Below, one piece after another: positions 1 through 59,846 of a stretch of 59,846 bases of DNA (the first letter of the stretch is position 1; each line of letters begins with the position of its first letter). Origin of the DNA: an uncultured Methylococcaceae bacterium (GTDB lineage Bacteria; Pseudomonadota; Gammaproteobacteria; Methylococcales; Methylomonadaceae). The translations under genes and the position numbers were made by a program. The notes under the pieces are model-generated. The model ran no database searches and was not told the DNA's origin. It worked only from the letters and a program-made list of their open reading frames with translations. The stretch lies in contig CAJADF010000132.1 in the NCBI GenBank assembly GCA_903938485.1, positions 1 to 59,846 of the forward strand, in the 5' to 3' direction.

Positions 1-271
1 AAATAAAAAAAAATATAAAATACTTTTTTATTTTATTAGACTTAAAAACACAAAATAGACGACCTAAAGTAGTTTTTTATATTCAATACAAATAGACTCA
101 AAAATAGATTATTTCCGTTCTAAATAATATTAAACCCCTAACGAAATACCGCATTGCTTGCCACTAAGAAAACAACGTGGAGAGAAAACTAACAAATCAT
201 ATTAATTTGCCAGCTAAGTTGAAGTCATAAATAAATATGGAGATAGGAACGATTAAATTAGCTTTAATATT
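1..271. other. AT-rich non-coding window edge
   Basis: No reading frame with a plausible start and no RNA gene is recognisable. The stretch is very AT-rich with homopolymer A and T runs. It lies downstream of the minus-strand lipoprotein gene, but no convincing hairpin terminator is visible. Confidence 0.4.
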
Positions 272-514
272 TTATCGATGATAACCACCATACCTCCCCT
301 CATCACGATATCTTTCTCGACCACGATTTTCCCCGTGACCCTCCCGTCGAAAATCGTCATTATCTCGATAACTGCCTTTATAAACAGCACCATAACCATA
401 CCTATCATAATAAGGGGTGGTTAAATAACGATTATTGCCAGAATAATTACCTCGACTGGGGTAACTACCACAAGAAACCAGAAATATTGACATCAAAACC
501 AACATCTTTCTCAT
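272..514 (-). CDS. small Tyr/Gly/Arg-rich putative lipoprotein
   Basis: An 80-residue protein that I cannot assign to a family. The first 15 residues form a lipoprotein signal: K3 in the n-region, a hydrophobic stretch LVLMSIFLVS and a lipobox LVSC with Cys15. The mature part is low complexity, rich in Tyr, Gly, Arg and Asp with repeated short patterns such as RYG and GYG, and probably disordered. A GGAG-like ribosome site lies about 10 bases before the ATG. G16 at position +2 (not Asp) predicts outer-membrane sorting. It stands alone, about 130 bases beyond the stop of the SulP gene on the same strand. Confidence 0.6.
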   Translation of the reverse strand: MRKMLVLMSIFLVSCGSYPSRGNYSGNNRYLTTPYYDRYGYGAVYKGSYRDNDDFRREGHGENRGRERYRDEGRYGGYHR

Positions 515-641
515 TTTACTTTCACTCCTTTTATAAAAACATTACCCGACTAGACTTAGTACAAATAAGTACTAATTAAACATTTTAGTTTCTTCGCTAT
601 TTTTTAACAGAATCAAAAGACCTAAAATAAGAACATTAGTT

Positions 642-2255
642 CTACTTTATTTTTTGTGCGTAAATAACAGCATCCGCGACACTCCAAAATAATTTATGCT
701 GAAATTTCACTAACACTTGCTTTAACAACAAGTCACGTATTGGATCTTTAACTCTGGCCAATAATAAAACAATATCATGTCTATCCAAATGCGCCGCGTA
801 TTCAATTAAACACTCAGCGGAAGTGCTATCAAAATCAGCACTGTGTTCAAGACTTATTATTAAAATCTGCACTTCTGGCCTCGCTTTTAAACGCATTTCA
901 ATTTCTGCCAAAATACCTTCAACACTAGCAAAAAACAACGGCTCTTCTGGTCGCAGAATTAATATATTGTCACGAGGCAAGGCCTTAGGATGATTTTCTC
1001 TATCCACATAATCTCTTGAAGTACCCAACTCCGCTAATTCTCGCACGATGGGTTGACTAAAAGACCGAATAGCACCCACTAACGATAAACCTATTGAGAT
1101 TAACATTCCATGCAAAACCCCAAAAGCCAACACGGCAATAATAGCGGCTATCGCTAAATACTGATCTCTATTCATCTGCCATAAAGCCAACAATGCCTTT
1201 GGATTTAAAGCATGAGCCAAAGCATTAATAACTGCAGCTGCTACAATGGGCTGAGGAATTAAAGCAATCCATTCTTGGCCAAAAACAGCCATTATCAACA
1301 ACACGCCTGCAGCTATCAATCCGGCAAATTTAGTTTTTGCCCCAGCATCTTCATTTGCAGAACTAACTGAAAAACCTGCACCAACGGGCATACCCTGCAA
1401 TAATCCTGACCCTACATTTGCCACCCCTAAAGCCAATAGTTCTCTATTAGAATCTACTTTACCGCCATGAATTAACGCTAAACTTCTAATACTCCCCCAT
1501 GACTCCGCAACTATAATCACCATTAAACCACAAGCTAATTCAGCCAGTTGCAACCACTTTTCCATGGGCAGTTGTGGAATATTTAGAGTTGGTAATTGTA
1601 TTCGCACTGTACCGACTGTTTCGATATGATACGCTGCTAAATTAATACTATGACTCACAACAATACCTAAAACCAGCACGATAAATGCACTGGGTAAATT
1701 ACGCCAGCGTTTTAATAGTATTAATATAAATAGTGCCGACACCCCGAATAGTGAACTCCAAAGTGATATCTCATGCCACTTTAGAATCAACTCACTATAC
1801 AATTTATAAATATTAGGCGCTTGCACTGAAACACCCAGCAAAATCGGCAATTGCTTACTGATAATGGTAATAGCTAAAGCAAACGAAAAACCATGTAACA
1901 CAGGCCGAGAAACAAAAGCAGAGAGCCGACCTAGTTTTGCTTTTGAGAAAATCAATAAACCCAAGCCGGTTAAAATCACTAAAGCGGAACCTAAACTGAT
2001 AATGGCTTCTGCATCAGTTGGACGCATAGACAATACCACAGCGGCTAAAAGGGCGGCGGCTGACGAAGTGGGAGCAACTATCGCATAGGGACTATCGCCC
2101 AATAAGGCATACACCCCTAAACCTATCAAAGCGGCGGTAAGCGCCGATTGTATCGTCAAATGCGCAATAGCCGCATAGGCAACGGCTTCAGGTAATAAGA
2201 TAAAGGCCACGGATAAACCCGCGACCACATCAACTAACAACAAACGTTTAAACAA
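642..2255 (-). CDS. SulP family anion permease with STAS domain
   Basis: Inner-membrane anion transporter of the SulP/SLC26 family (sulfate, bicarbonate or related anions; the substrate cannot be read from sequence). Residues 1 to about 400 hold many hydrophobic segments, opening with the family pattern DVVAGLSVAFILLPEAVAYA and an APTSS region. Residues about 430-535 form the cytoplasmic STAS domain, with LIISLEHSADFDSTSAE resembling the conserved strand-helix core. The length, 537 residues, is typical of the family. The start codon is TTG and overlaps the end of the upstream ParB-like gene by 8 bases; no ATG is available in frame without a stop, so translational coupling is likely. It is the last gene of a three-gene operon. 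Confidence 0.88.
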   Translation of the reverse strand: MFKRLLLVDVVAGLSVAFILLPEAVAYAAIAHLTIQSALTAALIGLGVYALLGDSPYAIVAPTSSAAALLAAVVLSMRPTDAEAIISLGSALVILTGLGLLIFSKAKLGRLSAFVSRPVLHGFSFALAITIISKQLPILLGVSVQAPNIYKLYSELILKWHEISLWSSLFGVSALFILILLKRWRNLPSAFIVLVLGIVVSHSINLAAYHIETVGTVRIQLPTLNIPQLPMEKWLQLAELACGLMVIIVAESWGSIRSLALIHGGKVDSNRELLALGVANVGSGLLQGMPVGAGFSVSSANEDAGAKTKFAGLIAAGVLLIMAVFGQEWIALIPQPIVAAAVINALAHALNPKALLALWQMNRDQYLAIAAIIAVLAFGVLHGMLISIGLSLVGAIRSFSQPIVRELAELGTSRDYVDRENHPKALPRDNILILRPEEPLFFASVEGILAEIEMRLKARPEVQILIISLEHSADFDSTSAECLIEYAAHLDRHDIVLLLARVKDPIRDLLLKQVLVKFQHKLFWSVADAVIYAQKIK

Positions 2256-2625
2256 TTTTGCAGCTAATCATTGCATCTTCATCAAACTCGTAAATCGCAC
2301 ATAATCGATGATAGCCATCGGCAATAATGACGCGACCGTTCAGCTCATCCCTAACTAATAACAAGGGGGACAATGCAATCCCCTTGTCAATTTTTTTACA
2401 ATCTTTCTGTACATGCGAGTTACTGACGCCTAATAAAGATAATTGAGAAGCGCGAAAAATATCTTTGGCTTTAAACTGCACAATGCTTGCAGCCTTAAGC
2501 ACCTCAACAATCAAGGTTACTTTTTCAGGTTTATAAATAATACTTAAATAGGACGCTGCTGCCGGATAATCATGCGCTTCTACTTCGGGCAACCATAAAA
2601 TGTCTGTTTTGTTAGGTTTAGACAT
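2248..2625 (-). CDS. ParB/sulfiredoxin-fold-like protein
   Basis: A 125-residue cytoplasmic protein. The C-terminal part has the pattern LLLVRDELNGRVIIADGYHRLCAIYE, with the ADGYHR motif seen in ParB-like nuclease or sulfiredoxin folds, where it lies in a nucleotide-binding loop. There is no helix-turn-helix extension, so it is not a chromosome partition ParB. It sits between a small membrane protein (2-base gap) and the SulP permease (8-base overlap), which points to a role linked to that transporter. The function is not known; the fold assignment rests on the motif alone. Confidence 0.6.
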   Translation of the reverse strand: MSKPNKTDILWLPEVEAHDYPAAASYLSIIYKPEKVTLIVEVLKAASIVQFKAKDIFRASQLSLLGVSNSHVQKDCKKIDKGIALSPLLLVRDELNGRVIIADGYHRLCAIYEFDEDAMISCKIV

Positions 2626-2627
2626 GG

Positions 2628-2819
2628 TTATTTATGCAACCCATTATTTGATTCAATCAGTTTAATCAACAATTCATTAGTCTTTTCTTGCTCGGCAATT
2701 TGTGCATCCAGACGGCCTTTAATGCCAAAAACAGCAAAAGGCAATAAGAACCATAACACTCCTAAGGCAACTAAAAAAATAATCCAAAACAGTCCAAGCC
2801 CACCTAATACTTCAGCCAC
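2628..2819 (-). CDS. small single-span membrane protein
   Basis: A 63-residue protein with one long hydrophobic segment (about residues 8-32, Trp/Phe/Leu-rich) followed by a charged, probably helical tail rich in Glu, Lys and Leu. The start is GTG, with AAGGAA five bases upstream. It is the first gene of the operon with the ParB-like protein and the SulP transporter, so it could be an accessory subunit, but no family was recognised. Confidence 0.6.
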   Translation of the reverse strand: MAEVLGGLGLFWIIFLVALGVLWFLLPFAVFGIKGRLDAQIAEQEKTNELLIKLIESNNGLHK

Positions 2820-2944
2820 AGCAATTCCTTAAAATTATTTAGAACGGAGCATAATTACATACAAACCTAGCACATCAGTATGACTGACACTGGTATTTTA
2901 CAGAAATTATGCGAATTGGCTGGAATTAATCTAGTTAAGAGATT

Positions 2945-2974
2945 GGGAAGCCACACAAGGTCGTATGGCTTCCC
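2945..2974 (-). terminator. hairpin downstream of the HPPD-like gene
   Basis: A perfect 9-bp stem (GGGAAGCCA with TGGCTTCCC) around a 12-base loop lies 36 bases beyond the stop codon of the dioxygenase-like gene. The U-tract after the stem on the minus strand is weak (AATCTCTT), so termination is probable but not certain. Confidence 0.6.
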
Positions 2975-3009
2975 AGCTAGTTGAATATTAAACTACAATT
3001 TGATACTTA

Positions 3010-4242
3010 TTAACGCGCCGCTTCTGCCTGCATCAATTTTAAATTCTCCTCTACACCAGCTGCAGCCGTTAACCCCGCCACATTCTTTTTAGTAAAGAAA
3101 CCATCAAAATCCCCAAACCGCTGGACATACTCAACAATTAACGAAGAATGCTCAGAGGCACTGGAAAAAATCTGCTTTAAACCTTCATCTTTAGAACCAA
3201 TAACATCTAGCAAGAAATCTTTACCATTTGCACGGATTACATCCACCACATAATCAATATTAGCAATGCCATGAGTTTCTCCATCGGCCACAATTAAAGC
3301 CACATGATGTAATCTAGGACCATAATTACGCACAAAGTTTTCTGTGGGTGAAGGCAGCCCAACAATATGATTTAAGAAATAAGGATTGTTAGCCGCGGTA
3401 AATACTTTAGCCGGACTATTTCTTTCATCTTTAAAATGAATACTTTTAGTCACATTAGTCGATGAATTTTGATCATGAATATCATAAGATCCCCAATAGT
3501 AATAACTAGAAAGGGTTAAATACTCAAGAATAGCTACTTCTCGATTTTGACTGTAGACACGCGTTGCCAAATGATCGATTGGCAGAATTAAATTTTCGAT
3601 ACTTAAATTCTTTTGGATGTTTTTGGCATTAATATAAGCCTGATTAACATCATCCCTAATGACACTCACACCCAAATCATAGACGCGAATATTTTGCTCT
3701 GGTCTTTCCCAATAACCGACAATGTTATGGGTATAAGGTGATGGTTTAACGATAGCCATGTTAGCCGGCAACTCTAAATCCTGCAGCTGATCGGGACTAA
3801 AGAATCGAATCTCTCGTGACTTTTGAATCTCAACCACATCATGCATATTTGTGACCCGAAAAATCTCCCCCATATAACGTGCATTTGGCTTAAAAGCGCC
3901 TATAGGATAAACCTCATTTAAACTTCTAAAGATGCCATGATAATCAGGATTACGGACCTCACGTACTAAGATATCAGGCACATTCATATCAATTCTAAGT
4001 ATATGAGTGGAATACGTTTCTGACTCTAAAGTGACCAAGTAATTATAAGGCGTCATTAACGCCAACTCACCTACATAACTAACAGAACAACCGGGTTCCA
4101 CATTAATGATTAAGGCATCTACTTGCCGAATCATATCCGTTAATCCGATACGGTCACGATCTTCTAACAATTTGATCAAATATTCATTAAACCAAGCAGA
4201 GTTATATTTGTCACCTTGGATTGGGTAAATTAAAGAATTCAT
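3010..4242 (-). CDS. 4-hydroxyphenylpyruvate dioxygenase-like VOC protein
   Basis: A 410-residue protein resembling the HPPD/HmaS branch of the vicinal-oxygen-chelate superfamily. The C-terminal domain carries the probable iron-binding facial triad: His224 (in PIDHLATRV), His313 (in RLHHVALIV) and Glu371 (in LIVEYVQR). The segment EGLKQIFSSAS and the closing FGDFDGFF resemble the C-terminal helix region of HPPD. The N-terminal half is divergent. No other tyrosine catabolism gene is nearby, and the substrate may not be 4-hydroxyphenylpyruvate. AGGTG lies upstream of the ATG. It is a single gene ending in a hairpin. Confidence 0.65.
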   Translation of the reverse strand: MNSLIYPIQGDKYNSAWFNEYLIKLLEDRDRIGLTDMIRQVDALIINVEPGCSVSYVGELALMTPYNYLVTLESETYSTHILRIDMNVPDILVREVRNPDYHGIFRSLNEVYPIGAFKPNARYMGEIFRVTNMHDVVEIQKSREIRFFSPDQLQDLELPANMAIVKPSPYTHNIVGYWERPEQNIRVYDLGVSVIRDDVNQAYINAKNIQKNLSIENLILPIDHLATRVYSQNREVAILEYLTLSSYYYWGSYDIHDQNSSTNVTKSIHFKDERNSPAKVFTAANNPYFLNHIVGLPSPTENFVRNYGPRLHHVALIVADGETHGIANIDYVVDVIRANGKDFLLDVIGSKDEGLKQIFSSASEHSSLIVEYVQRFGDFDGFFTKKNVAGLTAAAGVEENLKLMQAEAAR

Positions 4243-4467
4243 AGCACCTAATTTATTCTGTTGAACATATCACTAACAATGCAAATTACGAGCCAAAAAA
4301 GCTATTTTCATCAAATAAAAAAATGGCTAACCCACTGAACCATGAAACCACTTTAGAACATATTTATGTAAGAAAACTATTCAATCGTTAGGCCATACAA
4401 AATTATGCACCAAAATAAAGCGACAATTATAATAAGAGCTCAACTCGCACACTTTTAAAACTAACAT

Positions 4468-5493
4468 TTAATGTCTTATTTGATAAAACCTGACCATTTG
4501 ATTCAAAGATAATGCTCTAATTTTACTAGCATGACCAGCTGAACCAAAGGCTTCATATCGAGACTGACATAATATTTGCATAGCATCTCGAGCTGCGCTA
4601 TATATCTTACGCGCATCTAGTTCTGAAACATTATCTGATAAATCTATAAATTGCCGAATAGCTCCGATAGAAGCCAGACGTAAATCAGTATCAATATTAA
4701 CTTTTCGCACGCCATATTTGATACCTTCAACAATTTCTGAAACTGGCACGCCATAAGTTTCTGGAATAGAACCGCCATTATCATTAATTACTTTTAACCA
4801 ATCCTGAGGTATTGAGCTTGACCCGTGCATAACAAAATGTGTATTAGGCAAACGTTCTTGTAACGTTTTTAAGCGACTTATCACTAACACCTCTCCCGTA
4901 GGTGGCTTACTAAACTTGTAAGCACCGTGACTTGTACCTATTGCTACAGCCAAAGCATCAACTTGAGTTTGTTTAACGAACTCAACCGCTTCATCAGGAT
5001 CTGTTAATAATTGTTTATGATTTAAATCAACCACATTAAAATGCTCTAAAGCACCCAGACAACCTATTTCTCCCTCAACCGACACGCCACAGGCATGCGC
5101 CATTTTAACGACTTCACGTGTCACCTCAACATTATATTCAAAGCTAGCTGGGGTTTTCATATCCTCTAACAATGAACCATCCATCATCACAGAACTAAAA
5201 CCTGACTGTATAGCTTGTGCACAAATATCAAGGTTTGGCCCATGATCTCTATGCATAACCACTGGGATATGTGGATATTGCTCAACTGCAGCCAAAATCA
5301 AATGTCTTAAAAACACCTCTCCCGCATATCGATTTGCACCAGCAGAACCTTGCATAATAACAGGACTATCACACGCATCAGCCGCTTGCATAATAGCTTG
5401 CACCTGTTCCATATTGCTAATATTAAAAGCCGGAATGGCAAAGCGATGTTCTGCTGCATAATCCAATATCTGTCTCAATGACACTAAAGCCAT
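4468..5493 (-). CDS. fba: class II fructose-bisphosphate aldolase (Calvin type)
   Basis: Zinc-dependent aldolase that splits or makes fructose 1,6-bisphosphate; the Calvin-cycle subtype often also handles sedoheptulose 1,7-bisphosphate. The protein opens MALVSLRQILDYAAEH, followed by AIPAFNISNMEQVQAI as in CbbA/FbaA. The metal site is visible in VVMHRDHGPN and later in HGSSSIP, and the substrate loop in AIGTSHGAYK. With the ATG start the length is 341 residues, normal for this subtype. A longer frame beginning at TTG was rejected because GGGAGA lies seven bases before the ATG and family members begin MALVS. It is monocistronic and divergent from marC. Confidence 0.92.
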   Translation of the reverse strand: MALVSLRQILDYAAEHRFAIPAFNISNMEQVQAIMQAADACDSPVIMQGSAGANRYAGEVFLRHLILAAVEQYPHIPVVMHRDHGPNLDICAQAIQSGFSSVMMDGSLLEDMKTPASFEYNVEVTREVVKMAHACGVSVEGEIGCLGALEHFNVVDLNHKQLLTDPDEAVEFVKQTQVDALAVAIGTSHGAYKFSKPPTGEVLVISRLKTLQERLPNTHFVMHGSSSIPQDWLKVINDNGGSIPETYGVPVSEIVEGIKYGVRKVNIDTDLRLASIGAIRQFIDLSDNVSELDARKIYSAARDAMQILCQSRYEAFGSAGHASKIRALSLNQMVRFYQIRH

Positions 5494-5520
5494 AATCAAA
5501 TCTCCCAAATTATTTTAAGT

Positions 5521-5549
5521 ATTATACCTTTTGCCTATAAGGATTTTAT
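5521..5549 (-). promoter_or_regulatory. possible sigma-70 promoter of the aldolase gene
   Basis: A perfect TATAAT on the minus strand (plus-strand positions 5521-5526) lies about 28 bases before the aldolase ATG. The hexamer 17 bases further upstream (ATAAAA) is a poor -35 match. Low support. Confidence 0.35.
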
Positions 5550-5631
5550 GACGACTTTTAGTCATTTAAAGTATGATGAGAGCATCCAAACTATTGCTGA
5601 TAAATCCCAGCACCTCTAGAAGATGAGTTAA

Positions 5632-6273
5632 ATGCTGCATTGGAATGAATATTTACAATTATTAGCCGGTTTAATTTCTGTAGTAAACCCTATTGGGGCT
5701 ATCCCTACATTTATGGCTTTAACTGACTCTAGATCTGTTAAAGATAAACAACGCATAGCCTTCATTTGCGCATGTTCGGTGTGCGTGGTATTACATATCG
5801 CGTTAATAGCAGGCGAACCCATTTTAACTTTCTTTAGCATTAGCTTACCAGCCTTTAGAGTGGCGGGCGGTATTTTACTCATGTTAATGGGAATTTCTAT
5901 GCTCCATGTACTACCTGATCGTTCAAAACACACACCTGAAGAAGTAGCTGAATCTTATACTAAAGAATCGATTGGTGTAGTACCCTTGGCTATTCCACTA
6001 CTAAGTGGCCCTGGCGCAATAAGTTCCACCATTGTTTTTGCCCACATGGAAAATTCTTGGTCACACTTTCTGACAGTGAGCACGGTAATATTTACTGTTT
6101 CAAGCATTGTATTGATAGCTATGTGGATAGCGCCCAAAATTGCTAGCTTTATGGGTAGCACAGGCATAAATGTCCTAACTCGTGTAATGGGCTTACTGCT
6201 AACGGCGATTTCAGTGGAGTTTATTACTAAAGGCTTAGCGGCATTATTTCCTGCATTAACAATGGCGCAATAA
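5632..6273 (+). CDS. MarC family integral membrane protein
   Basis: A 213-residue inner-membrane protein of the MarC/UPF0056 family, function unknown despite the historical name. Six hydrophobic segments can be counted. Family patterns visible are VNPIGAIPTFMALT near residue 20, FRVAGGILLMLMG near 75 and PLAIPLLSGPGAISS near 120. The length is typical. It is a single gene convergent with tRNA-Lys, divergent from the aldolase. Confidence 0.88.
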   Translation: MLHWNEYLQLLAGLISVVNPIGAIPTFMALTDSRSVKDKQRIAFICACSVCVVLHIALIAGEPILTFFSISLPAFRVAGGILLMLMGISMLHVLPDRSKHTPEEVAESYTKESIGVVPLAIPLLSGPGAISSTIVFAHMENSWSHFLTVSTVIFTVSSIVLIAMWIAPKIASFMGSTGINVLTRVMGLLLTAISVEFITKGLAALFPALTMAQ

Positions 6274-6324
6274 TGACTATCAAATATCGAAGTTAACTGA
6301 TATTTCTGAAATTAATTTTAGGCA

Positions 6325-6357
6325 TAAAAAAACCAGCTGGATAAATCCTAACTGGTT
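6325..6357 (-). terminator. rho-independent terminator of tRNA-Lys
   Basis: On the minus strand the sequence reads AACCAG, an inner partly paired segment, CTGGTT, then seven Ts. It begins 15 bases beyond the CCA end of tRNA-Lys. It may also serve marC from the other side, since an A-rich run flanks it. Confidence 0.8.
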
Positions 6358-6371
6358 AATTTTATCTTTGG

Positions 6372-6447
6372 TGGTGGGTCGTGCGCGATTCGAACGCGCG
6401 ACCATCGCATTAAAAGTGCGGTGCTCTACCGGCTGAGCTAACGACCC
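6372..6447 (-). tRNA. tRNA-Lys (anticodon TTT)
   Basis: A 76-base cloverleaf read on the minus strand. The acceptor stem GGGTCGT pairs with ACGACCC, the anticodon loop is CTTTTAA with anticodon TTT, the T-arm contains GTTCGAATC, and CCA is encoded. It closely resembles the Escherichia coli tRNA-Lys. The first pair of the anticodon stem looks like a C-A mismatch. Confidence 0.97.
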
Positions 6448-6461
6448 AACAAAGATTGACT

Positions 6462-6489
6462 ATTATAGTGAAAACATAGGATTTTGCAA
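6462..6489 (-). promoter_or_regulatory. sigma-70 promoter of tRNA-Lys
   Basis: On the minus strand TTGCAA (-35) and a perfect TATAAT (-10) are separated by 16 bases, and the -10 box ends 14 bases before the 5' end of the mature tRNA. Confidence 0.7.
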
Positions 6490-6503
6490 GTGATTTTTCT
6501 TAA

Positions 6504-7175
6504 TTATTGATACCGTGTTGGATCAAGTGCTCCTGCATCATCAAAACCAGCCTTTCTTAATCGACAGGCATCACATAATCCACAAGCGTGCCCATGTACA
6601 TCAGCGGAATAACAAGAAACAGTCATTCTGTAATCTACACTTAAAGTTAAACCCAGCTTTATAATTTCTGCTTTACTTAAATCAATCAACGGTGTGTGAA
6701 TTTTAACATGCTCACCCTCTACACCCGCTTTCGTTGCTAAATTTGCTAAATTTTGAAACGCACTAATAAACTCTGGCCTACAATCAGGATATCCAGAATA
6801 ATCTACAGCATTAACACCAATAAAGATTTCATGAGCTTCTACTACTTCAGCCCAACCTAATGCAAATGATAAAAATATAGTATTTCTAGCTGGTACATAA
6901 GTCACCGGAATACCAACTTGCGGAGTATTGGGTACCTCAATATGCTCGTCTGTTAAAGCGGATCCACCGATGGCGCCTAAGCCTAATTTAATTATTTTAT
7001 GATCTTTAACTTCATAATGCTTTGCTATCTGACTAGCAGCCACTAATTCAGCATTATGACGTTGCCCATAGTCAAAGCTTAAGGCATAACACTCATAGCC
7101 CTGCTGTTTAGCTAGCGCCAACACAGTAATAGAATCTAATCCACCCGATAAAAGAATAATGGCTTTTTTTTGCAT
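6504..7175 (-). CDS. queC: 7-cyano-7-deazaguanine synthase QueC
   Basis: ATP-dependent enzyme converting 7-carboxy-7-deazaguanine to preQ0 in queuosine biosynthesis. The PP-loop SGGLDS lies at residues 10-15. The zinc site is formed by Cys188, Cys198, Cys201 and Cys204 in the tail [17 protein letters not shown]. The length, 223 residues, is full. It is downstream of queE with a 5-base gap, so the two consecutive pathway steps are co-transcribed, here as the last genes of the tol-pal operon, as in many gammaproteobacteria. Confidence 0.97.
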
Positions 7176-7180
7176 GTAAC

Positions 7181-7828
7181 TTACTTACCTTGGGCATTAT
7201 CCCAAAGCAACTTATGTAATTGAATTTGAAATCGAACTTGCAACTTATCCCGCAGAATTTTCTCAGCTAGTTCAGTTGGATTTTGTAAACCCATTACGGG
7301 TGAAAATAAGACCTCACAACGCTCAGTCAACTCATGCTTTACCACAAGTTCTTTTGACCATTCGTAATCTTCATCATTACCAATAACGAATTTAATTTGA
7401 TCTTTGGATGAAATAAAATCAATATTTTGATAAAGATTTTTACTTAACTCACCAGAGCTAGGCGTTTTAAAATCCAAAACCTTAACCGCACGAAAGTCTA
7501 CTTTTGAAACATCAAGAGCACCACTAGTTTCTAAAGAGACAACAAAACCATTATCAATCAGCTGTTTTATTAGCTCAATACAACCAACTTGCGCCAAGGG
7601 TTCACCACCCGTTACGGTGACATAATTTGTGCCGTATTGTTTTGCTTGAATAATGATATCTGTAATAGCCACTTTTTCCCCACCCGTAAAGGCATAAGCG
7701 GTATCACAATAACTACAGCGCAATGGACAACCAGTTAATCTAATAAATACGGTAGGAATACCTACGGTATTTGATTCCCCTTGCAGTGAATAAAAAATCT
7801 CAGTGATTCTAAGAGAGCTCACTATCAA
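7181..7828 (-). CDS. queE: 7-carboxy-7-deazaguanine synthase QueE
   Basis: Radical SAM enzyme that rearranges 6-carboxy-tetrahydropterin to 7-carboxy-7-deazaguanine. The iron-sulfur motif CxxxCxxC is Cys34, Cys38 and Cys41 in [10 protein letters not shown], and the SAM-binding GGEP follows in [11 protein letters not shown]. The N-terminal [13 protein letters not shown] is the usual family start. The longest frame uses TTG overlapping the cpoB stop codon; a GTG two codons later is equally possible. The length, 215 residues, is normal. Confidence 0.95.
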
Positions 7829-8685
7829 TTTTTAAGTTCATCCAATTTAAGTAGTTTTTTTGCCGCAATCGGTGCAACTTGTGATTTAGAAAACTCATTA
7901 GCAATACGCGTCAAATACTCTCGCGCCTTTGCCGAATTATTTCTTTCCATCTCTATCATACCTAACCTTAGTAAAGCATCAGGCACTTTTGCACCACTAG
8001 GGTATTTTTCTAAGACATCCGTAAACGCTTGATAAGAGGCCGTATTATCTTTTTGAACTCGATAAGCCTCTGCCAACCAATATTGAGCGTTATTGGCATA
8101 TAAACTAGTTGGATATTTTGTCAAAAATACTTTAAATAACTCAATTGATTGAAGAGTATGCCCAGTCCTAAGCTCGTTATATGCTGTAGCATAATCCTGT
8201 TTCTCCGGACCAGAAACTTCAGCAGAAGGCATCTTACCTGATGTTACAGAACCATTTTCTACAGTCGATGACTCCGTATTAGATGCTGGCTTGGTTGTTA
8301 GCTCAATTACAGGAGCGGGAACCGCTTCTGAAGGGACTTGAGCAGAAACAGGTGCCTCAGGCGCTGCCCCAGAAACGGCCCCACCCTTATTTTCAATACT
8401 TTGCAAACGCTCATCAAAATCCGAATACAATTTAGATTGACGCTTTTTTAGCTCCTCAATTAGAAAGGCTTGTTCATCTACCTTTCCAGTCAATTGTTGC
8501 ACTTCCGTTTGCATTTGCTCTAACCGAGCCATCAACTCATACATTGCACTTGATGACGCAGTATTCACCGAGTTAACTGGAACTTCTGAGCTTGCAGGAT
8601 AAGATGAGTTATCAATAACAGTTGGCAATTCTGCTTGTGCAGTTGCACAAGCAGACAGTAAAAAAATAAGGGTAGTTTTTTTCAT
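7825..8685 (-). CDS. cpoB: cell division coordinator CpoB (YbgF)
   Basis: Periplasmic protein that links Tol-Pal to septal peptidoglycan synthesis. A signal peptide ends at about residue 18 (ATAQA then E). A coiled coil covers about 45-95 (MARLEQMQTEVQQLTGKVDEQ and following), a Ser/Pro/Thr-rich linker about 100-160, and tetratricopeptide repeats the C-terminal 120 residues (YPTSLYANNAQYWLAEAY, YPSGAKVPDALLRLGMIE). The total of 286 residues and the gene order after pal are typical. Confidence 0.93.
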   Translation of the reverse strand: MKKTTLIFLLSACATAQAELPTVIDNSSYPASSEVPVNSVNTASSSAMYELMARLEQMQTEVQQLTGKVDEQAFLIEELKKRQSKLYSDFDERLQSIENKGGAVSGAAPEAPVSAQVPSEAVPAPVIELTTKPASNTESSTVENGSVTSGKMPSAEVSGPEKQDYATAYNELRTGHTLQSIELFKVFLTKYPTSLYANNAQYWLAEAYRVQKDNTASYQAFTDVLEKYPSGAKVPDALLRLGMIEMERNNSAKAREYLTRIANEFSKSQVAPIAAKKLLKLDELKN

Positions 8686-8694
8686 TTAACAGTA

Positions 8695-9267
8695 TTATTT
8701 AGGTAAATATACGATTTCTGTACGACGATTTTTTTCCCATGCAGACTCATCATTACCAAAAGCCGCTGGCTTTTCTTCACCATAACTTACAACATTAACT
8801 TGGCTTTCAGATACACCCTGAATTTTCATCATACTTGCTACTGATTTAGCTCTTTGTTCACCTAAAGCAATATTGTATTCAGGCGCGCCACGCTCATCTG
8901 TATTACCTTCAAGGGTAATTTTTTGAGTTGGATTTGCAACCAAGTATTGTGCATGCGCATTAATAACAGGAATAAAATCAGGCATAACCTCAGAACTGTC
9001 TAACATAAAATAAATAGTACGTTTTGATAATGGGTTGTTAGGATCATTAAATTCAGGACCTAATGTACTTGCATAATCACCATTACCAGATAATCCAGAA
9101 CCATTAATCCCAGAACCGTTTCCTAGTCCATTAGTCGATGCATCGTTTATTCCACTTGCTGAATTTTGACTACCATCAGTTAAACTCGCATCTTTTTCAT
9201 CATCAGTACACGCAGTTAGAAAAACTGCACTGATAGCAAAAGCCAATAATGTTTTATTTAATTTCAT
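8695..9267 (-). CDS. pal: peptidoglycan-associated lipoprotein Pal
   Basis: Outer-membrane lipoprotein that anchors the membrane to peptidoglycan. The lipobox ends at Cys20 (VFLTAC). A Gly/Asn/Ser-rich linker (residues about 30-65) is followed by an OmpA-like domain with the peptidoglycan-binding pattern LEGNTDERGAPEYNIALGEQ. The length is 190 residues. It sits between tolB and cpoB in the standard operon. Confidence 0.97.
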   Translation of the reverse strand: MKLNKTLLAFAISAVFLTACTDDEKDASLTDGSQNSASGINDASTNGLGNGSGINGSGLSGNGDYASTLGPEFNDPNNPLSKRTIYFMLDSSEVMPDFIPVINAHAQYLVANPTQKITLEGNTDERGAPEYNIALGEQRAKSVASMMKIQGVSESQVNVVSYGEEKPAAFGNDESAWEKNRRTEIVYLPK

Positions 9268-9326
9268 CTTTATTTCCTAATATATAAGTGCAAACTTTAA
9301 AAATACGCGCAGCTTAGTTAAAAAAC

Positions 9327-10595
9327 CTAAGGAGCCCATGAAGGTTCACGAACCTCACCACTGTTAAAAACAATCTTCTGCTGCATTTTACCATCTAATG
9401 ACACAGCCGATAAGAATCCTACACTACCTTTTTTAGCAGCATACAAAATCATACTACCATTAGGTGCAAAACTTGGAGATTCATCAGAAGGCCCAGAAGT
9501 TAAAACATTGACTGCATGAGTTCCCATATCCATTACAGCAATACGATAATTATTTCCGCTACCTTGAACCATTACTAAGCTTCGTCCATCAGCTGAAAAA
9601 CTCGCACTCGCATTATAACCCCCTGAGAAAGTGAGTCTTTTTTCTTGACCACCTTGACTGGAAACAACATAAATTTGCGGATTTCCACCTCTATTAGAAG
9701 TAAATACTATGCTACTGCCATCAGGAGACCAACTTGGCTCTGTATCTATCGCCATACTCTTGCTTAACTTTGTTAATGCTCGAGAAGATAAATTTAATAC
9801 ATAAATATCGGGACTACCATCTTTCGACAAAGTTAAAGCTAATCTAGTCCCATCAGGAGACCACGCGGGAGCACCATTAATACCGGGGAACTCAGCTACT
9901 TTAACCCTCTCACCTGAAGCTAACGTTTGGATATAAATCGCCGCTGTTTTTCTTTCAAAAGATACATAAGCTAATTTCTTACCATCAGGAGACCAAGCAG
10001 GAGACATTAAAGGTTCTATAGAAGAAGCAACTGTTAAAGGGTTATAACCATCTGCATCCGCAATTTGAACTTGATGAACTCTTTGACTGTTGGTAGTAAC
10101 ATAAGCGATACGACCGCCAAAAACACCTTTTTTACCGGTTAATTTTTCAAAAATAAGATCACTAATATAATGAGCGGTCTTACGTAAATCAGCTCCCGAC
10201 GACGACATTTTGTAACCTAGAATCTGGCCACTTTTATAAACATCAAACAATTGGAACTGAACATTGTATTGACCAGGGCCAGCACTCACCACTTGACCAA
10301 TAACCATATAGTTTTGACCAAGCCCCTGCCATTCTTTAAAGTTAATAGCAGATGCCGTACTGGGCTGATTTGACATGGCGCGTTCGTCCATCATCTTAAA
10401 ATAACCACTACGCTCTAAATCTGCATTAACAACACCACTGACGTTTACCGGAGCACTATCAGAACCAAATGGCACAATAGCCAAAGGTGTTGCACTTTCA
10501 GTGCCTTGTGTAATTTCAATATTTAACTCAGCAAAACTATTTTGAATATTTAGGCCCAGCACCACTACCCACAAAATCGCTCTAATAAAAATCAC
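9327..10595 (-). CDS. tolB: Tol-Pal system protein TolB
   Basis: Periplasmic protein of the Tol-Pal envelope machine. A signal peptide ends near NSFA before ELNIEITQG. An N-terminal domain of about 130 residues follows, then a six-bladed WD40-like propeller seen as repeats of [45 protein letters not shown] and [14 protein letters not shown]. Two GTG starts are possible; the second was chosen because AGGGG lies five bases before it. The resulting length is 422 residues. Confidence 0.96.
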
Positions 10596-10698
10596 ATACA
10601 CCCCTATTCAATTACTTGTTTTACTATCATAAACCAGACTGATTTATATTACCGAGCCTTAATATTTTAAATTTAACACCGCTTGCTTTAGCCTAAAA

Positions 10699-11952
10699 TC
10701 ATTTAGGATCAAACGTAAAGGTAAACGTTCTAAATGCTCTAGCGAATAAGTCTTTATCGCCAGGAACGGGTAATGGGGATGCTTTATTAACTGCATTTTC
10801 TGCTGATCTATCAAACACCTCATCACCACTACTTTTAATTACTTCCGCATCAATGACCGTACCATCAGACATTAACTTAACCCTAATAGTACATTTTAAC
10901 CCTTGAGCAGCATCCACAGGTCGAATCCAACTGCGATCAACCTTCCTCTTTATTTCCGACGCCACCCTTTCAGATTCACTCGCTTGAGCCGCTGCTTTGG
11001 CTTGTGCGGCAGCAGCGGCTTCTGCTTTAGCTTTAGCCGCTGCAGCGGCTTCCGCTTCTGCTTTAATCTTTGCCGCAGCCTCGGCTTTCGCTTTTGCGGC
11101 AGTTGCATCCGCTTCCGCTTTAGCCTTGGCAGCAGCTTCTGCTTTAGCTAGTTTAGCGGCTTCCGCCTTTGCTTCTGCAGCCGCTTGTTCTTTTGCTGCT
11201 TGCGCCGCTTTTGCAGCCTCTACTTTAGCTTGCTTTGCCGCTTCCGCCTTTGCTTCTGCAGCCGCTTGATCTTTTGCTGCTTGCGCCGCTTTTGCAGCCT
11301 CTGCTTTAGCCTGCTTTGCTGCTTCTGCCTTAGCCTCTGTTGCCGCTTGTTCTTTTGCTGCTTGCGCCGCTTTTGCAGCCTCTGCTTTAGCCTGCTTTGC
11401 TGCTTCTGCCTTAGCCTCTGTTGCCGCTTGTTCTTTAGCTGCTTGCGCCGCTTTAGCAGCCTCTGCTTTAGCTTGCTTTGCTGCTTCTGCCTTAGCTTCT
11501 ACAGCCGCTTGTTCTTTAGCTTCTTTAGCCGCCTGCTCTTTTGCCTCTTTGGCAGCCTCAATCTTCGCTTGCTTTGCTGCTTCTGCCTTAGCCTCCGCAG
11601 CGGCTTGTTCTTTAGCTTCCGCAGTCGCCTGTTCTTTTGCCTCTTTGGCGGCTTCAGCTTTCGCTTGCTTTGCTACCTCTTCCTTTAACTGATTTTCAGC
11701 ATCAGCTTTTTCTTGTTCCAATTCCTTTACATCTGTCGCTACTTTTTCTTTAGCAACTTCAGCTTCCTTAATACTGGCAGCCTCTTCTTGCAAGCTTGCC
11801 GTATCAATCATGGTTGCATGAATAATCTCAGCAGATGCCTCTTCTTTTGGTGTTGGTTTATATAAAGCACTTAAAACAAATAAACCTAGAAGCGTCACAT
11901 GTAACGCAATCGCTAATAACGTAGGTTTAGTGAATCTATTCTTTTTTTCCAT
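10699..11952 (-). CDS. tolA: Tol-Pal system protein TolA
   Basis: Inner-membrane protein that spans the periplasm and transmits proton-motive force from TolQR to Pal/TolB. There is one transmembrane segment at about residues 12-30, then a long Ala/Lys/Glu helix (about 60-325), then a C-terminal domain (about 330-417) with CTIRVKLMSDGTVIDAEV and a final FRTFTFTFDPK. Its length of 417 residues is normal. The helix is built from near-exact repeats (see repeat entry). Confidence 0.95.
   Translation of the reverse strand: MEKKNRFTKPTLLAIALHVTLLGLFVLSALYKPTPKEEASAEIIHATMIDTASLQEEAASIKEAEVAKEKVATDVKELEQEKADAENQLKEEVAKQAKAEAAKEAKEQATAEAKEQAAAEAKAEAAKQAKIEAAKEAKEQAAKEAKEQAAVEAKAEAAKQAKAEAAKAAQAAKEQAATEAKAEAAKQAKAEAAKAAQAAKEQAATEAKAEAAKQAKAEAAKAAQAAKDQAAAEAKAEAAKQAKVEAAKAAQAAKEQAAAEAKAEAAKLAKAEAAAKAKAEADATAAKAKAEAAAKIKAEAEAAAAAKAKAEAAAAAQAKAAAQASESERVASEIKRKVDRSWIRPVDAAQGLKCTIRVKLMSDGTVIDAEVIKSSGDEVFDRSAENAVNKASPLPVPGDKDLFARAFRTFTFTFDPK
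11171..11512 (-). repeat. 81-bp tandem repeats in the TolA helical linker
   Basis: At least four near-identical copies of an 81-bp unit (27 residues: AKEQAATEAKAEAAKQAKAE followed by AAKAAQA). The landmark tgcgccgc recurs at 11201, 11282, 11363 and 11444, exactly 81 bases apart. Adjacent copies are nearly identical at DNA level, so the linker can change length by recombination without a frameshift. Confidence 0.9.
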
Positions 11953-11957
11953 CTAAT

Positions 11958-12404
11958 TTAATTATCTTCAGGCTTAGTCATTAAACCCACAGTTTCAACA
12001 CCCGCATTTTTTAAAGACGCCATAACAGTCACAACAGTGCCATAACTTACGCCTTTATCCGCATTAATTAAAACTTTTGTTTTAGGTTGATTAGATAAAA
12101 TAGCCGAGACTTTAGCATTGATCTCCTCAGGTAAAACAGGAGTATCATCGTCATTATCAGACTTAATAAAATACTCACCTGATTCTTTTATAGAAATCAC
12201 AATAGGGGGGGTATTTCCATCCCCTTCAGACTCAACCATTTTGGATTCTGCTTGAGGTAAATCGACTTCGACACCGGTTTGTAGCATGGGTGTAGTTACC
12301 ATAAAGATAATCAATAACACCAAGGTAACGTCAATGTAAGGTACTACATTGATTTCTCCCATGGGGCGTCTACGCCCATTTTTTCTACCTATTGGCGCAC
12401 TCAT
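11958..12404 (-). CDS. tolR: Tol-Pal system protein TolR
   Basis: Inner-membrane ExbD/TolR family protein forming the proton channel with TolQ. It has a single transmembrane segment with the essential aspartate in VVPYIDVTLVLLIIFMVTTP, then a periplasmic domain ending KNAGVETVGLMTKPED. The length is 148 residues. It overlaps tolQ by four bases (ATGA type). Confidence 0.96.
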   Translation of the reverse strand: MSAPIGRKNGRRRPMGEINVVPYIDVTLVLLIIFMVTTPMLQTGVEVDLPQAESKMVESEGDGNTPPIVISIKESGEYFIKSDNDDDTPVLPEEINAKVSAILSNQPKTKVLINADKGVSYGTVVTVMASLKNAGVETVGLMTKPEDN

Positions 12405-13078
12405 TTTTGATGGGCCTGTCTTTGTAATAAGACGACAAATTCTTCAACAAATAACTCATATCGGCCTACCAATCTATCTAAACGGGTAGAAAAACGGTTA
12501 TACGCAATAACAGCAGGAATCGCTGCAAATAAACCAATCGCAGTTGCAATCAAAGCTTCAGCAATACCCGGAGCAACCTGTGCTAGCGTCGCCTGCTTAA
12601 CATTCCCTAAGGCCATAAATGAATTCATAATCCCCCATACTGTGCCAAATAGACCAATATAAGGACTAATAGATCCCACCGTCGCTAAAAATGACAAATG
12701 TTCATCTAAGCGTTCTAACTCACGTGACAACTCAATACGCATTGCTCTTTGTGCACTCTCAACTTGCACGCCAGGCTCAACATTTCCAGCTTGACGCATT
12801 CTCGAAAACTCTTTGTAACCCGCCAAGAAAATCTTCTCTATACCCTCTGGTTCGAAATCTTTCGCAGATAGTTTTCTATATAAATCAGCTAACGCCACAC
12901 CTGACCAAAACTGCTCTTCAAATTCATCAGTAATTTCAACAGCTCGATTGAGCTCTTTACGCTTAGAAAATATAAATGTCCAAGATGCTAATGACGCTGA
13001 GAACAGCAGAAACATAACAAATTGCACAACAAAACTAGCATCTTTGACTAAATGGAAAATAGATAAATCAGTATTCAT
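12401..13078 (-). CDS. tolQ: Tol-Pal system protein TolQ
   Basis: Inner-membrane MotA/TolQ/ExbB proton channel protein of 225 residues. Three hydrophobic segments are seen: about residues 14-36, and a C-terminal pair with GSISPYIGLFGTVWGIMNSF and GIAEALIATAIGLFAAIPAV. It overlaps ybgC by 11 bases and tolR by four bases, so translation of the operon is tightly coupled. Confidence 0.97.
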   Translation of the reverse strand: MNTDLSIFHLVKDASFVVQFVMFLLFSASLASWTFIFSKRKELNRAVEITDEFEEQFWSGVALADLYRKLSAKDFEPEGIEKIFLAGYKEFSRMRQAGNVEPGVQVESAQRAMRIELSRELERLDEHLSFLATVGSISPYIGLFGTVWGIMNSFMALGNVKQATLAQVAPGIAEALIATAIGLFAAIPAVIAYNRFSTRLDRLVGRYELFVEEFVVLLQRQAHQK

Positions 13079-13484
13079 TCTTTAACAGCTCTAGTAAGTT
13101 TTCAGGAATTTCTTTAGGTCGTAAGGATTTGGCATCTAAACAAGCTATACGCACAGTGCATTTACATAAAACTTCTTCACTTCGGGTAATAACTTGCTCA
13201 AAGGTCACGCTCACTTTTTTAGCCAGTACCACTTTGGCACTCACCAAAATTTGGTCATTGAATAAAGCCGGTCGCAAATAATCAACTTCTACAGAACGAA
13301 CAGCAAAAATTATACCGCTTTTGGCAATTAATTCATCTTGTTCAAAACCCGAAGCTCTGAGCATTTCTGTTCTGGCACGCTCAAAAAACTTAAGATAATT
13401 AGCATAAAAAACGACGCCACCCGCATCAGTATCCTCATAATACACACGGACTGGCCAATAAAATTTATGATTTGCAACTGACAT
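13068..13484 (-). CDS. ybgC: acyl-CoA thioester hydrolase YbgC
   Basis: Hotdog-fold thioesterase of the Tol-Pal operon, acting on short acyl-CoA or acyl-ACP. The family active-site pattern YYEDTDAGGVVFYANYLKFF lies at about residues 15-35. The length of 138 residues is typical. The order ruvB-ybgC-tolQ is the usual gammaproteobacterial arrangement. Confidence 0.95.
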   Translation of the reverse strand: MSVANHKFYWPVRVYYEDTDAGGVVFYANYLKFFERARTEMLRASGFEQDELIAKSGIIFAVRSVEVDYLRPALFNDQILVSAKVVLAKKVSVTFEQVITRSEEVLCKCTVRIACLDAKSLRPKEIPENLLELLKNEY

Positions 13485-13492
13485 AAAATTGA

Positions 13493-14527
13493 TTACTCAA
13501 ACAAATCTTCAAATACACCAATTTGCTTTGGAGCGGGCAAACCAAAATGTAGATAAGCATTTTTAGTTACAACGCGTCCACGAGGTGTGCGCATAATAAA
13601 GCCTTGTTGCAATAAATACGGTTCTAAAACGTCCTCAATGGTGCCTCGCTCTTCACTAATAGCGGCTGCTAAAGTATCTAAACCAACGGGACCACCATCA
13701 AAGTTCTCAATCATAGTCAGCAATAGTTTACGATCTAAAGCATCAAAACCATTATTATCAACTCTTAACATATCAAGCGCTTGCATAGCTGCTGCTTCAG
13801 TAATAGTACCATCGCACTTTACTTCTGCGTAATCACGCACCCGTCGTAATAATCTATTCGCTATCCGAGGCGTGCCTCTAGAACGCCTAGCAATCTCGTA
13901 AGCACCATTTTGTTCCATTGCAATGCCTAAAACACTCGCAGAACGTGACACAATACTCGCTAACTCATCAATTGTATAAAACTCTAATCGTTGCACAATT
14001 CCAAAACGGTCTCGCAACGGCGAAGTTAATAAGCCCGCTCTAGTAGTTGCTCCAATTAATGTAAACGGTGGCAAGTCTAATTTGATTGATCGAGCAGCAG
14101 GCCCTTCACCAATCATAATATCCAACTGATAATCTTCCATGGCGGGATATAGAATTTCTTCAATAGCAGGATTTAACCGATGTATTTCATCTATAAATAA
14201 AACATCGTGCGCTTCGAGATTAGTTAAAAGCGCCGCTAAATCGCCCGCTTTATCTAACACGGGCCCAGAAGTTTGGCGAATTTTAACACACATTTCGGCA
14301 GCAATGATATTGGCTAATGTGGTTTTTCCTAATCCGGGTGGACCAAAAATAAGCACGTGATCCAAAGCTTCTTGACGCGCGGTTGCCGCTTGAATAAATA
14401 TTTCCATCTGGGCGCGCAATTCTTTTTGGCCTACATAATCCGCCAACCTTTTAGGTCGAATCGCACGATCTTGGCGTTCTTCGTCAATATTGCCTCGTGC
14501 ACTGATTAATCTGTCACTTTCAATCAT
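13493..14527 (-). CDS. ruvB: Holliday junction helicase RuvB
   Basis: AAA+ motor that drives branch migration together with RuvA. Walker A GPPGLGKT is at residues 62-69, Walker B at FIDEIHRL, sensor region GATTRAGLL, and the C-terminal winged helix ends [12 protein letters not shown]. The length is 344 residues. It overlaps ruvA by four bases. Confidence 0.98.
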
Positions 14528-15132
14528 CTAACAGCACCTTGTAAGGCTAAACGAATAATATCTTCACAAGTTTTATCATCAGCACTAATGTTTTGCACCA
14601 TCTTACTAGCGTCTAAAGGTTTATATCCCAAAGCACATAGCGCACTAACGGCTTCTTGTTTTGGATTTGCGGCTGAAACTGGACTTTCACCCGACAGGCT
14701 ATTAAAAGTCGCTGTTGTTGATTCACCCAATTCAGGCAATCTATCGCGCATTTCAATCACTAAGCGCTCTGCCGTTTTTTTACCTACGCCTGGCAAGCGC
14801 ACTAAGGCTTGAGTATCATTGTCATGAATACAGCGGTGAAACTCTAATGCACTCTGTCCAGATAAAATAGTTAAGGCTAATTTAGGACCCACGCCATTTA
14901 CCTTAATTAAGGTTCTAAACAAACTACGCTCGGCTTCAGCAGAAAAGCCAAACAAAATATGAGCATCTTCCCTAACCACTAAATGCGTATGCAACTTAAT
15001 CTCGTCATTTAAAGCAGGTAAGTCATAAAATGTCGTCATGGGTGCTTCTATCTCATAACCGACACCGTTAACATCCAAAATCAAGAACGGCGGAGATTTA
15101 TGCACTAATTTGCCGCGTAAAAAACCTATCAT
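14524..15132 (-). CDS. ruvA: Holliday junction protein RuvA
   Basis: DNA-binding subunit of the RuvAB complex. The OB-fold begins [15 protein letters not shown], followed by helix-hairpin-helix motifs ([32 protein letters not shown]) and a C-terminal domain that contacts RuvB. The start was moved 19 codons inward from the longest frame because homologues begin MIG(F/R)L(R)G and this ATG forms an ATGA overlap with ruvC. The length is 202 residues. Confidence 0.97.
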
Positions 15133-15629
15133 CTCGTCATTCCTTGTTTGGCTAACATGCGCGCGGTTTGCTGATAATTTCCATGACAAATAGCAATAGC
15201 CAACGCATCACTAGCATCTAATGACAATTCCCCTTGTACGCTTAACAAAATTTTCACCATATGTTGTACCTGAGTTTTATCAGCAGCCCCTTTTCCAACC
15301 ACAGCCTGTTTTACTTGGCGAGCTGCATATTCAAACACAGGAATATTTTGCGTTTGAACTGCACAGATAGCAGCCCCTCGAGCCTGACCTAACTTTAAAG
15401 CAGAATCAGCATTCTTGTGCATAAAGACCTGCTCAATGGCCATTTGTTCCGGCTGATAGTTGTCAACTATCTCTAATAATCCGTCAAAAATTTGTTTAAG
15501 CCGATCAGGAAAATAATCGGCTTTTATTTTTATACTACCACTGGCCACATATCGATAGCCACAAGGAGAATCTTCTATAATCCCAAAACCGGTTAATCTT
15601 GATCCAGGATCAATTCCTAAAATTCTCAT
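15129..15629 (-). CDS. ruvC: crossover junction endonuclease RuvC
   Basis: Holliday junction resolvase with an RNase H fold. The first catalytic aspartate lies in MRILGIDPGSRLTGFG; later acidic residues are in MAIEQVFMHKN and in SLDASDALAIAICHG. ATG was preferred over a TTG directly before it. The length is 166 residues, slightly short but with a complete core. It is the first gene of the ruvC-ruvA-ruvB cluster. Confidence 0.97.
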   Translation of the reverse strand: MRILGIDPGSRLTGFGIIEDSPCGYRYVASGSIKIKADYFPDRLKQIFDGLLEIVDNYQPEQMAIEQVFMHKNADSALKLGQARGAAICAVQTQNIPVFEYAARQVKQAVVGKGAADKTQVQHMVKILLSVQGELSLDASDALAIAICHGNYQQTARMLAKQGMTR

Positions 15630-15742
15630 CAAATAACTATAATTGATTTAAGTACGATAAACGCACTTTTTAATTGCATTAAAATGCTTAAAAAAGGCAT
15701 TCTTATGAAAATACAGTGAAGACTAAATCATCTTTTAAACTA

Positions 15743-16378
15743 CTAAATATGTTCTAGAACAAACAACAAAGACGAATCGGTACTATAAAAATCAGAATTC
15801 TGACGTACGATGGTCCTATCTACGACACCTCCAAAACCAATCACATAAGCCCCGGCTTGTTTAGCTTCTAAATCTGTTTTGCCATCACCAATCATTACCA
15901 AGGGCAGCTCTGTTTTTAAACCCGCCACCACTTCCGCTTTGCCACCTGTCCTAGCTAAAGGTGAAGTTTTGTCAAAACCAGCATAGGCTCCGGCTTCATC
16001 AAAATAGACATCTACGGCATGTACATGGCTCTCAGGTAAGCCTAAATAAGCTGCCAAGGGCAATATTGCGGGTCGTAAACCACCACTGATAATATGAACT
16101 GCCTTACCTTGCGCTAATAAAGTATCAAAGACTTCTTTAACACCTGAAACTATTTCAGAAATATATAACTCAGCTAACCAATCGATACTGTCTTTATCTG
16201 GATTAATCAATGCTAAACGGCGCTCATAAACTGCCTCCAAAGGAAACTCGCCATTCATAGCCGCATCAGTTAATTTAGCTATCTCTGCGCCCAACCCCAC
16301 TCGACGCGCTAATTCATCAATCCCTTCTATTCTGCTTAAAGTGCTATCACAATCAAAGCAAATAACATCAAAACTCAT
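15743..16378 (-). CDS. HAD-family phosphatase, SerB-like
   Basis: A 211-residue haloacid-dehalogenase phosphatase. The nucleophile motif is Asp9-Cys-Asp11 in CFDCDSTL, motif II is HIISGGLRPAILPLA, and motif IV is IGDGKTDLEAK. The cap region and length resemble phosphoserine phosphatase SerB and related enzymes, so L-serine formation is the best guess, but other phosphomonoesters are possible. It stands alone between ruvC and the divergent thioredoxin-like gene. Confidence 0.8.
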   Translation of the reverse strand: MSFDVICFDCDSTLSRIEGIDELARRVGLGAEIAKLTDAAMNGEFPLEAVYERRLALINPDKDSIDWLAELYISEIVSGVKEVFDTLLAQGKAVHIISGGLRPAILPLAAYLGLPESHVHAVDVYFDEAGAYAGFDKTSPLARTGGKAEVVAGLKTELPLVMIGDGKTDLEAKQAGAYVIGFGGVVDRTIVRQNSDFYSTDSSLLFVLEHI

Positions 16379-16461
16379 AACTTCCCGAAATACAACATGT
16401 AATTAAAGCCTGCAGTTTAACAGCTTTGCTATAATCTCGATATTACCAAGTGGCTACAACT

Positions 16462-17013
16462 ATGAAAAAATTGGCAACACAATCAATCCACCCCTGTAAA
16501 AATCGCGGCATCAGTCTTAAAGACATGATGCTAGCAACCGTATTAATCCCAATAAGCATTGCAATTGCCGTAAATCTATACCAACATTACTCCACTCAGT
16601 CCGCGCCTAATGTCAGCTTTTCTACACTAACGGGTGAAAAAATAGCCTTACAATCACTGCAAGGTAAGCCCGTCTTAATCAGCTTTTGGGCATCTGATTG
16701 CCCGGAATGCCTTAAAGAAATACCTGTATTTATTGAGCTTTATAAACAATACCACAGTAAAGGCCTCGAGATAATTGCTGTTGCCATGCCATATGACCCT
16801 CCAAATCATGTCATTGCCGTTACGAAAGAACAACAACTTCCCTACCCAATTGCCTTAGATTTGGAGGCAGAAGTAACTCATGCTTTTAGCAATGTACAAG
16901 TCACCCCAACTACTTTTTTAGTTAACCCGGCTGGCATTATTGATTTAAAAATAATTGGAAAATTTGATTTAAACGAACTTAAAACCCATATAGAAACTTT
17001 TATTAAAGGATAA
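16462..17013 (+). CDS. membrane-anchored thioredoxin-like (TlpA/ResA) protein
   Basis: A 183-residue periplasm-facing redox protein. A signal anchor lies at about residues 22-40 (MMLATVLIPISIAIAVNLY). The redoxin domain has the active site Cys80-Pro-Glu-Cys83 in SFWASDCPECLKEIP and the cis-proline region VQVTPTTFLVNPAG. Proteins of this type reduce apocytochrome c or other periplasmic thiols. A GTG four codons earlier is an alternative start. The gene is three bases from hemJ, so the two are co-transcribed. Confidence 0.85.
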   Translation: MKKLATQSIHPCKNRGISLKDMMLATVLIPISIAIAVNLYQHYSTQSAPNVSFSTLTGEKIALQSLQGKPVLISFWASDCPECLKEIPVFIELYKQYHSKGLEIIAVAMPYDPPNHVIAVTKEQQLPYPIALDLEAEVTHAFSNVQVTPTTFLVNPAGIIDLKIIGKFDLNELKTHIETFIKG

Positions 17014-17016
17014 CCC

Positions 17017-17442
17017 ATGCTCTGGCTAAAAGCACTACACCTCATTTTTATGGTCACTTGGTTTGCAGGCTTATTTTATTTGCCTAGACTGTTTGTTTAT
17101 CACGCCATGAGTGATGATGAAATCAGCAATGAGCGTTTTAAAGTCATGGAAAGAAAACTGTACTACGGCATTATGACGCCCGGCATGATTATTACGTTTA
17201 TCTTTGGTATTTGGATGCTCACCGACTACGCATGGGCTATTTATAGCCACAGTGGTTGGTTACACGCCAAACTGGGTTTATTGTTTATTCTAGTGATTTA
17301 TCATGTGTTATGTGGCATCTGGTTACTGGACTTCAAGCATGATCGTAATCAACGTAGCCACGTGTATTACCGCTGGATGAATGAAGTACCGGTATTATTT
17401 TTAGTCTGCATTATTATTTTGGCAGTGGTTAAGCCTTTTTGA
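17017..17442 (+). CDS. hemJ: protoporphyrinogen IX oxidase HemJ
   Basis: Polytopic membrane enzyme (UPF0093/HemJ family) that oxidises protoporphyrinogen IX to protoporphyrin IX in heme synthesis. It has four hydrophobic segments and the family start LKALHLIFMVTWFAGLFYLP with the conserved His8, followed by RLFVYHAM. The length of 141 residues is normal. Its operon partner, a thioredoxin-like protein, could reflect a link to cytochrome maturation. Confidence 0.9.
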   Translation: MLWLKALHLIFMVTWFAGLFYLPRLFVYHAMSDDEISNERFKVMERKLYYGIMTPGMIITFIFGIWMLTDYAWAIYSHSGWLHAKLGLLFILVIYHVLCGIWLLDFKHDRNQRSHVYYRWMNEVPVLFLVCIIILAVVKPF

Positions 17443-18199
17443 AAAAAAACAGCACAAAATTATCATAATCACATATTTATTATAAATTACGCCGCTTACA
17501 ATCCTTATCTCTTACATTTTTAACACTTGACGGATTAAAGCACTTACTTGTTCAGCACCACCCCCTATCAAAATTTTATCAAACTATTTATTCATCCAAA
17601 CAAAGTAGTAATCTGCACCTAACAAGGTACAGGATAATAAATCCTAACCATTATGACTGCCATAATAGTGCCAGCGTTTTCCAAAAAATCAGTTGATTTA
17701 TTAGCTGTTAACCGAGGCATAAGCGCTATAAATACGTCCAAAAAAATCCCAGCCTCCATTCGGAGTGTAAACTAACTTTCAATTACCTCTTGATTTTAAT
17801 ATAAAATTAATTATTTAAAAAATACAGTTCAATAATTAACATTACACATGACATTTCTTTAAATAATTCAATAGTTTTTATATTTTTAAGAGATGACCTG
17901 GTTTTTCAAAATCAGTTAATTACTAATTTCCATAATAATGTATTGCATTTATGTTAATTTAAGAATTCCTCTATATTGACATCAATTTTTAATGACTACT
18001 TTGGCCGTTCGAAAAGCAGTGCCAATAAAGACGATACTTTGCATGAAATTGCTAAAGGGTCATAATATCTTATATGTTAGCCTGTAATATGGTTAAACTC
18101 TTGCGAGCCCAATACGTTATACTTCATCATTCATTAGAATTTTAACAAAAATGGCATATATCCTGCATATAGCTTAAATATAATAAACCTTGGGTACCG
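17443..18199. other. 757-bp gene-free region
   Basis: No frame with a credible start, length and codon pattern is visible on either strand, and no tRNA-like or strong terminator structure. The base composition is AT-rich. It separates hemJ from the metal efflux genes and could hold a decayed gene or a small RNA, for which I see no direct sign. Confidence 0.4.
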
Positions 18200-19315
18200 A
18201 TGTTCATGATCATTTTTAATGTTTTATTGTTAAGCCTTACTATACTGCTACCTAGCATTAGCGTCGCAACGCCAACTTCGCATGTAAAAGCACCAGAAGC
18301 ATTAGCAAAACAAATTAAAATCATGATTATTGGTGAAGGCCAAATACAACAATCATTCAGATTACCTGCGCGCGTAGACTTAGATCAACAACATGTTGCC
18401 CGGATTGGCGCCACAGTCACGGGCCGCATCATACAAACAGAAGCTTTATTAGGCCAAGAAGTGACTAAAGGCGAACAACTCGCTTTGCTCAATAGTAATG
18501 AATTAGCAGAAGCCCAATCGGCCTATTTAAAAACCGCATCACAAACTCAGTTAAAACAAATCATCGTTGATAGAGCCCAACGCTTACAAGACAATGGCGT
18601 AATTGCCACGGCAAACTTACAAGAAAGAAGCGCCGCACTTGAAGAAGCGCAAATAGATCTTCGCACTGCCACCGACCACCTACGCGCTTTAGGCATGAGT
18701 AATAATGATCTTAGTGAATTATCAAAACATAAAATTATTCATTCTATGTTGCCTATCACGGCAAGCATTCAAGGCACTATTGTGGAGCGTAATGTGACAG
18801 TAGGGCAAGTTATCCAGCCGGCTGATGCTTTATTTACCATAGCCGATTTATCACATGTTTGGATAGTAGCAGAACTTCCCGAACAGCAATCTAGATGGGC
18901 ACATAAAGGTGATGTTGCAGAAGTAAACATTTCGGCTTTGCCCGACGCACAATTATCGGGCACGCTTAATTATGTCGCAGATATGATTAACCCCAACACT
19001 CGCACCTTAACGGTGCGAATGAATCTACCCAACCCTCTGCGCAATTTAAAACCCAATATGCTAGCGAACTTAACCATTCGTAAACAAGGCGGACAAGAAC
19101 TCATAATACCCGACTCAGCAGTGATAAGGCTTAATAATACTGAGCATGTATTTAAAGCCCTAGCGAGTAATGATTTTGAACTTATACCCGTCGTATTAGG
19201 GCCTCGTCATGACAATGTAAGACCCATTATTAGTGGTTTAAAAAATGGCGATAAAGTAGTTATAGAGGGTGGATTCCATCTAAACAACGAACTGCAAAGC
19301 AAAAAAACAAATTAA
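18200..19315 (+). CDS. RND efflux periplasmic adaptor, CusB/CzcB-like
   Basis: Membrane-fusion subunit of a tripartite heavy-metal efflux pump, 371 residues. A signal peptide ends near SVATPT. The order of domains is beta-barrel, lipoyl half (VGQVIQPADALFTIADLSHV), helical hairpin with Gln/Glu/Leu-rich coiled coil (about 95-170), second lipoyl and barrel parts (NVTVGQVIQ, LPDAQLSGTLNYV), then a membrane-proximal domain (GLKNGDKVVIEGGFHLNNEL). No methionine-rich metal site or His-rich N-terminus is seen. It is five bases upstream of the pump gene. Confidence 0.88.
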   Translation: MFMIIFNVLLLSLTILLPSISVATPTSHVKAPEALAKQIKIMIIGEGQIQQSFRLPARVDLDQQHVARIGATVTGRIIQTEALLGQEVTKGEQLALLNSNELAEAQSAYLKTASQTQLKQIIVDRAQRLQDNGVIATANLQERSAALEEAQIDLRTATDHLRALGMSNNDLSELSKHKIIHSMLPITASIQGTIVERNVTVGQVIQPADALFTIADLSHVWIVAELPEQQSRWAHKGDVAEVNISALPDAQLSGTLNYVADMINPNTRTLTVRMNLPNPLRNLKPNMLANLTIRKQGGQELIIPDSAVIRLNNTEHVFKALASNDFELIPVVLGPRHDNVRPIISGLKNGDKVVIEGGFHLNNELQSKKTN

Positions 19316-19320
19316 TAATT

Positions 19321-22300
19321 ATGATTGAAGCACTCATCAGAGGCAGTTTAAACAACCGAGTACTCATGCTGGCATTAGCCGCCTGCATGATTTTTTTTGG
19401 CCTACACGCCTTCAAAAACTTATCAGTTGACGCTTTTCCCGATGTAACTAACGTACAAGTGCAAATTGCCACAGAATCTCGTGGCCGCTCACCAGAAGAA
19501 GTAGAACGATTTATTACCATCCCTTTGGAAATAGCCATGACAGGCTTACCCAACTTAACAGAGATGCGTTCTTTAAATAAAAACGGCCTATCGTTAATAA
19601 CCTTAGTTTTTACCGATGACACTGAAGTGTATTTTGCACGACAATTAGTCATGGAGCGATTAACAGAAGTCAGTCATAAAATGCCCGCAGGAATTAACCC
19701 AATTCTAGGCCCCGTATCAACCGGCTTGGGCGAAGTTTACCAATATACGCTGGAGCGCAGTGATGACGGCCAACGCGCCTTAAGCATAGAAGAACTGATG
19801 CGCCGACGCGAAACCCAAGATTGGGTGGTACGCCCCTTACTCAGAGGCCTTGCTGGTGTTGCCGAAATTAACTCTCAAGGCGGATATAACAAACAATATC
19901 AAATCTTAATTCATCCAGATCGATTGGCTCATTACCACATCAGCATTGATGAAGTATTAGCCGCTATTACTCGTAATAATGCCAACAGCGGCGGTGGCGT
20001 ATTACCGCATTATGCAGAACAATATTTAATTCGAGGCATCGGGCTTATCAGAGATTTAGACGATATTGGCAATATCGTTTTAAAAGAAGAACATTCAGTA
20101 CCCGTGCATATCCATGATGTTGCGGAAGTTAAAATCGGCTCAGAAGAACGGGTAGGTGCCGTACTTAAAAATGGCTACACAGAATCAGTAGGCGGTGTGG
20201 TAATGATGTTGCGCGGAGGTAACGCAAAAGAAGTGGTGAGCCGCATTAAAACCCGCGTCGATGAAATCAACGCCAAAAACATGTTACCCGAAGACTTAAA
20301 AATTGTACCGTATTATGATCGCAGTGAATTAGTAGATTCAGCTCTGGGTACTGTGACCCATGTACTTTTAGAAGGTATAGCACTGGTTATTATCACCCTC
20401 GTATTATTTCTAGGCGATATCCGCTCTAGTCTTATTGTGGTTTGTACACTGATCATTACACCATTAATCACTTTTATAGTGATGAATCAACTAGGTATTT
20501 CAGCCAATTTAATGTCCTTAGGGGGTTTAGCCATTGCGATAGGTCTTATTGTCGATGGCTCTGTGGTGGTGGTAGAAAACGCCTTCAGTGTTTTAACGTT
20601 ACGCAAAGGCAAATCCACTAGTCGCGTTAAAGTGGTTTTAGCCGCAGCACAAGAAGTCGCAACTCCGGTAATTTTTGGAGTTAGTATTATTGTGTTAGTT
20701 TTTTTACCCCTCATGACCTTAGAAGGCATGGAAGGCAAAATGTTTGCTCCCCTCGCATACACAATAGCTATTGCATTATTAATCTCTTTATTTCTATCTC
20801 TCACCTTAACCCCCGTATTGTGTTCATTTTTATTACAAGGCCACGCTTCAGGGGAACATGACACTCAGATTATCGCCTTTATGAAAAGGCCTTATTTAAA
20901 ACTACTGGATTTAGCGCTATCAAAAAGTAAGCTTGTTGTGCTGGCGGCCACTTTATTAATCTCAAGTGCACTTATATTATTACCCTATTTAGGTAGCGCT
21001 TTTATTCCAGAAATGAGAGAAGGTTCTATCGTGCCAGCTATTAATCGGGTGCCTAACATTTCCTTACAAGAAGGCATTAACATGGAAATGGAAGCCATGC
21101 GCCTAATTATGACAATTCCAGGCGTCAGCCTGGCAGTTACGAACATTGGTCGCGGCGAAAGCCCCGCAGACTCGCAAAGCCAAAATGAATCAACCCCTAT
21201 CATTAGCTTAAAACCCAGAAATGAATGGCCAGAAGGTTGGACTCAAGATCAAATTGCCGATGAAATTAGAGAGAAATTAAGCACTCATCTTCCAGGCGCG
21301 CAAATTGTAATGGCCCAACCAATTTCTGATCGGGTGGATGAAATGCTGACCGGTGTGCGCTCTGACTTAGCTATTAAAGTTTTTGGTGATAATTTAGAAG
21401 CCCTAAAAACCACTGCCAATGATATTGCTCGCGTGGCAAATTCCATTCAAGGAGCCCAAGATATTCGAGTAGAACGACTGACGGGCCAACAATATTTATC
21501 CATCACTGTTAACCACCAGGCCACAGCCAGGCATGGCATTAATGCCGCAGATATACATGATGTGATTGAAACCGCTATCGGCGGCAAAATAGCCACCGAA
21601 ATTTATGAAGGTGAACGGCGCTTTTCTGCCTCTGTACGTTTACCCGAAAGCTTTCGTAATAGCGTAGAAGCTATTGATGCTATTTTATTAACCTCTGCTC
21701 ATGGGGCAAGCGTTCCTTTGGGTGACTTAGCGGATATTACCCTAAGTGATGGTCCATCTCAAATCAGCCGAGAAATGGGCAAACGTCGAATTGTGGTAGG
21801 TATTAATGTTCGAGACCGAGACTTAGGCAGTTTTGTAACTGAACTACAAAAAGCTATCGCTAGCCAAGTTAAACTTCCTGAAGCCTATTATTTAGAATGG
21901 GGTGGGCAATTTCAAAATATGGAGCGCGCTAAAACGCATCTTAAAGTAATTATTCCGATTACCATTGGCGCTATTTTCTTTTTATTATTTATGCTGTTCA
22001 ATTCATTACGCTTTGCGAGCTTAATTATATTGGTACTACCTTTTGCCTCAATTGGTGGGGTATTTGCGTTATTTATTACGGGCGAATATCTCTCGGTACC
22101 CGCTTCGGTGGGTTTTATTGCCTTATGGGGCATTGCGGTATTAAACGGCGTGGTGTTAGTGTCTTACATCAGAAACCTCAGAAACACAGGCCTAAGCCAA
22201 CAAGAAGCTATCCGCCAAGGTTGCGCCCAACGCTTTAGACCCGTCATGATGACAGCAACTGTGGCCTTATTAGGCTTAATACCGTTTTTATTTGCGACCG

Positions 22301-22434
22301 GCCCAGGTTCAGAAGTTCAGAGACCTTTAGCCATTGTAGTGATAGGAGGATTGATTACCTCAACGTTATTAACGTTAGTCATGCTACCCGCTATTTACCA
22401 TTGGTTTGAAGAGGACCAACCTTTTTCCGATTAA
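19321..22434 (+). CDS. heavy-metal RND efflux pump, CzcA/CusA family
   Basis: Inner-membrane proton-driven exporter of 1037 residues, full length. Signatures of the HME branch are SVDAFPDVTNVQVQI near the N-terminus and the charged transmembrane motif DGSVVVVEN with Asp412 and Glu419 in segment 4. Two homologous halves with large periplasmic loops are evident. The motif does not let me choose between divalent cations and copper/silver. No outer-membrane channel gene is adjacent, so a TolC-like protein encoded elsewhere must be used. The last 44 bases overlap the convergent metallopeptidase gene. Confidence 0.92.
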   Translation: MIEALIRGSLNNRVLMLALAACMIFFGLHAFKNLSVDAFPDVTNVQVQIATESRGRSPEEVERFITIPLEIAMTGLPNLTEMRSLNKNGLSLITLVFTDDTEVYFARQLVMERLTEVSHKMPAGINPILGPVSTGLGEVYQYTLERSDDGQRALSIEELMRRRETQDWVVRPLLRGLAGVAEINSQGGYNKQYQILIHPDRLAHYHISIDEVLAAITRNNANSGGGVLPHYAEQYLIRGIGLIRDLDDIGNIVLKEEHSVPVHIHDVAEVKIGSEERVGAVLKNGYTESVGGVVMMLRGGNAKEVVSRIKTRVDEINAKNMLPEDLKIVPYYDRSELVDSALGTVTHVLLEGIALVIITLVLFLGDIRSSLIVVCTLIITPLITFIVMNQLGISANLMSLGGLAIAIGLIVDGSVVVVENAFSVLTLRKGKSTSRVKVVLAAAQEVATPVIFGVSIIVLVFLPLMTLEGMEGKMFAPLAYTIAIALLISLFLSLTLTPVLCSFLLQGHASGEHDTQIIAFMKRPYLKLLDLALSKSKLVVLAATLLISSALILLPYLGSAFIPEMREGSIVPAINRVPNISLQEGINMEMEAMRLIMTIPGVSLAVTNIGRGESPADSQSQNESTPIISLKPRNEWPEGWTQDQIADEIREKLSTHLPGAQIVMAQPISDRVDEMLTGVRSDLAIKVFGDNLEALKTTANDIARVANSIQGAQDIRVERLTGQQYLSITVNHQATARHGINAADIHDVIETAIGGKIATEIYEGERRFSASVRLPESFRNSVEAIDAILLTSAHGASVPLGDLADITLSDGPSQISREMGKRRIVVGINVRDRDLGSFVTELQKAIASQVKLPEAYYLEWGGQFQNMERAKTHLKVIIPITIGAIFFLLFMLFNSLRFASLIILVLPFASIGGVFALFITGEYLSVPASVGFIALWGIAVLNGVVLVSYIRNLRNTGLSQQEAIRQGCAQRFRPVMMTATVALLGLIPFLFATGPGSEVQRPLAIVVIGGLITSTLLTLVMLPAIYHWFEEDQPFSD

Positions 22435-23452
22435 GCCCTAACAACGTTAATACCCCCCCCAACATTAACCAAATATCTGCCGGCAATGGCACAGCGGCAA
22501 TATTAACGTAACCTATATCTTTAAGAATACCTATTTCAACCGCTCCTAAAGTTCTTACGTCAAGACCTAAATTATGTGCCGCAGGATTCATAATAGATTG
22601 ATGGGTAACAGTGCTATTGCTATCCAAATGCGAAAGGCTACTTCCTTCTGCCCAAGTGCTAGGCGAATAAATCGGTATTGCTTGGCCATTATTTGCAGCC
22701 ACGGCATTGGAGCCGTTAAATAGTACGCCAGGTGCATTAAATGTGCCGGAGGTCAAAGCGGCTACCTTGCTAGCATCAAAAAGCCCATCAGGACTTATCA
22801 AACTAGCACCCGAAGCATCAGTTAAAAACTGATCATAGTAAGACCAAGTATCCGGTGTTCCTGCAGTAAACCCCTCTAAACCTGTACCCTTAGCGCCTAT
22901 ATCCGATAAAAAACCAAATGAATGTAATAACTCATGCATGGCCACAAACTTAAAATCATATTGTGACGAATTTAAACTGTCCGTTAAACCCCAGTTATAG
23001 CCATTATAAAAATTCCAATCAATAGTGCCATCGGCTGAAAAACCATTGCCATCATCAAGTCCATTAGTAAAAATTTTTTCTTGAACTATAGTGGGCTGAA
23101 ACGTACCAGGCACTAAAAACTGATCACTACCTGCGGAAGCTAAAAAACCGTCATTAGCACTATAGGAGTAGACATCGTAAGTTAAATTTGCCGTGTAATT
23201 AACAAAATAAGCCGCAATCATACTCGCTGCACTATTTAGTGCCGACTGCCTAGCAACCCCAAAAACCGGATCATTAAATCCTTGAACAGGGTCATTAATA
23301 AGCGTCGCATTGTTAGCAGGCAAATAATTAAAAGTAAAACTTAAAGAAGCATAAGAGGGTTGGGCTATACAGCTTACTATTAAAATACTACCACGGACTA
23401 AGTGATTTATTTTTTTAACGCCTTGAATTGAAATGTACTTTACGTCTTTCAT
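22391..23452 (-). CDS. secreted zincin metallopeptidase with VPLPA C-terminal sorting tail
   Basis: A 353-residue exported protein. A signal peptide covers about residues 18-35. The zinc motif HELLHSFGF (173-181) and a Met-turn-like SIMNP (287-290) point to a metzincin-like peptidase, but the usual third ligand position (183) is Ser, with Asp184 beside it. The C-terminus has VPLPA (321-325), a hydrophobic segment (326-341) and a basic cluster RKK, as in the VPLPA type of PEP-CTERM signals processed by exosortase. The tail continues nine residues beyond the basic cluster, inside the overlap with the RND pump gene. Confidence 0.72.
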   Translation of the reverse strand: MKDVKYISIQGVKKINHLVRGSILIVSCIAQPSYASLSFTFNYLPANNATLINDPVQGFNDPVFGVARQSALNSAASMIAAYFVNYTANLTYDVYSYSANDGFLASAGSDQFLVPGTFQPTIVQEKIFTNGLDDGNGFSADGTIDWNFYNGYNWGLTDSLNSSQYDFKFVAMHELLHSFGFLSDIGAKGTGLEGFTAGTPDTWSYYDQFLTDASGASLISPDGLFDASKVAALTSGTFNAPGVLFNGSNAVAANNGQAIPIYSPSTWAEGSSLSHLDSNSTVTHQSIMNPAAHNLGLDVRTLGAVEIGILKDIGYVNIAAVPLPADIWLMLGGVLTLLGLNRKKVGPLQTNGK

Positions 23453-23790
23453 GCCCGACCTAATATTTAAGGATACTTATAACAATTAAAAATCGGATCG
23501 GATTGTAACATACTAATTTGCAATGATTATGAATTAGAAATACTTTAATTAAATATAAAGTGTTTCTTCATAAATTTTATACTAATAAATTGTTTTATTC
23601 GGACTATAATGCACCTAGATGACCTGATTACCCATCAATACAGTCCGCCAATAAAGCATATTTTGTTGCAAAATAATCACAAAAATCTACATTCATTTAG
23701 GAATAAAGGCACCTATTTTAAAAAAGACTCTTGACAAAAAATATTAGTGAAGCTATATTTTTAACAGATAATATTAATTATGGTAAACAC
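23453..23790. promoter_or_regulatory. divergent intergenic region between zincin and di-heme peroxidase
   Basis: A 338-bp AT-rich stretch that must carry the promoters of two divergent exported-protein genes. No clear -35/-10 pair or operator palindrome was identified by eye. A longer TTG-initiated frame enters its right end, but family logic favours the later ATG. Confidence 0.4.
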
Positions 23791-25428
23791 ATGAAAAACA
23801 ATATATTTTTTAAAAGTCTTGTAACAATAGGTATTTTTCTTATTAACATTACCTTTAGCACAATAGTTTACTCAGACAACAGCAATGCAAATAACGCCAA
23901 TACGTCGGTTAGCGCTTTAAATAATAATTTATCTCAACTATTAGCAGATGCGGGCTTTACTGGCAAAATTGAATCGACCCTGACAACAAAGTTAGGACGA
24001 CCCATTAACACTAAACTTGCAAATATTGGCCAGTCACTCTTTTTTGATAGCATCCTCAGCTTAGCTAATGACAATAGTTGCTCTGGATGTCATTCGCCTC
24101 TCACGGGCTTTGGTGATACTCAATCTATTTCCATTGGTGTCGAAAATAATGGCATTGTGGGGGCAGGAAGAAAAGGCCCCAGAAATCAAAGGCGATCATT
24201 AAAAGTTTTAAACTCGGCTTTTTATCCTAGCTTGATGTGGAACTCAAGATTCACCTCAATATCACATAACCCATTTGATGTATCCGAAGGCGTGCGTGTA
24301 CCTTTCTTTTTAGGCGGAACAACCGTTTGGAAACCGAACGCACCCAGTATTTACGGCACATCGTTCGACAACCAAATCACTACCTCATTATTAGCGGTTC
24401 ATGGCAGTTTACCCCCTACAGAACTCATAGAAGTTGCTGGTTTTGCAGTTGATGATCCTGCTAATCTTGATGATAGACTCTATTCACCCACCCATTTAAC
24501 TTCATCAGGCTTAACATCTGATACAGTGCCGACTGCTATAGCAGGACCTAATGGCAGTGACATAGACTCGACTGACCGTAGTTACGCTATTAGGGCTAAA
24601 ATATTAGACAGAATGAATAGTAACGCCAATTACGTTGGTTTATTTTCTAGTATTTTTCCCTCTGCTAGCAATGGCAATATTACATTTGCCCAAATTGCCG
24701 CCGCTATTGCAGAGTTTGAATTTACGTTGACGTTTGCTGACGCTCCGATTGATCAATTTGCTAGAGGTAATGTTAATGCATTAACCACCAGTCAAAAACG
24801 CGGAGCCGTACTGTTTTTTGGTAAAGCAAACTGCGTCGCTTGCCATAGTACGGCAGGAGAATCTCAAGAAATGTTCAGTGATTTTCAAACACATGCGGTA
24901 GGCATTCCTCAAATTGCCCCTGCAAGTTTCGGCCTAAAGTCTGGAGGTGACCCACAAAACCCAAATGATTTTCAAGGAGACTATGAATTTAGTGGTCCCA
25001 ATAAAGATGAAGACTATGGTCGTGAAGAGTTAACGGGAGATCCTGTTGATCGGTATGCATTTAGAACTGCACCGTTACGTAACATTTCTGTACAACCAAC
25101 ATTCTTCCACAATGGCGCATTCACTAATTTAAGTGATGCATTGAAATATCATTTAAATACCCTAAGTGCGGCAGCAAAATATGACCCCGCTACGGCAGGT
25201 TTAGCAAGTGACTTAACCGTACGTACAGGCCCTATCGAACCGGTATTAAAAAGACTAGATTCTAGAATTGTTGCAATGGGTAACTTAAATTTAAGTTCTC
25301 AAGAGTTTAACGATCTCTATAACTTTTTAAATGGTGGTTTACTTGATAACGGAGCTTTACCTAACAATCTAACTAGCTTAATTCCAAAGACGTTACCCAG
25401 CGGTCGTAAAGTACTTAACTTTCAGTAA
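23791..25428 (+). CDS. di-heme cytochrome c peroxidase / MauG-like protein
   Basis: A 545-residue periplasmic protein with two c-type heme sites, CSGCH (97-101) and CVACH (348-352), arranged as in the bacterial cytochrome c peroxidase/MauG family. A signal peptide follows the chosen ATG (MKNNIFFKSL, then a hydrophobic run to about residue 28). The segment FRTAPLRNISVQPTFFHNGAF is the typical distal-heme region. It is longer than classical CcpA (about 340 residues) through insertions between the hemes. It could reduce peroxide or oxidise a protein or organic substrate. It is divergent from the zincin gene. Confidence 0.85.
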   Translation: MKNNIFFKSLVTIGIFLINITFSTIVYSDNSNANNANTSVSALNNNLSQLLADAGFTGKIESTLTTKLGRPINTKLANIGQSLFFDSILSLANDNSCSGCHSPLTGFGDTQSISIGVENNGIVGAGRKGPRNQRRSLKVLNSAFYPSLMWNSRFTSISHNPFDVSEGVRVPFFLGGTTVWKPNAPSIYGTSFDNQITTSLLAVHGSLPPTELIEVAGFAVDDPANLDDRLYSPTHLTSSGLTSDTVPTAIAGPNGSDIDSTDRSYAIRAKILDRMNSNANYVGLFSSIFPSASNGNITFAQIAAAIAEFEFTLTFADAPIDQFARGNVNALTTSQKRGAVLFFGKANCVACHSTAGESQEMFSDFQTHAVGIPQIAPASFGLKSGGDPQNPNDFQGDYEFSGPNKDEDYGREELTGDPVDRYAFRTAPLRNISVQPTFFHNGAFTNLSDALKYHLNTLSAAAKYDPATAGLASDLTVRTGPIEPVLKRLDSRIVAMGNLNLSSQEFNDLYNFLNGGLLDNGALPNNLTSLIPKTLPSGRKVLNFQ

Positions 25429-25447
25429 TACGGTATAAACTAGCCTA

Positions 25448-25475
25448 GCGGTATTTGATTGCCTATAAATACCGC
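25448..25475. terminator. hairpin between convergent genes
   Basis: A perfect 9-bp stem (GCGGTATTT with AAATACCGC) around a 10-base loop lies 20 bases after the peroxidase stop and 16 bases from the end of the opposing gene. No long T run follows on either strand. Probable bidirectional terminator. Confidence 0.6.
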
Positions 25476-25490
25476 CCTACTTTAAAGCGA

Positions 25491-26105
25491 TTAAATAATA
25501 GTTTTTGAAACAGGATCACAAAAATCCGTATTACCTTTTGACGTAAAGGCACATAGTTTAAATACATATTTACTGCCTACGGTTAGGCCTTTTATTTCAA
25601 TATCTGCGCGAGAAGTTCTACCAGCAAAAACCCAACCTGCCTCAGTGGCTGGCACGCCTCCTTTCGCGTAATACCAGTCGTATGAAAGGGCATGTTCAAT
25701 AACTTTACAAAACCCATTCACCGTACCAGATACCAAACCATCTTTAATCTGTAAAGGCAACTTGTTAAATGGCGCAGGCTGTTTAGTACAATGAAAACCA
25801 CTAGCGATAATACTAGCCTCATTACCCTCAGCTAATCTTTCTACATAAGCAGCTAAATTACGAAATATGCCATCAGCAATATGTTCTTTTTCATGCATTT
25901 TCGCCGTCGCTAATAAACCGCCGCCTTCTGAATCTAATGCCGTGACTTCTAAAGCATCCACAGCCAACTTTGCATCAGCTAAAGACACATCAGGATTCAG
26001 ATACAAGATATTACCCGTCATAGACAATAGAACCGCCCGGTAAAATATAATTTTTAAGGCAACAGACAACCGCACAAAATCCAACGCCACTTTTGTTTTT
26101 TTCAT
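25491..26105 (-). CDS. fibronectin type III-like protein of unknown role
   Basis: A 204-residue protein without a clear signal peptide. The N-terminal 90 residues are alpha-helical with the pattern MTGNILYLNPDVSLADAKLA. The C-terminal 90 residues look like a fibronectin type III domain: a Trp/Tyr strand YDWYYAKGG, WVFAGRTSRADIEIKGL, then LTVGSKYVFKLCAFTSKGNT. I know similar two-part proteins mainly from Bacteroidota genomes, so lateral transfer is possible, but the function is unknown. Confidence 0.6.
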   Translation of the reverse strand: MKKTKVALDFVRLSVALKIIFYRAVLLSMTGNILYLNPDVSLADAKLAVDALEVTALDSEGGGLLATAKMHEKEHIADGIFRNLAAYVERLAEGNEASIIASGFHCTKQPAPFNKLPLQIKDGLVSGTVNGFCKVIEHALSYDWYYAKGGVPATEAGWVFAGRTSRADIEIKGLTVGSKYVFKLCAFTSKGNTDFCDPVSKTII

Positions 26106-26360
26106 GGTTTAGCTCCAATATTTCAATGTAAGTAGCGCTGAGTATACGCACTAACCCCAATAAAGCTAACATTTATTTTAAGCCGATTAAATAACATAAT
26201 TAATAATTACCCTGAAAGCCTTACCCTATCTAACATCTCCATCCACAAAACAAGGGGAAAAATAATTGTTACACAGCTAAATACCTAACAAATAAGTATT
26301 TAAGTTTGCTAATAATTCAACTTTTCTGCTCAATATCAGACAATCTGCCTTAATCCTCGC

Positions 26361-26815
26361 CTATATGCCATGCGTGCTCTCATAGTGTCTATGCAAACTC
26401 GCATAATCAGGAAGCAAGCTTGCAAGATCACTATGCGAGTTTGCATAAACACTACGCTGACTAACACTGTCAGTACTCAAGCTCTCAAACTGGCTATGCA
26501 GGTGAGTATAGCCAATGCGAAATCCTGCATAGTCCCTATGCCTTGTCGCACTGTCACTATGGGAGCCCGCATAGATCCTAGACACCTTGCACAGTTACTT
26601 TGCAAACACACATTCCCACTATGCGCGCTTACATTGCCACTATGCCTGCTTACATAGTAACTATGCTGGTTCGCATACTCAGTAAAGTACGTCGCATAGC
26701 GTCTATGAGAACTTGAGTAGTCGCTATGCGACGACGCATGGTGAGTATGTAAGCTTACATAGCCTAAATGAGCCATGTGATTGAGCGCATCAAAAATCCA
26801 ATAAATCTTGTACAT
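26361..26815 (-). pseudogene. possible frameshifted heptapeptide-repeat protein gene
   Basis: Read on the minus strand, the 21-bp array encodes tandem heptads of the form Y-A-S-x-H-S-D after a non-repetitive start MYKIYWIFDALNHMAHLG. The phase changes once, exactly at the unit that is one base short (26575-26594). With that base restored the frame would run to 151 residues and end at a TAG. No good ribosome site precedes the ATG. Either this is a broken gene or the array is not translated and the open frame follows from the repeat composition. Confidence 0.35.
26365..26783. repeat. array of twenty 21-bp degenerate palindromic tandem repeats
   Basis: Twenty directly adjoining units of 21 bp with the plus-strand pattern T-N-A-CTATGC-N6-GCATAG; one unit (26575-26594) is 20 bp. 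Good examples start at 26428, 26554, 26637 and 26721. Each unit carries inverted arms CTATGC and GCATAG, so units are dyad-symmetric and can pair with themselves or neighbours. There are no unique spacers. The outer arms are better conserved than the centres. The remaining flanks (26106-26364 and 26784-26916) show no gene. Confidence 0.85.
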
Positions 26816-26916
26816 ATTGCATCACTTCGATATTTACTTTTATACATAACGATATATAATCTAAACCAAAGAAATAGCCTATCGTTGATACTTTTACCTT
26901 TGTTTAAGGAAATATA

Positions 26917-28593
26917 ATGACTTCAAAAAAAAATCATTCCATCAAACACTCACCACTTAAATTAATAATCCCTAGCTTGATAATGTTTAATTATCCAAGC
27001 CTAGGACTGTCGGCCGAAACCCTAAATGCAAACCCTGCCGCCACAAAATTACCTACGCCCACATACAGTAGAGCGCCTATGGCGGCGTACAACTTTATGA
27101 TGGACGATGCCTTGCTAGGTAACAATTATGAAAAACCTGTCTGGAATGTACATGACACTATAGGCTTGCCGAAATGGCTGTCATTTGGAGTGGAGCAAAG
27201 AACGCGTTATGAATCACTCTCCGATGCCTTTAAAGGCTCACAAAAAGGCGTGCAATCACAAGGGGGCGATCAACAAATAGCCTTACAAACCGATTTTTGG
27301 CTACAAGCTAAATTTAATAAATTTAGAGTTGCTATGGAATTAATGGATGCCAGAACTGTTGGTTCAGATATTAACACTGGCAAAACACCCAATACCACAA
27401 ATTACACCCCCTTCCCAAGCAACAACGCTTCAGCAGATACATGGGATTTTGCCCAAGGTTATGCCTCTTGGGCCGATCAAAACGTATTAAATAGCGGCTA
27501 TGGAGCCGAGATAAAAGTAGGTCGTCAAACTATGGATTTGGGCAGTCGTCGCTTAGTCGCTAGACCCATATTTAGAAATACCGTTAATAACTTTACCGGC
27601 CTAAGGGCAAGGGTAATGGCTTATGACAAATGGCAGTTTAATACCTTTGCCACCGTACCCGTCGTCAGATACCCCAACTATAACTCAGTGACACCTAACC
27701 CCAATTTACTGAATAACACTAAATGGGATGAAGAAGACTTTAATACATGGTTTTCCGGGGGAATTTTTGAATACACTAATCTTTACAAAGATATCAATGC
27801 TGAAGTTGCCTTATACCACTTAAGTGAAGGAGATAACCCGTTAAATCCCACTCGAAACCGCAATTATTTAACCCCAACGATTCGGTTTTATCAAAAACCC
27901 AGCAAAGGTAAATTCGACTTTCAGGCCGAAGGTATGGGGCAATTTGGGACGGTTAGATATGCCGCAACTAACCCAACGACTGGCCACACTAATTATGCCA
28001 ATACCACACAGCTACACGAAGCATGGTCATCACATGTAGAGGCGGGTTACAGTTTTGAGCTACCTTGGTCACCTCGATTTTACTTGGAATATGACTATGC
28101 GAGTGGCAGTTCTCATTGGAAAAACCATGATTCATCAGGCATAGATGGTCGATTTGATTCTTTATACGGCGCCTCAGATTTTGACTTTGGACCCACGGGC
28201 ATTTATGGGGCATTCCAACGTAGCAATATCAATTCACCCGGCTATAAACTCGAGCTCTCTCCTACTAAAGATCTGTCATTCAAACTCCAACAGCGTTTAG
28301 TGTGGCTAGCATCAGCAAATGATTGCTGGGGAGGAAATACATGTACGGCTGCAACCACACCCGCCTTAGTAGATGGCAAGAGTTCTTTTGTGGGTGATCA
28401 ATTAGGTTTTACAGGGCGATATAACGTTAATAGCAGTCTTAATTTTGACGCAGGTTGGTACCATTTATTTAAAGGTGAGTTTGCAAAATCAGCTCATACT
28501 ACTAAAAACACGGGTACTTATTTAACAGGAGTAACGCCACCACCAGGTGCGGATACTGACTATTTCTTTATCCAAAGTCAATTAAGATTTTAA
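26917..28593 (+). CDS. alginate-export-family outer-membrane porin
   Basis: A 558-residue outer-membrane beta-barrel. After an N-terminal export signal (hydrophobic core about residues 16-34), the body shows alternating aromatic strands, with WLSFGVEQRTRYESL, IKVGRQTMDLGSRRLVARP and FTGLRARVMAYDKW as in the alginate export (AlgE-like) family, and it ends in Phe (QSQLRF), as barrel proteins do. AAGGAAA precedes the ATG. It lies 40 bases before modA on the same strand, which suggests uptake of an anion related to molybdate rather than alginate; that is inference. Confidence 0.75.
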   Translation: MTSKKNHSIKHSPLKLIIPSLIMFNYPSLGLSAETLNANPAATKLPTPTYSRAPMAAYNFMMDDALLGNNYEKPVWNVHDTIGLPKWLSFGVEQRTRYESLSDAFKGSQKGVQSQGGDQQIALQTDFWLQAKFNKFRVAMELMDARTVGSDINTGKTPNTTNYTPFPSNNASADTWDFAQGYASWADQNVLNSGYGAEIKVGRQTMDLGSRRLVARPIFRNTVNNFTGLRARVMAYDKWQFNTFATVPVVRYPNYNSVTPNPNLLNNTKWDEEDFNTWFSGGIFEYTNLYKDINAEVALYHLSEGDNPLNPTRNRNYLTPTIRFYQKPSKGKFDFQAEGMGQFGTVRYAATNPTTGHTNYANTTQLHEAWSSHVEAGYSFELPWSPRFYLEYDYASGSSHWKNHDSSGIDGRFDSLYGASDFDFGPTGIYGAFQRSNINSPGYKLELSPTKDLSFKLQQRLVWLASANDCWGGNTCTAATTPALVDGKSSFVGDQLGFTGRYNVNSSLNFDAGWYHLFKGEFAKSAHTTKNTGTYLTGVTPPPGADTDYFFIQSQLRF

Positions 28594-28633
28594 AAATCAA
28601 GACATTCTTCATTCTAATAAAAAGGAAAGCACC

Positions 28634-29398
28634 ATGACCCTAAAAATATCACGCCTAGCGCTTATCGCCTTTGGACTCATACTAAACTCCTCTATGGTTA
28701 GAGCAGATTCAACACTGGTTGCTGTGGCATCAAACTTTACTAAACCGATGACAGAAATTGCCGAAAGCTTCGAACAAGCCACCGGCCATTCAGCCAAATT
28801 ATCTTTTGGCTCAACCGGTAAGTTCGTCTCTCAAATCCAGAATGGTGGCCCTTTTGAAGTATTACTCGCAGCGGACGAAACAGGGCCCGCTTTACTGGAG
28901 AAAGAAGGTTTCGTGGTGAGTGGCACGCGCAACACCTATGCGATAGGAAAATTAGTGCTTTGGTCCGCAACTCCCGGTTATGTGGATGCAGAAGGTAAAA
29001 TATTAAAAACTGGGAGTTTTAAACATATTTCGCTTGCTGACCCAAAACTAGCTCCCTATGGCGCTGCCGCTGTGGATTATTTAACGAAACAAGGCCTACT
29101 AGAAAAAACCCAACCGTTAATGGTGTTAGGTGAAAACATTAGCCAAACTCAACAGTTTATTAGTACTGGCAATGCCGAACTCGGTTTTATAGCCCTATCG
29201 CAAGTTATTGAAAACGGTAAAATTGCTTCAGGCTCAGGGTATATTATTCCGACTCATGAATACGCCACTATTCGACAAGGGACTGCGCTTTTAAAAAATG
29301 GCGCAGAAAATCCTGCCGCGATCGCCTTATTAGCCTATTTAAAATCTGCGCCAGCGCTAGCGATTATTGAAAAATACGGTTACGATTTAGCCAAATAA
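28634..29398 (+). CDS. modA: molybdate ABC transporter substrate-binding protein ModA
   Basis: Periplasmic molybdate/tungstate-binding protein of 254 residues. The signal peptide ends near MVRA-DS. The mature start STLVAVASNFTKPMTEIAESF and the motif KLSFGSTGKFVSQIQNGGPF are typical of ModA, with serine ligands in the SFGSTG loop. AAAGGAAA precedes the ATG. It is followed by modB after 17 bases. Confidence 0.95.
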   Translation: MTLKISRLALIAFGLILNSSMVRADSTLVAVASNFTKPMTEIAESFEQATGHSAKLSFGSTGKFVSQIQNGGPFEVLLAADETGPALLEKEGFVVSGTRNTYAIGKLVLWSATPGYVDAEGKILKTGSFKHISLADPKLAPYGAAAVDYLTKQGLLEKTQPLMVLGENISQTQQFISTGNAELGFIALSQVIENGKIASGSGYIIPTHEYATIRQGTALLKNGAENPAAIALLAYLKSAPALAIIEKYGYDLAK

Positions 29399-29415
29399 AC
29401 CCACTCTAAAATAGA

Positions 29416-30102
29416 ATGCTCTCACCTGCCGATTTAGATACGCTCTGGCTCACCTTTAAAGTGGCGAGTCTTAGTACTTTTTTACTACTCTTAATCGGCA
29501 CCCCTATAGCCTGGTGGTTGGCGCGCACCCAATCACCCGCCAAAGGCTTTATCAATGCCTTGGTCTCATTACCCTTAGTTTTACCTCCTACAGTATTAGG
29601 TTTTTATTTGTTGATACTTATGGGGCCAAATGGCGCGCTCGGTAAATTAACCAACGCTTTAGACTTAGGTGCCTTATCCTTTACATTTACTGGCTTAGTC
29701 ATTGCGTCAGTGCTTTACTCTATACCCTTTGTGGTGCAACCTTTACAATCTGCTTTTAATAGCATTGCCCAGCAGACCTTAGAAGCCGCCGCTACTTTAC
29801 GCGCTAGCCCTTTAAACACTTTTTTAAGTGTCGTTTTACCACTCAGTAAATCTGGCTTTTTAACCGCAGGCATCTTAGGTTTTACTCACACGGTGGGCGA
29901 ATTTGGTGTGGTATTAATGATAGGCGGTAACATTCCTGATAAAACGCGCGTAGTTTCAGTACAAATTTATAATCATGTAGAAGCCTTGGAATATACCCAA
30001 GCGCATTGGTTAGCGGGTTGCTTACTCGCGTTCTCTTTTAGCGTTTTGCTGGTTTTATATACCGTGCTTAAAACACCGCCTCAAGTACAGCAACTCAAAT
30101 AA
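29416..30102 (+). CDS. modB: molybdate ABC transporter permease ModB
   Basis: Inner-membrane permease of 228 residues with about five to six hydrophobic segments. The start LSPADLDTLWLTFKVAS and the cytoplasmic EAA-type loop LEAAATLRASPLNTFLSVVLP, which docks to the ATPase, are characteristic, as is FGVVLMIGGNIPDKTRVVS. The stop codon overlaps the start of modC by one base (TAATG). Confidence 0.95.
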   Translation: MLSPADLDTLWLTFKVASLSTFLLLLIGTPIAWWLARTQSPAKGFINALVSLPLVLPPTVLGFYLLILMGPNGALGKLTNALDLGALSFTFTGLVIASVLYSIPFVVQPLQSAFNSIAQQTLEAAATLRASPLNTFLSVVLPLSKSGFLTAGILGFTHTVGEFGVVLMIGGNIPDKTRVVSVQIYNHVEALEYTQAHWLAGCLLAFSFSVLLVLYTVLKTPPQVQQLK

Positions 30103-31181
30103 TGCCTACCCTACCCGCTCGCTTTAAATTAGCTTATGAAAACTTTGCACTGGATGTTGATTTGCAATTACCCAGTACCGGCGTTACGGTATTATTTGGC
30201 CCTTCAGGTTCAGGTAAAACGACTTTATTACGCTGTATTGCCGGCTTAGAAAAAGCCCCTATAGGCTATTTTGAAATTAAGGGTCAATGCTGGCAAGACA
30301 GCACTAAAAAACACTTTATACCCACCTACCAAAGAAACTTAGGCTATGTGTTTCAGGAAGCCAATTTATTTCCGCACCTTAGTGTGATGGGGAATTTACA
30401 GTTTGGGGTAAAACGCCAAACGTGCTCAACAGTTAATTCCAGTAATTTTCAAGAAATTATCGATTTACTTGGCATAGAACATTTACTTAACCGCAAACCT
30501 GACCGCTTATCAGGCGGTGAAAAACAGCGTGTAGTGATAGCCCGCGCCTTATTACTTAAACCTGATTTACTCTTAATGGACGAGCCCTTAGCGGCCTTAG
30601 ACCAACAGCGTAAACAAGAAATACTGCCCTTTTTAATCCGCTTGCATCAACATCTATCTATACCCGTCATTTATGTCACACACTCTCAAGCAGAAGTAGC
30701 GCAACTTGCGGATACCTTAGTAGTAATGCAAGCTGGAAAAGTAGTAGCCCATGGTAATTTAACTGACACGTTTAATCGAATTGACTTACCTTTTGCGCAA
30801 GATAAAGGCGCAAGTAGCGTTTGGCAAGGCACCCTAAGCAGCCATGAAACCAATTATCATTTGAGTTGTGTGGCAATTAATGACAACACTCTTAGTTTAC
30901 CGCTGATAACAGCACCTATCGGCACAAAATTACGTATTCAAATATACGCCCGAGACGTGAGTATTACCCTATCAGCACCCACCGATACCAGTATTCTTAA
31001 TATACTACCAGCGGTCATTAAAGAAATTAAAGCCGATAACACAGGGCAATGCACTGTGCGCTTACAAGTTGACCATCAAAGTCTACTCGCACACATTACC
31101 CAAAAATCAGCTCATTTATTAAACTTAAAAGCTGAGCTAATGGTTTATGTGCAAATCAAGGGCACCTCTTTGTTAGGCTAA
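30102..31181 (+). CDS. modC: molybdate ABC transporter ATPase ModC
   Basis: ABC ATPase of 359 residues. Walker A is GPSGSGKTTLL (about 34-44), the signature is RLSGGEKQRVVIARAL, Walker B LLLMDEPLAALD, and the switch histidine lies in VIYVTHSQAE. The C-terminal 65 residues form a molybdate-binding TOBE domain (LPAVIKEIKADNTGQCTVRL). It completes the modABC operon. Confidence 0.95.
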   Translation: MPTLPARFKLAYENFALDVDLQLPSTGVTVLFGPSGSGKTTLLRCIAGLEKAPIGYFEIKGQCWQDSTKKHFIPTYQRNLGYVFQEANLFPHLSVMGNLQFGVKRQTCSTVNSSNFQEIIDLLGIEHLLNRKPDRLSGGEKQRVVIARALLLKPDLLLMDEPLAALDQQRKQEILPFLIRLHQHLSIPVIYVTHSQAEVAQLADTLVVMQAGKVVAHGNLTDTFNRIDLPFAQDKGASSVWQGTLSSHETNYHLSCVAINDNTLSLPLITAPIGTKLRIQIYARDVSITLSAPTDTSILNILPAVIKEIKADNTGQCTVRLQVDHQSLLAHITQKSAHLLNLKAELMVYVQIKGTSLLG

Positions 31182-31286
31182 CTCAGCGGAATGCTTTTTA
31201 GGATAGGATGACTAAATATATGGTTTATATCTGGCATCAATCATGCTTTAAATTTTAACGAACTAAACTCTAAAAGCTGAAGTGCC

Positions 31287-32738
31287 ATGAAATCAATTTG
31301 GGAAAACTATAAAACTGACGTTGCTTACGATGAGTTGATGTATTCTGAGTATCAATCTCGTCCCGTGAGCCATCAATTATGTCGATATCTAGATTCTCTA
31401 AAAAAAGAAGATATCGATAAACGAAAGACCGCTGCTGAACTGGCCATAATGGAAATGGGCATCAGTTTTACAGTCTATAGTGACGAAGGAAACATAGACA
31501 GGGCGTGGCCTTTCGACATTATCCCAAGAATTATTGATGCTCGAGAATGGCGTATTATAGAAAAGGGTTTGAAGCAACGTTTAACCGCTTTAAACTGTTT
31601 TATCAGTGATGTTTATGGAGAACAGGCTTTTATAAAAGACGGTAAAATGCCCGGTGACATCGTGAACAGTTCTAAGAACTTTCGTAAAGAATGCATAGGT
31701 ATGAAACCTAAACACACTGTATGGGCTAACATCTGCGGCACCGATTTGGTGCGCGACAAAGATGGCATTATGTACGTGCTAGAGGACAATTTACGCGTAC
31801 CCTCTGGCGTATCTTATATGCTTGAAAACAGAGTGATTACTAAACGCGTTTTTCCTGAGTTATTTCAAGATATTGATATTCAACCTATTGACGACTATCC
31901 AACGCATTTACATGACATGCTCACCTCAATTGCCCCGCACCAAAATGGGCAAATTACTTGCGCTGTGCTCACACCTGGCATCTACAATTCCGCCTATTTT
32001 GAACATGCCTATTTAGCCCAACAAATGGGAGCACAATTAGTCGAAGGTAATGACCTAGTCGTTAAAGATGACGATTGTGTTTATATGAAAACGATTAGAG
32101 GTCTTGAAAAAGTAGATGTTATTTATCGTCGTATTGATGATGATTTTCTTGATCCTGAAGTATTCCGTAAAGACTCTACCTTGGGTGTGAAAGGCTTAAT
32201 GCGAGCATGGAAAGCAGGTAATGTTGCCTTGGCTAATGCACCGGGCGCGGGCGTTGCCGATGATAAAGTCGTTTATGCTTATGTACCGGAAATGATTCGT
32301 TATTTCTTAAATGAAGAACCTATATTACCCAACGTCCCCACTTATTTATGTAGCAATCCTGATCATCTGGAATATGTACTAGAGCACCTTGCAGAACTAG
32401 TGGTAAAACCAGCTAATGAATCAGGTGGTTACGGTATGTTAGTTGGACCACATGCAACAGCGAAAGAGGTAGAAAACTTTAGAGAAATAATCCAAAAAGA
32501 TCCTCGAAACTATATCGCTCAACCCACCTTATCAATATCTACCGCACCTACATTGTGCAAAGGTAAATTAGAACCGCGACATATCGATTTACGCCCCTTT
32601 ATTCTCCAAGGACAAGACACTTTTGTAACAGCCGGAGGTCTTACCCGGGTGGCCTTAAAGAAAGGTTCATTGGTGGTTAATTCTTCTCAAGGGGGTGGTA
32701 GTAAAGATACGTGGATTATTAACATGGAGGATAAATAA
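31287..32738 (+). CDS. circularly permuted ATP-grasp protein
   Basis: A 483-residue member of the circularly permuted ATP-grasp family (CP_ATPgrasp; DUF404/DUF407 type, COG2308). Active-site segments are VLEDNLRVPSG (164-174), LVVKPANESGGYGM (371-384) and the basic RHIDLRPFI (431-439). ATP-grasp enzymes ligate a carboxylate, via an acyl phosphate, to an amine; these members are predicted to be amide or peptide ligases but their substrate is unknown. The following alpha-E gene starts at the last base of this one, and that pair, together with transglutaminase-fold proteins and Anbu, is a recurrent neighbourhood. Confidence 0.85.
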   Translation: MKSIWENYKTDVAYDELMYSEYQSRPVSHQLCRYLDSLKKEDIDKRKTAAELAIMEMGISFTVYSDEGNIDRAWPFDIIPRIIDAREWRIIEKGLKQRLTALNCFISDVYGEQAFIKDGKMPGDIVNSSKNFRKECIGMKPKHTVWANICGTDLVRDKDGIMYVLEDNLRVPSGVSYMLENRVITKRVFPELFQDIDIQPIDDYPTHLHDMLTSIAPHQNGQITCAVLTPGIYNSAYFEHAYLAQQMGAQLVEGNDLVVKDDDCVYMKTIRGLEKVDVIYRRIDDDFLDPEVFRKDSTLGVKGLMRAWKAGNVALANAPGAGVADDKVVYAYVPEMIRYFLNEEPILPNVPTYLCSNPDHLEYVLEHLAELVVKPANESGGYGMLVGPHATAKEVENFREIIQKDPRNYIAQPTLSISTAPTLCKGKLEPRHIDLRPFILQGQDTFVTAGGLTRVALKKGSLVVNSSQGGGSKDTWIINMEDK

Positions 32739-33676
32739 TGTTATCACGCTCAGCTGAACGCATTTATTGGCTTGCCCGATATATTGAACGCACCGAGAAC
32801 ATTGCTAGACTAGTTAATGTTCACATGAACTTACTGATGGACTTACCTAAAGGCGTAGAAATGGGCTGGCGGCAGTTAATTTTAATTAATGCTTCAGAAC
32901 ACACCTTTTATGAAAAATATAATGTAGCCAACGAACGCAATATCACTCGATTTTTATTAGCTGATGATACATACCCTGGATCTCTTTTATCCTCATTAAC
33001 GGCCGCTAGGGAAAATATTCGTACTTCTCGAGACTTGTTACCTGATGAAGCCTGGGAGCAAGTGAATGAAATGCATTTATTTGCTAAAAAGAATCTAGAA
33101 ACCGTTGCCAATAGACGACATCGAGTTATATTTCTTAATGAAATATTAAAAGGCTGTCAACGCTTTACAGGCTTATTATCTGGCTACATGAGCCATAATG
33201 ATCCTTATGCTTTTATTCGCTTAGGCAGAAATGTTGAACGTGCCGATATGACGAGTCGAATATTAGATTTGGCATCTTTACTTCTATCCGAATCTCGAAG
33301 TGATGAAGTCCGACAATATGAAACTATTCTCTGGATGAATGTCTTAAAAGCTTTAAATGCTTTATTGATGTATCGTCAACAAAAGCATAGCAGAGTTAAT
33401 GGTGATGACGTACTTAACTTTTTATTACAAGATCAAAACCTACCCCGCTCTATCAGTTGTTGCCTGTCTGAAATCTCTGAATGCGTTATAAAACTTCCTA
33501 ACAATGGAGAGGTACCCAAAAAAGTTAGCGACCTGCAAGCTTACGTGCACGCTATAAATACTGAGGAAACAACCCAAGCTCAATTAAGAGGCATACTTGA
33601 TGACCTACAAAACAAACTGGGTGGACTACACAACGAAATCACTAACAAGTGGTTCCTGATTATAACAGAAGATTAA
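32738..33676 (+). CDS. alpha-E domain protein (DUF403)
   Basis: An all-helical protein of 312 residues; the family name refers to conserved glutamates in helices. The N-terminal pattern LSRSAERIYWLARYIERTEN and the later IRLGRNVERADMTSRILDL are diagnostic. The biochemical role is unknown; the domain nearly always travels with permuted ATP-grasp proteins. GGAGG of the upstream gene serves as its ribosome site, and the stop and start overlap (TAATG). Confidence 0.87.
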   Translation: MLSRSAERIYWLARYIERTENIARLVNVHMNLLMDLPKGVEMGWRQLILINASEHTFYEKYNVANERNITRFLLADDTYPGSLLSSLTAARENIRTSRDLLPDEAWEQVNEMHLFAKKNLETVANRRHRVIFLNEILKGCQRFTGLLSGYMSHNDPYAFIRLGRNVERADMTSRILDLASLLLSESRSDEVRQYETILWMNVLKALNALLMYRQQKHSRVNGDDVLNFLLQDQNLPRSISCCLSEISECVIKLPNNGEVPKKVSDLQAYVHAINTEETTQAQLRGILDDLQNKLGGLHNEITNKWFLIITED

Positions 33677-33687
33677 ATTACGACTCT

Positions 33688-33713
33688 GTGAGTGAAGCTA
33701 ACGCCTCACTCAC
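33688..33713. terminator. hairpin between convergent alpha-E and Anbu genes
   Basis: An 8-bp perfect stem (GTGAGTGA with TCACTCAC) with a 10-base loop in the 59-bp gap between two convergent genes. The T-tracts are poor on both sides, so it may be a weak bidirectional terminator. Confidence 0.5.
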
Positions 33714-33735
33714 TTAATAAATCCATGTAAATTAA

Positions 33736-34491
33736 TTATAAAACTCTACGCATTACCTTATGAGATGTTTTATCTATATTAGGTAACGCCGAGATTGCTT
33801 CTCGTAATTTAGTTTCCCAACTGCGTCTTAGTTGCAACATATAATCATCGTCATCATCAAAACAATAATACTCTTCAAAACTATAACTATCTTTACGATA
33901 AATTAGCATTTCAACTGGCGACCCTACACTCGCATTACTACGAATGGTTGAATCCATAGAGACTAAACAACAGCGAGCGGCTTCATCGATAGGGGTATTC
34001 AATTTTAGAAACCGATCCAAGATAGGTTTACCATACTTACTCTCACCGATTTGCAAAAAGGGTGTGTTTGCAGAAGTGGTAATGCTATTACCTTCCGCAT
34101 AAATCATATAGGCAGCGGGCGGTTGATCCCCAATTTGGCCGGCAAGAATAAAGCTAGCCGTTGGATTAAAAGCTGACTGCCCTTTATCTGTTTTATGCTG
34201 TTTTTGCTTTTCTACACTGACATGTCCCAAATAATCTGCTGCTTCAAATAAGCTTTCTACATTATTGAGATTTATTTCAGCTTCTTTAATTTTATCGCGA
34301 TGTAATTGCTCTAACACGGCTTGTGTTGTCGCAAGATTACCCGCACTCAACAATACAATATTACGATCACTTGAAGTATCAAAAGCGTGCATTTTGCCAT
34401 GAGTACTCACATTATCAATGCCAGCATTGGTTCTGGAATCAGAAACCAAAATTAACCCTTCGTCTATAGACGCTGCAATACAATAAGTCAT
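33736..34491 (-). CDS. Anbu-type proteasome-like peptidase
   Basis: A 251-residue Ntn-hydrolase of the bacterial Anbu (ancestral beta-subunit) family, related to proteasome beta subunits and HslV. The nucleophile is expected to be Thr2 after removal of Met1 (MTYCIAASIDEGL). The proteasome-like SDSRTN follows at 17-22 and Lys33 matches the catalytic lysine position. The C-terminus has the family-type aromatic/acidic segment YYCFDDDDDYMLQLRRSWE. Anbu genes are known to co-occur with ATP-grasp, alpha-E and transglutaminase genes, as here. It probably cuts a peptide made or tagged by its neighbours; that is inference. Confidence 0.88.
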   Translation of the reverse strand: MTYCIAASIDEGLILVSDSRTNAGIDNVSTHGKMHAFDTSSDRNIVLLSAGNLATTQAVLEQLHRDKIKEAEINLNNVESLFEAADYLGHVSVEKQKQHKTDKGQSAFNPTASFILAGQIGDQPPAAYMIYAEGNSITTSANTPFLQIGESKYGKPILDRFLKLNTPIDEAARCCLVSMDSTIRSNASVGSPVEMLIYRKDSYSFEEYYCFDDDDDYMLQLRRSWETKLREAISALPNIDKTSHKVMRRVL

Positions 34492-34523
34492 AATTATTTA
34501 AATGATGAAAATTTTTTAATACG

Positions 34524-35312
34524 CTAATTATCCAGTAAATCGACTCGAACGTCCATATCGTTTAGCAAACAACCGGAACCAAATTGATGAAAAATAGACA
34601 CATCTGCAGCATCTCGACCAAATGCCACAATAACCCGACCACCTAATAATACAGTCTGAGTTGGATCAAAGGTGTACCACCTTCCCCCTACATAAGCCTC
34701 AAACCAAGCATGTAAATCCATGGGGTGAAGATTATATAAATAGCCCACAACTAATCGTGTAGGAATACTAATACTGCGACACAACGCTATTGCAACTTGC
34801 GCTAAATCTCTGCACACACCCTGTCCACGCAGATGAACTTCTATCGCTGATAACGGATATTCGCTAGACCCAGGCACATATTCAATAAACTCTCGCACCC
34901 ATTCATTAATCTTACTCACCTGATCATACCCAGGCAAAGCACCTTGTGTAATATCTCTTGCCAAATCGCCAAAACGATCTGACTCACAATATCGACTGGG
35001 TAATAAAAAAGGCAACACATCATTTGGCAAATCTTGTATCTCAACAAAATGCGCACCTGGAACTACATTCACTTTATCTGCAACAATGACATCGGTTGAG
35101 GTATAAATTAAGAAATTACCCACGGGTGCCATTAAGCGCTGCACAGAATTACCAAAACTATCTGTACTTTCAAGCAGGGGTATTACCGGCCTAACCACAT
35201 AAACTTCTCGGTTAATCCACTGCTGTATGCCTCTATAAGGCCTAAGCATTAAAATTAACACACTGGCTTCAATCACTTGAAAACGAAGACTGCAACTGAC
35301 TCTTAATTTCAT
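34524..35312 (-). CDS. transglutaminase-like cysteine peptidase-fold protein
   Basis: A 262-residue transglutaminase-like protein. The triad is Cys167 (in GQGVCRDLAQVAIALCRS), His201 (in MDLHAWFEAYV) and Asp216 (in WYTFDPTQ). The N-terminal 110 residues form the beta-rich domain usual for bacterial members. Such proteins are mostly proteases or amidases rather than cross-linking enzymes. It lies 32 bases from the Anbu gene on the same strand. Confidence 0.87.
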   Translation of the reverse strand: MKLRVSCSLRFQVIEASVLILMLRPYRGIQQWINREVYVVRPVIPLLESTDSFGNSVQRLMAPVGNFLIYTSTDVIVADKVNVVPGAHFVEIQDLPNDVLPFLLPSRYCESDRFGDLARDITQGALPGYDQVSKINEWVREFIEYVPGSSEYPLSAIEVHLRGQGVCRDLAQVAIALCRSISIPTRLVVGYLYNLHPMDLHAWFEAYVGGRWYTFDPTQTVLLGGRVIVAFGRDAADVSIFHQFGSGCLLNDMDVRVDLLDN

Positions 35313-35361
35313 TTCAGTAAAATGGTTGCGAATAATTCTAAGATTAGCCTGAGGATACTGT

Positions 35362-36057
35362 TTAAATCCCTAGCGATTCAAGCTGTTTATAAGCATGATT
35401 TAACCAAATCTTAACGCGTTGCCTTTCTAATAAACCTAAAGCATCAAGACTTTGATCATCTTTATTTTTTGCCGCCCAAAAACTGTAACTATTACCATCT
35501 ATTTTAGTCATTACAGGTGCATGTAACCGTTTTAAAGTCATTACTTGTGCGTTAAAAGCCAAAGCCCTTTCTTTAACGCCAGAAAACTCTAATATATTAA
35601 AGTGTTCATCTCGCAATTGATTTTGAACCAACACATAATTAAATCGAGTACCGAACTGTGTTAATAATTTATTAAGTAGATCAACAGAATCTTTACCTGA
35701 ATCCATTACATTCCAGTAATAAATTTTGATATCTAATTCTTCTGCTAATTCCAAAACACCCGAGTCATCAATCCATTTTGCAAGTGATTGATGGGTTTGT
35801 GCGGCAAGATCAACTAAAACTCGATGATAAGGATTTTCAGCCGCCACCTCAATAATGGTATCTAAACTTTGATAACTATCTATGATGGTAGGCGACGCAT
35901 AATCTGCATAAAACCTCAGTAATGAGCCATGTGATTTATCAGTATCAAACCCTACAAAAGGTATTTCGTTATCTATCATGTATTGCGCCAATACGCGCGC
36001 CACTACTGATTTACCAACACCACCTTTTTCCCCACCTATTAAATGAATTGTAGCCAT
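35362..36057 (-). CDS. ParA/MinD-like P-loop NTPase
   Basis: A 231-residue SIMIBI-class NTPase with the deviant Walker A GEKGGVGKS at residues 9-17 following MATIHLIG, and a Walker B-like segment HRVLVDLAAQ. No DNA-binding region and no ParB partner are seen, and the middle is divergent from chromosome partition ParA; it resembles the small mobilization/nucleotide-binding proteins. It is embedded in the transglutaminase/Anbu cluster (42 bases from the next gene), which suggests a membrane- or complex-positioning role for that system, unproven. Confidence 0.75.
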   Translation of the reverse strand: MATIHLIGGEKGGVGKSVVARVLAQYMIDNEIPFVGFDTDKSHGSLLRFYADYASPTIIDSYQSLDTIIEVAAENPYHRVLVDLAAQTHQSLAKWIDDSGVLELAEELDIKIYYWNVMDSGKDSVDLLNKLLTQFGTRFNYVLVQNQLRDEHFNILEFSGVKERALAFNAQVMTLKRLHAPVMTKIDGNSYSFWAAKNKDDQSLDALGLLERQRVKIWLNHAYKQLESLGI

Positions 36058-36099
36058 CTCAGCTCCTCTAAACTAAAAACCTGTAAAAACCTTTTGAAC

Positions 36100-37104
36100 T
36101 TATGCCAACCTTAAAACGTCAACAGAAACTGATAAGGTGTGTTGTCCTCCTCCAAAAGCAATACCTTTTAGAGGGGTTACATCCGAAAAATCACGCCCCC
36201 ATGCCAACGTAATATGCTGATCATGAGGTACTTTATTATTCGTCGGATCAAAATCCATCCAGCCAATAGCCGGAATATAAACTGAAAACCAAGCGTGAGA
36301 AGCATCTGCCCCCACTAATCGAGATTTACCTGGCTCCGGCATCGTTTCGACATAACCGCTCACATATCTAGCCGCTATACCAAAAGAACGTAAACAACCT
36401 ATTGCTAAATGCGCAAAATCTTGACATACACCCCGTCTAAATCTTAGCACTTCAATTAATGGGGTTGCTATCGTTGTAAATGTCGGATCATAGGTAAAAT
36501 CTTTATATATACGTGCCATCAAATCATAGACCACATCGACCAACGCTCGATTAGGCTCAAAAGACAAACGCGCATATTCAGCCAACTCTGCACTGACAGA
36601 AACCATAGGAGAATCTAATACATATTGTCGAGCATCGAGTATCTCATAGGCATACTCTGTACTTTGACTTTGACTTTGACTTTGACTTTGACTTTGACTT
36701 TGACTTTGACTTTGACTTTGACTTTGACTTTGACTTTGACTTTGTTGCTCAGAAAACCCAGCCTGACTATTCAATGAAAAGTTTGTCTGTAAAATCTGTA
36801 CCACTTGCTCCCAAGTCATCGAATTGAATAAATCCAAACCATTTTGTTTTGGAAAAATAGTCACTTCACTAATGACAGTAACTAATAATTTGGTATGTGG
36901 TTTTTGCACGGCAAAGTAAGTGACCCGATTACCAAAAAAATCAGTTCTCTCATTAAAATCAGTAGGGCTTGGTGTTATCTCAAAATGACTGCTGTGCGCT
37001 TGCTGACGCCAGAAGTTTCGAGGTTGAAGCCGTGCTTCATTTTGACATAACCCCACCGATTGACTGTAATCATAAAGCGTACTGTGCGTAATACGATATT
37101 TCAA
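36100..37104 (-). CDS. transglutaminase-like protein with a (Gln-Ser)14 insert
   Basis: A 334-residue protein: N-terminal bacterial transglutaminase-associated domain (about 1-100, starting MKYRITHSTLYDYSQSV), a low-complexity linker, then the catalytic domain with Cys227 (RFRRGVCQDFAHLAIGC), His270 (ADASHAWFSVYIP) and Asp286 (WMDFDPTNN). Residues 121-148 are fourteen Gln-Ser pairs encoded by a hexanucleotide repeat, in the place where relatives have a short loop. The start is TTG and overlaps the stop of the upstream ATP-grasp fusion, so translation is coupled. Confidence 0.87.
   Translation of the reverse strand: MKYRITHSTLYDYSQSVGLCQNEARLQPRNFWRQQAHSSHFEITPSPTDFNERTDFFGNRVTYFAVQKPHTKLLVTVISEVTIFPKQNGLDLFNSMTWEQVVQILQTNFSLNSQAGFSEQQSQSQSQSQSQSQSQSQSQSQSQSQSQSTEYAYEILDARQYVLDSPMVSVSAELAEYARLSFEPNRALVDVVYDLMARIYKDFTYDPTFTTIATPLIEVLRFRRGVCQDFAHLAIGCLRSFGIAARYVSGYVETMPEPGKSRLVGADASHAWFSVYIPAIGWMDFDPTNNKVPHDQHITLAWGRDFSDVTPLKGIAFGGGQHTLSVSVDVLRLA
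36661..36744. repeat. hexanucleotide microsatellite (ACTTTG)14
   Basis: Fourteen perfect copies of ACTTTG (84 bp) on the plus strand, read on the minus strand as CAAAGT, coding Gln-Ser. Because the unit is six bases, slippage changes the number of dipeptides without breaking the frame. Confidence 0.97.
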
Positions 37105-39668
37105 AGCTCATCCTCGGCTGTATTAAGCACCATTAACTGAGAAGTTTGTGAATGGCTAAAATAAGCCTCTGCAATCAACTCTGAAGTCTGCCACAACAGG
37201 TCTGTTGTATTAGACATTAACTCTTCAAACTTCTGATAAACACCATCATCTTCATTAACTTGTGTTAACTCCTGTACATTACATAAGCGCAAATCTGTAC
37301 ACGCTTTTAAAATTAAACGCTCCTCTGCGCTTAACTGCCCCTTTCTTTTACTTCTTGGTAACGCGCCAATATGAATACATAATTGCTGCAACTGATAAGC
37401 AAGTGATCTTGGATGCGCATCATCTAATAAAAGCAACTCCAAGACTAAAGGTAATTGAATATAAGATCTATAGCGTCTCTGATAAATCGTTAAACTATCC
37501 GTTACAACTAAAACCGCCTCTAGAACTTGTGTTTGTAATACTTCTTCATGTCGCGAAGCTAAAGTGGAGCGTAATACCGATATTAATGCTAACGCACGCT
37601 CTATTCGACGACCGCTATCTAACATTAACCAGGACGCTTCTCGTGTCATACTTTCACTAGTCAATCCAGTAAAGGCTACGATACCCGTCATTAAGTCATC
37701 TAAATGGCTAGGCAATTGTTCTATAGTTAAATCAACATTACTTATTCTTTGCTGCCATCTACGCTGGATATTATCTACACTACGCCAAGTATCTTGTGAC
37801 CATAAATCTCGAATACTGAAAGCTGCTTGAAAAAAAGCCTGAACATTAGCCGTTAAAGTTCCCCTCCGAAAGACATCTTTAACTAAAGAAATTAACTCGG
37901 TATCGGGTACTTTTATAAACTGCTCATCACATTTTATAAATCCGGGATATGTTCCTGTGACTTGAGTCAGAGTTCTTAATAAAACGTGTAAACAAGCCTC
38001 ATCATGTTGATCCTTAAATTCAAATACTTCTCTATACTTAACTAAAATAACCCGCATTAAACGAGTCACAGCTTCTGTTCTTTCTAAATGCCGTCCCACC
38101 CAAAATAGGTTATCTGCTGCCCGACTGGTTAAAGCATCCGTTTCTGCATCTATTAACTGATTTCGTCTAGGCTGCGTCCACAAAGTAACGGGCTTATCCG
38201 GCTCTGAGGCTAACACCCAAGTATCTTTACTAATACCACCGGCTTGATTAGAAACTATAAAATTGTCTTTTTGCCGAGCGACTCGTGTTAACCCACCCGG
38301 CATTACTTCGTAGTCATGACCACTCGCTACCACGAAATTTCTTAAGACCGCATTTCGTGGCTCTATTTTGTTATCAATCAATGCAGGTAAGGTAGAGAAA
38401 CTCACTTGCTCTTGGCCTATAAATAAATGAGGCTTGGCAATGATTTGACTCCGTAATCTCTCTTTTTCTTTACTGCTTAAACTGCCGCCAAACACAGCAT
38501 GATTTCCATAGCCACGATTAATGGGTTTAACCACTAAACTATCCAGATGTTGCAACACAAAATCCCTTTCTCTGGACTGACCACACCACCAAGTTGCTAT
38601 AGACGGAAGCTTCAAGTCATCATTTAAAAAATATCTAGCTAACCTAGGTAAAAACGCCATAAGCGCTGGGTTTTCTAACACACTACTACCCAAGGGATTT
38701 GCTATCGCGACATTGCCTCTACGAACCGCCTCTAATAATCCTGCAATACCTAGCTTTGATTCGCTACGTAGTGCTAACGGATCACAAAAAGAGTCATCTA
38801 CACGTCGCAAAATAACATCAACAGCTTGCAATCCTGATAAGGATTTAAGCCAGACCTTGCCATCTCTGACCGTTAAATCTCCACCTTGAACTAAGGTGTA
38901 CCCTAAGTAGGCTGCTAAATAAGCGTGTTCAAAGTAGGTTTCATTAAGCGGTCCAGGCGTCAATATGACTATCCGTGGATCTTCTTTCTTATGTGGAGCA
39001 ATATCCACAAGACCTTTATGCAGAGATTTAAAAAATCCTGATAAGCGATGAACTTGAGTCTGCCTAAAAATGTCAGGCAAAACACGTGTCATTACTGTAC
39101 GATTTTCTAAAGCATAACCTGAACCTGAAGGCGCTTGAGCTCTATCATCCAGAACCCACATACGGCCACTAGGACCGCGAGCAAGGTTGGCAGAATAAAT
39201 TGTTAAATGACGTTTTTGCTTTTGTAAAGCGCCCAGGCAAGGATGTAAAAAGCCTTCATGGCTATACACTAACTCTGGAGGCAAGAGCCCTTTTTTTAAT
39301 AAAGTCTGTTTGCCATAAATATCTTTTAATATTAAATCGAGTAACTCAGCGCGCTGTTTAAGACCAGACTCAATAACGACCCATTCTTCACTACTAATTA
39401 ATAGAGGAACGGGATCAAGTCGCCATGGTCTAGTTAGATTTTGTGAATCGCCATAAACATTATAGGTAACCCCATTTTCACGCAATAGACGTTGAGCTTC
39501 TCTTCGGCGCAACTCCAAGTTTTCGGTACCCATACTATCCAATGCAGCCATAAAGCGTTCCCAATAAGGTAACACCTTAACTTTATTTGCATACATTTCA
39601 TCGTAAATACCTAGCTGCGTCGCATAATATTGCGTACCAATATCATTAGCTAAACTGTTATTGCGCAC
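37101..39668 (-). CDS. fusion of circularly permuted ATP-grasp and alpha-E domains
   Basis: An 855-residue two-domain protein. Residues about 1-490 are a permuted ATP-grasp domain like the separate gene 31287-32738; residues about 512-840 are an alpha-E domain starting LTSRAADNLFWVGRHLERTE. The two halves thus match a neighbouring gene pair fused into one chain. Its ATP-grasp motifs differ: VLDDRAQAPSG instead of VLEDNLRVPSG and VVKPINRGYGNH instead of VVKPANESGGYG, which I believe is usual for the fused subfamily. GTG was preferred over TTG because AAGGAA lies six bases upstream. Confidence 0.85.
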   Translation of the reverse strand: MRNNSLANDIGTQYYATQLGIYDEMYANKVKVLPYWERFMAALDSMGTENLELRRREAQRLLRENGVTYNVYGDSQNLTRPWRLDPVPLLISSEEWVVIESGLKQRAELLDLILKDIYGKQTLLKKGLLPPELVYSHEGFLHPCLGALQKQKRHLTIYSANLARGPSGRMWVLDDRAQAPSGSGYALENRTVMTRVLPDIFRQTQVHRLSGFFKSLHKGLVDIAPHKKEDPRIVILTPGPLNETYFEHAYLAAYLGYTLVQGGDLTVRDGKVWLKSLSGLQAVDVILRRVDDSFCDPLALRSESKLGIAGLLEAVRRGNVAIANPLGSSVLENPALMAFLPRLARYFLNDDLKLPSIATWWCGQSRERDFVLQHLDSLVVKPINRGYGNHAVFGGSLSSKEKERLRSQIIAKPHLFIGQEQVSFSTLPALIDNKIEPRNAVLRNFVVASGHDYEVMPGGLTRVARQKDNFIVSNQAGGISKDTWVLASEPDKPVTLWTQPRRNQLIDAETDALTSRAADNLFWVGRHLERTEAVTRLMRVILVKYREVFEFKDQHDEACLHVLLRTLTQVTGTYPGFIKCDEQFIKVPDTELISLVKDVFRRGTLTANVQAFFQAAFSIRDLWSQDTWRSVDNIQRRWQQRISNVDLTIEQLPSHLDDLMTGIVAFTGLTSESMTREASWLMLDSGRRIERALALISVLRSTLASRHEEVLQTQVLEAVLVVTDSLTIYQRRYRSYIQLPLVLELLLLDDAHPRSLAYQLQQLCIHIGALPRSKRKGQLSAEERLILKACTDLRLCNVQELTQVNEDDGVYQKFEELMSNTTDLLWQTSELIAEAYFSHSQTSQLMVLNTAEDEL

Positions 39669-39791
39669 CAATCATTCCTTATACAATTTCGTATCGGGTT
39701 ATTATCCTTTTACTCGAAATATCCTTAATTAGAACGAGACCAACGTCTTGAATGTAAGGTTAAAATAGAGTCTTATTTACATGAACTTCAA

Positions 39792-41099
39792 TTAATCCGT
39801 TCTTAAACTAATTTCCTCATAGTGGCGCATCTTTTCTCCCGTATATATTTGGCGAGGTCTATAGATTGTTACTTGCTCACCATGAATCATTTCGCGCCAA
39901 TGCGCTAACCAACCCGGCATACGCCCAATTGCAAATAAAACAGTAAACATGTTAGTTGGAATCCCTGCGGCGCGCAAAATCAAGCCCGAATAAAAGTCGA
40001 CATTGGGATATAACTTACGCGAGATAAAATATTCATCGTTTAATGCTATTTCTTCAATACGGCGTGCTATATCTAATAGCGGATCATTAATACCCGATTT
40101 ATTTAATAATTTATCGCAATGCTGTTTTAACACTTGCGCACGTGGATCAAAGTTTTTATAAACTCGATGCCCAAAGCCCATCAAACGCTTTCCTGACTTT
40201 TTATCTTTCGCCTGATTAATAAATTCAGTACCATCACCCCCTTCAGCATGAATTTGCTCTAACATCTTAATAACTTCTTGATTTGCACCGCCATGACGAG
40301 GCCCCCAAAGCGCCGCAATACCCGCAGTAATAACCGCATAAACATTTGCCATACTTGAACCTGCAGTTCTCACAGATGATGTACTACAATTTTGCTCATG
40401 ATCCGCATGCAGAATTAAGACCATATCAATGGCCCGAACGATATCCATATCTAATTGATAATCACGCACCGGTGATGAGAACATCATGTTCAGGAAGTTA
40501 CTGGTGTATTTGTATTTAATCGATGGATAGACTAAAGGCTCTCCAATAGATTTTTTATATGAGAAAGCTGCGATAGTGCGTACTTGAGAAACTAAATTAG
40601 CCACAATCTGAATTTCTGTCTGCTCATCTAAACGATCAGGCACAGGATAAAATGTAGATAACGAAGCGACCATTGTCGTTAAGATTCCCATGGGATGTGA
40701 ACCCCGTGGAAAACCATTAAAGAAATGGTGCATGTCTTCATGAATAATTGATGATTCATTAAGGCGTGTTGAAAACTGTAATAATTTATCAGCCGTTGGT
40801 AACTCACCGTACAATAGTAAATAAGAAACTTCAACAAATCGTGAATGAGCGGCTAGTTCTTCAATGGGATAACCACGGTAACGTAAAATTCCTTTTTCGC
40901 CATCTATATAAGTGATAGCACTTTCACAAGCACCTGTATTCCCATAACCATCATCTAAAGTAACGTAACCCGTTTGGCTTCGTAACTTTGTTATATCTAT
41001 GGCTTTTTCACCTTCAACCCCCATATAAGTGGGTAAGGAATAACTCTGATCATCCAAAGTTAATATAGCAGGATTCAACAATTTTAATTTACTACTCAT
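39792..41099 (-). CDS. gltA: citrate synthase GltA
   Basis: Type II hexameric-class citrate synthase of 435 residues, joining acetyl-CoA and oxaloacetate in the TCA cycle. Active-site segments are LILHADHEQNCSTSSVR, LWGPRHGGANQEVIKML and LMGFGHRVYKNFDPRA; the N-terminal beta-rich part (YSLPTYMGVEGEKAIDI) is that of the gram-negative NADH-regulated type. It has its own spacing of more than 90 bases on both sides and appears to be an independent gene inside the ATP-grasp/transglutaminase region. Confidence 0.97.
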   Translation of the reverse strand: MSSKLKLLNPAILTLDDQSYSLPTYMGVEGEKAIDITKLRSQTGYVTLDDGYGNTGACESAITYIDGEKGILRYRGYPIEELAAHSRFVEVSYLLLYGELPTADKLLQFSTRLNESSIIHEDMHHFFNGFPRGSHPMGILTTMVASLSTFYPVPDRLDEQTEIQIVANLVSQVRTIAAFSYKKSIGEPLVYPSIKYKYTSNFLNMMFSSPVRDYQLDMDIVRAIDMVLILHADHEQNCSTSSVRTAGSSMANVYAVITAGIAALWGPRHGGANQEVIKMLEQIHAEGGDGTEFINQAKDKKSGKRLMGFGHRVYKNFDPRAQVLKQHCDKLLNKSGINDPLLDIARRIEEIALNDEYFISRKLYPNVDFYSGLILRAAGIPTNMFTVLFAIGRMPGWLAHWREMIHGEQVTIYRPRQIYTGEKMRHYEEISLRTD

Positions 41100-41156
41100 T
41101 TAAATAAATCTCCTAGTAACGGGTATTACCACTATCGAATAGCTGATAGAGTCAAA

Positions 41157-41183
41157 GTTGGGTTAACACTAGTTTAACCCAAC
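41157..41183 (-). terminator. terminator downstream of the DUF2126 gene
   Basis: A perfect 10-bp stem (GTTGGGTTAA with TTAACCCAAC) and a short loop, 11 bases beyond the DUF2126 stop, followed on the minus strand by TTTGACTCT. It separates that gene from gltA, supporting independent transcription. Confidence 0.7.
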
Positions 41184-41193
41184 TCGCCAAAAT

Positions 41194-44100
41194 CTACCGA
41201 GTGCGATGACGTAAATCTAATGTAAAAGGATAGTCCACACTCAACTCTTCAACCGGTGGGGCCATAGCGCTAGGCGCTTTTTCACTCACTTTAAAGTTTT
41301 GTAAGAACGGTTCATCTGAGGCAACATCACGTGTCGTTGCTAAAGGTGGTCTGATGATAACACCTGGTGTGTGACCATAGTCCCAGAATCGTGTCATTCT
41401 GCGAGTTTCTGCCGCATAATCATTAACAGGGAAATCATCGTAACTTCGTCCGCCCGGATGGGCAACATAATAAGTACAACCACCCACAGATCGACCATTC
41501 CAAGTATCTATCACATCAAATACTAAAGGCGTATGTGGCGCAATAGTTGGATGTAATGCTGAAGGGGGTTGCCATGCACGATAACGTACACCGGCCACAT
41601 ATTCACCTTTACGGCCTGTATTACGCATAGGGACTCGACGCCCATTACATGCGATGACATAGCGACCCTCAGTAAAGCCAGTGACAGATATTTGAACCCG
41701 TTCCACGGATGAATCAACATATCGAGCAGTGCCAGAACTACTCATCTCTTCACCTAAAACATGCCAAGGCTCAATAGCAAACCTCAACTCCATGTCCATA
41801 CCATCAATGAGTGTATTACCGTAACGTGGAAATCTAAACTCAAAGAACGGCGCTAACCATTCAAGATCAAACGCAAAGCCTGCACGTTGTAAATCTTTAG
41901 TGACTTGACGCATGTCTTCATGCACATAATGTGGCAACATAAAACGATCATGTAACTCAGTACCCCAACGCACTAAATCGTGTTTATAAGGCTCTCGCCA
42001 AAACCATGCAATCAATGATCTTAAAAGTACAACTTGCACTAAAGACATTTGCGCATGTGGAGGCATTTCAAATGAACGTAACTCCAAAATACCCAATCGT
42101 CCTGTCGAACTATCTGGCGAATATAATTTATCTATACAGAACTCTGATCGGTGCGTATTACCCGTAATATCTGTCAATAAATGTCGTAATAGCCTATCAA
42201 CTAACCAAGGCGCGGGCACTTCGCCTTCTGGAATTTGTTGAAAGGCAATTTCTAACTCATATAACTTCTCATCGCGCCCTTCATCAACGCGTGGCGCCTG
42301 ACTCGTTGGACCAATAAACATCCCAGAGAATAAATAGGACAAGCCTGGATGATGCTGCCAATAAGTAATCAAACTACGTAATAAATCGGGACGTCGCAAC
42401 ATTGGGCTATCAGCAGGTATTTCCGCACCCATCGTGATATGGTTACCACCGCCGGTTCCGGTATGCCTTCCATCCTGCATAAATTTTTCAGTACCTAAAC
42501 GAGATAAATGTGCTTGCTCGTAAATAATATTGGTTTTTTCTACTAATTCATCCCATGATTTAGAGGGGTGAATATTTACTTCAATAACACCGGGATCTGG
42601 CGTAACCATGAGGCGTTCAATTCGATAATCTCTAGGTGGCTCATAACCTTCAAGTACTACGGGGATCGCCAGACTTTCTGCCGTTGATTCAATGGCTGCA
42701 ACCAACTCTAAATAATGTTCTAAGGTTGTTAATGGTGGCATAAAAATATGAATGCGACCATTTCTAGCCTCAACACATAAAGCGGTGTGAGGCACTTCTA
42801 CTTCTGCAAGACTATCACCGACTTCTTGTTCGATTATTTCTGGATGCTCATTAATTTTTGCCTCCATATGACTATATCGACGCGTGACCTCTCCATAATA
42901 ATCACCTAGCTCAGGTAAATCTTCAAATAAACTTTGCGGTTCTTGAGAATCACGTTTATCTGGTGCAATCCAAGGTAAACTCGCTAAGGGTAAGCGCATT
43001 CCCATTGGAGAATTACCCGGAATTAAAAACATAGCGCCTCGTCGAAAATCCCAAGGACCACTCTTCCAGGTTTGCTCATACCAGTTCCACTTGATGGGTA
43101 AGGTAAACCCTACTGGTTGGTCTAAGCCGACTTCCAACAATTTAGTTAGCGTTTTACGATCAATTGAGTCACTTAAATCAAACTTCAAAGAGTCTACATT
43201 GTCTGGCAACGTACCTTCTTGCCATAAATGGTAAAAACGATCTTCAAACCCTGTCACTACATATTTTGATTGCACCCCCAAACGCTGACATAGCTCAAAA
43301 ATAAACTTTTGAGCTTGTTTAACCGTGTGCCCATAATCTTTGTTGATGTCCGCTAATAACAAAGGATTACGCCAAACGGGTGCTTCATCTTTACGCCAAA
43401 AAATGCCATATTGCCAACGAGGTAAAGGCTCACCGGGGTACCATTTACCTTGACCATAATGGAGCATAGCGCCTTTAGCAAATACATCACGCAAGCGCAT
43501 GGTCAAATGTTGTGCGCGTTCACGCTTATTTGCACCATCTGCGTGCGTATTCCACTCATCACCCTCCATATCATCAACTGATACAAAAGTGGGCTCCCCA
43601 CCCATGGTCAAACGCACATCATCTTCAAGCAAGCGTTTATCAACCGTCTTACCTAAGGCATCAATGTGATACCACTGCTCATCTGTATAGGGTTTTGTAA
43701 CGCGAGGATCCTCGTGTAAGCGCTCAACCGTATTACTGAATTCAAATTCAACTTCACACTTATCTGTACCGCCAGAAACAGGCGCAGCACTTGCTGGATC
43801 AGGTGTACACGCTAAAGGAATATGTCCTTCACCCGCTAATAAACCTGAGGTTGGATCTAAACCAATCCAACCGGCACCAGGGATATACACTTCTGTCCAA
43901 GCATGCAAATCCGTAAAATCTTGCTCTGGTCCAGATGGACCATCTAAGGATTTAACATCCGACGTTAATTGCACTAAATAACCAGACACAAACCGAGCAG
44001 CTAAGCCCAAGTGTCTTAGGGCTTGCACTAGTAACCATGCGGAATCTCGACAAGAGCCACTACGTATTTTTAAAGTTTCTTCACTACTCTGAATACCCAC

Positions 44101-44589
44101 TTCCATACGAATGTTGTAACTAATCGCTTCAAATACTGTACGATTAAGCGCCACTAAGAAATCGTTGATATGCCGTTTAGTTTTATCGAATTGCTTAACC
44201 CACTCTATTAATAGAGGGCCATTCTCAGTAAGTTCTAGATAGGGCTTTAATTCTTTGAGTGTTTGCGCATCATAGTTAAATGGATAATTTTCAGCATAAT
44301 CCTCCACAAAAAAATCAAATGGGTTTATCACTGTCATATCAGCAATAACTTCAACCTCGACACTTAACTTTTGACATTTATCAGGAAATACCACTCGCCC
44401 CAAAATATTACCAAAAGGATCTTGTTGCCAATTAATAAAATGATTTTTCGGCTCTATACGCAAAGCATAAGCTTTAATAGGAGTTCTACAATGCACTGCA
44501 GGGCGTAAACGAAAAACATGGGGGGATAAGGATACAGGCCTATCAAAACTGTAGACTGTTTTGTGACGAATGGCGACGCGAATGGTCAT
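41194..44589 (-). CDS. transglutaminase-DUF2126 fusion protein
   Basis: A 1131-residue protein. Residues 1 to about 260 are a transglutaminase-like domain with Cys180 (IRSGSCRDSAWLL), His229 (FTDLHAWTEVYIP) and Asp245 (WIGLDPTSG). From about 325 the DUF2126 region starts with RLTMGGEPTFVSVDD and runs to the end; it includes TGTGGGNHITMGAE and a segment LGILELRSFEMPPHAQMSL, resembling the glutamine-synthetase/ATP-dependent carboxylate-amine ligase fold. Amide ligation and hydrolysis would then be combined in one chain. It belongs functionally with the ATP-grasp, alpha-E and Anbu genes, though gltA intervenes. Confidence 0.88.
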   Translation of the reverse strand: MTIRVAIRHKTVYSFDRPVSLSPHVFRLRPAVHCRTPIKAYALRIEPKNHFINWQQDPFGNILGRVVFPDKCQKLSVEVEVIADMTVINPFDFFVEDYAENYPFNYDAQTLKELKPYLELTENGPLLIEWVKQFDKTKRHINDFLVALNRTVFEAISYNIRMEVGIQSSEETLKIRSGSCRDSAWLLVQALRHLGLAARFVSGYLVQLTSDVKSLDGPSGPEQDFTDLHAWTEVYIPGAGWIGLDPTSGLLAGEGHIPLACTPDPASAAPVSGGTDKCEVEFEFSNTVERLHEDPRVTKPYTDEQWYHIDALGKTVDKRLLEDDVRLTMGGEPTFVSVDDMEGDEWNTHADGANKRERAQHLTMRLRDVFAKGAMLHYGQGKWYPGEPLPRWQYGIFWRKDEAPVWRNPLLLADINKDYGHTVKQAQKFIFELCQRLGVQSKYVVTGFEDRFYHLWQEGTLPDNVDSLKFDLSDSIDRKTLTKLLEVGLDQPVGFTLPIKWNWYEQTWKSGPWDFRRGAMFLIPGNSPMGMRLPLASLPWIAPDKRDSQEPQSLFEDLPELGDYYGEVTRRYSHMEAKINEHPEIIEQEVGDSLAEVEVPHTALCVEARNGRIHIFMPPLTTLEHYLELVAAIESTAESLAIPVVLEGYEPPRDYRIERLMVTPDPGVIEVNIHPSKSWDELVEKTNIIYEQAHLSRLGTEKFMQDGRHTGTGGGNHITMGAEIPADSPMLRRPDLLRSLITYWQHHPGLSYLFSGMFIGPTSQAPRVDEGRDEKLYELEIAFQQIPEGEVPAPWLVDRLLRHLLTDITGNTHRSEFCIDKLYSPDSSTGRLGILELRSFEMPPHAQMSLVQVVLLRSLIAWFWREPYKHDLVRWGTELHDRFMLPHYVHEDMRQVTKDLQRAGFAFDLEWLAPFFEFRFPRYGNTLIDGMDMELRFAIEPWHVLGEEMSSSGTARYVDSSVERVQISVTGFTEGRYVIACNGRRVPMRNTGRKGEYVAGVRYRAWQPPSALHPTIAPHTPLVFDVIDTWNGRSVGGCTYYVAHPGGRSYDDFPVNDYAAETRRMTRFWDYGHTPGVIIRPPLATTRDVASDEPFLQNFKVSEKAPSAMAPPVEELSVDYPFTLDLRHRTR

Positions 44590-44746
44590 AATGTGTTTTC
44601 CTATTGCCTAATGTTTAGTTTGGCTTATTCAATCAATTCTATTGTCGATAGAATAAGGCACTTGCAATAGTTAATGCACAAATTGTTCCAAGATTTAATA
44701 TTTAGATAAAATATTAATCACAAAATAAATTTCATATAAAAATATC

Positions 44747-45793
44747 TTAATCAGAGAAGCCAATATAATTCCTATAAGGCGAACCCAATTTCCAAGTAAT
44801 AGCCTCCGTGTAATAGTGCATCAACGCGAAGTAACCCAGTAAACCAACCGTAATAACCTTTCGAATTTCAACACCAAAAAGAAACTGAGTAAGGATGTTT
44901 ACCCAAAGATCGCCATAAGCCTGCAATACAAATGCTAAAGCAAATGAAGATAGAGGTAAAACGAAAAATATATTAATTCTTAATTGAGCGGCTGAACGAT
45001 AAAGGAAGTTCTGCGGATGTTGATGATGTTTATTAAAATCATGTGTGACATAAAAAACATAGGCAGTTGCATCATGCACCAATCTGGGCACTAAAATAGC
45101 TAAAAAGTAATACTGCTGAACATAAAAATAAAAACTACTGATAACTAAAAATATATTACCGTATAAAAACCACCGACCGGTTGCTGTTCTTACAAAACGC
45201 TGGCAATATAAGGCACTAAAAATCAACACAAAGCACATTAAACTTACGATCTGCTTTAGAAGCTCTACGTGCAGTGTATCCAAACTATTTTTTAAAAAAA
45301 TACCCATATAAACAAGCAAACCTGCCGCTACACTTAAACCTAACAAAAGAGAGTAAGCCCAATTAGGTAAACGACAAACTCCACGGGCCACTCCGTGCTG
45401 TTGTTTTATCACATGATAAACAGTCCATGCCGCCACCACGACATAAAATACTTTATAAGGTATAAACAAACTACCTACCCCAAAAATCAGTGCAAGCAGC
45501 AAGGTTACACTTATAATATTCTTCTTATAGTGATTTATATATTCAGCACTCCCCATCAATAAAAAAGCGCTTGCCAAAATATGAGGTGTACCAAATAAAA
45601 TTTGGAATAGTAAGAAATGATTAGGCGATGAAGGTAAATTATCCTTTAAATAGCTTTGCAAAAAGAATGTATCAATCAACTGAACAAGTAAACAAAAAGG
45701 AATAATGCTATACAAGCTTAATAATAGCTTAAAGGAAACTGTTATTTTTTGTTTCGCGAGTACAGATTGAGTTGCAAAAACAGGTGCCGACAT
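44747..45793 (-). CDS. polytopic membrane protein with conserved histidines, unknown
   Basis: A 348-residue integral membrane protein with about nine to ten hydrophobic segments. I do not recognise the family with confidence. Histidines stand in conserved-looking contexts: FGTPHILASAFLLMG, VYHVIKQQHGVARG, PRLVHDATAYVFYVTHDFN and ALMHYYTEAITWKLGSPYR. Such clusters within or next to membrane spans could bind a di-metal centre as in membrane oxygenases or carotene-cleaving Brp/Blh proteins; this is speculation. It is divergent from the HIT gene and separate from the DUF2126 gene by 157 bases. Confidence 0.6.
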   Translation of the reverse strand: MSAPVFATQSVLAKQKITVSFKLLLSLYSIIPFCLLVQLIDTFFLQSYLKDNLPSSPNHFLLFQILFGTPHILASAFLLMGSAEYINHYKKNIISVTLLLALIFGVGSLFIPYKVFYVVVAAWTVYHVIKQQHGVARGVCRLPNWAYSLLLGLSVAAGLLVYMGIFLKNSLDTLHVELLKQIVSLMCFVLIFSALYCQRFVRTATGRWFLYGNIFLVISSFYFYVQQYYFLAILVPRLVHDATAYVFYVTHDFNKHHQHPQNFLYRSAAQLRINIFFVLPLSSFALAFVLQAYGDLWVNILTQFLFGVEIRKVITVGLLGYFALMHYYTEAITWKLGSPYRNYIGFSD

Positions 45794-45898
45794 AAATACG
45801 TCCTCTGATTTATAGTTGTCATATTTTAAAACAGAAGCTAAATTAGACTAAATTATTTAAATACTTTGTCACATATTCCCTACTATAAGTTATAAGCA

Positions 45899-46321
45899 AT
45901 GACAGCAACATTTCAGTTACACCCTCGATTAAAACAAGACTGCATAAGCTTAGGTCGTTTTGAGTTGTGCCAATTATTACTCATGAATGATAGTCAATAT
46001 CCTTGGTTTATTCTTGTTCCAGAGATTGCTGATATTAAAGAAATATATCAACTCAGCGAAATTAGTCGACAACTTCTGGCAAAAGAATCTAACTATTTAG
46101 CTGAAAAAATAGCTCAGTTTTATACAGCGGATAAATTAAATATTGCCGCAATAGGCAACCTCGTACCGCAACTTCATATTCACCATATTGTGCGTTATCA
46201 AACAGATATAGCTTGGCCAGCACCTGTATGGGGTAAATTCAACGCTGTGCCATATACCCAAACACAGCTAACCAATACCATAGCTGACATTAAACTCCAA
46301 CTTAACAATTTAATCCCTTAA
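45899..46321 (+). CDS. HIT family nucleotide hydrolase/transferase
   Basis: A 140-residue histidine-triad protein. The catalytic motif is QLHIHHIVRY with His93, His95 and His96, followed by QTDIAWPAPVWG, a pattern of the proteobacterial diadenosine-polyphosphate hydrolase-like branch. The N-terminal YPWFILVPEI is the usual strand. It lies four bases before cstA, so they form an operon, though no functional link is obvious. Confidence 0.85.
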   Translation: MTATFQLHPRLKQDCISLGRFELCQLLLMNDSQYPWFILVPEIADIKEIYQLSEISRQLLAKESNYLAEKIAQFYTADKLNIAAIGNLVPQLHIHHIVRYQTDIAWPAPVWGKFNAVPYTQTQLTNTIADIKLQLNNLIP

Positions 46322-46325
46322 AATT

Positions 46326-48395
46326 ATGAACAAGATTTTAAAATCTACGCTCTGGATACTCGTTGCCATCCTTGGAGCTTCTGCAGTTGGCTGTATTGCA
46401 GTTAATCGAGGTGAAAATATTAATGCACTCTGGTTTATAACGGCTGCCCTGTGTATTTATACTATCGCTTATCGTTTTTATGCCGCGTGGATTGCAGCCA
46501 CTGTCTTAGCAATTGACTCAACAAGAGCAACACCCGCAGAAAGACTCGAAAATGGACGAGATTTTGTACCCACTCATAAATGGATAGTATTTGGTCATCA
46601 TTTTGCAGCTATTGCCGGACCAGGTCCTTTAGTTGGGCCCACACTGGCCGCACAATTTGGTTATTTACCAGGTACCTTATGGATTTTATTTGGCGCTGTT
46701 TTAGGTGGTTGCGTTCAAGATATGGTGACATTGTTTTTATCTACGCGACGAGATGCAAAGAGCTTAGGCCAAATGGCCCGAGATGAATTAGGCGCAATCG
46801 GTGGGACAGCAGCATTAATTGCAACCTTTTCAATTATGATTATCTTAATCGCAGTTTTAGGCTTAGTCGTTGTTAACGCGATGAAACACAGCCCATGGGC
46901 AACATTTACAGTCTCTGCAACAATTCCTATTGCAATGCTGGTAGGGATTTATATGCGCTATTTACGACCAGGACAAGTTATCGAAGCTTCTGCTTTAGGC
47001 GTTATTTTATTATTAATCTCAGTAGTAGGAGGACGCTTTATTGACGAGCATAATACCTTACGTCTTTTATTTGATCACGAAGGTCTATCACTCGCGTGGT
47101 TTATCATGGCCTATGGTTTTGCTGCCGCAATCTTGCCCGTATGGCTATTACTTGCACCCCGTGACTACTTATCAACTTATATGAAGATAGGCACAATCAC
47201 ACTCTTAGCTGTCGCTATTATATTTTTACAACCCAACATAAAAATGCCAGCCATAACCCAATTTATTGATGGTTCTGGCCCTATTTTTGGTGGCAAGTTA
47301 TTTCCTTTTGTTTTTATTACTATTGCTTGCGGCGCTATTTCTGGCTTTCATTCACTTATCGCCTCTGGCACCACACCTAAATTACTCAGTAATGAACGTG
47401 ATATCTGTATGATCGGTTATGGCGGAATGCTACTAGAATCATTTGTCGCCATTATGGCTATGATAGCCGCTACCGTTTTGGAGCCCGGCGTTTTCTTTGC
47501 AATTAACAGTTCTGCGGGAGTTGTAGGTAGCAATGCTCTCGATGCCGTTAATAAAATAAGCGCTTGGGGTTATCCTGTTACTGTTGAACAAATGCAAATT
47601 TTAGCCCAGCAAATGGGTGAAAGGACCTTATTTGCTAGAACAGGAGGCGCACCATCTCTTGCGGTGGGAATGGCAAGTATATTTGGTAAAGCTTTTGGTG
47701 ACGGACTACTTGCAATCTGGTATCACTTTGCAATTATGTTTGAAGCTATTTTTATACTAACTACGCTAGATGCCGGCACTAGAGTTGGTCGGTTTATGCT
47801 TCAGGATATGTTGGGCAATATCTGGCCCAAAATGGGACAAACTTCTTGGCTTCCTTCTGTCATTTTAACAAGCGGTATTGTTGTAGGTGGATGGGGTTAT
47901 TTTTTATACATTGGCGTAATAGATCCTAATGGAGGTGTAAACATATTATGGCCATTATTCGGCATTGCCAATCAAATGTTAGCTGCGATAGCTTTATGTG
48001 TTGGAACTGGAATTTTGGTTAAATCAAACAAGTTAAAATACGCTGGCATTACTGCTGCACCTTTGGCCTGGCTAGTCATAATTACTTCTACAGCAGCTTG
48101 GCAAAAAATCACTAGCCCTGATTTACGCATTGGATTTTTCTCTGCAGCAAACGATTTAGCCGACAAACTTGCTTCAGGCGAGTTGCCTACTGAAAAAACT
48201 GCTATCGCCCCACAATTAATATTTAATCTACATCTAGACGCTTGGCTAACACTATTTTTTGTAAGCTTACTATGGTTAATTTTTATAGATATGTTACGCG
48301 TATGTTGGCGTTATATTTCAGGACGTTCTGTATTGCCTTTATCGGAATCACCTCATATCAATAGCTGTCTACTTGATGATTGGGTGAGAGATTAA
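46326..48395 (+). CDS. cstA: carbon starvation protein CstA (pyruvate/peptide transporter family)
   Basis: A 689-residue inner-membrane transporter of the CstA/BtsT family, used for pyruvate or peptide uptake. About sixteen to eighteen hydrophobic segments are seen. Family patterns are FGHHFAAIAGPGPLVGPTLA near residue 90, GCVQDMVTLFLSTRRDAKS near 135 and SGFHSLIASGTTPKLL in the middle. It shares its final base with the start of the ybdD-like gene. Confidence 0.95.
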   Translation: MNKILKSTLWILVAILGASAVGCIAVNRGENINALWFITAALCIYTIAYRFYAAWIAATVLAIDSTRATPAERLENGRDFVPTHKWIVFGHHFAAIAGPGPLVGPTLAAQFGYLPGTLWILFGAVLGGCVQDMVTLFLSTRRDAKSLGQMARDELGAIGGTAALIATFSIMIILIAVLGLVVVNAMKHSPWATFTVSATIPIAMLVGIYMRYLRPGQVIEASALGVILLLISVVGGRFIDEHNTLRLLFDHEGLSLAWFIMAYGFAAAILPVWLLLAPRDYLSTYMKIGTITLLAVAIIFLQPNIKMPAITQFIDGSGPIFGGKLFPFVFITIACGAISGFHSLIASGTTPKLLSNERDICMIGYGGMLLESFVAIMAMIAATVLEPGVFFAINSSAGVVGSNALDAVNKISAWGYPVTVEQMQILAQQMGERTLFARTGGAPSLAVGMASIFGKAFGDGLLAIWYHFAIMFEAIFILTTLDAGTRVGRFMLQDMLGNIWPKMGQTSWLPSVILTSGIVVGGWGYFLYIGVIDPNGGVNILWPLFGIANQMLAAIALCVGTGILVKSNKLKYAGITAAPLAWLVIITSTAAWQKITSPDLRIGFFSAANDLADKLASGELPTEKTAIAPQLIFNLHLDAWLTLFFVSLLWLIFIDMLRVCWRYISGRSVLPLSESPHINSCLLDDWVRD

Positions 48396-48592
48396 TGCTT
48401 ACTAAATTAAAATATTTGTGGCAAATAATTAGACGGCTTTCAGGTGATGACGCTTATGAAGTTTACTTAAAAAACTTCCATAAACAACAGTGTAAGCATG
48501 ATAATACGGAGTGTCCTAAGCCATTATCTAAAGCCGATTTTTTTAAACAATGGCAAGATGACAAATGGCAAGGCATTAAAAGGTGCTGTTAA
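48395..48592 (+). CDS. YbdD/YjiX family protein, CstA partner
   Basis: A 65-residue cytoplasmic protein, beginning MLTKLKYLWQIIRRLSGDDA with the family pattern YEVYLKNFH and a Cys/Lys-rich tail. Members are nearly always encoded right after CstA/BtsT and are thought to be accessory subunits. The ATG overlaps the cstA stop (TAATG), and GGGTGAGAG upstream is the ribosome site; a TTG five codons earlier was rejected. Confidence 0.88.
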   Translation: MLTKLKYLWQIIRRLSGDDAYEVYLKNFHKQQCKHDNTECPKPLSKADFFKQWQDDKWQGIKRCC

Positions 48593-48604
48593 GATAAAAT
48601 AATC

Positions 48605-49663
48605 ATGAATACTGACTATTTAATTATAGGCCAAGGACTCGCTGGAAGCCTTTTAGCATGGGAACTAATTAAACGAAATTGTAATGTAATTATTATAGAT
48701 AACGGATTAGAAAATGCATCTCAAGTTGCCGCAGGTTTAATTAATCCTATTACTGGCCAAAGATTCGTAAAATCTTTTGGTATTGACTATCTATTACCCA
48801 CAGCAAAAAACTATTACGAAGAATTAGCATACACATTCCAGCAGTCTTTTTATATAGAAAAGACGATGATAAGGATATTTAATAACAACAAAGAAAGTAA
48901 TTCCGCCATTAAACGACTAGACCAAGCAGATTATCATCCCTATTTAGGCAAGTTAGATACATCACCCAACACACTAAATAATATTTGCAGTCCTTTCGGG
49001 TTTATAGAACAAAATGAAACTGGGTACCTACTAATCAAAGACTTATTAGCTTGTTTTAAAGATTTCTTCATAACTAATGAATGTTATAAACAAGCAACTG
49101 TAGCATATCAGGACATTCAAATCGAACCCCTCATTAAATGGCAAGATATTACAGCAAAAAGAATTATTTTTTGCGAAGGTTATCATTCAGGATACAACCC
49201 ATGGTTTTCTTGGCTACCTTTTCAATTAGTAAAAGGCGAAATACTAACACTTCGTCATACTCAACCACTCTCAAATAAGATACTCAACTTTGGTAATTGG
49301 CTAATTCCCTTAGATAATCAATTATTCCGTATTGGGGCAACCTTTGACAGAGAAAATATAAACGACCTCCCAACAGAATTAGGCAAAAGTAGCTTAATAA
49401 GATCATTACAAACAATTACTAATTCATTTATTGAAATTGATGAGATAAAACATCAAGCCAATATTCGTCCTTGCACTCTTGATAAAGAGCCTTTTATTGG
49501 CCATCACCCTTTGCACCCACAAATCTCAATTTTTAATGGTTTTGGTGCAAAAGGTAGCTTACAACTACCTTGGTATACCCAAAAATTTTCCGATGCTTTA
49601 TTAAAAGGCACCCCTATACCCTCTGCTATTAATCGCTATTATGCAACGCATTTCGTTACTTAA
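48605..49663 (+). CDS. FAD-dependent oxidoreductase (DAO family), MnmC(o)-like candidate
   Basis: A 352-residue flavoprotein with the dinucleotide motif GQGLAG (9-14) after MNTDYLII and the stretch ASQVAAGLINPITGQRFVKS. A second flavin contact region is GFGAKGSLQLPW near the C-terminus. The DAO family oxidises amine or amino acid side chains. The gene overlaps the following MnmM-like methyltransferase by 23 bases, the same activity pair that forms MnmC in E. coli, so it may convert cmnm5U34 to nm5U34 in tRNA. This is an inference; glycine oxidase-like activity is an alternative. Confidence 0.72.
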   Translation: MNTDYLIIGQGLAGSLLAWELIKRNCNVIIIDNGLENASQVAAGLINPITGQRFVKSFGIDYLLPTAKNYYEELAYTFQQSFYIEKTMIRIFNNNKESNSAIKRLDQADYHPYLGKLDTSPNTLNNICSPFGFIEQNETGYLLIKDLLACFKDFFITNECYKQATVAYQDIQIEPLIKWQDITAKRIIFCEGYHSGYNPWFSWLPFQLVKGEILTLRHTQPLSNKILNFGNWLIPLDNQLFRIGATFDRENINDLPTELGKSSLIRSLQTITNSFIEIDEIKHQANIRPCTLDKEPFIGHHPLHPQISIFNGFGAKGSLQLPWYTQKFSDALLKGTPIPSAINRYYATHFVT

Positions 49664-50225
49664 CATTGCTCACGACACGCTTAAAAAGCATATCCAAATT
49701 AATGACACTGTCATTGATGCTACAGTTGGCAATGGGCACGACACCTTATTTCTAGCTAAGCAAATTGGACCACTAGGAAAATTATTTGGGTTTGACATAC
49801 AACAATCAGCTATTGACTCAACACTAGCAAAATTCCAAAGCATCCCTTTTACTCAAAATTTAAGACTATTTCATGCTAGCCATGAATCGATGAAAGAAAA
49901 AATACCTGCTGAATATCATGGCAAGATCTCTGCAATTATGTTCAATCTTGGTTATTTACCAGGTAGTGATAAATCCATTATTACTTCTACACCATCGACA
50001 ATAAAAGCATTAAATGCGGCCTGCACAATAATAGCGGATAAAGGTATTATTACCGTAATGGCCTATCCTGGTCATAAAGGTGGCGATTTAGAAACAACAG
50101 AAATAGTAAACTGGTATCAGCAATTAAATAAGAGCCAGTTTCAAACGGATATTATTAATAGCTCAATGAACAACGGAACAGCGCCGATACTTTTTATCAT
50201 ACGGAAACACAGTAATCACCACTAA
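49641..50225 (+). CDS. class I SAM methyltransferase, MnmM (YtqB)-like
   Basis: A 194-residue Rossmann-fold methyltransferase. The SAM-binding motif is VIDATVGNGHDTLFLA (residues 24-39) and a catalytic-region motif is IMFNLGYLPGSDKSI, the typical pattern of the YtqB family, shown in Bacillus to methylate nm5U34 to mnm5U34 in tRNA (MnmM). It was long annotated as rRNA methylase. It starts within the upstream oxidoreductase gene. Confidence 0.82.
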   Translation: MQRISLLNIAHDTLKKHIQINDTVIDATVGNGHDTLFLAKQIGPLGKLFGFDIQQSAIDSTLAKFQSIPFTQNLRLFHASHESMKEKIPAEYHGKISAIMFNLGYLPGSDKSIITSTPSTIKALNAACTIIADKGIITVMAYPGHKGGDLETTEIVNWYQQLNKSQFQTDIINSSMNNGTAPILFIIRKHSNHH

Positions 50226-50283
50226 CGTACTAACAATCTGCTATCATTTTGTAAGTTTTATTTACAATAACTTTAGGAAATCC

Positions 50284-50598
50284 ATGTCAGAATTTAATAA
50301 TGTATCAATCATCAAAAAAGCAAATGTCTATTTTGGTGGTAATGTCTCTAGCCGCACTATCCATTTCGCAGATGGGTCTATAAAAACCTTAGGCTTTATG
50401 TTACCCGGAGAATATCTATTTAATACGGCGGATAAAGAATTAATGGAAATTATCGATGGCGATCTTGAGGTTCTATTACCAAGTGATGACCAATGGCTTA
50501 AACTGACCGGTGGCGAATCTTTTAATGTACCCGCTAATAGCGCTTTCACTATAAAAATCAACACACCTACTGATTATTGCTGCTCATTTATTAAATAA
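50284..50598 (+). CDS. ppnP: pyrimidine/purine nucleoside phosphorylase PpnP
   Basis: A 104-residue single-domain cupin-like protein of the PpnP/YaiE (DUF1255) family, phosphorolysing various nucleosides. Family patterns are NVYFGGNVSSRTIHFADG, TLGFMLPGEYLFNT and GGESFNVPANSAFTI. The length is typical. TTTAGGAAATCC precedes the ATG. It is followed by a strong terminator. Confidence 0.93.
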   Translation: MSEFNNVSIIKKANVYFGGNVSSRTIHFADGSIKTLGFMLPGEYLFNTADKELMEIIDGDLEVLLPSDDQWLKLTGGESFNVPANSAFTIKINTPTDYCCSFIK

Positions 50599-50667
50599 AT
50601 AAGCTGGGTAATGATTCGACCTTATTTATAAAAAACGTTTATAAATAAATAGTAAATCAACAGGCAT

Positions 50668-50703
50668 AAAAAAACCGGATTTCAACGAAATCCGGTTTTT
50701 TTG
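50668..50703. terminator. bidirectional rho-independent terminator (ppnP / ctpA)
   Basis: A perfect 12-bp stem (AAACCGGATTTC with GAAATCCGGTTT) with a 3-base loop, flanked by A-rich and T-rich runs on the two sides, between two convergent genes. It should act in both directions. Confidence 0.92.
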
Positions 50704-50714
50704 TTTAGAAGAAA

Positions 50715-52049
50715 TTATTTCTTAATAATACTAATACCTTTTAATAAATTAAGCGCCTCATGCAATGAGTAATCTTCAATATCCGCTTTTTCTTTTGCTT
50801 TATCATTGTCTTTTCCCTTATCTTGATCATCATTTTTTACTTTACTAGCAATATTTGCGTTCTGTAAATGACCTGATAAATCAGCTTCCTTAATCGATAG
50901 AGAATCGCCTTTATCTAAATTTTCTAATTTAACACGAGCTAAAGCAATATCAGGCTCAATACCTTCGGCCTGAATTGATCGACCTGAAGGTGTAAAGTAA
51001 CGAGCTGTTGTCAGTTTTACTGCTGCGCCATTACTGGTTGGTAATATGGTTTGCACTGAGCCCTTACCAAAAGATTTTTCACCCATAATTACTGCGCGCT
51101 TTTGATCTTGTAAAGCTCCCGCTACAATTTCCGAAGCAGAAGCAGATCCTGCATTAATCAAGACGACCATTGGAGCATCTTCTATAAGATCATCAGGTGA
51201 GGCATTAAAACGCATTTCAGAATTTTCTATACGCCCCTCTGTATAAACGATAAGACCGCTTTTTAAAAATGCGTCACTCACTTCAACGGCAGCATTTAAA
51301 ACCCCACCGGGATTATTTCGCAAATCTAATACTAATCCTCTTAATGACGCACCATTTTCTTTTTTCAAACTAGCAAGAGACTCTCTTAATCCTTCTCCCG
51401 TACCTGATTGAAAACTACTAATACGCACGTAACCATAGCCTTTTTCTAAGAGTCGACTCTTAACGCTTTTAACTTTGATAATATCTCGCGCTAAAGTCAA
51501 CTTTAATGGAGCGTCCAATCCTTCTCTAACAACAGTTAAAACTATTTTACTATTCGGCTCGCCTCGCATTATTTTTACTGCATCAGTCAAAGACATGCCT
51601 TTAACGGGCTTATCGTCTAACTTTATAATAAGATCACCTGTTTTAATACCGGCTTTTTGGGCCGGTGTATCATCAATTGGAGAAACAACTTTTATAAAGC
51701 CATTTTCCATCGTAACTTCAATACCTAAACCACCAAATTGCCCGGTAGTACCTTCTTTAAGTTCCTGATACTCTTCTGCAACTAAATAAGCTGAATGAGG
51801 ATCCAGTCCACTTAACATACCCCGCACCGCATCTTCCAATAACTTTTTATCAGAAACTGGCTCAACATAATCTCGTTTGATACGACCAAAAATCTCAGTA
51901 AATGTTCTTAAGTCTTCATAAGGTAAAGTATTCGTATCAGCGGGCGCAACAACATTAGTTTTATCAGCAAAAACAGTACCACAAACACCTATAAAAACAC
52001 CCAGCATTATCCCTAAAGATAAAGTAAAAATAGCTTTCTTTTTTAGCAT
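50715..52049 (-). CDS. C-terminal processing protease CtpA (S41)
   Basis: Periplasmic serine peptidase of 444 residues. An N-terminal signal or anchor follows the chosen ATG (MLKKKAIFTLSLGIMLGVFI). The PDZ domain covers about 90-170 (GLGIEVTMENGFIKVVSPID), and the S41 domain contains the Ser of NAGSASASEIVAG and the Lys of SFGKGSVQ, forming the Ser-Lys dyad. An Asp/Lys-rich C-terminal tail follows. The longer TTG frame was rejected because the signal sequence begins at the internal ATG. It is downstream of envC, a common arrangement. Confidence 0.92.
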   Translation of the reverse strand: MLKKKAIFTLSLGIMLGVFIGVCGTVFADKTNVVAPADTNTLPYEDLRTFTEIFGRIKRDYVEPVSDKKLLEDAVRGMLSGLDPHSAYLVAEEYQELKEGTTGQFGGLGIEVTMENGFIKVVSPIDDTPAQKAGIKTGDLIIKLDDKPVKGMSLTDAVKIMRGEPNSKIVLTVVREGLDAPLKLTLARDIIKVKSVKSRLLEKGYGYVRISSFQSGTGEGLRESLASLKKENGASLRGLVLDLRNNPGGVLNAAVEVSDAFLKSGLIVYTEGRIENSEMRFNASPDDLIEDAPMVVLINAGSASASEIVAGALQDQKRAVIMGEKSFGKGSVQTILPTSNGAAVKLTTARYFTPSGRSIQAEGIEPDIALARVKLENLDKGDSLSIKEADLSGHLQNANIASKVKNDDQDKGKDNDKAKEKADIEDYSLHEALNLLKGISIIKK

Positions 52050-52120
52050 GTAATTTAAAACTCCAAATACCAGATTTATTGCCCATAATATCATTTTTAC
52101 AATTAACAAATTAGTATGAA

Positions 52121-53266
52121 TTATCTACGACACCATTCAAGCGGATCAATTGCCGATCCCTGATGACGAATACCGAAGTACAACCCCGACCTACTTTGCC
52201 CACCACTTTGACCAACGGATGCAATGACATCACCCGAATCAACTAATTGACCAACTTGCTTATTTAGTTTCTGATTAAACCCATAAAGACTTAAATAACT
52301 GTCACCATGATCAATAATTATCATAAAGCCATAGCCGCGGAACCACTGAGCAAAAACCACCTTTCCCCGGCCCACCGCTTTTACATCTAACCCTTCATTT
52401 GCCTCGATTAAAACGCCATCCCAATTTACCTCTGTTCTAGCGCTACCAAACTTATTCACTACATGACCGGTTACGGGCCAAACCAATTTACCCTTTAAAC
52501 TTATAAAGTCAGATGAATCAATTGTTTCTCCTAGACTTGAAACAGATAATCCTTTTGCGGGTTCCGGCTGATCTGATAAATCAACATCATCAACAGGTAA
52601 TGATGACATCAACTCCCTTAAACTAGCTTCACTCTCTTGTAACTCTATTATTTTTTGTTGATGTGATCCACTATTATTACTCATTTGCATGAGCAATTCA
52701 TTTCTCTGCTTTCTCGCATCAACAAGCAAAACTTGCTCTGCTTTCTTTCTTTTTAAATTTTCTTCTAAAATTGAGGACTCAGATTGTCTTAACCTATCTA
52801 ACTCTTCAAGATGATCCATTGCAATCTGAATTTCGCTAAGTTTATCTAATCGTTCTTTATTTAAGTAATTAAAATAAACCATCATCCTACTCGATAAGGC
52901 ATGTTCATTTTGATTTAAAATTAACTTCAACTTTTCTTTATGCCCTAATGAGTAAGCCAGTCTTACTTGCTCTCCAAGTTCTATACCTAACTTATCGATA
53001 TCATTTTCATACCTTAACATTTCCTTACTAAGGTCATCCAAACTCGATCGTTTTTGTTCTATTTTTATTTGAATTTTATACAATAGATCTGCTGTTTCGC
53101 CATATCGCGTATCAATATCAGACAATAACTTTTGCATACTGTCTCTACGCTCCAAAAGACGCTGAGACAGATCAATATCAATATTTACGTCTTGAGGGAC
53201 TTGTGCATAACTTAAAGCAGAGACACTTAAATGACCCAACAAATAAAAAGCGGATATTTTGCTCAT
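52121..53266 (-). CDS. murein hydrolase activator EnvC-like
   Basis: A 381-residue periplasmic protein. A signal peptide is followed by a long coiled coil (about residues 30-210, rich in Leu, Glu and Lys) and a degenerate LytM/M23 domain at the C-terminus (GVLIEANEGLDVKAVGRGKV, FRGYGFMIIIDHGDSYLSL, RHQGSAIDPLEWC). The lysostaphin-type metal-binding HxxxD is absent, as in EnvC, which activates amidases rather than cutting peptidoglycan itself. The gene starts 7 bases after gpmI. Confidence 0.9.
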   Translation of the reverse strand: MSKISAFYLLGHLSVSALSYAQVPQDVNIDIDLSQRLLERRDSMQKLLSDIDTRYGETADLLYKIQIKIEQKRSSLDDLSKEMLRYENDIDKLGIELGEQVRLAYSLGHKEKLKLILNQNEHALSSRMMVYFNYLNKERLDKLSEIQIAMDHLEELDRLRQSESSILEENLKRKKAEQVLLVDARKQRNELLMQMSNNSGSHQQKIIELQESEASLRELMSSLPVDDVDLSDQPEPAKGLSVSSLGETIDSSDFISLKGKLVWPVTGHVVNKFGSARTEVNWDGVLIEANEGLDVKAVGRGKVVFAQWFRGYGFMIIIDHGDSYLSLYGFNQKLNKQVGQLVDSGDVIASVGQSGGQSRSGLYFGIRHQGSAIDPLEWCRR

Positions 53267-53273
53267 CCATTAA

Positions 53274-54818
53274 TTAATTATTGATTATAAGCGATCTACC
53301 TGTCATTTCAATTGGCTGATCAACACCTAAAATAGCCAACATCGTAGGCGCTAAATCAGATAACCCGCCGCCAGAAGCTAATAGCTTATTACCACCCACA
53401 TAAACCAAAGGTACTTTATTAGTCGTGTGTGCTGTATGTGCTTGCCCTGATTCATCATCAACCATCTGCTCAATATTACCGTGATCGGCAGTCAACAGTA
53501 ACTGACCATGAACCGAGTTTAGTGCTTTAATGATACGCTCTAAGGCTTTATCCACCGCCTCAACCGCTAATATTGCCGCCGGTATAATGCCCGTATGCCC
53601 CACCATATCGCAGTTAGCATAATTACAAATAATCACATCATACTTCCCACCGGTAATTGCCTCAACCAAATGGTCGGTTACTTCAACCGAATTCATTTCT
53701 GGTTGTAAATCATACGTTCTAACTTGAGGTGACGGCACTAATATTCTATCTTCACCGGGGAAAGGGGTATCAACACCCCCATTTAAGAAGAAAGTAACAT
53801 GCGCGTACTTTTCAGTTTCTGCCAACCGGAGTTGCTTTAAGCCTAATAAAGACAAATACTCGCCTAAGCCATTTTTAATATCCACTGATGGAAAAGCAAT
53901 GTCATAGTCAAAATCTTGATGATATTCAGTTAGTGTACAAAAATAACCTGTATGTGCCGCATGGCCTCTTTCAAAAGCATCAAAAGTGGGCTGGGTGATG
54001 GCTTGTGAAATTTCACGCGCTCGATCGGCTCTAAAATTCATAAATACAACTGAATCCTCAGGATCAAGAGATACAATTTTACCATCAGCATCTAAAATAG
54101 CAGTAGGTAACACAAACTCATCAGTTTCGGATCTCTCATAAGAAGCTTCTAGCCCTTTTAAAGCAGAAATGGCCGAATTTTGAGTTTCGCCTTTCGCAAT
54201 CAAATCATAAGCCAACTTAACGCGATCCCAGCGATTGTCTCTATCCATTGCATAGAAGCGCCCTGTAATAGAAACTATACGACCTACTCCCACTTCAGAA
54301 AACTTTTCTTCTAATAACTCTATAGAAGATTTGGCACTTTTGGGGGGAACATCACGCCCATCAAGAAAAGCGTGTAAATAAATTTTGTCTAACCCTCTTT
54401 TTGCTGCAAGATCAACCATTGCGGCAATTTGAATCTCATGACTATGTACACCACCAGCCGACAATAATCCCATTATGTGCAATGCTTTATTTTTTTCTTT
54501 TGCAAGGTCAACCGCTTTACATAAAACAGAGTTACTGTAAAAAGAAGCATCCTCTATTGCATCATTAACTTTAGAAAAATCTTGGGGAACATAACGACCT
54601 GTTCCGATGTGAATATGACCAACTTCAGAATTACCCATTTGATCTGCGGGTAGTCCAACAGAACGACCAGAACAATCTAAAAAAGTTATTGGGTAATCTT
54701 TTTGTAATTGATCCCAGCAAGGTGTATTTGCCATTGCAATGGCGTTATTCTCTGTATTTAGTGAGTAACCAAATCCATCTAAAATCAATAAAACGAGTGG
54801 CTTAGGGCGATTCAACAT
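53274..54818 (-). CDS. gpmI: 2,3-bisphosphoglycerate-independent phosphoglycerate mutase
   Basis: Manganese-dependent enzyme interconverting 3- and 2-phosphoglycerate, 514 residues. It begins with VLLILDGFGYSL, the nucleophile Ser64 lies in QMGNSEVGHIHIG, and metal ligands are in CDMVGHTG and LLTADHGNIEQM. An in-frame TTG two codons earlier has better spacing to GGAG and cannot be excluded. It is the first gene of gpmI-envC-ctpA. Confidence 0.95.
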   Translation of the reverse strand: MLNRPKPLVLLILDGFGYSLNTENNAIAMANTPCWDQLQKDYPITFLDCSGRSVGLPADQMGNSEVGHIHIGTGRYVPQDFSKVNDAIEDASFYSNSVLCKAVDLAKEKNKALHIMGLLSAGGVHSHEIQIAAMVDLAAKRGLDKIYLHAFLDGRDVPPKSAKSSIELLEEKFSEVGVGRIVSITGRFYAMDRDNRWDRVKLAYDLIAKGETQNSAISALKGLEASYERSETDEFVLPTAILDADGKIVSLDPEDSVVFMNFRADRAREISQAITQPTFDAFERGHAAHTGYFCTLTEYHQDFDYDIAFPSVDIKNGLGEYLSLLGLKQLRLAETEKYAHVTFFLNGGVDTPFPGEDRILVPSPQVRTYDLQPEMNSVEVTDHLVEAITGGKYDVIICNYANCDMVGHTGIIPAAILAVEAVDKALERIIKALNSVHGQLLLTADHGNIEQMVDDESGQAHTAHTTNKVPLVYVGGNKLLASGGGLSDLAPTMLAILGVDQPIEMTGRSLIINN

Positions 54819-55099
54819 CTGCAAATTTTCTCCGAATACAATAATAAAATCTTGCTACTAGGCATAATTAACTTTACACAAAAGAGAGTTGTATTAACCA
54901 TTACCCAAAACAACTAAAAATGAGGTATCATTTCGCGATAATTGATTCTTACACTCTATAAACTGCATACACGTTATATTAATACACGTTTATGCCTATT
55001 GTGTATAAATAATTATTCAATAGTCCTTATTTTTAAACATAAGCTAACCAAACTCATTATTTTACATCAACTCATTCACTCCTATACCGTAGACATATC

Positions 55100-55555
55100 A
55101 TGGATCGTTACATAGAATTTATTTTAAACCACTACATTTTATCTCTTGCTCTAGCAGTTGTTACCTATTTATTAATACAAGAGTTTATAGATGCTGCATT
55201 CAAAAAATTTAATTATATTTCACCACTGTTAGCTGTCGCAAAAATGAATGATACTGAAACGCTCGTTATTGATGTAAGAGAACCTCACGAATTCGTTGAA
55301 AGTCATATAGAACAGGCTATCAGCATGCCTCTTGGCAAATTGAATGATGATATTTCAAAAATATCTGACCATAAAAACAAACCCGTATTGATATCTTGCC
55401 AAACAGGAACAAGGGCTGCTTCAGCCGGTAAAATTCTTACCAAAGCGGGGTTTGAACAAATTTATGTAATAGCTGGTGGAATGCAAGCATGGGAAACAGA
55501 TTACAAACTACCCGTTAAAATATCCAGTACGAAGAAAGTTAAACCAAAAGTTTAA
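55100..55555 (+). CDS. membrane-anchored rhodanese domain protein (YibN-like)
   Basis: A 151-residue protein with an N-terminal transmembrane helix (about 9-27) and a rhodanese domain: the entry motif VIDVREPHEFVESHIEQAISM and the active-site Cys100 in LISCQTGTRAAS. This matches YibN, found upstream of secB and gpsA in gammaproteobacteria, often with grxC between; grxC is absent here. It probably handles persulfide sulfur or has a role at the Sec/YidC membrane machinery. Confidence 0.87.
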   Translation: MDRYIEFILNHYILSLALAVVTYLLIQEFIDAAFKKFNYISPLLAVAKMNDTETLVIDVREPHEFVESHIEQAISMPLGKLNDDISKISDHKNKPVLISCQTGTRAASAGKILTKAGFEQIYVIAGGMQAWETDYKLPVKISSTKKVKPKV

Positions 55556-55626
55556 TTAAGAATAATATACTCATATAATTACTTATATTTCATTAACCCT
55601 TTTATAACTTTAATATAAATACAACT

Positions 55627-56094
55627 ATGGCTGAAGAACAAACACCTATTGAAAAACAATTTTCAATACAAAAAATATATACAAAAGACATGTCTTTTGA
55701 GACACCAAATACACCTAAAATTTTTACTGAAAAATGGGAACCAAGTGTAGATTTTAATCTTGCTTCAAATGTCCAAACCCTTGAGAACTCTCTTTATGAA
55801 GTTTCACTTACTGTTACAATCACAGTAAAAAGTGAAGATAAAACAGCTTATTTAGTTGAAGTAAACCAAGCTGGTATTTTTACTTTAAGTGGTTTTAATG
55901 ATGAAGAATTAGGCCCTATGATCGGTAGTTTTTGTCCTAACATTCTATTTCCATATGCACGAGAAGCAATATCTGACTTAGTAGCTAAAGGTGGATTCCC
56001 ACAATTATTATTAGCTCCAGTGAATTTTGATGCGCTTTATGCACAACATATTCAAGCACAACAACAGGTGCCAGCCTCAGAAACGATTAATTAA
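55627..56094 (+). CDS. secB: protein-export chaperone SecB
   Basis: Cytosolic tetrameric chaperone delivering precursors to SecA, 155 residues. Family patterns are FSIQKIYTKDMSFETPNTP, LTVTITVKSEDKTAYLVEVNQAG and CPNILFPYAREAISDLVAKGGFPQ (read in two parts). It is followed 10 bases later by gpsA, as in many gammaproteobacteria. Confidence 0.97.
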   Translation: MAEEQTPIEKQFSIQKIYTKDMSFETPNTPKIFTEKWEPSVDFNLASNVQTLENSLYEVSLTVTITVKSEDKTAYLVEVNQAGIFTLSGFNDEELGPMIGSFCPNILFPYAREAISDLVAKGGFPQLLLAPVNFDALYAQHIQAQQQVPASETIN

Positions 56095-56104
56095 CTTCAC
56101 TTTA

Positions 56105-57109
56105 ATGGAAAAAAAAATTGCCATTTTAGGCGCCGGTTCTTGGGGTACGGCAATAGCATTACTTGCAGCCAGAAATGGCTGCGAAACAATGCTTTGGGGT
56201 CATAATCCCAACCATGTCCAAACCATATGTTTGGATCGTGAAAATAAGCGATATCTACCGAACAACCTATTTCCATCAAACTTATACATTACCGCTGATT
56301 TAAACGAAATTGCTACTTTTAGCTCTGTTATTTTAGTATGTGTTCCAAGTCATGCGTTCAAAAATACACTTTTAGAACTAAAAACCTTTATATCACCAAA
56401 TGATATAAAAAAAATTGCATGGGCAACCAAAGGTTTTAATCCAATCGATGGATGCCTACTTCACGATATAGTTGCTAAAATATTTGGTACAGAAACTCCT
56501 GCCGCAATTCTTTCAGGCCCCACTTTTGCTAATGAAGTAGCAACTAAATTGCCAACTGCTATTACTATAGCTTCTACACAACCTGAATTTGCAACTTACC
56601 TAAGTGGTATGTTGCACAGTGAAATCTTTAGAACCTATACAAGTAATGATGTAATCGGAGTAGAAGTAGGCGGAGCTATAAAAAATGTATTAGCTATTGC
56701 AGCAGGAATTGCTGACGGACTTGGATTTGGTGCAAATACTCGAGCTGCGTTAATCACTCGTGGACTTAATGAAATTATTAGACTTGGTGTTGAATTAGGT
56801 GGAAAACCTGAAACTTTTATGGGATTAGCTGGACTAGGTGATCTCATATTAACATGTACAGATAATCAATCAAGAAATAGACGTTTTGGGTTAGCATTAG
56901 GCTTGGGTAAAAATATTTTAATAGCTAAACAGGAAATTGGACAAGAAATAGAAGGCATTTCTGCTGCTAAAGAAACTTTTTTACTGGCAAAAAAATACAA
57001 TGTCGATATGCCTATTACAGAACAGACCTTTAAAGTGCTTTATGAAAACTTATCACCTCTAACAGCAGTTGAAAATCTCTTAGGTCGTCAACAGAAAGCC
57101 GAATCATAG
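56105..57109 (+). CDS. gpsA: glycerol-3-phosphate dehydrogenase [NAD(P)+] GpsA
   Basis: Makes sn-glycerol 3-phosphate for phospholipid synthesis. The Rossmann motif GAGSWGTA begins at residue 9 after MEKKIAIL; later signatures are ILSGPTFANEVA, GVEVGGAIKNVLAIAAGIADG and LAGLGDLILTC. The start was moved 26 codons inward from the longest frame, which runs back into secB. The length of 334 residues is typical. The stop codon directly abuts the stop of the convergent kinase gene. Confidence 0.97.
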   Translation: MEKKIAILGAGSWGTAIALLAARNGCETMLWGHNPNHVQTICLDRENKRYLPNNLFPSNLYITADLNEIATFSSVILVCVPSHAFKNTLLELKTFISPNDIKKIAWATKGFNPIDGCLLHDIVAKIFGTETPAAILSGPTFANEVATKLPTAITIASTQPEFATYLSGMLHSEIFRTYTSNDVIGVEVGGAIKNVLAIAAGIADGLGFGANTRAALITRGLNEIIRLGVELGGKPETFMGLAGLGDLILTCTDNQSRNRRFGLALGLGKNILIAKQEIGQEIEGISAAKETFLLAKKYNVDMPITEQTFKVLYENLSPLTAVENLLGRQQKAES

Positions 57110-57958
57110 TTAACCAAAAAAATCCTGTTCATATTTACGTTTAATAGCTTCTTCTCTTGCATCTTTAATTTCTCGCATAACACTACTAACATCGGCTTTT
57201 TTATTACTCCCCTCAAAATTGCCCGTTAAATTAGTTTCTATTGTTAAGGTACCGCTTTCGTAATGCTTCCAAATTTCTTTTCCATATTGTGTATTTAGTA
57301 ACTCTGGAGCAAAGCGACCAAAATAACTAGACATGTTATTAACGTCTCTTAAAAACATAGTTGCAGCATTATTATTAGCAGCCGCATCAACTGCCTGAGG
57401 TAAATCAATAATAACCGGTCCAGTTGAATCTAAAAGAACATTAAACTCTGATAAATCACCATGTACAATTCCTGCACACAGCATACGCACAACTTCATTA
57501 ATCAACCGCATGTGAAAATCTATAGCTTCCTTTTCGCTAAATACCAAATCATTAAGCCTTGGCGCAGCGGATCCATCAATATCCGTTACAAGTTCCATCA
57601 ACAATACACCTTCAACAAAATTATACGGCTTAGGTACACGAACACCAACTGAAGCCAATTTATACAACGCATCTACCTCAGCATTCTGCCAAACCTCTTC
57701 TTGTTGCTGCCTTCCAAAACGGCTATTTTTTTGCATTGCTCTTGCTTGCCGACTATTTCTAACTTTACGTCCTTCTTGATACAAAGCTTGCTTATGAAAG
57801 CCCCGTTTATTCGCTTCTTTATAAACCTTAGCACAACGCACTTCACCTTCAGATAAAACAACATAAACTGACGCTTCTTTGCCGCTTTTCAAAGGTCGAA
57901 GTACTTCATTAATAAGTCCATCACGAACTAAAGGTTCAAGACATTTAGGGGTTTTCAT
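57110..57958 (-). CDS. RIO1-type serine/threonine kinase
   Basis: A 282-residue atypical kinase of the bacterial RIO family (PA4780-like). The N-terminal segment LKSGKEASVYVVL contains the ATP loop and AKVYKE the lysine; the catalytic HGDLSEFN (166-173) and metal-binding IDLPQ (184-188) are intact. The C-terminal tail is Lys/Glu-rich. The cellular target is unknown in bacteria. There is no space between its stop and that of gpsA. Confidence 0.92.
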   Translation of the reverse strand: MKTPKCLEPLVRDGLINEVLRPLKSGKEASVYVVLSEGEVRCAKVYKEANKRGFHKQALYQEGRKVRNSRQARAMQKNSRFGRQQQEEVWQNAEVDALYKLASVGVRVPKPYNFVEGVLLMELVTDIDGSAAPRLNDLVFSEKEAIDFHMRLINEVVRMLCAGIVHGDLSEFNVLLDSTGPVIIDLPQAVDAAANNNAATMFLRDVNNMSSYFGRFAPELLNTQYGKEIWKHYESGTLTIETNLTGNFEGSNKKADVSSVMREIKDAREEAIKRKYEQDFFG

Positions 57959-58040
57959 TGTTATCCACTAATTTTTTACTAAAGGAGATTACTATCCAAA
58001 CAACAAGTTAAATAATAAAAGAAATGTTATATTCAACCAA

Positions 58041-59318
58041 TTAATTAATAGTATTAGACATACTTAATCTATTAAGAACACCAAAACCAGCAGCCCTCCC
58101 AGTTGCAAAGCATGCCGTTAACAAATAACCTCCTGTAGGTGCCTCCCACTTTAACATCTCACCTGCACAAAAGATCCCTGGCAAACACTTAATCATTAAG
58201 TTTTCATCAAGAGAATCAAAAGAAACTCCACCGGCACTACTTATTGCTTTATCAATAGGTCTAATTGATTCTAATCTAACAGGTAATTTTTTAATCGCCT
58301 TACACAAAACCTCTTTAGAACCTAAGTCGTTAGATAATAAAACTTCACGAAGCAATGCAAATCGGATGCTGTCCATATTTAGCTGTTTACGGAAATAATT
58401 TACTAAAGTCGTTTTACCTTGGGGTTTAGACAGCTTTTTTTCTAATTCACTTAATGAAATTTGAGGAAACAAATCTAAATATATAGTGGCGCATCCAAAC
58501 TTGTCAATTTGCTCTCTTAATAAATGCGACATACTATATATTAAACCACCTTCGAGACCATTATTAGTGATCATTAACTCGCCCTCATTTCTACATGTCT
58601 CTCCAGTAGATGTTATAACTGATAAAGATACTGACTTTAAAGGAATACCGGCAAATTTATGCTTGAAATACTCACTCCAATTAACATCAAAACCACAATT
58701 AGAGGGTCTCAATGGGGAGACTTCAACACCACGTTCTAATAAAAATGAAGTCCACTCACCCGTAGAACCCAGTTTTGGCCAGCTTCCACCACCTAATGCC
58801 AAGACAACAGCATCAAATTCTTTGCTGATTACACCTTGAGAAGTTAAAAAATCAAGTGAAATTAATTTTTGTAAACGCCATCCTAACCATTTGTGACGCA
58901 TTGAAAATTTAACGCCCGATAAACGTAATCTATGAAGCCATAGCCTCAATAAAGGCGCAGCTTTCATACCAACAGGAAAAACACGCCCAGAAGTACCAAT
59001 GAATGATTCGACGCCTAAAGTGTTTAACCATTCTCGTAAAGTAATAGGTGTAAAATCATATATAAAAGACTCTAAATAAGCCCTGCCATCGCTATACTTT
59101 GAAATAAAATCAGATATGTTTTCAGAATGAGTAATATTCATTCCACCTTTGCCAGCCATCAAAAATTTCCTACCAACCGACGGCATTGCATCAAACAACT
59201 CAACACAAACTCCTGCATTGCTCAAAACTTCAGCAGCCATTAATCCGCTAGGGCCACCTCCAATAACAGCAACTTTATACTTATGTTCAATTAATGAATT
59301 GTTTTTATGATTGATAAT
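58041..59318 (-). CDS. BaiN/HI0933-family flavoprotein with probable AUU start
   Basis: A FAD/NAD(P)-dependent oxidoreductase of the HI0933/BaiN family, about 425 residues. Signatures are FLMAGKGGMNITHSE, DAVVLALGGGSWPKLGSTGEW and RPIDKAISSAGGVSF, ending in WEAPTGGYLLTACFATGRAAG. The essential N-terminal FAD motif VAVIGGGPSGLMAAE lies upstream of the first ATG in frame, and no ATG, GTG or TTG exists between it and an in-frame TAG at 59330-59328. The best start is ATT at 59318-59316, six bases after AGGAG. ATC next to it is an alternative. Confidence 0.85.
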   Translation of the reverse strand: MINHKNNSLIEHKYKVAVIGGGPSGLMAAEVLSNAGVCVELFDAMPSVGRKFLMAGKGGMNITHSENISDFISKYSDGRAYLESFIYDFTPITLREWLNTLGVESFIGTSGRVFPVGMKAAPLLRLWLHRLRLSGVKFSMRHKWLGWRLQKLISLDFLTSQGVISKEFDAVVLALGGGSWPKLGSTGEWTSFLLERGVEVSPLRPSNCGFDVNWSEYFKHKFAGIPLKSVSLSVITSTGETCRNEGELMITNNGLEGGLIYSMSHLLREQIDKFGCATIYLDLFPQISLSELEKKLSKPQGKTTLVNYFRKQLNMDSIRFALLREVLLSNDLGSKEVLCKAIKKLPVRLESIRPIDKAISSAGGVSFDSLDENLMIKCLPGIFCAGEMLKWEAPTGGYLLTACFATGRAAGFGVLNRLSMSNTIN

Positions 59319-59420
59319 ATGATTCTCCTAATAATGACCGATTTGTTGTAACAACAGAAATTATTGTCAAAACATGTTATAAAACAACCTATATATAATA
59401 ATTAGGTACTTTATAAGAAA

Positions 59421-59750
59421 ATGCTTAAAGCAGTATGTGAAAATTTTTTAAATGATATACCAAAACAGATACCTGATGAAATCATTGAATCCGTTTTAAA
59501 CGATAAAAATATCACTATTGAACGAATTATTTCAAAGGGTCATTTCTCACCTCCCGATCAATTTTATGATCAAGACAAAAACGAGTGGATAATTTTAATA
59601 CAAGGGCAAGCTGTCTTATCTCTTGAAGATCCCATTGAAGAAGTTCAAATGAATAGTGGTGATTATTTATTAATAACTGCTCATAGAAAGCATCGCGTTG
59701 AATGGACACGACCTGATGTTATAACGATCTGGTTAGCCATACACTTTTAG
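59421..59750 (+). CDS. small cupin-domain protein
   Basis: A 109-residue single cupin domain. The patterns GHFSPPDQFYDQDKNEWIIL and later GDYLLITAHRKHRVEWT correspond to the two cupin motifs; the motif 1 histidines are partly replaced (His plus Gln/Asp/Glu), so metal binding is uncertain. Members are usually annotated as cupins of unknown function. It is divergent from the flavoprotein gene. From the stop to the window end no further gene is seen. Confidence 0.8.
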   Translation: MLKAVCENFLNDIPKQIPDEIIESVLNDKNITIERIISKGHFSPPDQFYDQDKNEWIILIQGQAVLSLEDPIEEVQMNSGDYLLITAHRKHRVEWTRPDVITIWLAIHF

Positions 59751-59846
59751 AGTAAAAGTGATTATTTAGAAAAGTTTTTCTGTGCCCCCCCTAGATCATG
59801 TGAGTTAATGAATTCTAAGATTGATTAAACTCAAAATTGAATACCA

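Follow-up and report, generated by a model that had tools for sequence, protein, structure and literature searches.

A methanotroph cluster of Anbu, permuted ATP-grasp, alpha-E, transglutaminase and DUF2126 genes: a candidate nitrogen-stress amide ligase and hydrolase system

The window analyzed here is a stretch of 59,846 nucleotides from an uncultured Methylococcaceae bacterium. Between positions 31,287 and 44,589 it carries a cluster that a preliminary description had taken for an amide-bond making and breaking system. The cluster is an Anbu/permuted ATP-grasp/alpha-E/transglutaminase/DUF2126 system, of a known kind that is functionally unsolved; according to an excerpt of PMC6376114, none of the hypotheses on its role was confirmed as of 2017, and the literature that was searched names no product.

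Gene content and layout

Profile searches gave nine genes in 13,303 bases, arranged in two convergent groups. The genes for a free-standing circularly permuted (CP) ATP-grasp protein (ATPg1; 31287..32738; PF14403/PF04174, 560.7 bits) and an all-helical alpha-E protein (32738..33676) lie on the + strand and oppose the other seven, all on the - strand, of which Anbu is the last after DUF2126, gltA, the fusion, TGb, ParL and TGa. With this arrangement the nine genes are not a single transcription unit, and the convergence also counts against the function proposed below. All five families named in the preliminary description were recovered where it had placed them, Anbu through its solved relatives; its gene anatomy stands for these families, but it had overlooked an ATPase gene (ParL) and the citrate synthase gene gltA in the same interval. 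It had seen no substrate peptide gene, and we likewise found no obvious one: the largest gap within the cluster is 120 bases, and among reading frames inside the cluster the longest one situated chiefly in a gap runs to 35 codons and reaches into the start of DUF2126. Relatives of these loci are tightly packed, with median gaps of -4 bases between fusion and TGb and 34 bases between TGa and Anbu.

In the 2.5 Mb genome, every match to CP-ATP-grasp (2/2), alpha-E (2/2), transglutaminase-core (3/3) and DUF2126 (1/1) is located inside the cluster, so that the clustering is not a matter of chance. Among the same 369 genomes of the class, alpha-E was found in 106, Anbu in 86 and DUF2126 in 65. Alpha-E was present in 81 of the 86 Anbu genomes and in all 65 DUF2126 genomes, in agreement with the co-occurrence given in the preliminary description. 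The system is thus common in the class, and it is nitrogen-responsive in Pseudomonas putida, as described below.

Three proteins have a transglutaminase fold: TGa (34524..35312; PF01841; Cys167, His201, Asp216), TGb (36100..37104; PF08379, PF01841; Cys227, His270, Asp286), which has an SQ-repeat insertion, and the transglutaminase domain joined to DUF2126 (41194..44589; PF08379, PF01841, PF09899). Their Cys, His and Asp residues, described earlier as intact, are indeed at least 97% conserved in the 46, 72 and 53 redundancy-reduced rows of the three families. When exact strings were counted in unreduced rows, TGa relatives had GVCRD in 66/67, HAW in 64/67 and DPT in 58/67; TGb relatives had all three motif strings in 84/84; and relatives of the DUF2126 protein had GSCRD in 76/77, HAW in 77/77 and DPT in 74/77. 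The DUF2126 region scores 1343.4 bits against PF09899 (cut-off 27) and has a conserved E670-x-N672 (53 rows). The protein is predicted to be an amidoligase.

ParL and citrate synthase

ParL (35362..36057) is a ParA/TraL/MobD-like P-loop ATPase, placed by matches below the cut-off to CbiA (21 bits; cut-off 25.4) and to the TraL model PRK13886, and by synteny and co-occurrence. It has a deviant Walker A sequence, KGGVGKS, in which K11, G12, G13, G15, K16 and S17 are at least 97% conserved (49 rows). Identification as a TraL conjugation protein was rejected, as ParL reached 46.7 of the 360 bits set for PRK13886. The gene has so far not been counted in the system, yet it often travels with it. DUF2126 was found in all 11 genomes with a strong ParL match, which represent nine families (a count uncorrected for relatedness), as against 65/369 overall. 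The strong count omits matches of 25-29% identity in genomes G116, G232 and G330 and a second copy in G249; when the three genomes are added, 14/14 have both DUF2126 and alpha-E, and 12/14 have Anbu. In a phylum sample of 170 genomes, 2 have strong ParL, one being the source genome, and both have DUF2126 (55/170 overall); of four with weak ParL matches, three have DUF2126 and G456 does not.

It is a serious possibility that ParL and gltA (39792..41099; TIGR01798, above cut-off) are passengers that reflect the conserved gene order of one clade and have no functional link to the system. In 8 of the 11 strong-ParL genomes, the region fetched around ParL showed no cluster gene, although one of these regions stops at a contig end. 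Relatives of ParL at 31-34% identity, in the best 8 of 38 records, are MobD-like plasmid mobilization proteins. The gltA product is a housekeeping enzyme and the sole citrate synthase match in the genome, and Methylovulum loci have no gltA in the place between DUF2126 and the fusion. Against this stand the 11/11 co-occurrence of ParL with DUF2126 and the position of ParL beside Anbu in an unrelated family (locus L107).

The two ATP-grasp proteins

ATPg1 matches the solved relative 3n6x (E 2.7e-157) and has catalytic-type residues at D153, E166, N168 and D434, all kept in 80/80 full rows of the free-standing family. The codons for D153 to N168 (31743..31790, + strand) encode a metal-site-type motif, DLVRDKDGIMYVLEDN. 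By sequence, ATPg1 shows the features of an active CP-ATP-grasp, namely D, E-x-N, D-L-R and a Lys/Gly-rich loop. A section of PMC6376114 reports that phosphate is released from ATP by the Yersinia ATP-grasp protein. The two alpha-E modules score 275.9 bits (the free-standing protein) and 219.1 bits against PF04168 (cut-off 20.8), and the AlphaFold model of the free-standing alpha-E protein has a mean pLDDT of 87.8 and a pTM of 0.88.

The second ATP-grasp module is fused to alpha-E (37101..39671; PF14403, PF04174, PF04168) and lacks this set of active-type features. At the catalytic-type positions it has N162, D175, R177 and V442, and its glycine-rich loop is altered. Codons 162-191 (39099..39188, - strand) cover N162, D175, R177 and a motif of its own, DRxQAPSGxGYALENR, that is nearly invariant in the fused family. 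Equivalents of E166, N168 or D434 occur in 0/77 full rows of this family and in 0/29 rows from the phylum sample, and the GGYG glycine-rich loop is disrupted. In a tree of 133 rows, the free and fused ATP-grasps form two cleanly separated groups (support 0.79). Fusion by itself does not account for the residue loss, since the protein of locus L165 is fused but of the free type and still aligns as D/E/N/D. The fused ATP-grasp is thus a probable pseudoenzyme, judging from the lost catalytic-type residues and the conserved motif, and the earlier view that both ATP-grasps are ligases is not supported for this copy.

Alternatively, the fused ATP-grasp might still work as a ligase, using changed metal ligands and a different chemistry. 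Its family retains the free-family equivalents of R281 (56/57), R282 (54/57), N317 (57/57), K473 (55/57), D474 (57/57) and W476 (57/57), as well as having its own motif, but given the complete loss of E, N and D at three positions and the broken loop we consider this unlikely. In addition, the equivalent of Lys374 is Lys in 6/29 fused rows of the phylum sample, versus 45/57 in the class. If one ATP-grasp copy alone can be a ligase, this shows which protein to assay and which to regard as its partner.

Proposed function and comparison with known systems

Anbu (33736..34491) falls below the Pfam Proteasome cut-off (20.5 versus 22.4 bits). Among solved sequences, however, five distinct ones that carry the name of Anbu or its peptidase match it, with E values from 3.9e-68 to 4.6e-49. 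The Thr2 and Lys33 noted in the preliminary description are at least 97% conserved in 49 aligned rows, as is D18, and the N-terminal Thr follows Met. These proteasome-type residues are in keeping with protein tagging and degradation, hypotheses summarized in parts of PMC6376114 and PMC5666114, in which the ligases would add a peptide or amino acid, Anbu would degrade or untag the target, and the transglutaminase-fold proteins would detach the tag. We give this idea little credence here: a profile search found neither a tag gene nor an AAA+ unfoldase among the nine cluster genes, Anbu was not detected in 14 of the 65 DUF2126 genomes, and the Anbu ring is open (an excerpt of PMC5666114). In the published assays described in an excerpt of PMC6376114, peptidase activity was not detected for the Yersinia protein YbAnbu, nor was a specific interaction with operon partners found. 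A passage in PMC5666114 reports that Anbu had the same form with and without co-expressed operon proteins. All of these results tell against the reading that we prefer below, and the missing peptidase activity tells against tagging as well.

We lean instead towards a nitrogen-stress amide ligase and hydrolase with one active ATP-grasp. The free-standing ATP-grasp and DUF2126 proteins would synthesize an amide-linked compound, probably during nitrogen stress, with the free alpha-E protein as the probable substrate-binding partner of the former and the fusion as a putative non-catalytic scaffold or substrate- or acceptor-binding partner. The transglutaminase-fold proteins and Anbu may cleave or trim amide bonds and so return nitrogen, and ParL might be an accessory ATPase with a role in organizing or switching the complex. 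As for gltA, it may couple expression to carbon/nitrogen status, or its position may be passenger synteny specific to the clade. More doubtful is the stronger, combined reading that the fusion is an ancient obligate pseudoenzyme subunit (a scaffold or substrate carrier) acting with the active ATP-grasp and DUF2126, and that ParL, a MobD/TraL-type ATPase domesticated on the chromosome, is a true and previously overlooked component that places or switches the complex.

In P. putida, PP_2688 (ATP-grasp) and PP_2685 (Anbu) rise by log2 3.99 and 4.44 on nitrate versus ammonium, which speaks for a nitrogen link, and the PP_2685 promoter is independent of nitrogen, which speaks against it (PMC8050072). 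Under nitrogen limitation, PP_2686, PP_2687 and PP_2688 rise 12.6-, 11.0- and 14.7-fold in the wild type, with PP_2685, on the opposing side, at 1.12-fold in one set (PMC7801951); PP2685-2687 were likewise raised in another study (11.1, 6.6 and 7.1, first column; PMC3325844). No sigma-54-type site was found in the gap upstream of either gene group here, which says little because loss of rpoN did not abolish the induction of PP_2686-2688 (14.2-, 16.0- and 19.6-fold in the mutant; PMC7801951). Against the proposed function, a portion of PMC5666114 cites unchanged expression across various conditions and an operon dispensable in non-stress growth. In its favor, the domains of the system associate with urea-metabolism domains in marine metagenomes (PMC3597751).

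Parts of the cluster resemble several known systems. The D153...E166-x-N168 arrangement of ATPg1 is like D318...E330-x-N332 of E. coli Gss (GspS), residues which we take to be catalytic; the presumed role of the residues lost from the fused copy is drawn from these and from the motif likeness. However, no similarity to E. coli Gss was detected at the profile level, and the fused ATP-grasp copy lacks the residues. ParL is similar to TraL/MobD ParA-type ATPases in its deviant Walker A sequence and is matched by the TraL model over nearly its full length, but unlike them it is chromosomal, and a mobilization gene is absent among the cluster genes. The genes for DUF2126, an ATP-grasp-alpha-E fusion and transglutaminase also form a trio in other genomes, where they were seen side by side in many of 40 regions retrieved around genes of this kind. 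Here gltA separates DUF2126 from the fusion, and ParL follows TGb. Finally, the Anbu operon, as described in parts of PMC6376114 and PMC5666114, contains the same four families: ATP-grasp, alpha-E, transglutaminase and Anbu. That operon has four genes in one conserved order, while in the present cluster the ATP-grasp and alpha-E genes instead converge on TGa and Anbu.

Organization of the cluster

The nine genes of the cluster take up positions 31287-44589. A free-standing, circularly permuted ATP-grasp (ATPg1) and the alpha-E gene that follows it, with one base in common, are on the plus strand. The minus strand carries, in order of transcription, a transglutaminase domain joined to DUF2126 (TG-DUF2126), gltA, an ATP-grasp/alpha-E fusion, the transglutaminase-fold protein TGb, the ParA/TraL-like ATPase ParL, a further transglutaminase-fold protein, TGa, and Anbu, with spacings of 94, 120, -4, 42, 49 and 32 bases; 59 bases separate the two converging groups. 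When the 2.51 Mb assembly (134 contigs, the window being C132:1-59846) was searched, all matches to PF14403 (2), alpha-E (2), the transglutaminase core (3) and DUF2126 (1) fell inside the cluster, which is the one dedicated set of its families in this genome. The single citrate synthase match was the cluster gltA (39792-41099). A proteasome-family gene above the Pfam cut-off on contig C133 is presumably HslV; Anbu itself was absent from the output of that search.

ATPg1 is preceded, at a distance of 105 bases and in the same orientation, by the modABC molybdate transporter genes (28634-31181), and these in turn by a gene for an alginate-export-type protein (26917-28593). ModC at 75% identity or more was found in 3 of 79 related loci (L004, L006 and L007); several of the remaining loci do not reach far enough to reveal it. 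Past the cluster, on the other strand, a HIT-domain protein and a CstA-like carbon-starvation transporter are encoded at 45899-48395.

Gene order and the distribution of ParL

Gene order was compared on the Anbu strand in 79 loci (L003-L081), each found through likeness to the window Anbu, whose closest six matches (94-96% identity) were in Methylococcaceae/Methylococcales genomes, which assigns the window to a methanotroph of this group. Among loci having both members of a pair, TG-DUF2126 and gltA were adjacent in 25/25, gltA and the fusion in 26/28, the fusion and TGb in 46/48, TGb and ParL in 46/47, ParL and TGa in 53/54, and TGa and Anbu in 57/57. DUF2126 and the fusion were at most 600 bases apart with no intervening gltA in 8 of 34 loci, and gltA is not between them in the Methylovulum loci. 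Sequence of 3.3 kb or more before Anbu was available in 64 loci (12 others fell short of this and 3 lacked an Anbu frame); it held TGb-ParL-TGa in 43, one or two of these in 11 and none in 10. On the other side of Anbu, 63 loci extended for 2.6 kb or more, with convergent alpha-E/ATPg1 in 24 and no query gene in 36. Anbu is located away from the remaining cluster in two Methylotuvimicrobium loci (L073, L074), and in the genome G249 ParL still accompanies the DUF2126 module. A record labelled as a Klebsiella pneumoniae MAG (L077), a label that may be wrong, holds an Anbu locus 52% identical to that of the methanotroph, with DUF2126 and ATP-grasp/alpha-E.

ParL is a P-loop protein of 231 residues with the motif KGGVGKS. 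It matched the TraL model over almost the full length, though below the threshold, and is 31-34% identical to MobD-like plasmid proteins, mostly cyanobacterial. Matches were found in 14 of 369 genomes of the class, 11 of them strong (E below 1e-45) and from nine families; all 14 genomes have alpha-E and DUF2126, and 12 have Anbu. Strong ParL was associated with DUF2126 across the 369 genomes (Fisher p 2.4e-9) and within alpha-E genomes (p 0.006), in tests that ignore kinship and include no unrelated control gene. Fifteen regions surrounding ParL matches beyond the window were examined. Other cluster genes were present in 2 of them (L102 and L107; L107 comes from another family and has Anbu, ATPg1 and alpha-E), ParL was the only one detected in 10 (8 strong and 2 weak matches), and no blast match was obtained in 3, which all came from weak matches. 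Thus, with the window included, ParL is seen beside cluster genes in 3 of 11 strong cases. In one genome (G184), about 31 kb separates ParL from the cluster on a single contig.

Residues of the ATP-grasp, DUF2126 and TGb proteins

The free and fused ATP-grasp families differ in residues D153, E166, N168 and D434 (ATPg1 numbering). All four occurred together in 80/80 covering rows of the free family (85 rows, 5 truncated), whereas Glu at 166, Asn at 168 and Asp at 434 were each found in 0/77 complete rows of the fused family (83 rows); these rows are sequences rather than independent events, and some duplicate the window. In redundancy-reduced sets, filtered for length and coverage, catalytic-type residues were present in 47/47 free and 0/57 fused rows; in the latter, Arg occupied 168 in 53/57 and the first Asp (153) was retained in 24/57. 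The fused family has a motif of its own, here in the numbering of the fusion: Q179 (56/57), P181, G183, N190 and R191 (each 57/57). In a sample of the phylum (170 genomes, 94 with matches), none of 29 fused proteins retained E166, N168 or D434, and 6 retained the Lys374 equivalent; these were the best-scoring besides that of the window, and hence biased toward a degenerate query. A FastTree tree of 133 rows split cleanly into free and fused (support 0.79). Judged by these residues, the fused ATP-grasp is degenerate. An 878 aa frame (L165:9241-11877) in which a free-type ATP-grasp is fused to an alpha-E motif nevertheless aligns as D/E/N/D; next to it, that genome encodes a degenerate fusion.

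Positions conserved in DUF2126 across 53 rows include E670-x-N672, together with numerous Arg, His and acidic residues. A tandem of three DUF2126-like frames (709, 1118 and 1168 aa) was seen in another genome (L196:360-9824). TGb contains a long in-frame SQ repeat (36661-36744), whose length differs among relatives, since at least three units are present in 10 of 84 rows, three of those 10 being the window itself.

Proposed mechanism and known systems

The Anbu operon is described as four genes (PMC6376114, PMC5666114), YbAnbu as showing no peptidase activity, and the ATP-grasp of the operon as releasing phosphate (both PMC6376114). Nitrogen limitation is reported to induce P. putida PP_2685-2688 (PMC8050072, PMC7801951, PMC3325844), with exceptions: PP_2685 changed 1.12-fold in one wild-type set (PMC7801951) and its promoter is described as independent of nitrogen (PMC8050072). 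Induction of PP_2686-2688 was retained in an rpoN mutant (PMC7801951). In marine metagenomes, the domains are reported to be associated with domains of urea metabolism (PMC3597751).

Gene anatomy, residues and co-occurrence are the observed part of the mechanism that we propose; the remaining steps we infer. Amide bonds would be made by one active ATP-grasp/alpha-E pair together with DUF2126, with the fusion as a putative non-catalytic partner, and cut by the transglutaminase-fold proteins and Anbu. ParL may organise or switch the system, and nitrogen stress would be its setting. The longest frame lying mostly within a cluster gap has 35 codons, and the substrate is therefore probably encoded elsewhere or a metabolite.

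The role of the D/E/N-type residues is presumably that of D318, E330 and N332 in glutathionylspermidine synthetase (GspS). In E. coli Gss, D and E-x-N are present at positions 318, 330 and 332, as they are at 153, 166 and 168 of ATPg1, but comparing profiles of the ATP-grasp and E. coli Gss showed no similarity.
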